Made by a program: the position numbers and the translations under genes
NCBI GenBank assembly: GCA_001825665.1
Contig: MHXZ01000115.1
Location: 1-35,100 of the forward strand
Source of the DNA: Planctomycetes bacterium GWF2_41_51
GTDB lineage: Bacteria; Planctomycetota; Phycisphaerae; Sedimentisphaerales; UBA12454
Reading direction: 5' to 3'
Length of the DNA: 35,100 bases
The notes under the pieces: model-generated
The model's input: only the letters and a program-made list of their open reading frames with translations
The model's database searches: none
What the model was told of the DNA's origin: nothing
In this document: piece after piece, positions 1 to 35,100 of the stretch
Position numbering within the stretch: the stretch's first letter is position 1
How the letters are laid out: the number at the start of each line of letters is the position of its first letter

Positions 1-233
1 CTTTGTAAATAACTGATTGCACCATAAATGAGCCATATAAGGGGCTTTAGCAATTATAGTGCCGAACAGAATTGGCAATTCGTTGCAAATTTTTCAAATT
101 CTTTCAAATTCGCTTTAATTACTTTTGTCGAATGCGCTTACGTCTTTCGCACTTGTCATAACTCCTTTATTTACGTATCTAATCATTCTATATTCTATGT
201 TCTTTATTCTGCGTTCTATTTTAATTTTTTTAG
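1..233. other. AT-rich stretch, no supported gene
   Basis: No convincing gene is visible here. The short open frames that exist are low-complexity, rich in Phe, Tyr, Asn and Ser, lack a ribosome binding site and match no family I recognise. The stretch contains a small heptameric TTCTNNN repeat (186-220) and a partial direct repeat of TTCAAATTC near 97-115. The end of an upstream gene beyond the window cannot be excluded but is not seen. Confidence 0.5.
186..220. repeat. TTCTNNN heptamer tandem repeat, five copies
   Basis: TTCT recurs at 186, 193, 200, 207 and 214, exactly every 7 bases, with variable triplets between. It is a short degenerate microsatellite in non-coding DNA. Its role is unknown; it lies just upstream of the putative cold-shock promoter. 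Confidence 0.6.
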
Positions 234-262
234 TTGCAATTAAGTACATAACCTGTTTTAAT
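234..262 (+). promoter_or_regulatory. Candidate sigma70-type promoter of the cold-shock gene
   Basis: TTGCAA (234-239), a 17-base spacer and TTTAAT (257-262) fit a vegetative promoter, and TG at 254-255 gives an extended -10. Transcription would start near 269 and leave a leader of about 220 nt, in keeping with the long leaders of cold-shock mRNAs. The call rests only on consensus matching in AT-rich DNA. Confidence 0.4.
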
Positions 263-339
263 AGTCTGATAATTTTTTCAAAATTAAATAATATGCTAAT
301 TCTGGAAGTATTATTTCACCTCTAAATAATATTACTGGT

Positions 340-427
340 CGCGATTGAATTTTCCCGTTAATCCGCGGTTAAGTGCTTTAAAATTAAACACTTACTTCAA
401 TCGCGGGATTTACTACCCTGAAGGGTA
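340..427 (+). promoter_or_regulatory. Structured 5' leader of the cold-shock mRNA
   Basis: Two perfect arms, CGCGATTGAA (340-349) and TTCAATCGCG (396-405), enclose a second stem, TAAGTG (370-375) with CACTTA (389-394), which continues past a bulged C as TTTA/TAAA. A third hairpin, TACCC/GGGTA, follows at 414-427. The structure sits between the candidate promoter and the ribosome binding site. Cold-shock leaders of other bacteria fold into alternative, temperature-dependent structures; this element could be a thermosensor, but only the pairing is seen. Confidence 0.55.
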
Positions 428-488
428 TGATTCCCCTAAATTTAAACCAGAGGTAAATTTTTTTTAGTACAATTTAAGGAGTACAAAA

Positions 489-692
489 GTGAGTACAGGC
501 AAAGTAAAATGGTTCAATTTAAGTAAAGGTTATGGTTTTATCACTCCTGATGGCGGCGGCGACGATTTGTTCGTTCACCATTCAGAAATTAAAACCCAGG
601 GCCGCGCAAATCTCAGCGAAGGCCAAAGCGTTACGTTTGAAGTCGGCCAGGGCAAAAAAGGCCCATGTGCTACAAATGTAGTTCCTGCCTAA
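489..692 (+). CDS. cspA: Cold-shock domain protein (CspA family)
   Basis: A 67-residue single cold-shock domain, the usual family length. The RNA-binding motifs are clear: [12 protein letters not shown] (RNP-1 type, residues 7-18) and DLFVHHSEI (RNP-2 type, about 26-34). Such proteins bind single-stranded RNA/DNA and act as cytoplasmic RNA chaperones or antiterminators. Translation starts at GTG, supported by AAGGAG at 476-481, seven bases upstream. The gene stands alone, with a long folded leader before it and a strong terminator directly after it. Whether it is cold-induced or constitutive cannot be told from sequence; the leader favours post-transcriptional control. Confidence 0.95.
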
Positions 693-716
693 GGTTACAA
701 CACAACTTTGACACAG

Positions 717-744
717 AAAGCCCTGATTTTTCAGGGCTTTTTTT
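717..744 (+). terminator. Intrinsic terminator of the cold-shock gene
   Basis: A perfect 10-bp stem, AAAGCCCTGA (717-726) and TCAGGGCTTT (731-740), has a TTTT loop and runs into a T tract ending at 744. It lies 25 bases after the stop codon. Confidence 0.9.
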
Positions 745-763
745 ATGCCTCCACCTCCCCTCT

Positions 764-885
764 TGTCATTTCGACCGGAACGCAGCGTTGGAGCCGAGCG
801 GAAACCCCATTTATGGGGGAAACCCCCGAGTTATTTAGAAAGTTTTTTGCCTTGAATAAAAACTTTTGAGGGGGGAGAAATCTTT
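764..885. repeat. Folded intergenic repeat-like element (TGTCATTTCGACCGG...GAGAAATCTTT)
   Basis: The ends, TGTCATTTCGACCGGAACGC at the left and GAGAAATCTTT at 875-885, resemble an intergenic repeat family that I recall from many bacterial genomes; that resemblance is from memory. Inside, CCCCAT (805-810) can pair with ATGGGG (813-818), and GGGGG (815-819) can instead pair with CCCCC (823-827). CCCCC can also pair with GGGGGG (870-875), closing a long stem that contains AAAGTTTTT (839-847) with AAAAACTTT (858-866). It encodes no protein. Other copies would have to be sought elsewhere in the genome. Confidence 0.5.
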
Positions 886-895
886 CAAAACCTTC

Positions 896-937
896 TACGA
901 ATTTTTTCGTTGACAATTACGAATTTATTCGTATAGT
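896..937 (+). promoter_or_regulatory. blaI promoter with two BlaI-operator-like dyads
   Basis: TTGACA (910-915), a 16-base spacer and TATAGT (932-937) form a strong sigma70-type promoter. A perfect dyad, TACGAATTTATTCGTA (918-933), fills the spacer and reaches into the -10. A near copy, TACGAATTTTTTCGTT (896-911), overlaps the -35 and is offset by 22 bp, about two helical turns. BlaI/MecI repressors bind dyads at their own promoters, so autorepression is the natural reading. The half-site TACGAAT is read here and is not the staphylococcal consensus. Confidence 0.75.
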
Positions 938-968
938 CTTTCTTGAGGTTTAAAAAGAAAGGAATTTT

Positions 969-1352
969 ATGCCGCGACATAAAATAATCGGCCCTACCGA
1001 AAAAGAGCTGGAAGTCCTTATGGTTCTTTGGGATACAGGCCCTGCCACAGTTCGGCAAATCAACGAACAAATCAACAAAAAACACAAAACCGGCTATACC
1101 ACAACCCTGAAAATCATGCAGATTATGACCGAAAAAGGCCTACTTATTCGCAACGATTCCGGCTTCCAACATATTTACCAGCCGACAGTTACAAAAGAAA
1201 ACATCCAGGAGCAATTAGTAGGCAGCCTGCTCGACCGCGCTTTCGCCGGTTCCGCGGAAAAATTAGTTATGAGGGCCCTTTCCGCCAAAAAAATCTCTCC
1301 GGAAGAATTAGCGAGGATCAAAAAATTACTGAATGAATTAAAGGAGAAATAA
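969..1352 (+). CDS. blaI: BlaI/MecI-family winged-helix repressor
   Basis: The 127-residue protein has the family's usual size and layout. An N-terminal winged helix (about residues 5-75) opens with TEKELEVLMVLW and includes the TVRQINEQI and GYTTTLKIMQIMTEKGLL segments. A C-terminal helical dimerisation part follows, with SAEKLVMRALSAKKISPEEL. In the known systems the dimer represses its operon until the partner protease BlaR1 triggers its cleavage. The start ATG follows AAAGAAAGGA. The gene lies one base before blaR1 and behind a promoter with two operator-like dyads, so this is a self-regulated signalling pair. No beta-lactamase gene is present in the window, so the regulated targets are probably elsewhere and may not concern antibiotics. 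Confidence 0.93.
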   Translation: MPRHKIIGPTEKELEVLMVLWDTGPATVRQINEQINKKHKTGYTTTLKIMQIMTEKGLLIRNDSGFQHIYQPTVTKENIQEQLVGSLLDRAFAGSAEKLVMRALSAKKISPEELARIKKLLNELKEK

Positions 1353-1353
1353 A

Positions 1354-4300
1354 ATGGAAATTTTGCATAACATATTTTTACAATCGATTGTTCAGCGTTT
1401 CGGCTGGACCCTGATTCACTTCACTTGGCAGGGAACTTTAATCGCGATTCTGCTTGCGATAGCTTTAAGACTGATGCGCAAATCATCTTCCAATGTTCGC
1501 TACACCGCCGCCTTTTTAGCTTTAGCTGTCATGGCAATTTTACCCTTAATCACAATAAGAATGATAAAAATTGCCGTTCCCGCCGCCAATCCAATTCTTT
1601 TGGCTGCAAACAATATTCAACCCCTCAAAATGACAAGTCAAATCGATACCTATCTCCCTCAGCCTAAACCACTTACAAAAACATCTTCACCCCCGAAATG
1701 GTCATTAAAAGACAGATTTATTAAGACCGCCGAATCACTTTTGCCGCATTTAGTTTGTTTCTGGCTTGCCGGCGTATTCATTTTAAGCATCTGGTATCTT
1801 GGCGGCTGGACGCAATTGCAGAGACTTCGCAGACAAATGGTTTCGCCGGTCTCCAATGAAATAACAGCAAAATTAAACCAGCTTTCACAAGTACTTGGCA
1901 TACATAAAGTAATCGATATTTTCCAATCCGTTTTAGTCGTTGTCCCAACGGTTATAGGCCATTTCAAACCTGTGATACTTTTACCCGCAAGCGCAATTAC
2001 AGGTTTGAGCACTGAGCAAATCTCTGCGATTCTCGCGCACGAGCTTGCCCATATAAAACGCTGCGATTATCTTATAAATATTTTGCAGACTGTTATTGAG
2101 ATACTCGGTTTTTATCACCCTGCCGTGTGGTGGGTTTCATGCAAAATCAGACAGGAGAGAGAAAACTGCTGCGACGACATCGCCGTCCAAATCACAGGCG
2201 ATAACATCAATTACGCCCGTGCTCTTGCAACAATGGAGGAAATCCGTTTTGGCAGTGGCAAACTGGCAGTCGCCGCAGCAGGCGGAAATTTATTTGAACG
2301 AATCAAAAGACTCCTCAGCGATAAAAATTCAAATATTGAAAAACGAAGCTGGCTGCCGTCTGCGATTGTAATTTTGCTGATTGCAGGTTTATTAATTCCA
2401 ATGACAATGACACTTAGCAGTTGTGATAAGCAAAAAATCGAACAGTCTGGAATGAACGCAAAGCTCAACAAAATTGATATCGATACTGCAACAAAAGATG
2501 ATGTCATAAAAATTTTCGGACAGCCGGAAAAATATGTTTGGGGCCAACAGGTTTTTGACAAAGAAAATCTTCCTAATCGATATGTAATGATTTATCCGGA
2601 TAATTTCCACGCGTTTATTGGTAATAATCACGTTGTAGAATTGCGGTTCGAAGGGCCGAGTGATTATGTTTTCGACGATGGTCTTACTGTCGATTCTTCT
2701 CTTGAAAAAGCTTTCGAAGTATTAGGAGGGCCAAAAGAAATTGTTGAAGGAAAAAATAACGAATTTTTAGATAATGTCTTTTACAAAAACATAGAAGGCA
2801 GAAAAGGCTACGGTTATTATGCAGTTCCCGAAAAAAATGTAAGAATCTGGATAGCTGATGATAAGGTAAAAGCAATATATTTAAGGCGAAGCAATTCCAG
2901 CGCAGGGCCAAACAGAAAATTAAGAGCCGATGAACTGCCCGAAGGCAGCATTATAGATGCCAATGGCCATATCGTTGACAAACTCGATCATCCGTTTGTA
3001 AACGATCCGCAGGTTTTAGGTACTTGGCAAAGTGTTGATTATGTCAGAGAGATTGAAAGTTTCAGGCCGAGTAAGAAACAATGGATTTACGGCAATCTGT
3101 TTTTAAAGGAAATGATATTTGAAGATAACGGCAAAGTACTTTCAAAAAATGAAAATATGCCGAATGGCTTCCCCGAAAAATGGACGAAAGGTTTGGTTTT
3201 ATATGATAATGACCAAAAAACCGCGTCGAAATATATAATCAAAGAAATTGACGATTCGCAATATATGTTCTTCGAGTGGAAAAGCGGCGATTATACCTTC
3301 CGCCATCAAAAACCCAGCTACTATGTTCTGAAAAAAGTCGAAGACGATACAAAAACAGATTCAGAACCAAACGAAATACTTATTTATCAAGTTAATAAAA
3401 GTGTCGCTGATTTTCCTGACAATGATTTTTCAACACCCGAATCTGCTTATGCGGCCGTAAACAAAATTTTAGGGTTCAATGATGTTCAAAAATTAGCAGC
3501 AGTAAGTCTTACACGACTTGGTGAAGGGGTTATTAAGGCTCAACTCAGTGACAATCCTTTGAGTCCGGAATGGATCAAAACGCTTGAAAATGCGCAAATT
3601 CTGGAAGTTATGATTTTGAAAGATAAAAACTATGCAGCGGTAATTGCAAAATTGCCGCAGGAATATTCCAGCGAGCCGATAAAAAAGCCTTTTGATTTAC
3701 GAGGTTTTAACTTTGAAAATGACAAATGGCTCAACCATGAAGACGGCAGAGTTCGAACATTAGAAGAAGCCAAGGCTATGTTGTCAGCAGATATGGATAA
3801 GACGAATGAGAAAGTTAAGAAGTTGGAAAATCGAACCTCATCTGCCAAAAGATTGTCCGAACTTGGCAAAAAGATGCTAACTTTCTCTAATGATAACAAC
3901 GAAAAATATTTTGAAAAACTCGCAGACTTAGCCAAAGCAGATGTCAATGAAACTGATTTAACATGGTTCGATGAAAATATTGTTTATTTAGGTAATAAGG
4001 TAGGATTGACAGACCCACCGAACGCCGTTCTTGCTTATGATGCGACTTTGCTTGAACAGGAAAACGGCGAAGGTACGAATGTTTTATATAACGATTTGCA
4101 TGTTGCTTTTGAAAAAACTGAAACACTTGAAAAGCTGGGAATAAAACGACAAGCAGAAACAGGTTCAGAACCTAACGTAATGCAAGTTTATGAGGTCAAC
4201 AAAAGTATCGCCGATTTTCTGGATAATCCCGGAGCGGAAAATGGAAAAGACGATTTGCCATCTTCATGGTTTAAAGCCTGCGTCCCTGCCGAGGGTTTAA

Positions 4301-5826
4301 AAATGTATCGCGATATGGAGAACGTTCATTCCGGAAAATATTCCTTTGCTATTGCCAATACGCATAAATATGACCAAACAGTAAGTAACAACTGGGCGCA
4401 AAATATTCAAAATGTGCCTGTTGGAAATGCCATTAAAGTCAGTGCATACATCAAAACCGAAAATGCCGACTCGGTAAATGTTTGCATCCAATGCTGGGGC
4501 CTTGGCAATACCGAAAACATGCTTGCATTTACAAGTACAAATACACTGAGCGGTGATAACAACTGGGGTTTATATGAAAGTCCGCCGGTTTTGGTGCCTG
4601 TTGATACTGTGAAAATTACAGTACGAGCCGTATTAACCGGCACAGGAAAAGTTTGGTTCGATGACATCAATGTAACTACAATTAATACATCGGATGAAAA
4701 TAAACAAAGTACATCATTTGGAAGCAACGCAGCTAATTTTAAACAAAAACTCCAAGAACCTGTAACCGTTCATATTGATAAAAGTCCGGGCAGCGACAAA
4801 TTAAGCGCGCAATATGCGGTGATTGCAATTTGCGAAGCGGTGAAAGTGCCCTATAATTGGGACAAATCAGCAAAACTGGCAGACCCGCAGAGAAGAAATT
4901 TCATCCAGCCTGTAAACATTGAAAACAAAGTTGCAGGTCAGGCAATTATGGATTTAATTGGGCCGGTGGGATTATCATACAGCGTAGATGAAAGTGGAGT
5001 TTATCTTTACAAACCCGAAAAAATACAGGCTGAAAGTAATTTTGAAATTCTCGATGTAAATTTCGAGCCGATTCGTCAGGGCAAAAATGTGCTGAACCTT
5101 GAAATTAAAAACAGCTCTGACACAGAACAGTTTTTGAAGGTGCACATTTACACTCGTTCTGTCGATTACGGCCCAGGCGGTGTCGGCTGGGGAACTGGTT
5201 TCTATGAAAAATTCGATGCCGGCCAAACTCTAAATCTGCGGTACGCTTATAAAATTCAGGGCCCGATTACCGAAAACACTTATATCAAATTATCTTTTTC
5301 CCAAGCGAAGTCTTTAATACATGACGAGAACAGGGAAATAAAAACGTTTTATGAAAAACAATATTCCGCAAAAGATTTGCCCTTTGCTCCTGTCGTTGTG
5401 AAGGAATGGAAGAACGAGGAAATGGCAAAAGAAGTTTGGAAGGTTTTTTATGCTTTTCAAAAAGCCATTAAAGGTGGTGATTATAAAAAAGCATGGAATA
5501 TCTTTTCAAATGACTATCAGCAATCTGAATATCAGATTAAAGGTTTCGAAGCTTTTAAGCAGCATATGGAACCGAAACATCCGCTCGATGCCGCCTTCCA
5601 CTGGGACAAAGAAATTCTAACAATGCTTAAATGGTCGGGCATCGATATAACTAACAGCACAATAAAAGAATCCGGCGGCCCTATAATGGAAGCAAAATAT
5701 AAAGATGAAATTTGGAAATTAAAATTTATACATGACCCATCGACAGACACATGGAGAATCGACGACATTACTGGCTACAAACCAGAAATTCTCGAAATCC
5801 AGCAGCAGGACGCAAAAAATAATTGA
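1354..5826 (+). CDS. blaR1: BlaR1-like M56 membrane metalloprotease with a giant multi-module tail
   Basis: At 1490 residues it is far longer than classical BlaR1/MecR1 (about 600). Membrane segments appear near residues 16-40, 47-72 and 130-152. The M56 zinc site is HELAH (229-233), with a downstream RENCCDD whose Glu270 is the likely third ligand. A last membrane segment (about 334-356) is followed by an extracytoplasmic region that lacks any penicillin-binding SxxK/SxN/KTG set I could recognise. In order this holds: SmpA-like small repeats (about 373-513), a beta-rich module ending YYVLKK (about 526-664), a module after QVNKSVADF (about 676), an H-X9-DG-like NVLYNDLHVAF stretch (about 909), a second copy of the linker, EVNKSIADF (about 945), a carbohydrate-binding-like sandwich (about 968-1109), an STN-like module (1136-1223) and an NTF2-like end (1360-1490). 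It probably senses an envelope ligand and signals to BlaI. AAGGAG at 1341-1346 supports the start. Confidence 0.88.
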   Translation: MEILHNIFLQSIVQRFGWTLIHFTWQGTLIAILLAIALRLMRKSSSNVRYTAAFLALAVMAILPLITIRMIKIAVPAANPILLAANNIQPLKMTSQIDTYLPQPKPLTKTSSPPKWSLKDRFIKTAESLLPHLVCFWLAGVFILSIWYLGGWTQLQRLRRQMVSPVSNEITAKLNQLSQVLGIHKVIDIFQSVLVVVPTVIGHFKPVILLPASAITGLSTEQISAILAHELAHIKRCDYLINILQTVIEILGFYHPAVWWVSCKIRQERENCCDDIAVQITGDNINYARALATMEEIRFGSGKLAVAAAGGNLFERIKRLLSDKNSNIEKRSWLPSAIVILLIAGLLIPMTMTLSSCDKQKIEQSGMNAKLNKIDIDTATKDDVIKIFGQPEKYVWGQQVFDKENLPNRYVMIYPDNFHAFIGNNHVVELRFEGPSDYVFDDGLTVDSSLEKAFEVLGGPKEIVEGKNNEFLDNVFYKNIEGRKGYGYYAVPEKNVRIWIADDKVKAIYLRRSNSSAGPNRKLRADELPEGSIIDANGHIVDKLDHPFVNDPQVLGTWQSVDYVREIESFRPSKKQWIYGNLFLKEMIFEDNGKVLSKNENMPNGFPEKWTKGLVLYDNDQKTASKYIIKEIDDSQYMFFEWKSGDYTFRHQKPSYYVLKKVEDDTKTDSEPNEILIYQVNKSVADFPDNDFSTPESAYAAVNKILGFNDVQKLAAVSLTRLGEGVIKAQLSDNPLSPEWIKTLENAQILEVMILKDKNYAAVIAKLPQEYSSEPIKKPFDLRGFNFENDKWLNHEDGRVRTLEEAKAMLSADMDKTNEKVKKLENRTSSAKRLSELGKKMLTFSNDNNEKYFEKLADLAKADVNETDLTWFDENIVYLGNKVGLTDPPNAVLAYDATLLEQENGEGTNVLYNDLHVAFEKTETLEKLGIKRQAETGSEPNVMQVYEVNKSIADFLDNPGAENGKDDLPSSWFKACVPAEGLKMYRDMENVHSGKYSFAIANTHKYDQTVSNNWAQNIQNVPVGNAIKVSAYIKTENADSVNVCIQCWGLGNTENMLAFTSTNTLSGDNNWGLYESPPVLVPVDTVKITVRAVLTGTGKVWFDDINVTTINTSDENKQSTSFGSNAANFKQKLQEPVTVHIDKSPGSDKLSAQYAVIAICEAVKVPYNWDKSAKLADPQRRNFIQPVNIENKVAGQAIMDLIGPVGLSYSVDESGVYLYKPEKIQAESNFEILDVNFEPIRQGKNVLNLEIKNSSDTEQFLKVHIYTRSVDYGPGGVGWGTGFYEKFDAGQTLNLRYAYKIQGPITENTYIKLSFSQAKSLIHDENREIKTFYEKQYSAKDLPFAPVVVKEWKNEEMAKEVWKVFYAFQKAIKGGDYKKAWNIFSNDYQQSEYQIKGFEAFKQHMEPKHPLDAAFHWDKEILTMLKWSGIDITNSTIKESGGPIMEAKYKDEIWKLKFIHDPSTDTWRIDDITGYKPEILEIQQQDAKNN

Positions 5827-5866
5827 AAATTATCTAATCGGCAAATCCAAACCACTTAACCATAAG

Positions 5867-5897
5867 CCTCCAATTTTATATTGGAGGTTAGTTTTTT
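5867..5897 (+). terminator. Intrinsic terminator after blaR1
   Basis: CCTCCAA (5867-5873) pairs with TTGGAGG (5881-5887) across a 7-base loop, followed by a T-rich tract to about 5897. It lies about 40 bases after the blaR1 stop. Confidence 0.75.
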
Positions 5898-6002
5898 CCA
5901 TATACCCATATCGTATTTCACGAAATTTTAGTATTTCAAATTTTGCACAGCATACTGTATTTTTCAGACCTATTAATCTCCTTCAACCTTACACTTTTAG
6001 AC

Positions 6003-6054
6003 CGCTTTTTTTCTGTCTTTCTTCGCTTTTTTTACACTCTAAGCCGCTTTTTTT
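6003..6054. repeat. Three CGCTTTTTTT tracts phased at 21 bp
   Basis: CGC followed by seven T residues begins at 6003, 6024 and 6045, exactly 21 bp apart (two helical turns). Two of the three also share an upstream TTACACT...CCGC context (5989-6012 and 6032-6054). Phased T tracts tend to bend DNA; the effect here is inferred, not shown. Confidence 0.6.
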
Positions 6055-6094
6055 AGCACTTTTTGGTCGTAAAATCGCAAAATACGCAAAATTC

Positions 6095-6124
6095 GCGCAA
6101 GTTTCCCAAACTTGCGCAATTTTT
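6095..6124 (+). terminator. Perfect hairpin with T tract upstream of pheA
   Basis: GCGCAAGTTT (6095-6104) and AAACTTGCGC (6108-6117) pair perfectly around a CCC loop and are followed by AATTTTT. It has the form of an intrinsic terminator about 100 bases before the pheA start. It could end readthrough from blaR1 or act as an attenuator for pheA. No leader peptide rich in Phe codons is visible, so attenuation is only a possibility. Confidence 0.55.
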
Positions 6125-6217
6125 ACTAACTACTGACTACTATTAAACTAATAATCGTTTGACTCTAACTCCTTATTATGGTAAACATTACCAGTTTTAG
6201 GGCTATTAGCTAATTCT

Positions 6218-7285
6218 ATGACTTTAGACGAACTACGCAATAAAATCGACCAGATAGACACAAGGCTCGTTGAGCTGTTAAATGAGCGTGCGCAAGTAGT
6301 TATAGAAATCGGCAAGGTAAAAGGCTCCGGCCCCATCTACGCCCCCGACCGCGAAAAAATCGTCCTCGAACGCATTGCAAAGCTCAATAAAGGCCCCCTG
6401 CCTGACAAGACGTTAAATGCTGTCTGGCGGGAACTTATGAGCGGTTCGTTCTTTCTCGAAAGGCCTTTGCGGATTGCTTTTTTAGGCCCGGAAGGCAGTT
6501 TTACCAATACTGCCGCTGTCCGCAAATTCGGCCAAAGTGTTGAGTATGAACCAGTTACAGACATTCGCGGCATTTTTGATGAAGTCAGCCGCGGCCATTG
6601 CGATTTGGGCGTTGTCCCGATTGAAAACTCCGCCGGCGGAGGCGTAATTGAAACTTTCGATGCGTTTGTCGATACGAGCGTTTTGATTTGCGCTGAGATG
6701 TATATGCCGATTCATCATAACCTCTTGGCAAACTGTGCTTTAAAAGAAGTACAGAAAGTTTATTCAAAACCGGAAGTTTTCGCGCAGTGCCGGCAATGGC
6801 TCAGTATGACTTTCAAGGAAGCCAATACTATACCAGTTGCCTCGACTGCCAAAGCCGCCCAAATGGCCGCTCAGGAAAAATTTTCGGCTGCGATAGGCTC
6901 CGATATCGCCGCTGAATTATACGATTTGAAAATTATCTGCGAAAACATCGAGGATACGACTAATAACGTAACTCGTTTTTTGATAATAAGTAAGGAAGAT
7001 GCAAGACCGAGCAGCGAAGACAAAACCTCGATACTTTTCAGTACCGCCCATAAAGCCGGTGCATTGGCGGATGTTCTGGATGTTTTCAAAAAACGGGAAG
7101 TGAATTTGACAAATATCGAATCTCGGCCGAGCAAAAAACGGCAATGGGAATATTATTTCTTTGTCGATTGCCAGGGGCATCGCAAAGATCAAAAATTAAT
7201 AGATTGTCTTGAAGAAGTAAAACAGCACTGCCTCCAGCTTTCGGTGCTCGGCAGTTATCCAAAAAGTGATATAATTTTAGAATAG
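6218..7285 (+). CDS. pheA: Bifunctional chorismate mutase / prephenate dehydratase
   Basis: The 355-residue P-protein converts chorismate to prephenate and then to phenylpyruvate, the phenylalanine branch. The chorismate mutase (AroQ) domain spans residues 1-80 (LDELRNKIDQIDTRLVELLN). The dehydratase domain begins at IAFLGPEGSFT (about 84) and includes GVVPIENS and the catalytic-loop TRF motif (252-254). The ACT domain (about 268-347) contains GALADVL and the phenylalanine-binding ESRPSKK, so feedback inhibition is expected. It is followed 14 bases later by tpiA and heads a tight gene block. The ribosome binding site is weak: AGGG at 6199-6202 is rather far from the ATG. A folded region lies upstream. 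Confidence 0.96.
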   Translation: MTLDELRNKIDQIDTRLVELLNERAQVVIEIGKVKGSGPIYAPDREKIVLERIAKLNKGPLPDKTLNAVWRELMSGSFFLERPLRIAFLGPEGSFTNTAAVRKFGQSVEYEPVTDIRGIFDEVSRGHCDLGVVPIENSAGGGVIETFDAFVDTSVLICAEMYMPIHHNLLANCALKEVQKVYSKPEVFAQCRQWLSMTFKEANTIPVASTAKAAQMAAQEKFSAAIGSDIAAELYDLKIICENIEDTTNNVTRFLIISKEDARPSSEDKTSILFSTAHKAGALADVLDVFKKREVNLTNIESRPSKKRQWEYYFFVDCQGHRKDQKLIDCLEEVKQHCLQLSVLGSYPKSDIILE

Positions 7286-7299
7286 TACAGGAGTTAGAA

Positions 7300-8070
7300 A
7301 TGAGAAAATCATTTATCGGCGGAAATTGGAAAATGAATACAGACAGCAAAAGTGCTGTCGAATTGGCAAAAGGCGTCGCTGAAAAATGCGGAGCGATGCT
7401 GGCAAAAGTCGATGTTTGCGTTTGTCCGCCGTTTGTATATCTGCCGGCCGTTAAAAACGCCCTTGGCACATCAGGAGTAGGGCTTGGCGCACAGGATGTC
7501 TATTTTGAGGCAAAAGGCGCTTTTACAGGCGAAGTTAGCTGCGGTATGCTAAAAGATGTTGGCTGTAAATATGTTATAATCGGCCATTCTGAAAGAAGGC
7601 ACGTAATAAAAGAGACCGATGCGCTGATTAATAAGAAACTCATCGCAGCAATTGAAGCTGGTTTGTTACCGATTTTCTGTGTTGGCGAGCTTTTGGAAGA
7701 AAGAAACGCCGGTAAAACGGAATCGGTAGTTACAGAACAAATCCAGAAAGGAATGTCTGGAATTACCGCAGATAAGGCAAAAGCGATAACTATAGCTTAT
7801 GAACCGGTTTGGGCAATTGGAACTGGCGTTAATGCAACACCGGAACAGGCTCAGGATGTTCATTTTATGATTCGACAGTTGATAGCAAAGATGTATAATA
7901 AGGAATTAGCTGATAATATGATTATCCAATACGGCGGCTCGGCAAAACCTGACAATGCCGCAGTGTTGATGTCTAAACCAGATATTGACGGTTTGCTCGT
8001 AGGCGGCGCAAGTTTAAAAGCTGACGATTTCGCAGCAATGATTAAAGCCGCTTCAGAAGTGAAAAAATAA
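7300..8070 (+). CDS. tpiA: Triosephosphate isomerase
   Basis: At 256 residues it has the standard TIM-barrel length. It interconverts glyceraldehyde 3-phosphate and dihydroxyacetone phosphate in the cytoplasm. The catalytic residues are visible: Lys11 in GGNWKMN, His96 in IGHSERR and Glu168 in AYEPVWAIGTG. The phosphate-binding YGGSAKPDN lies near the C terminus. AGGAG at 7289-7293 precedes the ATG by six bases. It sits between pheA and secG in the same direction and is probably co-transcribed with both. Confidence 0.98.
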   Translation: MRKSFIGGNWKMNTDSKSAVELAKGVAEKCGAMLAKVDVCVCPPFVYLPAVKNALGTSGVGLGAQDVYFEAKGAFTGEVSCGMLKDVGCKYVIIGHSERRHVIKETDALINKKLIAAIEAGLLPIFCVGELLEERNAGKTESVVTEQIQKGMSGITADKAKAITIAYEPVWAIGTGVNATPEQAQDVHFMIRQLIAKMYNKELADNMIIQYGGSAKPDNAAVLMSKPDIDGLLVGGASLKADDFAAMIKAASEVKK

Positions 8071-8120
8071 GAAATTTTGAAATGTATATAAAAGGAAAAT
8101 AATTTTTCAGGGATTTTAAA

Positions 8121-8555
8121 ATGATGAATTTGACATTGGCGGCTGTGCCGTTCGTAATGAAAATTGTTGTTGTTCTTTGGGCAATCGCGGCGCTTGTTTT
8201 GATTCTGGTTGTATTGATCCAAAAAGGCCGCGGCGGCGGATTGGCAAGCGCATTCGGCGGAATCGGCGGTTCGTTGCTGGGCACAAAGACCGGCGATGTT
8301 CTTACATGGTTTACAATTTGTCTTGTAACTGTGTGGCTGATTTTGAGCGTCGTAGCTGTAAAGTGGTATAAACCGCAGGCAAGCGAATTTCTCCAGCCGC
8401 AACCGCAGCAGCAGCAACTACCTGCAACAACACCAGGCTCTGTTCCCCCTCCCGCGACACAGGAACAAACTGAACAACCAGCAACACCTGCTCAGCCTGA
8501 AGAATCTGAACAGACCGAAACCATACCACAACCCGATGCACCGGCAAATCAGTAA
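8121..8555 (+). CDS. secG: Preprotein translocase subunit SecG
   Basis: The first 85 residues are a SecG core: a membrane segment (about 12-33), the conserved cytoplasmic loop QKGRGGGLASAFGG with GTKTGDVL, and a second membrane segment (about 62-82). SecG joins SecY and SecE in the inner-membrane export channel. A tail of about 55 residues, rich in Pro, Gln, Glu and Thr, follows; it is longer than in E. coli SecG and probably disordered. The tpiA-secG order is common in bacteria. The stop codon overlaps the ribosome binding site of yicC. Confidence 0.93.
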   Translation: MMNLTLAAVPFVMKIVVVLWAIAALVLILVVLIQKGRGGGLASAFGGIGGSLLGTKTGDVLTWFTICLVTVWLILSVVAVKWYKPQASEFLQPQPQQQQLPATTPGSVPPPATQEQTEQPATPAQPEESEQTETIPQPDAPANQ

Positions 8556-8564
8556 AGGATATTT

Positions 8565-9446
8565 ATGTTAAATAGTATGACAGGATTTGCACGAGTTTGC
8601 CGTGAAATTGGCGGAATCAGCTATGCCGTTGAAATCCGCTCGGTCAATAACCGGTATTTTAAACCATCGCTGCGAATGCCGGAAGCAGCTTCGTTTATGG
8701 AACAGGAACTCGAAAAATTGCTGAGGCAGAGTATTTATCGCGGCGCGGTAAATTTTCTCCTGAGATATAAAAATGTAAGCGGCGAACCGATGTACGAAGT
8801 CGATTCATCGGCGATGAAAAGCTATATTGAAAAATTGAAGAATCTTCCGTGCGAAGGCGCACAGTGCAACATTAATCTTGCAGACCTGTTATTGCTGCCG
8901 GGCGTTATAAGGCCGCAGGAACCCGAAGCTGATAAAGCAGAACACCTGAAAAAAGCAGTTTTCGAAATAACACACGAAGCTCTCGAACAGCTCAAAAAAA
9001 TGCGTGCACAGGAAGGTCAATCGCTCGCCGACGACCTGAAACAACAGTGCGAACGTATAATGAGTCTTCTTGAAGATATAAAATCGCGTTCAAAAGTCGT
9101 AATTATCGAATATCAAAGCAGACTTGCAAACAGGGTAAAAGACCTGCTTGCTAACAGCAGACTGGATTTGGATAAAGATATACTCGCCAGAGAAGTGGCT
9201 CTTTTCGCAGACAGAAGCGATATAAGCGAAGAGACAATAAGACTGACATCGCATCTTGAACAATTTTTGGCAAATTGCCAGATTGGCGATTATGCCGGCA
9301 GGAAATTGGATTTCATCGCACAGGAAATGCTGCGTGAAGCCAATACTATCGCAAGCAAAGCCGCAGACGCGAAAATCTGTCTGGACGTTGTCGAAATAAA
9401 ATCGTGCATCGAACGTATCAAAGAACAGGTGCAGAATATTGAATAG
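8565..9446 (+). CDS. yicC: YicC-family protein (endoribonuclease-like)
   Basis: The 293-residue protein has the family hallmarks: the N-terminal MLNSMTGFAR with EIRSVNNRYF (about residues 20-32), a middle helical region, and the C-terminal GRKLDFIAQEMLREANTIASKA (about 245-265). YicC/YloC proteins are reported RNA-processing or RNA-degrading factors. Linkage to gmk is conserved in many bacteria and is seen here as an 8-base overlap. AAAGGA overlapping the secG stop serves as ribosome binding site. Confidence 0.93.
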   Translation: MLNSMTGFARVCREIGGISYAVEIRSVNNRYFKPSLRMPEAASFMEQELEKLLRQSIYRGAVNFLLRYKNVSGEPMYEVDSSAMKSYIEKLKNLPCEGAQCNINLADLLLLPGVIRPQEPEADKAEHLKKAVFEITHEALEQLKKMRAQEGQSLADDLKQQCERIMSLLEDIKSRSKVVIIEYQSRLANRVKDLLANSRLDLDKDILAREVALFADRSDISEETIRLTSHLEQFLANCQIGDYAGRKLDFIAQEMLREANTIASKAADAKICLDVVEIKSCIERIKEQVQNIE

Positions 9447-10020
9447 CGGCAGTGGACAATCTTGCGGCGCTGTAATTGTTTTAAGCGGTCCAAGCGGAGT
9501 TGGTAAAAGTACTATATGTAAACAGATTTTGGAACGAGTCGAAAATGTTTACCTTAGTATCTCAACAACGACACGTATGAAGAAAATCGGCGAACAGGAT
9601 GGGGTCGATTATTTTTTCGTCAGCAGGGATGAATTCGAAAAACAGAAAAAAGCCGGAAATTTTCTGGAATACGCAGAAGTGTTCGGGAATTTTTACGGAA
9701 CGCCCAGGGATAAACTTGAAAAGGCATTAAACGAAGGCAAAACGGTACTGCTCGAAATTGATGTTCAGGGCGCGCAGCAGGTAAAAAAAATAATTCCTGA
9801 TGCGAGGATGATTTTCATTCTGCCGCCGGAACATAAGGAACTGAAGAACCGAATTACCGGCCGGGGCAGAGACGATGAACAGGATGTAAAAAAAAGACTT
9901 GCCGGCGCTGATGCGGAAATAGCTGCGAGCGAGTTTTTTGATTATAAAGTTGTGAACGATAAACTGGAAAATGCTGTAGAAGAAGTTTTACAGATAATTA
10001 AAAAAGAAATCGGAGAATAA
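9439..10020 (+). CDS. gmk: Guanylate kinase
   Basis: The 193-residue enzyme phosphorylates GMP to GDP. The P-loop GPSGVGKST is at residues 17-25, and the GMP-binding segment is present as STTTRMKKIGEQDGVDYFFV followed by EYAEVFGNFYGTP. The lid has RGRDDEQDVKKRL. The best start is TTG at 9439, inside the end of yicC, because no ATG or GTG lies in frame before the P-loop; this start is rare and implies translational coupling. rpoZ follows after one base, a linkage seen in many bacteria. Confidence 0.95.
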   Translation: MNSGSGQSCGAVIVLSGPSGVGKSTICKQILERVENVYLSISTTTRMKKIGEQDGVDYFFVSRDEFEKQKKAGNFLEYAEVFGNFYGTPRDKLEKALNEGKTVLLEIDVQGAQQVKKIIPDARMIFILPPEHKELKNRITGRGRDDEQDVKKRLAGADAEIAASEFFDYKVVNDKLENAVEEVLQIIKKEIGE

Positions 10021-10021
10021 T

Positions 10022-10249
10022 ATGATAGACGATTTAAAGAACAAAGAGATTTTCGAAAAAATTGGCGGAGCATTCAAGGTTTCAGCCCTGATACAGAAAA
10101 GAATGGCGGAACTGATGGAAGGTTCGAGACCGCTAATCGAAAACACTGAAGGAATGACGATGATGGAAGTAGTCGTTCAGGAAATTCTGCAGGACAAAAT
10201 CACCGCTGATTATTCCGGCCCCGAAAAGGTTGAATTACCAAAACTGTAG
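10022..10249 (+). CDS. rpoZ: RNA polymerase omega subunit
   Basis: A 75-residue protein with the omega core: FKVSALIQKRMAELMEGSRP (residues 19-38), then the conserved helix MMEVVVQEILQDKI. Omega helps fold and assemble the beta' subunit of RNA polymerase. Position directly after gmk and before coaC is the classical gene order. The sequence is short and diverged, so the assignment leans partly on context. Confidence 0.88.
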   Translation: MIDDLKNKEIFEKIGGAFKVSALIQKRMAELMEGSRPLIENTEGMTMMEVVVQEILQDKITADYSGPEKVELPKL

Positions 10250-10257
10250 GCATTAAA

Positions 10258-10818
10258 ATGGCAAACAAATCTGCGATTAGCGGTTTGAGAATATTGCTCG
10301 GCGTAAGCGGAGGCGTCGCAGTGTATAAAGCTGTCGACCTTGCAAGCAAGCTGACGGCCGCAGGTGCGCAAGTCGATACAATTATGACCGACAATGCGTG
10401 CAGGTTTGTTCTGCCGAAAAGTTTCGAAGCTGTAACATGCAGACCTGTTTTTACAAGTATGTGGGAACCCTCCCTAAAAGGCTTCGAGATAGGGCATATA
10501 AGTCTTGCCGACAGCGCTGATATGGTTGTTGTAGCTCCTGCCACCGCGAACATAATTGGCAAAATGGCATGCGGCATCTGTGATGATTTATTGAGCACGA
10601 CACTATGCGCCTGCTGGCAGAAAAAAATTCTGCTCGCACCGGCCATGAACGAGAAGATGTGGACAAATCCGGCGGTTCAAAAAAATGTCGAGAGCTTGAA
10701 GGTTGCGGGTATCACAATAATCGGGCCGGAAAAAGGAAGACTTGCCTGTGGAACTGAAGGCGTTGGCAGAATGTCGGAACCTGCCGATATTCTCGAAAAA
10801 CTAATAAAGATGAAATAA
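10258..10818 (+). CDS. coaC: Phosphopantothenoylcysteine decarboxylase (CoaC, stand-alone)
   Basis: The 186-residue flavoprotein matches the N-terminal half of the usual CoaBC (Dfp) enzyme. It decarboxylates 4'-phosphopantothenoylcysteine to 4'-phosphopantetheine in CoA synthesis. Visible motifs are the FMN-binding LLGVSGGVAVYKA, the HISLADSADMVVVAPATANI segment with the catalytic His, the LLAPAMNEKMW substrate motif and the flexible-flap GRLACGTEGVGRM with its Cys. The protein stops where the CoaB half normally continues. The separate coaB begins 54 bases later in the same reading phase, with two in-frame stops between. Confidence 0.95.
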   Translation: MANKSAISGLRILLGVSGGVAVYKAVDLASKLTAAGAQVDTIMTDNACRFVLPKSFEAVTCRPVFTSMWEPSLKGFEIGHISLADSADMVVVAPATANIIGKMACGICDDLLSTTLCACWQKKILLAPAMNEKMWTNPAVQKNVESLKVAGITIIGPEKGRLACGTEGVGRMSEPADILEKLIKMK

Positions 10819-10827
10819 AATGATCAC

Positions 10828-10875
10828 CTCTGTGTCCTCTGTGAACTCTGTGGCTAAAATAAAGGTAACTCTGTG
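10828..10875 (+). repeat. CTCTGTG repeat cluster between coaC and coaB
   Basis: CTCTGTG occurs at 10828, 10837 and 10846 (9-base period) and again at 10869. The final GTG of the fourth copy is the start codon of coaB. I recall similar CTCTGTG...CTCTGTGGCTAA strings as dispersed intergenic repeats in bacteria; that is memory, not a search. Confidence 0.6.
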
Positions 10876-11490
10876 GCAAAACTGCATTTCTTAATTACGG
10901 CCGGGGGAACAAGAGAATACATCGACCCCGTGCGATTCATCACAAACGCAAGCAGCGGCAAAATGGGTTTTGCACTTGCGAATGCAGCGTTGAAAACGGG
11001 ACACAAAGTAACGCTTATAAGCACAATCAAAAATCCGGAATTTAAAAGTGTTAATGTTGAATCAGCCGAACAGATGTTCAAGGCTGTAAAAAAATATTTT
11101 ACCAAATGCGATTGCCTGATTATGGCCGCGGCGGTTTCGGATTACACGCCCGCGAAAAAATCAAAAATCAAAATTAAGAAATCGACATCAAATTTAACTA
11201 TAAAATTAAAACCAACTACTGACATTTTAAAATGGGCGGGAAAGAACAAGAAAAATCAAATTGTTGTCGGATTCGCACTTGAAGACAGGAATTTGCGAAA
11301 AAATGCCGAGAAGAAACTGCAAAGCAAAAATCTCGATATGATTATCGCCAATGAACCTTCGGCAATCGGCAGCGAGAAATCAACAGTTCAAATCAAACGC
11401 AAAAACAGTGATTGGCGAATATTGCCGAAGGCGGATAAATCTTTTTTGGCAAAACGGATTATTAATCTTTTATGCCAAGATCTTCTTTAG
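10873..11490 (+). CDS. coaB: Phosphopantothenate-cysteine ligase (CoaB, stand-alone)
   Basis: The 205-residue protein matches the C-terminal half of CoaBC. It joins 4'-phosphopantothenate and cysteine using a nucleotide triphosphate. Motifs: ITAGGTREYIDPVRFITNAS with SSGKMG (residues 8-31), AAAVSDY (about 86-92) followed by a Lys-rich loop, and VVGFALE. It starts at GTG with AAAGG at 10861-10865. Gene order is the same as the domain order in the fused enzyme. The 3' end overlaps the convergent pyrE by 29 bases. Confidence 0.93.
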   Translation: MAKLHFLITAGGTREYIDPVRFITNASSGKMGFALANAALKTGHKVTLISTIKNPEFKSVNVESAEQMFKAVKKYFTKCDCLIMAAAVSDYTPAKKSKIKIKKSTSNLTIKLKPTTDILKWAGKNKKNQIVVGFALEDRNLRKNAEKKLQSKNLDMIIANEPSAIGSEKSTVQIKRKNSDWRILPKADKSFLAKRIINLLCQDLL

Positions 11491-11986
11491 TCAAAATACT
11501 CTCAAAATTATAACCTGCGGTCGTTATATTTTCTCTTGCGCCCTGTTTGCGGTCAATAACAGCGACAATCTTCTTCACTTTCGCGCCTGCTTCAGTGATT
11601 ATCTTTGCGGCTTCAAGAACCTGACCGCCGGTGGTAGCGATATCTTCGACAAGCAGAACAACATCATCGGCTTTCAAAACGCCTTCTACCATTTTGCTCG
11701 TGCCGTAATCTTTTTTACTGTTGCGAACGATTATCCATTTTTTACCGGTCTGCATCGCTGTTGCCGCTGCCAAAGCAACTCCGCCAAGCTCTGCGCCTGC
11801 GATAAGCGTAACATCTCCTGTTGCGTGCTTTGCGAATTCTTCACCGAGAGCTTTCAAAATGTCCGGCTGGGTCTCAAACAAATATTTATCCATATAATAT
11901 TTGCTTTTTTTCCCGCTTCTTAATGTAAAATCGCCTTCGAGATACGATGTTTCTTTAACACGTTTTGCCAGTTCCAGTTTTGTCAT
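11462..11986 (-). CDS. pyrE: Orotate phosphoribosyltransferase
   Basis: The 174-residue enzyme couples orotate to PRPP, giving OMP in pyrimidine synthesis. The PRPP-binding signature VVLLVEDIATTGGQ is at residues 109-122, and LRSGKKSKYYMD near the N terminus matches the family's substrate region. It is slightly shorter than the E. coli protein (213) but complete across the fold. It is the last gene of a minus-strand group after purB (14-base gap) and overlaps the end of coaB tail to tail. Confidence 0.94.
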   Translation of the reverse strand: MTKLELAKRVKETSYLEGDFTLRSGKKSKYYMDKYLFETQPDILKALGEEFAKHATGDVTLIAGAELGGVALAAATAMQTGKKWIIVRNSKKDYGTSKMVEGVLKADDVVLLVEDIATTGGQVLEAAKIITEAGAKVKKIVAVIDRKQGARENITTAGYNFESILTKEDLGIKD

Positions 11987-12000
11987 TGTTTTTATAATCC

Positions 12001-13431
12001 TTAAACTTTGAGTTCCGTAATTTTATTAATTTTTCCGCGATATTTTCTAATCGCAGGTTTTACAATTTCATTTATAAACTCTGTTACTTGCTCAGGAGCC
12101 CTGCCGATATAATCTCCGGCATTTAAAACTTTTCTAAAATCAACCTTCGAAAAATCTTCATCGGCTTTGAGTCTTTCAATCAAATCGTTTGGATTTCCAA
12201 ATTTTTTGACCTGCTCTGCCGCTGCGTGCGAATGAACTCTGATTTTTTCGTGAAGTTCCTGACGATTCCCGCCAGCTTTTACAGCAGCCATCAAAATATT
12301 TTCAGTGGCCATAAACGGCAGTTCGGAATTAATCCTTGCCGCAATAACCTTCGGATAAACTACAAGGCCGCTTGTTACGTTAATCAATATTTCCAATATT
12401 CCATCGGCAGCAAGGAACGCTTCAGGAATAACAACTCTGCGGTTCGCAGAATCGTCGAGTGTTCTTTCGAGCCACTGCTCTGCGGCGGTCATCTGCGGAC
12501 TGCTCGAGAGACTTAACAAAAATCTCGAAAGCGCCGTTACACGTTCGCACCGCATTGGATTGCGTTTATAAGCCATTGCCGAAGAACCAATCTGCGACTT
12601 TTCAAATGGCTCTTCGATTTCCTTGAGGTTTGCAAGTAAGCGAATATCATTACACATTTTGTGTGCCGATTGTGCGATGTTCGCAAGTGAATTTATTATG
12701 AGGGAATCTACTTTGCGTGAATAAGTCTGACCGGTAACAGGGCAGAGTTTTTCAAAATTAAATGCTTTAGTGACCGCTTTGTCGAGCTGTTTTACTTTAT
12801 TGTGATTACCATTGAAAAGTTCAAGGAACGATGCCTGCGTACCCGTGGTTCCTTTGACACCTCTAAACGGAATGTTTGCAATTCGATATTCAATTTCAGA
12901 AAGGTCAGTAACAAAATCATTGCACCAGAGAGTCGCGCGTTTGCCGACGGTGGTCAATTGTGCAGGTTGAAAATGAGTAAAACCAAGTGTCGGCATTTTG
13001 CGATAAGTTTTTGCGAATGCACTGAGACCATCGATAAGGCTTGCCAGTTTGCCCGCAATAATCTGCATCGCGTTTCGCATAATAATTAAATCAGCGTTAT
13101 CTCCGACATAGCAGCTTGTCGCGCCAAGATGAATAATCGGTGCAGCTTTCGGTGCAGCTTCTCCAAAAGTATGGACGTGTGCCATTACATCGTGGCGGAA
13201 TTTTTTCTCATATTCCGCAGCTTTGTCAAAATCGATATCATCGAGATGGTCGGCCATTTGACTGATTTGAGCCTGTGAAATTTTCAGGCCGAGTTTCTTT
13301 TCAGCCTTTGCAAGTTCGAGCCAGAGTTTTCGCCAGGTTGAAAATTTCGTCTGATTGCCAAATAATTCCGCCATTTCCTTTGACGCGTTCCGCTCAACAA
13401 GAGGAGAACTGTAAACATTATGATTTTTCAT
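12001..13431 (-). CDS. purB: Adenylosuccinate lyase, long eukaryote-like type
   Basis: The 476-residue lyase removes fumarate from SAICAR and adenylosuccinate in purine synthesis. The superfamily signature is at about 283-292 ([10 protein letters not shown], with Ala where Pro is usual). Other conserved blocks are [54 protein letters not shown] and [19 protein letters not shown]. From memory these match the animal ADSL type more closely than the short B. subtilis type (about 430 residues). The ATG overlaps the end of the upstream aldo/keto reductase by four bases, so the two are coupled. Confidence 0.96.
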
Positions 13432-14393
13432 TTTAACATCCTGTTTCGTTCGTTCAAAATTTCTTCGATTTCATCGATATCATTTTGGGACAATGTAATG
13501 TCCGCTGCCGGTGCGGTTTCGTTTATTTGGCCTTTTCGCCTTGCGCCTGCGATTGCAGCGGTTACTTCGGAATTTCGGATTACCCACGCGGTCGCAAGCT
13601 GTGCCATCGTGATTTTATTTCTTTTTGCAACTTGCGTTAATTTTTCGACCGCTTTGAGATTCACTTCAAGCCTCGGTGATTTATAATTAGGATCCATGTG
13701 CCGAACATCGTCAGCGGGCAGCGCAGCTATTTTTTCTGCTGTGAATTTGCCGCTTAGCATCCCTTTTTGCAGCGGACTGTAAACAATCACTCCGATATTA
13801 TTTTTTTTGCAGAACGGCAGAATATCAGTTTCGATATCTCGTCTGAACATACTGTACGGCGGCTGAAGCGAGGTAAGAGGATGAATTTTCATCACCATCT
13901 GCATTTGTTCAACGGTGAAATTTGAAACACCGAGGAAACGAACCTTGCCTGCTTTGACGCATCTTGCCATAGCATCGTAGCCTTCTTCGATATCTTCGGG
14001 CGGATTGTTCCAGTGCATCTGATAAAGGTCGATTACATCCACGTTCAGGCGTTCGAGAGAAGCATCGCACTCATCCAAAACACTTTTTGCCTTGAGGCAG
14101 GGAGTTCTTTCCTTTTTTTCACTCCAAGTTAGCCCGCATTTTGTCGCGATAATTGGCTTTATGGAAGTTTTTTTCAGCGCTTTTGCGAGGATAGTTTCAC
14201 TATGTCCAAAACCGTAAATCGGCGCAGTATCTATCCAGTTTACTCCGACATCTAATGCCTCGATAATCGCATCTATAGAATCCTGATCATCCTGCGGCCC
14301 CCACCCATATTCCCACGGCCCGCCGATGGCCCAGGTTCCGAGACCAACCTTGGTGATTTGAAGGTCAGAATTGCCAAGTTTCGATTTTTTCAT
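13428..14393 (-). CDS. Aldo/keto reductase
   Basis: A 321-residue NADPH-dependent oxidoreductase-like TIM barrel. The catalytic tetrad is present: Asp55 and Tyr60 ([10 protein letters not shown]), Lys85 (IATKCGL) and His127 ([10 protein letters not shown]). The N terminus (GLGTWAIGG) and [16 protein letters not shown] are typical of the bacterial AKR subgroup with YhdN-like enzymes. The substrate cannot be told. AAGGAT lies just upstream of the ATG. It heads a minus-strand operon with purB and pyrE, though a metabolic link to nucleotide synthesis is not evident. Confidence 0.92.
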
Positions 14394-14472
14394 TTTTTTC
14401 TATCCTTAAACAAGAACAATAGTTTATCATATCCATATATAGTAGGAAAGTTCTTTTTGAAGGTGCTATTTA

Positions 14473-15207
14473 GTGAAAAATGGTAAGAAAGTATATGTAA
14501 TTGCCTGTAAGGTTTTGCGGCCGGATATTCAGGATGCCGCGAAAAAGGCAGGGTTGGATGTGGATTTTGAATTTTTGCCGTTCGGTTTGCACAACACCCC
14601 CGCCGAACTGACCCGTGAAGTCCAGAAACAAATAGATGCGGCCTCTGCTTCGGGTAAATACGAAAAAATAATACTCGGCTATGGGATTTGCGGAAAAGGA
14701 ACTGTGAATATTCAGTCGCGTCAAATTCCGCTTGTCATTCCTCAGGCACACGACTGCATTACATTATTCCTCGGTTCGGCAGCGGAATATAAAGAGCAGT
14801 TCGGGAAATGTCCCGGAACGTACTACTTCACAAAAGGCTGGTTCGATGAGAATCCCAATTATGAAGTTTCACTGCGAATCGGTTTGAACATCGAAACGCC
14901 GGGCAAAACCTATACTCCGGACGAATTGCAGATTATGGAAGAATTCCTTGCAGGTTGGCAGAAGAACTACAGCAGAGCCGTTTTCGTACGAAGCAGTGAA
15001 AACGATGAAGATGAGTGTTACAGGAAGATTACAAAAGATATTGCACAGGGCTATGGCTGGAAATACGAAGAATTCATCGGCAGCACGGAATTAATGGAAA
15101 AAGTACTGACCGCTGAAAAAAGTTCGGACGAGGTTTTAATGGTTCCGAGCGGTCATAAGCTCACTTTCAATGAAGTTGCCTCGAAACTCGAAACAATAAA
15201 AGAATAA
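14473..15207 (+). CDS. DUF1638 family protein
   Basis: The 244-residue protein of unknown function carries the DUF1638 pattern: an N-terminal VYVIACKVLRPD, the Gly/Cys segment ILGYGICGKGTV (about 75-86) and the highly conserved VIPQAHDCITLFLGS (about 95-109), followed by a YKEQFGKCPGTYYFT stretch. The retained Cys and His residues could bind a metal or cofactor; that is inference. In some anaerobes and methanogens I recall members near corrinoid or methyltransferase genes; none is present here. The start is GTG at 14473, with AAGGTG upstream. It is 35 bases before prfB and probably shares its transcript. Confidence 0.82.
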   Translation: MKNGKKVYVIACKVLRPDIQDAAKKAGLDVDFEFLPFGLHNTPAELTREVQKQIDAASASGKYEKIILGYGICGKGTVNIQSRQIPLVIPQAHDCITLFLGSAAEYKEQFGKCPGTYYFTKGWFDENPNYEVSLRIGLNIETPGKTYTPDELQIMEEFLAGWQKNYSRAVFVRSSENDEDECYRKITKDIAQGYGWKYEEFIGSTELMEKVLTAEKSSDEVLMVPSGHKLTFNEVASKLETIKE

Positions 15208-15242
15208 ATTGATAATAATATCTTTTTTGATATGATTGGAAT

Positions 15243-16365
15243 ATGGAAACAATAGAAATTAAACAATCGGTACAAAATTTGAGGACTCGGATAACAAAAA
15301 TCCGGGAGTGGCTTTGACATCTCTGCAAAACAAGCCGAAAGGCTACAACTCGAACATCAAATGTCCCAGCCCGGCTTTTGGGACAATCAGGACATCGCAA
15401 AATCGGTAGTTTCGAAGGTGAGTGCTTTAAAAGCATTCATCGACCCCGTTGTTGATGCCGAGAAAAAAATCGTCGATATGTCTGAGCTTTTGGAAATCGC
15501 GCTGGAAGAATCCGACCAGCAGATTTTAAACGATATCGAACAAGATATTGGCGTTCTCGAAAAAAAATGCGGACAAATCGAATTGACAGGACTTCTCAGC
15601 GGCCAGGACGATATGAGAAACTGTTTTTTCAGTATTCATGCAGGCGCCGGCGGAACTGAAAGCTGCGACTGGGTTAGTATGCTTCTGCGTATGTACACCA
15701 GATTCTTTCAGCAGAACAAATTCAGTTATGAAGAGCTTGATATGACGCCGGGCGAAGAAGCGGGTCTGCGTTCAGTTATGCTGAAAGTCAGCGGGCCTTT
15801 TTCTTTCGGTAAACTTTCCTGCGAATCAGGCGTCCATCGTTTAGTGCGAATCAGTCCTTTCGATGCGAATAAAAGAAGGCATACAAGTTTTGCAGCAGTT
15901 GACGTTATGCCCGAATACGAAGATGATGTCGCCGTTGAAATTGACGATAAGGATTTGAGGATTGATTTCTTTCGTGCCGGCGGCGCAGGCGGTCAGCACG
16001 TCAATAAAACAAGTTCCGCGGTTCGTATCACGCATTTTCCAAGCGGAATTGTAACACAATGCCAGAATGACCGCAGCCAGCATCGCAACAAAGCAGAGGC
16101 AATGAAAATGCTCAAGGGAAAACTTTATATGCTCGAACAGCAGAAACGCGATTCCGAACTTGCAAAACTCTACGGCAACAAAGGCGAAATCGCATGGGGC
16201 AACCAGATTCGCAGCTATGTTCTTCAGCCCTATCAATTGGTTAAAGATCATCGAACCGATTTTCAAACCGGAAATGTTGAAGCGGTTCTCGACGGCGATA
16301 TCGAAGATTTTATCGACAGCTACCTGCAATACCGCGCCGAGAAAAAACATAAACAAAATAAATAA
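15243..16365 (+). CDS. prfB: Peptide chain release factor 2, with programmed +1 frameshift
   Basis: Translation from ATG 15243 gives 24 codons ending in CTT, then an in-frame TGA (15315-15317). A +1 slip at CTTTGAC continues at GAC 15316 and yields a 373-residue protein, the normal RF2 size. The stop-recognition tripeptide SPF is at residues 204-206 and the peptidyl-hydrolysis GGQ at 249-251, both almost exactly as in E. coli. RF2 releases peptides at UAA and UGA, and low RF2 favours the shift, giving autoregulation. The frame after the shift also contains an ATG at 15361, but a start there would lose the conserved N-terminal helices. It follows DUF1638 and precedes a DUF502 gene. Confidence 0.96.
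15303..15318 (+). promoter_or_regulatory. prfB programmed frameshift site
   Basis: CGGGAGTGGCTTTGAC corresponds base for base to the classical AGGGGGTATCTTTGAC. A Shine-Dalgarno-like CGGGAG (15303-15308) lies three bases before CTT, followed by TGA and C. The CTT-TGA-C slippage core is intact; the internal Shine-Dalgarno is slightly weaker than in E. coli. Confidence 0.93.
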
Positions 16366-16401
16366 TCGAACACGTATTAATTTTGCAGGCAAGGAGCGAA
16401 T

Positions 16402-16941
16402 ATGAAACGATTGATAGGTTATTTTCTTAAAGGGCTTTTAGTTTTTGTCCCGGCTGCCATAACCGTTTTAATTATATTTTGGGCTATTAAAGAATTCGAC
16501 AGCCTTTTAGGAAGCCCGATTCCCGGCCTTGGTTTTATCGCTGCGCTTGCGTTCATTACGCTGATTGGTTTTTTGGCATCCAACTACATAGGTAATAAAT
16601 TATTTTTACTTTTGGATAAACTTTTTACAAGATTGCCGGTTATTAAAATGTTCTACGCCGCAATCAGGGATTTGATTCAGGCTTTTGCGGGCGAAAGAAA
16701 AAGTTTCGATAAGCCTGTAATTGTCGAACTTACCACCGGCGGCCCAAAGGCAATAGGATTTATTACGCAGGAAGATTTAGGGTTTTTATCTATGCCCGGA
16801 AATGTTGCAGTTTATTTTCCGCAATCGTATAATTTCGCAGGTTCAGTTTTAATTTTTCCGGCCGAAAGAGTCGCTCCTATGAATATCGAAAGTTCAAAAG
16901 CTATGACTTTCGTTGTTTCAGGCGGAGTTTCAGGAAAATAA
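16402..16941 (+). CDS. DUF502 family membrane protein
   Basis: A 179-residue inner-membrane protein with two membrane helices (about residues 7-28 and 43-62), then a soluble domain. The family pattern is visible in GLLVFVPAAITVLIIFWA, LFTRLPVIKMFYAAIRDL and the Gly/Pro-containing FLSMPGNVAVYFPQSYNFAGS. The biochemical function is unknown; bacterial and plant relatives exist. AAGGAG at 16391-16396 supports the start. It sits 36 bases after prfB. Confidence 0.9.
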   Translation: MKRLIGYFLKGLLVFVPAAITVLIIFWAIKEFDSLLGSPIPGLGFIAALAFITLIGFLASNYIGNKLFLLLDKLFTRLPVIKMFYAAIRDLIQAFAGERKSFDKPVIVELTTGGPKAIGFITQEDLGFLSMPGNVAVYFPQSYNFAGSVLIFPAERVAPMNIESSKAMTFVVSGGVSGK

Positions 16942-17009
16942 TCCGTGAAATCTTCAGAATGAGCGATTAAAATAAGTGCATAATTTTTTTTAGTTTTTTA
17001 GGAGCAGTT

Positions 17010-18524
17010 ATGACTATGAAAATTGATGTTAAAGCCGCTAAAGCGGATGTGTTGAAATTTAAAGCTGATTGTTTGGCTTTTGGTGTTTACAGTGATGTAA
17101 AAAACAGCGACATTCTCGAATCGCTCGATAAAAAACTTGAAGGTGCAATTTCACGATTAAAAAAACTCGGCGATTTCAAAGCGAAAGCAGGAAGCAGCAT
17201 TTTCCTTTACACTCACGGTAAGATTGCCGCTGAACGAATTTTACTCATCGGCTTCGGCGAGAAGAAAACCGCAACAATGGACACTTTCAGAAAGACCGCA
17301 TCGAAAGCAGCTTATGAAGCAATAAACGTTGGCGCAAAAACACTTGCGATTTGCCTGCATTATGACGAACAGGACAGTAATTTTGAAAAACTTGGAAAAG
17401 TCATTGCAGAAGCTGTTCATTTCGGCGCATACAGATATGACGAATTTCTTACATCAACAGAAAATGGCGGGAGCAAATCTCTTTCAGTAACTGTAATCAA
17501 TGACAGTCAGAAAAATATTGTAAAGCTTGCAGCAGGTATAAAAATCGGTCAGGTTATCGCAAAAGCACAAAATTACGCCAGAACACTTTGCAACCGCCCC
17601 GCCAATGTTTTATATCCCGCACAATTTGCCGCCGAAGCAAAAAAAATCGCAGCTTCTGTTCAAGGACTCAGATGCACCGTTATCGATGAAAAACAAATGG
17701 CACAAAAAAATATGGGCGGCATTTTATCCGTTGGCAAAGGCTCGATTAACAAGCCGCGAATGATAATCATCAAATACACACCGAAAGGCAAAGCAAAAAA
17801 TTCCGAGCCGATAGCCCTCGTCGGCAAAGCTATAACATTCGATTCGGGTGGAATAAGCATAAAGCCATCGGGCGATATGCATGAAATGAAATACGATATG
17901 ACCGGCGGCGCAGCAGTTCTTATGACGATGCAGATTATTGCGGCTTTGAAACTGCCGTTGAATGTTTACGGGATTATTTGTGCCGCGGAGAACAGACCTG
18001 ATGGCGGAAGCTTCCTGCCGGGCGATATCATTACAACCTTCAGCGGCAAAACCATCGAAGTCCTCAACACCGATGCCGAAGGCAGATTGGTTTTAAGTGA
18101 TGGATTGGAACAGGCAAGACAATTGAAATGCAAAACGGCGATTGATATCGCGACACTGACAGGCGCATGCGTCGTCGCTCTTGGCAAACACAAAGCCGGA
18201 CTTTTCAGCAATGACGAAAAACTCACTGAAAAACTCAAAGCCGCCGCCGCAGACAGCAGCGAACCGGTCTGGCAATTGCCTTATGAACAACTTTATGCCG
18301 ATGAAATTAAAGGCAAAATCGCGGACTTGAAAAATATTGGCGGAAGATGGGGCGGCGCCTGCATCGGTGCGGCCTTTGTCGGCGAGTTCGCAAAAGATAT
18401 GGCATGGGCACATCTCGACATCGCAGGACCAATGGACGCATCAGACCCCATGAAAAGCTATACACAGGCAGGCTCAATCGGTTTCGGTGTCCGGCTTCTG
18501 ACAAGTTATCTGATGAATTATTAG
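17010..18524 (+). CDS. pepA: Leucyl aminopeptidase (M17 family)
   Basis: At 504 residues it has the usual cytosolic leucine aminopeptidase length. The enzyme removes N-terminal residues from peptides and forms hexamers. The C-terminal catalytic domain has [17 protein letters not shown] and YDMTGGAAV (metal and catalytic residues) and the family signature NTDAEGRL at 353-360. The N-terminal domain (about 1-165) is of the macro-like fold expected for M17. AGGAG precedes the ATG; a second in-frame ATG lies two codons on. folE follows after 10 bases. Confidence 0.96.
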
Positions 18525-18534
18525 AAAGTTTACA

Positions 18535-19107
18535 ATGGCTAAAAAAAAGGTAGATATTGGAAAAATTGAAAAAGCAGTAACGGATATTCTTCTGGCGATT
18601 GGCGAAGACATTAACAGGGAAGGCCTTAAACTTACGCCGAAACGTGTCGCCGGAATGTATGCAGAATTGCTCGCCGGAGAATCGGAAGACCCGACTCAAT
18701 ACATAAAAAGCGTTTTCAATGAAAAATGCGATGAAATAATTTTGCTTCGTGACATCCCCTTTTACAGTGTTTGCGAACACCACATGATGCCCTTCATCGG
18801 CAAAGCTCACGTCGCTTATTTGCCGCAGGATTGCGTTCTCGGCGTAAGCAAACTTGCGCGTGTTGTCGATTGTTTCGCACGAAGGCTTCAGATTCAGGAA
18901 AGATTGACCTCGCAAATCGCGGATTTTCTTATTGAGCATATAAATCCCCAGGGCGTCGCTGTCGTCATCGAAGCATCGCATAGCTGCATGACAATTCGCG
19001 GAATTAAGAAACCCGGCTCAACAATGGTGACAAGTGCGCTTCGTGGAATCTTCAAGAAAGACCCCCGAAGCAGAGCGGAAGTTTTAAGCCTGATGCACAA
19101 TGCATAA
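18535..19107 (+). CDS. folE: GTP cyclohydrolase I
   Basis: The 190-residue enzyme turns GTP into 7,8-dihydroneopterin triphosphate, the entry to folate and to queuosine/deazapurine pathways. Zinc ligands Cys80 and His83 (VCEHHMMPF) and Cys151 ([10 protein letters not shown]) are present, together with [11 protein letters not shown] near the N terminus and the C-terminal [12 protein letters not shown]. The last 8 bases overlap the start of the T-fold gene, so the two are translationally coupled and probably act in sequence. Confidence 0.97.
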
Positions 19108-19915
19108 ACTATCGAGACAGGTGCGTTTTGCGATTGACCCTTTAGCCGGTTCTCAGGAAATGGGCGCAAATTCATATTGTGCAAAACCTACATCCGAAGG
19201 TCTTGCATTTTATTTCTCATTATGGGTACAGCTCGAAAGCGATGCCGACCCGGATACAGGTTTTGTTGTCAATGTTACAGAGATTGATAGAGTTATCAGA
19301 GGCAAAGTTGTCTCGCTGTTTGAAAAGTTTGTGAAAAAAAAATTAGCCCTCGGCTCAGCCGGGGGGTTTTTTTCTGCCGTTCAAGGCATTTTAAGTGAAT
19401 CCTGGCAAACTATCGAAAATGACTTTTTACCTGCTAAAATCAGCAGTCTTTGCGTCGAACTTATGCCCTCAAGAAAAATCACAATTAAAGAAAGGACAGG
19501 CGGTATGCTTTACTTTTCTGAAAAATTCGAATTTTCCTCAAGCCACACTTTATGGAACAATAAATTTTCAGACGCTGAGAATTTTAAAATATTCGGCAAA
19601 TGCGCTAACCTCCGCGGCCACGGACACAATTACATTATCGAGGTAACAATAAAAACAACTCAACCGAGTCGCGACCATAATGAAGCGGTCAATGCCGGCC
19701 AATTCCAGCGTATAGTCGATAAATATTTTATGAATATTGTCGACCATAAAAATTTGAACGAAGATGTGGAATATTTCAAAAAAGCCAATCCTACGGTTGA
19801 AAATATCGCGGAATTTGCGTTCAAAAGCCTTGAAGGAAAATTCGATTCCTGCGAACTTGATTGCGTTACTGTTTGGGAAAACGACCGCACTTTTTGCACT
19901 TACCGAAACGATTAA
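19100..19915 (+). CDS. queD: Tandem T-fold 6-pyruvoyltetrahydropterin synthase / QueD-like protein
   Basis: The 271-residue protein is two T-fold domains in a row. The C-terminal domain (about 136-271) is complete: zinc ligands His149 and His174/His176 (GHGHNY), nucleophile Cys168 (FGKC), VDHKNLNED and PTVENIAEF. The N-terminal domain (about 1-130) keeps the [16 protein letters not shown] and TIENDFLPA positions but lacks the zinc histidines, so it is probably non-catalytic. QueD makes 6-carboxytetrahydropterin from the FolE product, whereas PTPS makes a related pterin; I cannot choose between them with certainty. A terminator-like hairpin lies between the domains (19347-19373). An internal ATG at 19505, with AAAGGA at 19491, could start the C-terminal domain alone. 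Confidence 0.85.
19347..19373 (+). terminator. Terminator-like hairpin inside the T-fold gene
   Basis: CCCTCGGC (19347-19354) pairs with GCCGGGGG (19358-19365) around TCA, allowing one G-T pair, and is followed by a T7 run (19367-19373). It has the form of an intrinsic terminator but lies within an open frame. Transcripts could end here, leaving only the N-terminal domain coding region; alternatively it is incidental or suppressed by translation. Confidence 0.5.
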
Positions 19916-19917
19916 TC

Positions 19918-20715
19918 TCAATAGTTCGGTTTTGTCTTTCGTCTTGCAGAAAACTTTTTAGAATATTTTTTAACTCTGCGTACAAGTTTCTCAATCTTCT
20001 CAGGCTTTTCTTTTCCTGCGTAAGTTTCAATAAGCTTTCTTCGTATCGGCTCATCGAAATACTTATCAATCATACTGTAATGAAGCCTGCCGAGGTCTTC
20101 CATCTTCTCGTTTGGGTTCGTTACGTGTCTTTTCATTCTGTTTAAGTCGATAAACGAAAATGTATATTCCTCATTCTCCCTGCTTATAAATATATGCCAT
20201 ACATATAAATCCGGAAGGCTTATCCAGCTATTATGAATTTTTTTAATTTCATTCCCAAGCGATTTAATCAAATTTTCCTTTTCCTCGCCTGTCATTTGCC
20301 CCCAGTTTTGTGCGATGAAGTCTGTAAGGCATTGTCCCTTTAGTTCTTCGGTTATGATAAACGATTTTCTTTCGAATCCCAATCGAAGCTGCTCACCAAA
20401 GCAAACACAATGCGGTGCTCCGATATTATTTTTCTCAAGCAGTTTGATATTGCTCCACTCAAAAGCAGCCTGTGTACAGAATTTCCCAGTGTTCAAAAAA
20501 GCGAATATCGTATCTTTTAAATGACAATGACGGAACCGTTTTAAGAAGAAGTTTTTATCTACACCATCAATTTTCAACTGAAAGATACTGACATTCCGCC
20601 TGTGATTGCTGTTTATGCGTTTTTTTTGTATGCGATGATAGAAATCTTCAAACGTTTTCAAACCGTTTTCGGCAAAAATCTTCTTCCATGTATCCGAACA
20701 AAAAACTTTTTCCAT
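19918..20715 (-). CDS. WaaP/InaA-like lipopolysaccharide core kinase family protein
   Basis: The 265-residue protein resembles the Kdo/WaaP kinase family, which has a protein-kinase-like fold. Visible features are NFFLKRFRH (about 54-62, with the likely ATP-binding Lys), SFIITEELKGQCLTDFI (hinge) and the catalytic-region pattern LPDLYVWHIFI followed by FSFIDLNRMKR (about 165-195). The C terminus is Lys/Arg-rich (KKYSKKFSARRKTK). The family phosphorylates lipopolysaccharide core sugars; the actual acceptor here is unknown. It starts one base after the lepA stop, on the same strand, so it is probably co-transcribed with lepA, an odd pairing. Confidence 0.8.
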   Translation of the reverse strand: MEKVFCSDTWKKIFAENGLKTFEDFYHRIQKKRINSNHRRNVSIFQLKIDGVDKNFFLKRFRHCHLKDTIFAFLNTGKFCTQAAFEWSNIKLLEKNNIGAPHCVCFGEQLRLGFERKSFIITEELKGQCLTDFIAQNWGQMTGEEKENLIKSLGNEIKKIHNSWISLPDLYVWHIFISRENEEYTFSFIDLNRMKRHVTNPNEKMEDLGRLHYSMIDKYFDEPIRRKLIETYAGKEKPEKIEKLVRRVKKYSKKFSARRKTKPNY

Positions 20716-20716
20716 T

Positions 20717-22513
20717 TTATTCGCTTGTATCGAGAATGCTCATAAAGGCTTTTTGAGGAATCTGCACGCTGCCTATATTTTTCATTCTCTTTTTGCCTTC
20801 CTTTTGTTTTTTCAATACTTTCATTTTACGTGTAACGTCGCCGCCGTAAAGTTTCGCGGTTACGTCTTTTCTGAAAGCCTTAATCGATTCACGCGCGATA
20901 ATTTTGCCGCCGATTGCCGCCTGCAATGGAATTTCGAACTGATGGCGGGGAATTGCTTTACGAAGTTTAAGCAGCAGTTTTCTGCCTCGCGATTCGGCAT
21001 TGGAACGATGCACGATAAGGCTTAAAGCGTCAACTGCGTCTTTATTAATAAGAATTTCAATTCGTACAAGGTCTGCCGCTTCGAAGCCTAAAAGCTCATA
21101 ATCCATCGTCGCGTAGCCTTTGCTTATGCCCTTGAGCTGGTCATAAAAATCATAAACGATTTCGGCAAGGGGAGCACGGAACACCATCATCACACGCGTA
21201 ACACTGATATAATCAGTTTTCAAAAGCACGCATCTTCGCTGCTCTGCTAACTGCATAATCGCGCCAATTCCGTCTTTTGGCGTTATAATTTCAAGTTTAA
21301 CAATCGGTTCGCGCAGCTCCTCGATTTTTGTCGGCTCCGGAAGCTGACTTGGCGAATCGACTCTGATTACTTCGTTGTCAGTGGTGAGAATTTCATAAGT
21401 TACCGTCGGCGCGGTCTGAACGACTTCGATATCGTTCTCGCGTTCGAGACGCTCCTGTATAATTTCCATGTGCAGCATACCGAGAAAACCGCAGCGAAAA
21501 CCGAAACCAAGCGCAGGACTGTTCTGCGGGAAAAACGAAAAGCTCGCATCGTTCAGTGAAAGTTTTTCAAAAGCCGAGCGAAGCTGCGTATATTCCGTAT
21601 TATTGCCGGGATAAAAATCACTGAACACCATCTGCTGCGGTTTCTTATACCCGGGCAGAGGCTTTTCAGCGGGATCGCTTACAAGCGTTATAGTATCGCC
21701 GATTGTAACATCTGAAAGATTTCTGATACTCGCGATTACATAACCTACTTCGCCGGGACCGAGTGAATCAGTGCGCTTCATTGATGGTGTAAATTTGCCC
21801 AGGTCGGAAATGAGATAAGTGCGTGCCGAACCCATCATTTTTATTTTCTGCCCCGGCAAAAGAGTACCTGAAAAAACTCTTACATAGCAAATAACGCCGC
21901 GATAGTCGTCGAAATGACTATCAAAAATCAGCGCTTTGAGGTGCGGGTCATTGTCCGGTTTTGGCCCAGGCATAAGAGTAACAATTGCATCAAGCAGTTC
22001 ATCTATGCCAATACCGCTTTTTGCGCTGATATGAAAACATTCATTTTTATTAATGCCGAGTGTGTGCTCGATTTCCTCACCCACAACATCCGCCTGTGCC
22101 GCAGGCAAATCAATTTTATTTATGACAGGAATTATCTCCAGACCGCAATCGACTGCCAGATACGCATTCGCCAAAGTTTGAGCTTCGACACCCTGCGTTG
22201 CATCGACAACGAGAATCGCGCCTTCACATGCCGTCATCGAACGCGAAACTTCGTAATGAAAATCTACGTGGCCGGGTGTATCGATAAGGTTCAGCATATA
22301 ATCTTTGCCGTCACGACTGTAATTCATCGTTACCGCCGAAGCCTTGACCGTTATGCCGCGTTCACGCTCGATGTCCATACTGTCGAGCATCTGCTCCTTG
22401 AACTCGCGCTGGCTGACTGTACCCGTCATCAGCAGAAGCCTGTCAGCTAACGTGCTCTTACCATGGTCTATGTGTGCTATAATGCAAAAATTTCGTATAT
22501 TCTCTATATTCAT
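20717..22513 (-). CDS. lepA: Elongation factor 4 (LepA)
   Basis: The 598-residue translational GTPase has the standard LepA length. The G1 motif AHIDHGKST is at residues 13-21, followed by ERERGITV (G2), DTPGHVDF (G3) and NKIDLPAA (G4). The C-terminal LepA-specific domain includes YGGDVTRKMKVLKKQKEGKK. LepA acts on stalled or mistranslocated ribosomes and in ribosome assembly. A promoter-like TATAAT is seen upstream on the minus strand; the Shine-Dalgarno is weak. Confidence 0.98.
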   Translation of the reverse strand: MNIENIRNFCIIAHIDHGKSTLADRLLLMTGTVSQREFKEQMLDSMDIERERGITVKASAVTMNYSRDGKDYMLNLIDTPGHVDFHYEVSRSMTACEGAILVVDATQGVEAQTLANAYLAVDCGLEIIPVINKIDLPAAQADVVGEEIEHTLGINKNECFHISAKSGIGIDELLDAIVTLMPGPKPDNDPHLKALIFDSHFDDYRGVICYVRVFSGTLLPGQKIKMMGSARTYLISDLGKFTPSMKRTDSLGPGEVGYVIASIRNLSDVTIGDTITLVSDPAEKPLPGYKKPQQMVFSDFYPGNNTEYTQLRSAFEKLSLNDASFSFFPQNSPALGFGFRCGFLGMLHMEIIQERLERENDIEVVQTAPTVTYEILTTDNEVIRVDSPSQLPEPTKIEELREPIVKLEIITPKDGIGAIMQLAEQRRCVLLKTDYISVTRVMMVFRAPLAEIVYDFYDQLKGISKGYATMDYELLGFEAADLVRIEILINKDAVDALSLIVHRSNAESRGRKLLLKLRKAIPRHQFEIPLQAAIGGKIIARESIKAFRKDVTAKLYGGDVTRKMKVLKKQKEGKKRMKNIGSVQIPQKAFMSILDTSE

Positions 22514-22542
22514 AAGTCTTTTTCAGGGAAATTAAAGATATT

Positions 22543-22570
22543 ATTATAACTACTTGTTTTTCCAAAGCAA
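22543..22570 (-). promoter_or_regulatory. Candidate lepA promoter
   Basis: On the minus strand TTGCTT (22570-22565), a 16-base spacer and a consensus TATAAT (22548-22543) precede the lepA ATG by about 30 bases. The -10 is perfect and the -35 is weak. Confidence 0.45.
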
Positions 22571-22664
22571 TAACGCTCTTGGGAAGTTAGGCAATAATAT
22601 ATTTATACTGCTCAAACCATCTTTGTTCATTAAATTTGTAGTTATCGGGATTTTTTCAAACGTT

Positions 22665-22687
22665 TCTGGTACAATGCTCGTACAGAG
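22665..22687 (+). promoter_or_regulatory. Candidate extended -10 promoter with GTAC dyad
   Basis: TGG-TACAAT (22667-22675) is an extended -10 without a good -35. An imperfect dyad, TCTGGTAC (22665-22672) and GTACAGA (22680-22686), overlaps it and could be an operator. It precedes the Cys-rich genes. GTAC-containing dyads occur in some copper-response sites, but no specific regulator can be named. Confidence 0.3.
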
Positions 22688-22713
22688 TATCAAGACATCT
22701 AAATACGGTATTA

Positions 22714-23127
22714 ATGAAATCAAAAACAAAAAAGATTTTAATATTATCACTGTCATTTATTGCAGCCGCAATTTTAACCGGCTATTTATATGCCGATTGC
22801 AGAGGAAAATGCGGCGAATCACACACATCCTGCCATATTAAAAAAACATCTCAAATAACAGAACAAGGCTGCTGTCATTCATCAAAACCTCTGCCGCAAA
22901 AAACATCGCAGGAGAAATGCGGGGGCAAAGGAGTATGCTGTTTTAACAATCTTCCTCCAGCCGCGACAATTAACTCGCAAAATCTAAATAATTCTTTCAT
23001 TAACGTCCTTTTCAAAAATTGTTTAACCGAATTAAATTCCAATTTGCCGGCTGAGATTTCGTCAACCGGTTCACCTCTTCAATTATATAAAAATACACAG
23101 GCAGTTCTGTGCGTTTTCGTAATCTAA
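22714..23127 (+). CDS. Small exported Cys-rich protein
   Basis: The 137-residue protein of no recognised family begins with a positively charged stretch and a hydrophobic segment (about residues 8-26, ILILSLSFIAAAILTGYLY), a signal peptide or membrane anchor. It then has ten Cys residues, eight of them within residues 29-75, including DCRGKC and two CC pairs. The C-terminal half is Asn/Ser-rich and ends in a hydrophobic VLCVFVI. The pattern suggests metal binding or disulfide formation outside the cytoplasm; this is inference. There is no clear Shine-Dalgarno. A second Cys-rich exported protein follows 66 bases later, so they may form a unit. Confidence 0.65.
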   Translation: MKSKTKKILILSLSFIAAAILTGYLYADCRGKCGESHTSCHIKKTSQITEQGCCHSSKPLPQKTSQEKCGGKGVCCFNNLPPAATINSQNLNNSFINVLFKNCLTELNSNLPAEISSTGSPLQLYKNTQAVLCVFVI

Positions 23128-23193
23128 GATTCGCCGAAAAATCTGCTTCTATTATAAAATTAATTTAATCAAATTTTTTTCGGAGAATTTTGA

Positions 23194-23457
23194 ATGTTAA
23201 AAAAAATTAGCATAATCGCATTAGTATTAGTTTTTCTTACAAGTTTAGGTTTCGCAGGCCCCGGTTGCGGCGCACACAAAAAGGAAGCAGGCAGCGAAGT
23301 AAAGGCCGCTTGCTGTACGTGTTGTGAAAAATGTGTTTGCGAAGAGTGCAAATGCTCTGAAACCTGCTGCGGCGAAAAAAGCTGTAAGGACGGTGCAGAA
23401 TGCAAATGCGAAAAATGTAAATGCAAAGCAGAAGCTGATACAAAGCATAAGCATTAA
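23194..23457 (+). CDS. Small exported metallothionein-like Cys-rich protein
   Basis: The 87-residue protein has a typical signal peptide (residues 1-21, ending SLGFAG) and a mature part with 16 Cys in about 66 residues. These are arranged as CC, CxC and CxxC pairs (CCTCCEKCVCEECKC, then CKCEKCKCK), with many Lys/Glu and a His-containing end (KHKH). This density resembles metallothioneins, but those are normally cytoplasmic, while this one appears exported. It probably binds soft metals such as Cu, Zn or Cd in the envelope; this is inference. GGAG at 23182-23185 precedes the ATG by eight bases, and a strong terminator follows. Confidence 0.8.
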   Translation: MLKKISIIALVLVFLTSLGFAGPGCGAHKKEAGSEVKAACCTCCEKCVCEECKCSETCCGEKSCKDGAECKCEKCKCKAEADTKHKH

Positions 23458-23470
23458 TTGAAAAATAAAA

Positions 23471-23496
23471 GGCTCGGATTATTCCGGGCCTTTTTT
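23471..23496 (+). terminator. Intrinsic terminator after the Cys-rich genes
   Basis: GGCTCGG (23471-23477) pairs with CCGGGCC (23484-23490), with one G-T pair, followed by six T. An A run on the other side lets it serve the convergent hemW as well. Confidence 0.88.
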
Positions 23497-23498
23497 AT

Positions 23499-24611
23499 TT
23501 AATCTGGTTCCGCAAAATCACTCAAAACGCTATCTGCCATCGGCAGAGCCTGTTGCGTAAGACTTAGCCGATTTTCATTTAACTGTAAAAGATTCAGTTT
23601 TAAATTTTTATCAATCGAATTCTTAAAAAGCTCGAAAATATCAAAACCCGTTTTTTGTTTGTATTCGGTTATATCGATTCCTCTAATCAACCTTAAACCG
23701 AGAACGGCGGTTTGACATGCTTTTTCAACAGGCATAATTTCCGTCTTTTCCCCTGCTTTATCTTCCTGCTCAATATACTTTTCAATATCATTTATGTTCT
23801 CTGTTCGCAGTCCCTCGATATAACCGCACGCAGCAGGCCCAATACCTATATAAAAGTCATTTTGCCAATATGTCAAATTATGCCTGCATTCAAAGCCGGG
23901 CTTTGCAAAATTAGAAATCTCATATTGCTGGAATCCTTCCTGTCCAAGAAGCCAAATTGCCCGTTCATACATAAGCCTGTCTAATTCTTCGTTGACAATT
24001 TTTATTTTCCCCAGCGATTTGATTTTTTCAAGCGGAGTGTTTGTTTCGTAAGTCAAACTGTATGCGCTTATATGCTGCACGTCGTTTCGGACAGCTCGTA
24101 ATAAATCCTGATGCCATGTGTTCAAATTAGAACCTGGAACTGCGAAAATCAAATCGATACTGATATTTTGAAAGCCGATTTTTTTACAGGTTTTAATCGT
24201 TTGCTCGACTTGTGCAGGCGTGTATCTTCTGCCAAGGAAAACAAGTTCATCTTCATTGAACGACTGAACGCCGATGGAAATTCGATTGACGCTTATTTCA
24301 AAAAGTTTCCGCAGAAATAATTCATTTACATCGGCAGGATTAATTTCAACTGTAAACTCCTCAGGCTGCCCTGTCAGTTTTGTAATTTCAGACAAAAATC
24401 CGCAAAGTGCAACGCTGCCGACCGAAGCCGGACTTCCGCCCCCAATATACAAAGTTTTAACTGGTTTCGCGAATGAAGAATTTTTCAGTTCCTCAATCTC
24501 GGCATTTAAAAGTTTTTGTGTATCAAACTGTGCGGGCGGCTTTGAAAAAAATCCACAGTATAAACATTTCGATTTGCAGAATGGAATGTGAACATAAACT
24601 GATTTTGCCAA
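23499..24611 (-). CDS. hemW: HemW-like radical SAM heme chaperone (CPO-III-like)
   Basis: A 370-residue radical SAM protein with the cluster motif at Cys12, Cys16 and Cys19 (HIPFCKSKCLYCGF), as in HemW and coproporphyrinogen dehydrogenase. GGGSPASV, EINPAD, RISIGVQSFNEDEL and ISIDLIFAVPG are the usual core motifs. The C-terminal HemN-type part includes YEISNFAKPGFECRHNLTYW. HemW proteins lack the extra Cys of true HemN and act in heme delivery; the motif here, HIPFCxxxCxYC, fits HemW. It ends nearly on the shared terminator and lies downstream of the membrane-protein gene. Confidence 0.92.
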   Translation of the reverse strand: MAKSVYVHIPFCKSKCLYCGFFSKPPAQFDTQKLLNAEIEELKNSSFAKPVKTLYIGGGSPASVGSVALCGFLSEITKLTGQPEEFTVEINPADVNELFLRKLFEISVNRISIGVQSFNEDELVFLGRRYTPAQVEQTIKTCKKIGFQNISIDLIFAVPGSNLNTWHQDLLRAVRNDVQHISAYSLTYETNTPLEKIKSLGKIKIVNEELDRLMYERAIWLLGQEGFQQYEISNFAKPGFECRHNLTYWQNDFYIGIGPAACGYIEGLRTENINDIEKYIEQEDKAGEKTEIMPVEKACQTAVLGLRLIRGIDITEYKQKTGFDIFELFKNSIDKNLKLNLLQLNENRLSLTQQALPMADSVLSDFAEPD

Positions 24612-24784
24612 TTCTTTTTTTATAACTACACCAAATTTCCGATAAAATTACATATAACTATGTTTTGAAAAAAAGTTGAATAATTTCATTATTTTTGGAA
24701 TTATAATAATTAGCAAAATTAAACAGAATGTAATAAGATTATAAATATATATCTGCCTTGACCAATCGCAATATTTAAAAATAT

Positions 24785-25513
24785 CTATATTATACATAAG
24801 GAACATTCCCCAGGTCCAGGCCCAAGTAGAAGAACGGAAACAAAAAAAATCAATGGTTCAAAATCATCATTAATAAATTTAATTTCCGGCATAACAAAAT
24901 ATACAAATAATGAAGCGCCTAATACAGAAAACGCGGTCATAAAAATATGCTGATAGATATTAAGTTTTATTCTTGGCTTAGTAGGAGGCTGAATCTGAAA
25001 AGATAGTTTATCTTGTATGTATTTATAGGCTTTTTCTGCAAAATGGCTTTCGGACATGCCAAATACTAACTCGCGAGGTATGTCTGGAAATCGTTTTGTA
25101 TAGAAATTGATGCAGATTACATCATCAACGTTTTCATGGCTCTCTATTTGGTTGCATTTTATAATATTCTTCCAAAGAAATAATCGATTTTGAATTCTTA
25201 TTCCTTTTTCGTTAATTGTGTATAGGAGTCTATTGAATCGGAAAAGATATGGCCCAATTATATAAGCGTAAGTGCTTATGAAAATTGCAAAAATAAGTAC
25301 TATTAATAAAGCTTTACTTAAATTAAACCCAACCTCTTTAAATGGTAATGGTCTGAGTAAAAAGTAGAAAACTGTTTCAAAAATTACAGTGATTAATAAA
25401 GTGCGAATAAACATTTTTTTGCAGTATCGTAATGCGCAATTAGAACGCCATAAAGCTTCAGCTTTTGGCTCTTTCCATACATAAGGTATTTGCAGAATAT
25501 TATTTTTCGGCAT
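24785..25513 (-). CDS. Predicted membrane protein, probably frameshifted at its 3' end
   Basis: The 242-residue product belongs to no family I recognise. Membrane segments are likely near residues 36-55, 68-92, 190-210 and 218-232, with a soluble stretch (about 95-175) reminiscent of a bacterial PH-like/YcxB module. The C terminus is odd: Gly-Pro repeats and GECSLCII. One extra base in the A8 run at 24842-24849 would open a continuation to a stop at 24648, adding TWGMFLMYNI and a hydrophobic helix and filling the gap before hemW. So the gene is either a truncated frameshift variant or a single-base sequence error. Confidence 0.6.
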   Translation of the reverse strand: MPKNNILQIPYVWKEPKAEALWRSNCALRYCKKMFIRTLLITVIFETVFYFLLRPLPFKEVGFNLSKALLIVLIFAIFISTYAYIIGPYLFRFNRLLYTINEKGIRIQNRLFLWKNIIKCNQIESHENVDDVICINFYTKRFPDIPRELVFGMSESHFAEKAYKYIQDKLSFQIQPPTKPRIKLNIYQHIFMTAFSVLGASLFVYFVMPEIKFINDDFEPLIFFVSVLLLGPGPGECSLCII

Positions 25514-25536
25514 TTAAAATTCTCTCTAAAATTGCC

Positions 25537-25566
25537 AAAAAAAAGGCAGCGATTTTAATCACTGCC
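25537..25566 (-). terminator. Terminator after tRNA-His
   Basis: GGCAG-C-GATT and AATC-A-CTGCC (25545-25566) form a stem with a single mismatch. On the minus strand it is followed by a T8 run (A8 at 25537-25544). It lies 14 bases past the tRNA 3' end; a T7 run on the other side makes it potentially bidirectional. Confidence 0.85.
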
Positions 25567-25579
25567 CTGTTTTTTTAAG

Positions 25580-25653
25580 GGTGAGTGACGGGGTTTGAAC
25601 CCGCGACCCCTAGAACCACAATCTAGTGCTCTGCCAGCTGAGCTACACCCACC
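25580..25653 (-). tRNA. tRNA-His (anticodon GTG)
   Basis: The minus strand reads as a full cloverleaf: acceptor arms GTGGGTG (25652-25646) and CACTCAC (25587-25581), a D arm with AGCTCAGCTGG, anticodon stem CTAGA/TCTAG around TTGTGGT giving anticodon GTG, and a T arm with GGTTCAAACC. The base before the acceptor is G (25653), opposite discriminator C (25580), the G-1:C73 pair that marks tRNA-His. CCA is not encoded. It lies between the ppdK terminator and its own terminator. Confidence 0.96.
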
Positions 25654-25658
25654 ATAAA

Positions 25659-25675
25659 AAATCTCATTGAGATTT
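25659..25675 (-). other. Short palindrome just upstream of tRNA-His
   Basis: AAATCTCA-T-TGAGATTT is a perfect 8-bp palindrome. On the minus strand it runs into a T tract directly before the tRNA. It could be a second ppdK terminator or a processing signal. Confidence 0.4.
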
Positions 25676-25685
25676 CGAATCAATT

Positions 25686-25714
25686 AAAAAGGTGCGCCGG
25701 TTTTCCAGCGCACC
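25686..25714 (-). terminator. Intrinsic terminator of ppdK
   Basis: GGTGCGC (25691-25697) pairs with GCGCACC (25708-25714), with an inner GG/CC extension across a C-A mismatch. On the minus strand it is followed by five T (A5 at 25686-25690). It lies 43 bases after the ppdK stop. Confidence 0.85.
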
Positions 25715-25757
25715 ATATATTCTATAATTTTGACGGTATTCTGTCAATATTTAAAGG

Positions 25758-28628
25758 CTATTTGCTCTTTTTAGCCTTTTTTGCAGGTTTACCCTTAGCG
25801 GCTTTATCCGCAATAGCAGCCTGAGCAGCGGCCAAACGTGCAATCGGAACCCTGAACGGTGAGCAGGAAACGTAGTTCATACCGATTTTATGGCAGAATT
25901 TAACGCTTGCCGATTCGCCGCCGTGTTCGCCGCAGATACCAACTTTAAGGTCTTTGCGTGTCGAACGGCCTTTTTCGATTCCCATTTTAACGAGCATTCC
26001 AACGCCGTCCTGATCCAGACTCTGGAACGGGTCAGCCTGGAAGATGCCCTTACCGCCGTCTTTTTCGTTGGCGACATAAATTGGCAGGAATCTGCCGGCA
26101 TCATCACGTGAAAGACCAAGCGTCATCTGGGTCAAATCGTTTGTGCCGAATGAGAAGAACTCCGCAACTTCCGCAATCCGGTCAGCCAGCAATGCAGCAC
26201 GTGGAATTTCAATCATCGTGCCGATCATATATTTAACTTTTGCCTTCGCAGCCTTGATGAGACCGTCTGCAAGAGCGCGAGCCTGGTCAACCTGAATCGA
26301 AAGTTCCTTCTTATCGATTGTCAGCGGAATCATTATTTCCGGCAGCACCTTTACACCCGCTTTTGCACAGACGATAGCCGCATTGATAATCGCTGTTACC
26401 TGCATATCGAGAATTTCTGGATATGTGATGCACAGACGGCATCCGCGATGGCCGAGCATCGGATTTGATTCGTGAAGCTGTTCGCAGCGATGTTTAATCT
26501 TATCAGGACTAATGCCTGTTATCTTGCTGAGCTTCGCAACGCCTTCGTCATCTTTCGGTGTGAACTCATGAAGCGGCGGGTCAATCAGACGAATCGTTAC
26601 TGGTTTGCCGTTCATCGCCGTGAAGATACCTTCGAAATCCTTCTGCTGGAACGGAAGCAGTTTTGCAAGAGCCTCTTTGCGTTTTTCAAGGCCTTCTGCA
26701 ACAATCATTTCCTGGATTGCAAGACGACGCTCTTCTGTATCGAAGAACATATGTTCTGTCCTGCAAAGACCGATACCTTCGGCACCCTTCTGCTGGAACG
26801 GAAGCAGTTTTGCAAGAGCCTCTTTGCGTTTTTCAAGGCCTTCTGCAACAATCATTTCCTGGATTGCAAGACGACGCTCTTCTGTATCGAAGAACATATG
26901 TTCTGTCCTGCAAAGACCGATACCTTCGGCACCCATCTTAATCGCGTTTTCTGCATCATAAGGAGTATCTGCGTTTGTGCGAACCTTAATTGTACGCAGC
27001 TCATCGGCATATTTCATAATTGTCTGATAAGCCGGCGGCTGTTGAGGTAATTCCAGTGCCAACTGTCCGAGATAAACATCGCCGGTGTTGCCGTCAAGAG
27101 TCAGGAAATCGCCCTGTTTGATTGTTTTATCGCCGACTGTCATACTCTTTGTTTCGTTGTTAATATTAAGAGCTTCGCAGCCTACGATACAGCATTTGCC
27201 CCAGCCGCGTGCAACTACAGCAGCGTGACTTGTCTTGCCGCCTGTCGCGGTCAAAATGCCGATCGCTGCGTGCATACCGCCGACATCTTCCGGACTTGTT
27301 TCTTTTCTGACGAGCAGAACTTTTTCGCCAAGGTCTGCCATTTCTTCAGCTTCTGCAGCGGTGAATACTACTTTGCCCGATGCGGCGCCTGGAACAGCAT
27401 TGATGCCCGTCGCAATTTTTGTCGAACTCTTCGCGGCCTTTGCGTCAAGCTGCGGATAGAACAATCTTTCAATATCTTCAGAAGTGATTCTTGCGACCGC
27501 TTCTTCTTTGGTCAGCAGTTTTTCTTTAACCATATCGGCTGCAATTTTAAATACCGCAGCGGCAGTTCGCTTGCCTGTTCTGCACTGAAGCATAAACAGT
27601 TTTTCTTCCTGAACTGTGAATTCCAAATCCTGCATATCTTTGTAATGTTTTTCGAGATGCAGACGAACCTGGCAAAGTTGTTTGTAAGCTTTCGGCAGAA
27701 GTTTGCCAAGCTCAGAAAGTTTCATTGGTGTTCTGATACCTGCGACAACATCTTCGCCCTGTGCGTTGATAAGGCAATCGCCGTAGAATGTATTTTCGCC
27801 TGTGTTCGGGTCGCGTGTAAAGCAAACGCCTGTACCCGATGAATCGCCCATATTGCCGTACACCATTGTCTGAACGTTTACAGCGGTACCTTTAAGATTG
27901 TTGATTTTTTCAACCTGGCGATACTTAACAGCCTTGTCAGCTTCCCAGCTTCCGAATACTGCACCGATAGCGCCCCAGAGTTGTTCATAAGGATCCTGCG
28001 GGAATGACTGACCTTTCATATTATCTGAATAGAATTTCTTAAATTGATTGCAGAGGTCTTTCAGGTATTCAGCATTAAGTTCCGGGTCGGTTTTAACGCC
28101 GGCTTTTTTCTTTGCGTTATGCAGCATATCTTCCATCGGCTCTTTAGAAAGGCCCATAGCTGTTGTGCTGTACATCTGGATAAATCTGCGATATGCATCA
28201 TAAGCAAAACGCGGATTGCTGGTTTTCTTTGCAAGACCTTCGACAGATTTGTCGTTGAGGCCGAGATTAAGAATTGTTTCCATCATACCGGGCATCGAAC
28301 GTGCCGCACCTGAACGAACAGAAACAAGAAGCGGGTCATTGACATCGCCGAATTTTTTGCCCATTTGTTTTTCAACTTTCGCCATATTTTCGCGAATCTG
28401 TTGTTTGACTGCGTTAGAAAGTTTTCTGCCCTGCTTATAGTAGTCTTCGCAATCTGCGACAGAGATTGTGAATCCCGGAGGAACTGGCAAACCGGCAGCC
28501 GTCATATCGGCAAGACCTGCGCCTTTGCCGCCGAGTATCATCCTTCTTTCGGCGTCTGTTTTCGCGACGCTCATACCTTCGGCTTTGCCTGCACCGAAGA
28601 AGAAAACTGTTTTCTTACTTTTAGCCAT
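25758..28628 (-). CDS. ppdK: Pyruvate, phosphate dikinase, with internal 49-residue duplication
   Basis: From ATG 28628 the protein has 956 residues; AAGGAG at 28644-28639 supports this start over upstream codons. It interconverts pyruvate, ATP and Pi with PEP, AMP and PPi. The nucleotide-binding domain has GGKGAGLADM and SVRSGAARSMPGMM, the swivel domain has the phospho-His468 in GGKTSHAAVVARG, and the PEP/pyruvate barrel has GIGLCRTEHMFF, GTNDLTQM and GICGEHGGE. A perfect repeat places residues 566-614 again as 615-663, doubling the strand with the essential Arg of GLCRTEH. Without it the length (907) would be near normal. An in-frame insertion of this kind could impair the barrel or be tolerated. 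A strong promoter and a terminator flank the gene. Confidence 0.95.
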   Translation of the reverse strand: MAKSKKTVFFFGAGKAEGMSVAKTDAERRMILGGKGAGLADMTAAGLPVPPGFTISVADCEDYYKQGRKLSNAVKQQIRENMAKVEKQMGKKFGDVNDPLLVSVRSGAARSMPGMMETILNLGLNDKSVEGLAKKTSNPRFAYDAYRRFIQMYSTTAMGLSKEPMEDMLHNAKKKAGVKTDPELNAEYLKDLCNQFKKFYSDNMKGQSFPQDPYEQLWGAIGAVFGSWEADKAVKYRQVEKINNLKGTAVNVQTMVYGNMGDSSGTGVCFTRDPNTGENTFYGDCLINAQGEDVVAGIRTPMKLSELGKLLPKAYKQLCQVRLHLEKHYKDMQDLEFTVQEEKLFMLQCRTGKRTAAAVFKIAADMVKEKLLTKEEAVARITSEDIERLFYPQLDAKAAKSSTKIATGINAVPGAASGKVVFTAAEAEEMADLGEKVLLVRKETSPEDVGGMHAAIGILTATGGKTSHAAVVARGWGKCCIVGCEALNINNETKSMTVGDKTIKQGDFLTLDGNTGDVYLGQLALELPQQPPAYQTIMKYADELRTIKVRTNADTPYDAENAIKMGAEGIGLCRTEHMFFDTEERRLAIQEMIVAEGLEKRKEALAKLLPFQQKGAEGIGLCRTEHMFFDTEERRLAIQEMIVAEGLEKRKEALAKLLPFQQKDFEGIFTAMNGKPVTIRLIDPPLHEFTPKDDEGVAKLSKITGISPDKIKHRCEQLHESNPMLGHRGCRLCITYPEILDMQVTAIINAAIVCAKAGVKVLPEIMIPLTIDKKELSIQVDQARALADGLIKAAKAKVKYMIGTMIEIPRAALLADRIAEVAEFFSFGTNDLTQMTLGLSRDDAGRFLPIYVANEKDGGKGIFQADPFQSLDQDGVGMLVKMGIEKGRSTRKDLKVGICGEHGGESASVKFCHKIGMNYVSCSPFRVPIARLAAAQAAIADKAAKGKPAKKAKKSK
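26639..26934 (-). repeat. Perfect 147-bp tandem duplication inside ppdK
   Basis: The 147 bases at 26641-26787 are repeated without a mismatch at 26788-26934; the identity extends two bases upstream of each copy. The unit is exactly 49 codons, so the reading frame is kept. It encodes GAEGIGLCRTEHMFF through LLPFQQK. Absence of any difference, even at silent sites, points to a very recent event or an assembly artefact. Confidence 0.97.
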
Positions 28629-28710
28629 CTGTGTAAATCTCCTTAAATAATTAAAATAGCCCCATAGGGCTGTTAAACAAATTGTACTTAGAAACAATAA
28701 GAGGCGAGTA

Positions 28711-28739
28711 AGTATAAGGATACGCAAAGCAACTGTCAA
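28711..28739 (-). promoter_or_regulatory. ppdK promoter
   Basis: On the minus strand a perfect TTGACA (28739-28734), a 17-base spacer and TATACT (28716-28711) form a near-consensus sigma70-type promoter. Transcription would start near 28704 with a leader of about 75 nt. Confidence 0.75.
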
Positions 28740-28793
28740 TCATAGATTTAATCAGGATTTTTATGTCTTGTTTGCATTTATAAACCCTTTTAA

Positions 28794-28822
28794 TTGTAAT
28801 TACGACTAATTTGTGGTAATAT
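28794..28822 (+). promoter_or_regulatory. Candidate promoter of the beta-helix gene
   Basis: TTGTAA (28794-28799), a 17-base spacer and TAATAT (28817-28822), with an extended -10 TG at 28814-28815, precede the secreted beta-helix gene by about 50 bases. It diverges from the ppdK promoter. Confidence 0.45.
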
Positions 28823-28870
28823 AGCTTTTTTGAGAGAAAATAAATTTTGGAGTTTTTTAGGAGAAGAAGA

Positions 28871-29887
28871 ATGAAACCCACATCTATCATTTCAATTATT
28901 GTTTGTATCGTATTTTCGCAAAGTCTTTGTGTTGCGGGTTCTTTGCAGCCATTGGCACCGCCGACAAGCGGAACGATGAAACCGCTTAGCGCAATTGAGC
29001 CGCGAACGCCGGTTCAGGGATTATCTGGTTCGGCATCATCGATGTATGTAATCAGCGAATCGGGGTCATATTATCTGACGGCCAATATTAATGCCGACCC
29101 GAATAAGAACGGCATAGAAATTACCTGCGATAATGTTACAGTCGATTTAAAAGGTTTCAGCATTAATGGAGCAGGAAGATCCGTCGGTTCTACAGGAACA
29201 GGAATTTATGCTTGCGATATGAATCAAGTTACAATTCAAAATGGTTTTATCGGGCATTTCAGAGATGACGGTATAAATGCTTCAACCGGAATGACCCTGA
29301 CTGTGGAAAATGTAGCTGTTGAAGATTGTATGTATGGCATTCGCGGCGGAGATAATTGCATTATGCTCAACTGTAAAATTTATAACATTCAGGGAGTCGG
29401 TATCCTTGTTCAAACTCTTATCGCCGAAAATTGTATTTCCGCTTCAAACGAATATGGTATATGGGTTGGTGGTAAAGGTGTGATAACCAATTGTTTGACC
29501 TATGATAATAATTTACATGGGATTTTAGTTACCGGCAGCGGTTCCACCATTGCAGGCTGCACATCATATAACAATGCAGATTTAGGAATTAAACTTCAGG
29601 GTGACGGCTGTACAGTCAGCAACAACACTGTTTATAACAACACTAACGGCGGAATACAGGGAGCAAATCGCAGCTATATACATCACAACAGCGTTAATAA
29701 TTCCGCGACAGGTATTAAGGCAACTTCAACCGATAACGTTATCGAATTTAACCTTGTTTCCAACTGCACCGAAGGATTGAATCTGTTTGGAAGCGGTAAT
29801 CTCTATCTCAATAACCGTCTTTCAAATACGACCAATTATGTTAATGCGACCGGAGATATCGATGGCGGCGGAAATATAGAATTTTAA
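28871..29887 (+). CDS. Secreted right-handed parallel beta-helix (NosD-like) protein
   Basis: From ATG 28871, with AGGAG at 28859-28863, the product has 338 residues and a signal peptide (about 1-22, ending SLCVAG). Nearly all the rest is short repeated beta-helix rungs with NGIEI, GIYAC, DDGINAS, YGIWVGG, HGILVTGSGS and NTNGGIQG. These are Asn/Gly/Cys-rich turns as in NosD and pectate-lyase-like folds (PbH1 repeats). Such proteins bind or cleave polysaccharides or serve as surface scaffolds; no catalytic residues can be assigned. It is followed 14 bases later by the WGEN-repeat secreted protein, so the two probably form a secreted unit. Confidence 0.88.
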   Translation: MKPTSIISIIVCIVFSQSLCVAGSLQPLAPPTSGTMKPLSAIEPRTPVQGLSGSASSMYVISESGSYYLTANINADPNKNGIEITCDNVTVDLKGFSINGAGRSVGSTGTGIYACDMNQVTIQNGFIGHFRDDGINASTGMTLTVENVAVEDCMYGIRGGDNCIMLNCKIYNIQGVGILVQTLIAENCISASNEYGIWVGGKGVITNCLTYDNNLHGILVTGSGSTIAGCTSYNNADLGIKLQGDGCTVSNNTVYNNTNGGIQGANRSYIHHNSVNNSATGIKATSTDNVIEFNLVSNCTEGLNLFGSGNLYLNNRLSNTTNYVNATGDIDGGGNIEF

Positions 29888-29901
29888 CAGGAGTGAAAAT
29901 T

Positions 29902-30489
29902 ATGAAAAACAGATTATTATTAATATTGGCACTGCTCCTGGCTATTGCCTCTGCAAACGCTGAAAATATAGACCCGCAAAATACGGATAATCAATTTGCG
30001 TATGGCGAAAATGTCGGCTGGATAAATTTCGAACCCGGCCTTACAGATACAGGTGCATTAGTTTCAGCGGATAAAGTTGAAGGTTTTGTATGGGCTGAAA
30101 ATATCGGCTGGATAAATCTTTCACCAGAAACTTACGGCGGCATCATAAATGATGGTTTAGGTCATTTGAGCGGCTTCGCATGGGGTGAAAACGTCGGATG
30201 GATTAACTTTAATCCGAATTACGGCGGCGTGTCAATCGACCATTACGGCCGCTTCTCTGGCTGGGCCTGGGGCGAAAATATCGGCTGGATAAACTTCAAC
30301 AGCCAGCAGCTTTCCAATATGGGCGTTAAAGTTTGTGTAATAAATTATACCGACCTAAAGACCCTCGCAGAGCAGTGGCTTTCCACCGGTACAGCGGATT
30401 TAAAGCCGGATGGCACTGTTGACTATGAAGATTTTACTGTTTTGGCAGATTACTGGTTCGATTATTGTCCGGGAGGCTGGCCTTTATAA
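29902..30489 (+). CDS. Secreted WGENxGWINF-repeat protein with dockerin-like tail
   Basis: The 195-residue product starts at ATG 29902 with AGGAG at 29889-29893; the in-frame GTG at 29893 overlaps that site and is less likely. The signal peptide is residues 1-20. Four copies of (W/Y)(G/A)EN(I/V)GWIN(F/L) lie at 34-43, 64-73, 94-103 and 123-132, about 30 residues apart, suggesting a small beta-propeller or solenoid. The C-terminal part (about 150-188) has two short helix-loop motifs, TLAEQWL...DLKPDGTVDYEDFTVLADYW. These resemble the dockerin-like double repeat typical of Phycisphaerae secreted proteins, with Asp-rich putative calcium loops. Function is unknown; surface attachment is inferred. 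Confidence 0.85.
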   Translation: MKNRLLLILALLLAIASANAENIDPQNTDNQFAYGENVGWINFEPGLTDTGALVSADKVEGFVWAENIGWINLSPETYGGIINDGLGHLSGFAWGENVGWINFNPNYGGVSIDHYGRFSGWAWGENIGWINFNSQQLSNMGVKVCVINYTDLKTLAEQWLSTGTADLKPDGTVDYEDFTVLADYWFDYCPGGWPL

Positions 30490-31092
30490 TGATGTCGGAT
30501 CTTTAAATTTTTTCAGGCTCAAAACTCCGCTCACAACCGTAATTATGACTGTTACAATGTAAGTAATGGCTGTAAACCAATTTCCCCATGCAGCGGTCTG
30601 AACGTGCGCCATTTTTACCACTACAGTTCCAACCGCGAATGCCTGTACGAACATTTTTAATTTCCCGCTCAAAGTCGCGGGAAATTTTATACCCTTGGAC
30701 TCGGCCCATTGCCGCAAAATAGTTACCGTCGCTTCTCGCAATATTATAATAGCCGCAAAGCCCCACTGAATTATGGAATTTTGAACCGGTGTTAGATTGA
30801 AAAGTTTTGGCTGGCCTATAATCGCAAATACTACAAATGCCCCGCAAATCAGGATTTTATCAGCCAATGGGTCAACTATTCTGCCAAACTTGCTTGCGAC
30901 ATTCAGCTTCCTTGCCGCATAGCCGTCGAACATATCAGTCAGGCCGGCAACTACAAAAATCACAAAAGCAAGGTCAAGATAACCGAAGAAAGACATATCC
31001 CTGCCTTGAGGCACAAACAGAATCATCAAAAGAAAAATCACCGCCAGTACAAGTCTGCCGCCGGTCAGGATATTTGGTATTTGTTTTAGCAT
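30484..31092 (-). CDS. pgsA: CDP-diacylglycerol-glycerol-3-phosphate 3-phosphatidyltransferase-like
   Basis: The 202-residue inner-membrane enzyme carries the CDP-alcohol phosphotransferase motif exactly: D56-G57-x2-A60-R61-x8-G70-x3-D74-x3-D78 (FDGYAARKLNVASKFGRIVD). Several membrane helices surround it. PgsA transfers glycerol 3-phosphate to CDP-diacylglycerol in phosphatidylglycerol synthesis; a related family member with another alcohol acceptor is possible. The start IPNILTGGRLVLA is typical of PgsA. It lies 33 bases downstream of rimO and is probably co-transcribed. Its end overlaps the convergent WGEN-repeat gene by six bases. Confidence 0.9.
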   Translation of the reverse strand: MLKQIPNILTGGRLVLAVIFLLMILFVPQGRDMSFFGYLDLAFVIFVVAGLTDMFDGYAARKLNVASKFGRIVDPLADKILICGAFVVFAIIGQPKLFNLTPVQNSIIQWGFAAIIILREATVTILRQWAESKGIKFPATLSGKLKMFVQAFAVGTVVVKMAHVQTAAWGNWFTAITYIVTVIITVVSGVLSLKKFKDPTSL

Positions 31093-31125
31093 ATTTCAAA
31101 AAGATATAGAATGTATAATAAAAAA

Positions 31126-32484
31126 TCAAATCTTTTCTGTCAGCAGGTCGTAATCTTTAAAACCTGTAATCTTTGCTTTTACAAAACTGCCCGCAGGTTC
31201 AGTGCATTTTTTGATAAAGCACAAACTGTCAATATGAGGTGCCTGACCGTAATATCGCCCTGTTGCAGGCCCGTCAGCGGCAACTTCATCAATCAGACAT
31301 TCGATTATCCGGCCTTTGAGAGCCTTATTTTTCTCAAAAACAATTTGCTGCTGTGCCAACATCAGCTTATCGACCCGCTGCTCTTTGATTTTTTGTGATA
31401 TCGGACTTGGAAGCTGAGCCGCTTTTGTCCCCTCTTCCGGCCAAAACGCAAAACATCCCATCGCATCGAAACGCATCTGTTTAATGAAATCTAAAAGCTC
31501 ATTAAACTGCTGCTCCGTCTCGCCGGGAAAACCAACAATGACTGTCGTCCGCAGCACAACATCCGGAATCGCTTTGCGGATTTTTTCAATTAATGCAGTG
31601 ATTTTCTCTTTCGTGTCAGGCCGGTGCATCACTTTTAAAATATCAGTATTAATGTGCTGAATCGGCATATCGATGTAATGCACAACCTTTTTGCTTTGCG
31701 CGATTGCTTCAATCAACTGCTCTGAAACTCCGAAAGGATTGAGATACATCAATCTAATCCATTTCAGCTTTTCAATTTTCTCCAGCTCTTTTACTATTTT
31801 TATCAGACCCTCTTTTTCGTCCAGGTCCCTGCCCCATGTCGTGCAGTCCTGTGCAATAACCGAAATTTCCACAATACCCGAATCCGCAAGCTGCTTTGCT
31901 TCTGCAATAACAGCATCAAGCGGTTTGCTTCTGAATTTACCCTTTATAGAAGGAATCGTGCAGAAAGAGCAGTTCCTGTCGCATCCTTCTGAAATTCGCA
32001 GATACGCCCAATGCGCTGAGGTAATCAGCAGCCTGTCCGAATCAAGCTGTATTCTGCTTTCCCAGTCAGCCGGGCTTTTATATAGTTTTTCCGCTTTGCC
32101 GCTTAGAACATTTGTAATAACATTTGCAATTTCATCGCGAGCCCCAAGGCAAACAACGGCATCGATGTGAGGAAACCGTTCAAGAAGTTTTTCTCGCATC
32201 CTTTCGGATAAGCACCCTGCGACGACAACCTTTTTGATTTTTCCTTTTTTCTTTTTGCCCAGCGCATGGCTGATTGTTTCCATCGCTTCATCTACAGCCG
32301 GCTGAATAAAGCCGCAGGTGTTGATTACAACCACATCGGCGCTTTCGGTATCGTAATCTATTATAAATCCCGCTTCTGCGATAAGAGCCAGCATCTTTTC
32401 CGAATCAACCATGTTCTTCGGACAGCCCAGAGATATAAAACCGACAGATGTTTGTTTATGTTCTTTTTCAGTAATTTGATTCAT
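31126..32484 (-). CDS. rimO: Ribosomal protein S12 methylthiotransferase RimO
   Basis: From ATG 32484 the protein has 452 residues, close to E. coli RimO (441). It adds a methylthio group to an Asp of ribosomal protein S12. The N-terminal cluster Cys residues are 21 (SLGCPKNMVDSE, the RimO-type form), 57 (NTCGFI) and 91 (AGCLSE). The radical SAM cluster is Cys168, Cys172 and Cys175 (SEGCDRNCSFCTIP), and the C-terminal TRAM-like part ends the protein. The start is uncertain: a TTG at 32499 has a Shine-Dalgarno-like AGAGG four bases upstream, whereas the ATG has none. A longer upstream frame is low-complexity and unlikely. Confidence 0.95.
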   Translation of the reverse strand: MNQITEKEHKQTSVGFISLGCPKNMVDSEKMLALIAEAGFIIDYDTESADVVVINTCGFIQPAVDEAMETISHALGKKKKGKIKKVVVAGCLSERMREKLLERFPHIDAVVCLGARDEIANVITNVLSGKAEKLYKSPADWESRIQLDSDRLLITSAHWAYLRISEGCDRNCSFCTIPSIKGKFRSKPLDAVIAEAKQLADSGIVEISVIAQDCTTWGRDLDEKEGLIKIVKELEKIEKLKWIRLMYLNPFGVSEQLIEAIAQSKKVVHYIDMPIQHINTDILKVMHRPDTKEKITALIEKIRKAIPDVVLRTTVIVGFPGETEQQFNELLDFIKQMRFDAMGCFAFWPEEGTKAAQLPSPISQKIKEQRVDKLMLAQQQIVFEKNKALKGRIIECLIDEVAADGPATGRYYGQAPHIDSLCFIKKCTEPAGSFVKAKITGFKDYDLLTEKI

Positions 32485-32564
32485 TTCAATAGAATACAAA
32501 AAACCTCTTTCAGAATAAAGAACAAACCTTTTTTTATAAAATGGTTTTTTTTTGGAGTTTAAGT

Positions 32565-32593
32565 TTGACATCAGCCGACAAAAGTAATAAAGA
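32565..32593 (+). promoter_or_regulatory. Possible secretin promoter
   Basis: TTGACA (32565-32570) is a perfect -35 hexamer, but the best -10 at 17 bases (TAAAGA, 32588-32593) is poor. It precedes the secretin ATG by about 35 bases. Confidence 0.3.
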
Positions 32594-32628
32594 AATAATA
32601 ATTAACCGGTTCTTACGTAAGCTTAATC

Positions 32629-34521
32629 ATGGACAGATTTGGGGCTAATATCAGAATTCCAGCATTATTACTCTCTATTATTGCCTTTAGTATGATTTTT
32701 TTCAGCGGCTGTGGAGAGGCATTTAACGATAAACCCGGTGAACTCGAAGCAAGGGCGACACTAAGCGACATAAGTCAAACCAGGGCCAACCCAAACGTAA
32801 ATAACCCCCTTCCCGAGATGTACTTTCAGCCTCCGCAAAGAGTTAATGTATTGGATGGTGTGAAACTCTTCTATTTCACAAGGCAGCAGCCGGCAGCCCA
32901 GATGGCCGAGATTATTGCAAATCAGCTTGGTTACAAGGTAACAGCGAATGATGCTACTAATCAGCTTGTTATACATTGTGCCAATGACCAGGATGCTGAC
33001 AAGGCATTGGAATTCTTAAATGCTATCGATTTGCCTCCCATTCAGGTCAACATCGACTGTATGATTGTCGAACTCTACGCTGATAAGACTTTTGACAGGG
33101 AAACAACAATAGACATACAGAATCTCTTCGGTGAAGATTTTACCTTGGGCGGTAAAGTTGACAGCAAAGGAAATCTGTTGCCCACTTTCCCAGGCGCTTC
33201 CCTTCGTGAAGCAAAACGTTCATTTTTTGGTATGCCGATAGGCTATTCGAGCGATACTGTCAACATCCTTGTCGATATGCTTGTTTCAAGAGGATATCTC
33301 AAGATTCTTATGAATCCTACTATTGAAACGGTAAACGGCAAAAAAGCAAAAATTCTTTCAAGAGACGATGTTCCTATTGAAAAAATCGTTACCCAGCAAA
33401 ATGTATTGCCGTATTCCATTACCGAGTATCAGTGGGTCGAAGACTCTCTCCAGGTTACTCCGCACGTTTACGCCGATGGCTCGGTGGGCCTTAATACCGA
33501 AATAAAAATTGGTTCCAGTACAAAACCAAAAGGTGTTGTTCAGGCCTCCGTTATTACAGAACGTTCTATTATCGTCGATGAAAACCGCATTAGACCCGGC
33601 AACAGCTTGATTATTGGCGGAATCAGGAGAACTGAAAAACGCGACGTGCTTCGCGGAGCTCCATTTTTAAAGGACCTCCCGGTTGTTGGTTTACTGTTTT
33701 CAAGCCGCGATTATGAAGAGTCAGGCACAGAACTTATTTTCATTCTCACGCCCAGCATTTCTTCTGGCGGTATGGAATACGCCAAAATGCTTGAATTCGT
33801 ACAAAAAAAACAAGCAGGCCCGAAATATGACCCAGGCCTGGAAAAAGCTTTAAGTGATCCGTTTGGTGACAAGGCTTACACCGAACATATCAAACAAAAA
33901 GCTTCTGAAGCCACAACAGAAAAGGCAAGAATTGAAGCCGAAGCCGCAAAAATCGTGGCAGAGGCTGAAAAAACAAAGATGGAATCCGAACATGCAACTG
34001 CGGAAGCGGAAAATGCGGTAGCACAGGCCGAAAAAGCAAAAGCCGAAGCCGCTATGGAAAAAGCACGGGCTGAAAAACTTCAAACTGAATCGGAAAAAGC
34101 AAAGGCCGAGGCCGAGAAAACCAAAGCTGAAGCTGATAACGCAAGAGCGATGGCAGAAAAGGCAAAGGCCGAAGCTGATGCCGATAAACTCGAGACAGAG
34201 AAAATTAAGGCAGAAGCCGAGGAGGCCAAAGCCAGGGCCGCAAAATCTCAGGCAGAAGCCGAACAGGCAAAAGCCGAAGCCGACAGCGTAAAATCGCAAG
34301 CGGAAAAAGCACAAGCTCAGGCTGAAAAAGCGCAAGCAGAAGCCGACAGAATGAAAGCTGAAGCGGAGAAGGTTAAGGCTCAGGCCGAACAGGCACAGGC
34401 TGAAGCTGACAAAGCAAAAGAAGAAGCTGCCAAAGCTGCACAGGAAAAAATCCAGGCATTGGAAACAACTCAGGATGCCAATCAGGCCGACCCGAACACA
34501 GACCCCAATCAGCCGAATTAA
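32629..34521 (+). CDS. Lipoprotein secretin with long Ala/Glu/Lys coiled-coil tail
   Basis: The 630-residue protein starts with a hydrophobic signal and a lipobox-like FSGC (Cys28), so it is likely a lipoprotein. Residues about 75-130 form a small N-domain with a KVTANDATNQLVIHC ring-building-like motif. The secretin core (about 135-385) has VNIDCMIVELYAD, the amphipathic ETVNGKKAKILSRDDVPIEK and the C-terminal signature ENRIRPGNSLIIGGIRR...LPVVGLLF...ELIFILTPSI, typical of type II/III secretion and pilus secretins. From about 424 to 610 a run of AEKAKAEAE-like heptads predicts a coiled coil of about 190 residues, followed by an Asp/Asn/Pro tail. Most secretins lack such a tail. No secretion partner genes lie nearby. 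No Shine-Dalgarno is obvious. Confidence 0.87.
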   Translation: MDRFGANIRIPALLLSIIAFSMIFFSGCGEAFNDKPGELEARATLSDISQTRANPNVNNPLPEMYFQPPQRVNVLDGVKLFYFTRQQPAAQMAEIIANQLGYKVTANDATNQLVIHCANDQDADKALEFLNAIDLPPIQVNIDCMIVELYADKTFDRETTIDIQNLFGEDFTLGGKVDSKGNLLPTFPGASLREAKRSFFGMPIGYSSDTVNILVDMLVSRGYLKILMNPTIETVNGKKAKILSRDDVPIEKIVTQQNVLPYSITEYQWVEDSLQVTPHVYADGSVGLNTEIKIGSSTKPKGVVQASVITERSIIVDENRIRPGNSLIIGGIRRTEKRDVLRGAPFLKDLPVVGLLFSSRDYEESGTELIFILTPSISSGGMEYAKMLEFVQKKQAGPKYDPGLEKALSDPFGDKAYTEHIKQKASEATTEKARIEAEAAKIVAEAEKTKMESEHATAEAENAVAQAEKAKAEAAMEKARAEKLQTESEKAKAEAEKTKAEADNARAMAEKAKAEADADKLETEKIKAEAEEAKARAAKSQAEAEQAKAEADSVKSQAEKAQAQAEKAQAEADRMKAEAEKVKAQAEQAQAEADKAKEEAAKAAQEKIQALETTQDANQADPNTDPNQPN

Positions 34522-35100
34522 ATTTTCTTAAAGGCCAAAGTGAAAGTATTTCTTTTTTCTTTGATGTACTTTCTTTCAAAATTTGTTCCCACAAGCTCAT
34601 TTTCATTGGCCCCCGCAGGTCTTACAAACTCCGTTGCCTGTAATTTGTCCCTGAACCCGTCAAATACATTTTTCATCCAGCCAAAATATTCCTTGTGATC
34701 TGTTGCGATATTTATCAGACCCCCTTTTTTCAGACACCGAATCATCTGCTCCACATTTTGCGCGCTGACAAACCTTCTTTTATGATGTGACCTCTTTGGC
34801 CATGGATCGGGGAAATAAATATGAAAACAATCTACTGATTCGTCTGCGATATTGTTGGCCAGAAGTGAAGCCGCCTCGGTACGGATGAGCCGCACGTTTT
34901 CCAGCCCTTTACGTCCCATTCTGTCAACAGCATATCTATAATACTTGTTTGCCCACTCAATTCCCAAAAAATCTACTTCAGGCGAAGTAAATGCCTGATG
35001 GACGAGAAACGTACCTTTACCGCTGCCGATTTCAATATGAACAGCGTTTTTACGTCCGAAAACATTAGAAAATCTTAATATACCCTTGATGTCTTCAAAT
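34518..35100 (-). CDS. trmB: tRNA (guanine-N7)-methyltransferase, partial at window edge
   Basis: The visible 193 residues are the C-terminal part; the frame stays open to the window end, so the N terminus is missing. TrmB methylates G46 of tRNA. The SAM-binding IEIGSGKGTF lies about 30 residues into the visible part, then FLGIEWANKYYRYA. The family signature FHIYFPDPWPKRSHHKRR is present, and TNFERKYIKEKRN sits near the C terminus, matching the substrate-binding end of the family. The stop codon overlaps the convergent secretin gene by four bases. Confidence 0.95.
   Translation of the reverse strand, partial: FEDIKGILRFSNVFGRKNAVHIEIGSGKGTFLVHQAFTSPEVDFLGIEWANKYYRYAVDRMGRKGLENVRLIRTEAASLLANNIADESVDCFHIYFPDPWPKRSHHKRRFVSAQNVEQMIRCLKKGGLINIATDHKEYFGWMKNVFDGFRDKLQATEFVRPAGANENELVGTNFERKYIKEKRNTFTLAFKKI

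Follow-up and report, generated by a model that had tools for sequence, protein, structure and literature searches.

A planctomycete BlaR1-type M56 receptor with an eight-module tail: a candidate portable switch with exchangeable outer parts

What does a receptor of the BlaR1 type respond to when about 1130 residues of other modules stand where a penicillin-binding domain would be expected? Such a protein is encoded in a 35,100-nucleotide stretch of the genome of Planctomycetes bacterium GWF2_41_51 (the window, meaning that whole stretch), and an earlier note, made from its letters alone, had suggested that, paired with a BlaI repressor, it may form a broad envelope- or polysaccharide-sensing system and not an antibiotic sensor. 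On balance we lean towards understanding it as part of a BlaI-M56 proteolytic switch that is portable, induces itself and can exchange its extracytoplasmic modules.

The frame is intact, with an ATG start and zero internal stops over its 1490 residues (the features are collected in Table 1), and it begins, as had been noticed, with an M56 core that carries HELAH at 229-233, the Pfam search giving Peptidase_M56 (PF05569) 116.8 bits against a cut-off of 31 over residues 28-317. In alignment with BlaR1, H229, E230, H233, E270 and D274 pair with H201, E202, H205, E242 and D246; the gluzincin zinc site (HEXXH + ExxxD, the motif definition and the BlaR1 numbering being those of the available text of PMC9834060) is complete, and its H, E and H, together with the glutamate that is the third ligand, are retained in 37/37 aligned cores. 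By homology to 8exs, four membrane helices would be expected, with the tail outside and the protease inside. Rfam gave zero matches across positions 1-7000. The repressor gene, which ends 1 base upstream of the M56 frame, reaches 93 bits with Penicillinase_R (PF03965, cut-off 22.6), and this bears out the proposed pairing with BlaI. Two sites of the pattern TACGAA-N4-TTCGT straddle the -35 box of the best promoter, operator 1 overlapping that box and operator 2 filling the spacer; this promoter ties for best in a consensus scan that gave 17 promoter-like matches against 14.3 expected, and the hairpin scan found 12 terminator-like structures where 6.6 were expected. Adjacent genes, with operator-like palindromes over their own promoter, suggest a pair of the BlaI-BlaR1 type, and operators, blaI, M56 gene and hairpin apparently make up a closed autoregulated unit.

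Table 1. Features of the locus, in positions of the window (res, residues of the M56 frame)
Feature	Position	Strand	Basis
Putative operator site 1, palindromic, TACGAATTTTTTCGTT	896..911	+	pattern search; one of two exact sites genome-wide
Promoter, TTGACA (910-915) and TATAGT (932-937)	910..937	+	consensus scan, 11/12 positions
Putative operator site 2, perfect palindrome, TACGAATTTATTCGTA	918..933	+	pattern search; second of two exact sites genome-wide
BlaI/Penicillinase_R repressor, 127 aa	969..1352	+	Pfam; BlaI 1sd4 and MecI 1okr matches
M56 receptor with eight-module tail, 1490 aa	1354..5826	+	ORF list and translation
M56 membrane protease core, res 1-358	1354..2427	+	Pfam; BlaR1 8exs match, E 8e-10
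HELAH zinc site, res 229-233	2038..2052	+	translation; BlaR1 alignment
Third zinc ligand E270 (= BlaR1 E242)	2161..2163	+	alignment to BlaR1
Lipobox-like L-S-S-C, res 354-357, after last hydrophobic segment	2413..2424	+	translation; core alignment
Module A, res 359-515, DUF4309/BamE-like double repeat	2428..2898	+	4ygt Z 9.2
Module B, res 520-668, YYVLKK beta module, lipocalin-like at best	2911..3357	+	relatives; weak fold matches
Direct repeat copy 1, 74 nt, (Q/E)VNKS(V/I)ADF linker	3350..3423	+	repeat search
Module C, res 669-800, NTF2-like	3358..3753	+	9vxg Z 10.7
Module D, res 801-948, long helix and small sheet, degenerate H-X9-DG/pseudopilin-type	3754..4197	+	model; relative's TIGR04294
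Direct repeat copy 2, 77% identical to copy 1	4154..4227	+	repeat search
Module E, res 949-1115, CBM-like jelly roll	4198..4698	+	relatives; fold match
Module F, res 1116-1226, STN/N0-like	4699..5031	+	3cdd Z 9.1, rmsd 2.0, 83 residues
Module G, res 1227-1335, Ig-like sandwich	5032..5358	+	fold match, Z about 9
Module H, res 1336-1490, NTF2-like	5359..5823	+	3ub1 Z 7.8, weak
Terminator-like hairpin with T run	5865..5889	+	hairpin scan

The tail can be divided into eight modules, A to H, which are of envelope, secreted and carbohydrate-binding kinds, much as had been read from the translation. No Pfam or NCBIfam profile reaches its cut-off over residues 357-1490, and the module folds are predicted with moderate confidence (mean pLDDT 76.6 and 73.2). 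The module once described as SmpA-like finds support as a DUF4309/BamE-like double repeat, since besides its 4ygt match its relatives match DUF4309, below cut-off; its homologues adjoin subtilase domains. The YYVLKK module is a genuine and widespread beta domain with weak lipocalin matches. The carbohydrate-binding-like sandwich, module E, itself gave no CBM match up to E 1 in the profile search, and gains its support from homologues in L098 that match CBM_4_9 (PF02018) with E 4e-18; its relatives adjoin glycoside hydrolase domains. Other descriptions stood in part. The H-X9-DG-like motif of module D is degenerate in the window (N-X9-DL, with no TIGR04294 match up to E 1), while a relative of the module, L056, passes TIGR04294; direct homology of D to the operon pseudopilins L038/L039 was considered and set aside as weak (hhalign probability 28%). 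Module F is predicted to resemble 3cdd, a domain that we take to be linked to STN/N0, and the label STN-like is kept for that fold resemblance, with no Pfam match to STN (PF07660). The NTF2-like type is present, in two modules (C and H) and not one, and an Ig-like sandwich, G, has to be added to the original list. The twofold (Q/E)VNKS(V/I)ADF linker corresponds to the direct repeat, the second copy of which stands ahead of module E. Outside this protein, tail modules are met again in repeated form or next to enzymes.

Tails of this size are nothing unusual in this planctomycete order: among the M56 frames listed for it, 30/150 are as long or longer. The tandem operator is found in 13/59 relatives, with 16 forward matches against 5 for the reversed control, and all but one of the 16 (G053:C7) lie upstream of a blaI-M56 pair of this clade, the G051 case being assigned from a partial M56 frame at the edge of its contig. 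In the core tree the operator-bearing cores (13/13) fall into one clade with support 0.93, and 24 others lie outside it. Cores of these 13 members can be aligned in 78/78 pairs, tails share anything in only 20/78, and relatives have secretin, LRR, HEAT or lipocalin-like modules in this place. The operon is placed differently in the genomes of two congeners, operator, blaI and M56 gene remaining together, and core, repressor and operator are retained across several families of the order. At the level of sequence, core and operator demonstrably share ancestry and the tail is modular. As close relatives keep protease, repressor and switch and swap the modules, what looks like an antibiotic sensor probably serves as a general receptor frame. 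Two genomes, G001 and G002, have a pseudopilin cassette of two genes between operator and blaI, so that the unit is not strictly a two-gene one everywhere. A candidate split receptor, in G055, was discarded as a truncation, because its M56 frame stops after 111 aa and is followed by a gene of the Eco57I restriction-modification type. Our literature searches, with most subscription papers outside their reach, turned up no publication that deals with M56 receptors of this modular kind in Planctomycetota.

In the switch that we prefer, BlaI dimers on the two operators straddling the -35 box would repress the two-gene operon from which they are made. When one or several outer modules are bound or stressed, the last membrane helix would move and the cytoplasmic gluzincin site open, the activated protease would cleave BlaI, and the derepressed operon would supply more receptor and repressor until the signal ends. 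We infer both the proteolysis and the direction of signalling from sequence. The BlaR1/BlaI and MecR1/MecI systems of staphylococci and Bacillus licheniformis share the M56 gluzincin core, HEXXH and ExxxD included, and likewise have, in the available text of PMC9834060 and PMC7593790, an adjacent BlaI-type repressor and an operator at their own promoter. The window system differs from them in having no recognised class D-like sensor domain, in its operator, ACGAA-N4-TTCGT, and in that no beta-lactamase or PBP target was seen for it. The Phe284 loop of BlaR1 autocleavage (PMC9834060/PMC7593790, in part) reads AVAAxGG in the window clade; small residues noticed at the cleavage positions of receptor loop and repressor are a tentative lead, as the loop alignment can shift by one. 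A BlaI-M56 pair for non-beta-lactam use, with a small regulon, is described in the available portion of PMC7896320: cyanobacterial PetR/PetP, a BlaI-like factor and a BlaR1-like protease connected with copper, where the targets are photosynthetic electron carriers and, in that portion, PetP is not described with a stacked modular tail. The BlaR homologue of M. tuberculosis also has an M56 core without a penicillin-binding domain (PMC9834060, in part), and no equivalent sensor domain, a place which other modules fill in the window protein. An Anaerocolumna M56 protein (L062) has the core followed by module B, as in the window, but is of 495 aa, with one module only, and belongs to another phylum.

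The alternative that survives best, which we consider unlikely, is that the tail serves as output rather than as sensor: a self-inducing switch over envelope proteins, the tail being active in the periplasm or outer membrane, released or anchored after autocleavage or, in this genus, after lipoprotein processing at L-S-S-C. It agrees with the exact operator standing on no other target, with the secretin domains in 5/13 clade tails (secretin domains function in the outer membrane), with the two pseudopilin genes of G001 and G002, and with L-S-S-C itself, found only in three congeners having this core. The other clade members shown in the core alignment, however, lack that lipobox, and many tails consist of nothing more than interaction modules. 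A cleavable, signal-peptide-like last helix was rejected as a general feature, A-x-A occurring in 9/37 cores against 10/37 at a control helix, a weak test in that the alignment reference row stopped at residue 352, short of the lipobox. A bolder and rather doubtful reading would see in operator-blaI-M56 a portable control cassette capturing secreted or envelope modules, even whole genes such as the two pseudopilins, so that the tail, secretins included, would be a self-induced, proteolytically released product and the receptor its own regulated effector.

The broad envelope or polysaccharide sensor of the earlier note, commanding a genome-wide regulon, also appears rather improbable. A genome-wide survey, which that note had proposed, found the exact operator at this promoter and at no other place in the 4.83 Mb genome (a draft, 95.6% complete), which argues against a broad regulon. 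With one mismatch allowed, the pattern has 9 places, rarer than the 29 of the reversed control, and the 7 other places all fall within open frames of at least 100 aa. Target operators might be too degenerate for the patterns used, as the BlaI clade tolerates operator variants (G049:C172, G044:C83), and the hydrolase company of module E would suit a polysaccharide ligand. Yet this CBM-like module is one of eight and is missing in most clade members, so that polysaccharide is not the common ligand. A sensor governing only itself has no obvious output, and this counts against the switch reading, as do the degenerate operators that may exist elsewhere.

A role for the protein in beta-lactam sensing, whether by way of an acylation site that escaped recognition or with the help of a partner protein, is most improbable. 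Core and repressor are related to BlaR1/BlaI, and the sensor-less M. tuberculosis homologue is still discussed for beta-lactam detection in the available text of PMC9834060. Outside the core, however, neither sequence profiles (Pfam, NCBIfam) nor the PDB sequence search recognised a penicillin-binding domain, be it of transpeptidase or class D beta-lactamase type, in agreement with what had first been noticed, and modules A-H leave no free stretch big enough for one. The fold-match lists of the predicted models contain no transpeptidase-like fold in the tail, though such a fold may be missing from these lists, the PBP2a matches covering only PBP2a residues 27-130 and not the transpeptidase part; and the NCBIfam BlaR1 profile NF000326, at 103 bits against a cut-off of 400, matches only at its positions 12-337 of 585. 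As to an assembly or sequencing error joining two or more genes, for which no evidence was found, it can practically be dismissed, since an unbroken core with a long tail recurs in 13/13 examined clade members (the window included, one being cut at a contig end), the core-A-B junction is found again in G002, and B-E-F-G-H in G001.

The literature consulted regards BlaR1 as an antibiotic sensor. In the window clade a BlaR1-type core, repressor and operator persist while exchange of the outer part is almost unrestricted, secretin fusions included. In environmental genomes, genes labelled 'BlaR1' or 'beta-lactam sensor' may be unrelated to resistance. Should the core signal with tails as unlike as these, transmembrane signalling of the BlaR1 type would have to work by a general trigger at the last helix, and not by a penicillin-specific one.

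What sets this receptor apart is the contrast between its core and its tail, rather than its size. M56 genes are present in 115 of the 148 genomes of the order, and among the 150 frames listed (best matches ordered by score, here as in the phylum sample, and so not a full size distribution) the median is 1023 aa and the maximum 4353; because 30 of them reach at least 1490 aa, the size of the window protein is ordinary for its order. The phylum sample gave a match in 79 of 149 genomes, with a median of 805 among the 150 frames listed. A tree of 37 cores places the 13 with the tandem operator upstream of blaI-M56 (12 with the consensus, one, on contig C83 of genome G044, with a variant), and no others, in one clade (support 0.93). 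Whereas their cores (residues 1-358 in the window) can be aligned in 78 of 78 pairs, at 36-76% identity, their tails show similarity at E 1e-5 in 20 of 78 pairs only, mostly partial, one of the 13 (G049:C89) being cut off at a contig end.

The clade tails, named here by their extracted loci, carry LRR (L045, L091), HEAT repeats (L043, L044), a lipocalin-like module (L054), carboxypeptidase-regulatory modules (L045, L047) or secretin domains fused to the core (PF00263, E down to 3e-44; L042:6830-10471, L046:7639-12546, L048:5944-12606, L040:8378-12178, L038:8657-12667). Two M56 genes stand in tandem in L042:3161-10471, L046:4312-12546 and L048:3075-12606; in each case only the second is a member of the operator clade. 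The window itself encodes, at 32629-34521, a 630-aa protein whose similarity to secretins of the GspD/PilQ type lies below curated cut-offs. The window's genome has a second M56 gene (L049:6674-11872, G000:C53; 1732 aa), with a tail of carboxypeptidase-regulatory, CARDB and ankyrin modules, and its blaI is preceded by a different palindrome, CTACATCTGTAG.

Of 59 relatives, most of them draft genomes, 13 have the tandem operator, which gave 16 forward matches against 5 in a control with the pattern reversed. Apart from the one at G053:C7, all the forward matches precede a blaI-M56 unit of the clade, one of the 15, in G051, being assigned from an M56 fragment at a contig end. In genome G055 two matches overlap and the M56 gene is truncated; there (L100:2257-6952) the operator is followed by blaI, a 111-aa M56 stump and an Eco57I-type restriction-modification gene. 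Within the 4.83 Mb draft genome of the window, exact TACGAANNNNTTCGT occurs only at the two sites tabulated below (3 strand matches, against 9 in the reversed control). The full palindrome with one mismatch occurs at 7 further places, one of them, in L110, near the start of its open frame. As the exact pattern is found only here and each of the 7 places falls within an open frame 100 aa or more in length, the unit would, by this exact and one-mismatch sequence criterion, control only itself.

Features of the operon, of its congeners' loci and of the tail modules
Feature	Position	Strand	Remark
Palindromic site 1	896-911	+	flanks/overlaps TTGACA box
TTGACA box	910-915	+	promoter, consensus-type
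Palindromic site 2	918-933	+	flanks/overlaps TTGACA box
-10 box TATAGT	932-937	+	promoter, consensus-type
BlaI/MecI-type repressor gene	969-1352	+	1 base upstream of M56 frame; family match
Terminator-like hairpin	5865-5889	+	downstream of M56 gene
Pseudopilin-like pair and 195-aa protein gene	L038:5820-8245; L039:7642-10046		between operator and blaI
Module A			DUF4309 YjgB 4ygt Z 9.2; 4ifa Z 9.8; predicted-fold comparison
Module C			NTF2-like; YchJ 9vxg Z 10.7; predicted-fold comparison
Module E			candidate CBM22-type sandwich, Z about 8; predicted-fold comparison
Module F			candidate 3cdd, Z 9.1, rmsd 2.0; predicted-fold comparison
Module G			candidate Ig-like domains of GH2 enzymes, Z about 9; predicted-fold comparison
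Module H			candidate NTF2-like, 3ub1 Z 7.8; predicted-fold comparison

An intact frame (1354-5826, + strand) encodes the 1490 residues, and a profile search places Peptidase_M56 at residues 28-317 (116.8 bits, cut-off 31). The closest solved relative of the core is BlaR1 (8exs, E 8e-10), with H229, E230, H233, E270 and D274 aligned to its H201, E202, H205, E242 and D246, as numbered in PMC9834060. The H, E, H and E of the zinc site are kept in 37 of 37 aligned cores, L025 and L088 being one gene counted twice. At the place of the BlaR1 autocleavage-site loop (window 1354-2427) the 13 clade members all have AVAAxGG, and their repressors mostly have Ala at the place of BlaI Phe102 (window 969-1352); this is unlike S. 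aureus BlaR1/BlaI, where Phe occupies both compared cleavage positions. The BlaI cleavage site is Asn101-Phe102.

The tail (residues 359-1490) was modelled as two pieces, with mean pLDDT of 76.6 and 73.2, and its modules, A to H, were compared with known folds using VIA-align. Apart from A and C the predicted assignments are leads, since several Z values are near the level reached by common arrangement alone. PBP2a also matches the region of module C, solely via its residues 27-130. Module B, with weak lipocalin-type fold matches, is a clear sequence family (G-W, SGD and P-YYVL positions invariant over 15 rows), found in tandem in Elusimicrobia proteins and behind an M56 core in Anaerocolumna. 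By its sequence, module D is related to the H-X9-DG domain, in degenerate form. The modules occupy the whole tail and no transpeptidase-sized stretch is left over. Elsewhere they lie beside subtilase, GH39-like, GH129-like or metallopeptidase-like sequences (the last label, in L055, being a reading of its sequence), and also in rows of up to seven matches, one partial. The M56 protein of L056:6223-10779 has a tail with seven module D matches, one of them partial.

In the congeners' genomes the order is core-B-E-F-G-H (G001) and core-A-B-A-C with a secretin end (G002); in the window it is core followed by A to H. A 74-nt direct repeat, 77% identical, lies on both sides of the C-D pair of the window. 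Its second copy forms the beginning of a C module, after which comes E; such a placement agrees with duplication or recombination at the borders of modules. The place of the operon also differs. A prfB-pepA-folE-...-kinase-lepA-hemW stretch (prfB, pepA, lepA and hemW named by profile search, folE and kinase by sequence reading) is common to the window (15361-24611) and G001. In both congeners, G001 and G002 (loci L038 and L039), the operon stands between kinase and lepA; in the window one base separates these genes and the operon is about 15 kb off, flanked by a cold-shock gene and a gene reading as pheA. Both congeners have two pseudopilin-like genes and the gene of a 195-residue protein between operator and blaI. 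This protein, present in 9 of the 59 genomes searched, is absent from that of the window, and in the other genomes that have it, its gene and the M56 genes of the clade lie on separate contigs.

By analogy with BlaR1, which as an isolated protein cleaves BlaI directly according to PMC9834060, a signal at the outer modules would open the protease, which would destroy BlaI, and the operon's own expression would rise. The pairing of one core with unrelated tails points to a general trigger. In the PetR/PetP system, described in PMC7896320, a BlaI-M56 pair acts on a signal other than an antibiotic, and its regulon is small. The output of the present unit may be either targets with degenerate operators, or the tail itself as the product that matters.

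Follow-up and report, generated by a model that had tools for sequence, protein, structure and literature searches.

The window, by which we mean the whole 35,100-nucleotide stretch of DNA analysed here, is the entire contig C115 of the metagenome-style assembly of the environmental Planctomycetes bacterium GWF2_41_51 (GCA_001825665.1; 4.83 Mb in 138 contigs, 95.6% complete, 3.8% contamination). On its minus strand, at positions 25758–28628, lies the only gene of this genome for pyruvate, phosphate dikinase (PPDK), an enzyme of sugar metabolism. The gene has 956 codons plus a stop, with the start Met at 28628. The encoded protein scored 1340.9 bits against the NCBIfam profile TIGR01828 (cut-off 843.45) and matched PPDK_N, PEP-utilizers and PEP-utilizers_C in Pfam, and its closest relatives in the PDB are PPDKs. 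A single collinear TIGR01828 match is usual, though not strictly required, in members of the family; here the match fell into two stretches because of a duplication of 49 amino acids. The split profile match is thus the trace of a mutation inside a member of the PPDK family, not the mark of a separate family.

The duplication was seen when the window was compared with itself at a period of 147, where 149 consecutive bases were identical (26639–26787 versus 26786–26934), confirming two adjacent 147-bp copies without a single base difference. The array extends exactly over 26639–26934 and its copies are arranged head to tail. On the minus strand, copy 1 (26787–26933, edges ambiguous by 2 bp) encodes residues 566–614, beginning with GAEGIGLCRTEHMFF and ending with LLPFQQK, and copy 2 (26640–26786) encodes the same 49 residues again as 615–663; the in-frame translation bears out this recurrence, and the unit contains the motif GIGLCRTEHMFF as the preliminary description stated. 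Because 147 is 3 × 49, the reading frame is kept, and the array has neither a stop nor a frameshift. Tandem Repeats Finder and a direct-repeat search each recovered the array independently, the latter as the sole direct repeat of at least 30 bp within the window. A perfect tandem copy of 147 bp cannot have arisen by chance. The encoded PPDK has 956 residues versus about 907 expected, and removal of one copy does give a protein of normal length (907 aa; relatives, about 900–940 aa).

An antisense open reading frame at 26472–27050 was considered as a gene and rejected, since it contains the repeat only through its overlap with the array. Elsewhere in the window, positions 33850–34400 hold low-complexity repeats rich in Ala, Glu and Lys (AEAEKAKAEA...), which form the C-terminal end of a secretin-like open reading frame (32629–34521) and include one 15-bp tandem repeat at 34249–34278.

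By alignment, the duplicated unit comprises strand 2 of the PEP/pyruvate TIM barrel together with the helices that come after it. The alignment also supports the earlier statement that the unit carries an active-site Arg: the equivalent of Arg561 is found twice, at 574 and 623. The complete set of catalytic equivalents was located by motif (H468, R574 and R623, R680, E807, N830, C899), and H468, R680, E807, N830 and C899 each occur once. They correspond to His455, Arg561, Arg617, Glu745, Asn768 and Cys831, whose roles are established for the PPDK of Clostridium symbiosum.

Relatives were found among Planctomycetota metagenome-assembled genomes. The comparison set consisted of 107 other aligned PPDK open reading frames, some of them present twice because they came from two collections, and every one (107/107) had one copy of the unit and no other internal duplication of a like kind. 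The segment between two conserved anchors of the alignment was 76–80 aa long, or 103–113 aa in a second PPDK lineage, versus 127 aa here. Single-copy relatives reach 83–88% identity overall and 88–93% over matched segments; for the closest three (L004, L005 and L006) the values are 87–88% across the full alignment with the gap counted, and 90–93% over matched segments. A DNA query spanning the junction found no full-length match in other genomes among 148 order-level genome entries, and a 31-residue junction peptide matched only the source genome among 392 phylum-level entries, the remaining 391 giving no match. Together, the junction searches covered about 540 genome entries. The PLSDB plasmid collection likewise gave no match. 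The nearest relatives differ from the unit by 22–37 of its 147 nucleotides; the two copies differ from each other by none. The absence from relatives, including those that are 83–88% identical, therefore makes the event specific to this genome and very recent, unless the two copies have been held identical through ongoing exchange.

Two PPDK lineages occur in the host genus and order (loci L004–L032 and L033–L112). Members of the first are at least 83% identical to the protein of the window, with the next relatives in Omnitrophota and Spirochaetes at about 66–70%, and members of the second are 50–59% identical, many of them with an extra barrel segment of about 28 residues. This distribution suggests horizontal transfer or replacement of PPDK. 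Within the genus, the genomes with the first lineage (G000, G001, G002 and G005) have a pyruvate kinase (PF00224) and those with the second (G003, G004 and G006) do not; beyond the genus this rule has exceptions.

The breakpoints of the duplication sit in an imperfect direct repeat of about 20 bp, 16 of whose approximately 20 bases match in register, with a perfect 10-bp core, GATACCTTCG. On the plus strand the core lies at 26625–26634 on the left side, where it encodes the EGI of DFEGIF, and at 26919–26928 on the right side, where it encodes the EGI of AEGIGL; it appears a third time at the novel junction (26772–26781). The left position was obtained from the in-register breakpoint alignment and the other two from this alignment together with the self-match. 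Both repeats thus encode Glu-Gly-Ile, and in the single-copy ancestor they were 147 bp apart. Comparison of the junction with the flanks placed the crossover between the copies at 26785–26788, at a CC dinucleotide a few bases past the core. Homology of this kind is rare: an in-register match of at least 10 was found nearby in 0 of 33,470 control pairs at distance 147 over the whole window, and comparable homology occurred at a rate of 1.1e-4 in random pairs from the genome at distances of 60–400 bp. In the closest relative, L004, one base interrupts the core and both motifs and their spacing are conserved.

The locus therefore combines the marks by which a slippage duplication is recognized, namely exact head-to-tail copies, breakpoint homology beyond chance and single-copy relatives. 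Such homology at the breakpoints is what replication slippage or template switching leaves behind, and as a class of mechanism this is well supported; for the exact molecular route we infer replication slippage. During replication, the end of the nascent strand would have re-paired at the upstream repeat, and slippage between the two Glu-Gly-Ile-coding copies would have duplicated the 147-bp segment in frame. The suggestion that the duplication is very recent finds support in its absence from relatives, the zero differences between the copies and the slippage-type homology, all of which are direct observations.

The preliminary description had also offered an assembly error. In its favour, the sequence comes from a fragmented assembly (138 contigs), some contigs of which contain N gaps. 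In this case the genome would have one copy, and a chimeric read, a contig join or gap-filling would have made the duplicate in the assembly or the library. The unit length is near a common short-read length, and PCR template switching likewise uses short homology. However, there are no Ns at the duplication site, and de Bruijn assemblers require the junction k-mers to be present in reads. The join lies a few bases past an imperfect homology, a place that exact-overlap joining would not choose, and overlaps between contig ends measure 18–95 nt, never near 147.

A second event in the same genome bears on this question. When 120 contig stretches (2.13 Mb of the 4.83 Mb) were sampled, only two exact tandem duplications longer than 60 bp were detected, the 147-bp one and another of 111 bp (37 codons) on contig C99 (locus L216, ~12894–13130). 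The latter lies, in frame, close to the 3′ end of the gene for a PssE/Alg13-like glycosyltransferase and encodes the C-terminal end of the protein; an Alg14-like gene adjoins this gene. It has a 12-bp core, ATTTCATTTTCA, at its breakpoints, and its crossover again lies a few bases past the core. Homologues of the glycosyltransferase in relatives match only as far as about residue 155–165 of its 204, as one would expect if they have one copy. As a control, 0.77 Mb of loci from other genomes contained no exact tandem duplication, although this set is small and PPDK loci are over-represented in it. Near-exact repeats elsewhere in the sampled genome (L133, L165 and L120) were examined as comparable events and rejected as diverged, older repeats (82–89% alike). 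The two events of one kind may reflect an elevated slippage rate in the lineage or a shared artefact. Against the artefact stand the rarity of such duplications in the 2.13 Mb, their different lengths (147 and 111 bp), which fit no fixed k-mer size, and the fact that both lengths are multiples of 3 (chance 1 in 9). We therefore regard an artefact as unlikely, disfavoured as it is by the breakpoint homology, the in-frame length, the second independent event and the lack of Ns, and consider with good confidence that the duplication is a real mutation. The number of copies is a separate matter; short reads have about the length of the exact 147-bp repeat, and the two copies as assembled could therefore stand for three, or for alleles mixed in the population.

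Instability is to be expected of an exact 147-bp tandem repeat, which should revert to one copy at an appreciable rate. One may then ask if the locus is a reversible, phase-variable on/off switch of PPDK, with formation and collapse at high rate and both states in the population; the preliminary description had named a phase-variable expansion as an option. The repeat should indeed be easily deleted, its anatomy is the same as that of the pneumococcal capsule-gene cases cited in PMC4243769 and PMC4022640, and the second event hits a polysaccharide glycosyltransferase. However, only one state was seen, in one genome, so that the claim of phase variation is not supported, and relatives show no recurrence at the site (107 aligned open reading frames; 148 + 392 genome entries). 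Nor do the closest relatives retain the core in its perfect 10-bp form, so that nothing points to a maintained slippage site, and PPDK serves metabolism and is no surface antigen. We consider such a switch very improbable. A fixed and selected variant, in which the extra segment is maintained and changes how active PPDK is, how it is regulated or how it oligomerises, would agree with the kept frame and the intact catalytic residues. It would also agree with the sister-lineage PPDKs, which are naturally longer by about 28 residues at this place in the barrel and so show that the region tolerates a change of length. Their natural insert is, however, of unrelated sequence and not a repeat, and the zero divergence of the copies together with their absence in all relatives gives no sign of maintenance over time; we think that selection of this kind is hardly to be expected.

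The reading that we prefer, and hold to be likely, is a single, very recent, in-frame 147-bp tandem duplication in the sole PPDK gene that arose by slippage or template switching and is tolerated by the cell. How the protein might accommodate it was explored with AlphaFold. MAFFT aligned the relatives either all on copy 2 (alignment A1) or all on copy 1 (A3), and the two alignments were used as opposite cases; a balanced alignment with relatives on both copies was attempted and given up, as MAFFT placed all of them on one copy. With A1, the model contained a complete eight-stranded barrel in which residues 619–623 of copy 2 formed strand 2 and copy 1 was an insert with a pLDDT of about 30–65. 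With A3, the eight-stranded barrel was likewise complete; residues 570–574 of copy 1 formed strand 2 and copy 2 was looped out as a low-confidence insert, so that the copy serving as strand 2 in each model follows the alignment supplied. The A1 model matched PPDK crystal structures with Z of 44–49 over 827–868 residues. A nine-stranded barrel was also considered, but it was seen in neither model.

Judging from the models, either copy could thus take part in a normal barrel. Most likely, by prediction, one copy would fill the place of strand 2 in the usual eight-stranded barrel, and the chain would extrude the other as an insert of 49 residues. That extra residues can be taken up here is shown by the sister PPDKs with their natural insert of about 28. 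The duplicated enzyme would then probably have lost some stability or activity without necessarily being dead, and the earlier idea of a longer, possibly impaired or altered dikinase is plausible as a prediction. A bolder extension, in which the two identical beta-alpha segments compete for one place in the barrel and give two interchangeable forms, with the reversible duplication acting as a metabolic switch, seems to us a long shot.

A weaker PPDK could be tolerated because the same genome has a pyruvate kinase gene on contig C93 and a further PPDK_N-family protein, in an 888-aa frame, on contig C23. Judged by membership in these families, PPDK need not be the sole route between PEP and pyruvate, and the two proteins would be what allows the cell to live with the duplicated enzyme.

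The duplication belongs to an ordinary and already well-known class of mutation, and it is its position in an active site that is unusual. It captures cleanly, in an enzyme of core metabolism, an intragenic duplication that is still new and whose breakpoint homology can still be read. If real, it also provides a natural test of the ability of a TIM-barrel enzyme to cope with a second copy of an active-site strand and helix. At the same time it is a caution that outliers of gene length in metagenome assemblies need read support.

Compared with known PPDKs (TIGR01828; 1DIK, 1KBL, 1VBG and 5JVL), the protein has the same domain order and overall fold at 52–54% identity, and the catalytic His and the equivalents of Arg617, Glu745, Asn768 and Cys831 are common to both. 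It differs in having 49 extra residues, in carrying the segment of strand 2 and Arg561 twice and in matching the profile in two overlapping stretches, not one. Spontaneous intragenic tandem duplications that cause reversible phase variation are known from pneumococcal capsule genes (Waite et al. 2001 for cap3A; 2003 for cap8E and tts), as cited in PMC4243769 and PMC4022640. Those duplications likewise lie inside an open reading frame and are expected to be reversible; reversible switching was reported for them, whereas the present case shows a single state in one assembly, keeps the frame and concerns a metabolic gene. The open-licence literature yielded no paper that describes a tandem duplication of this kind in a PPDK, and a search on segment duplications in T4 lysozyme or in TIM barrels turned up nothing direct. 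Tandem segment duplications have been engineered into single-domain proteins such as T4 lysozyme and the yeast PRAI barrel and studied by experiment. In those proteins one of the identical segments can take the native place while the other is accommodated as an insert, and the same is predicted for the PPDK described here. The difference is that those duplications were engineered and studied, whereas the PPDK duplication is natural and its accommodation is a prediction only.
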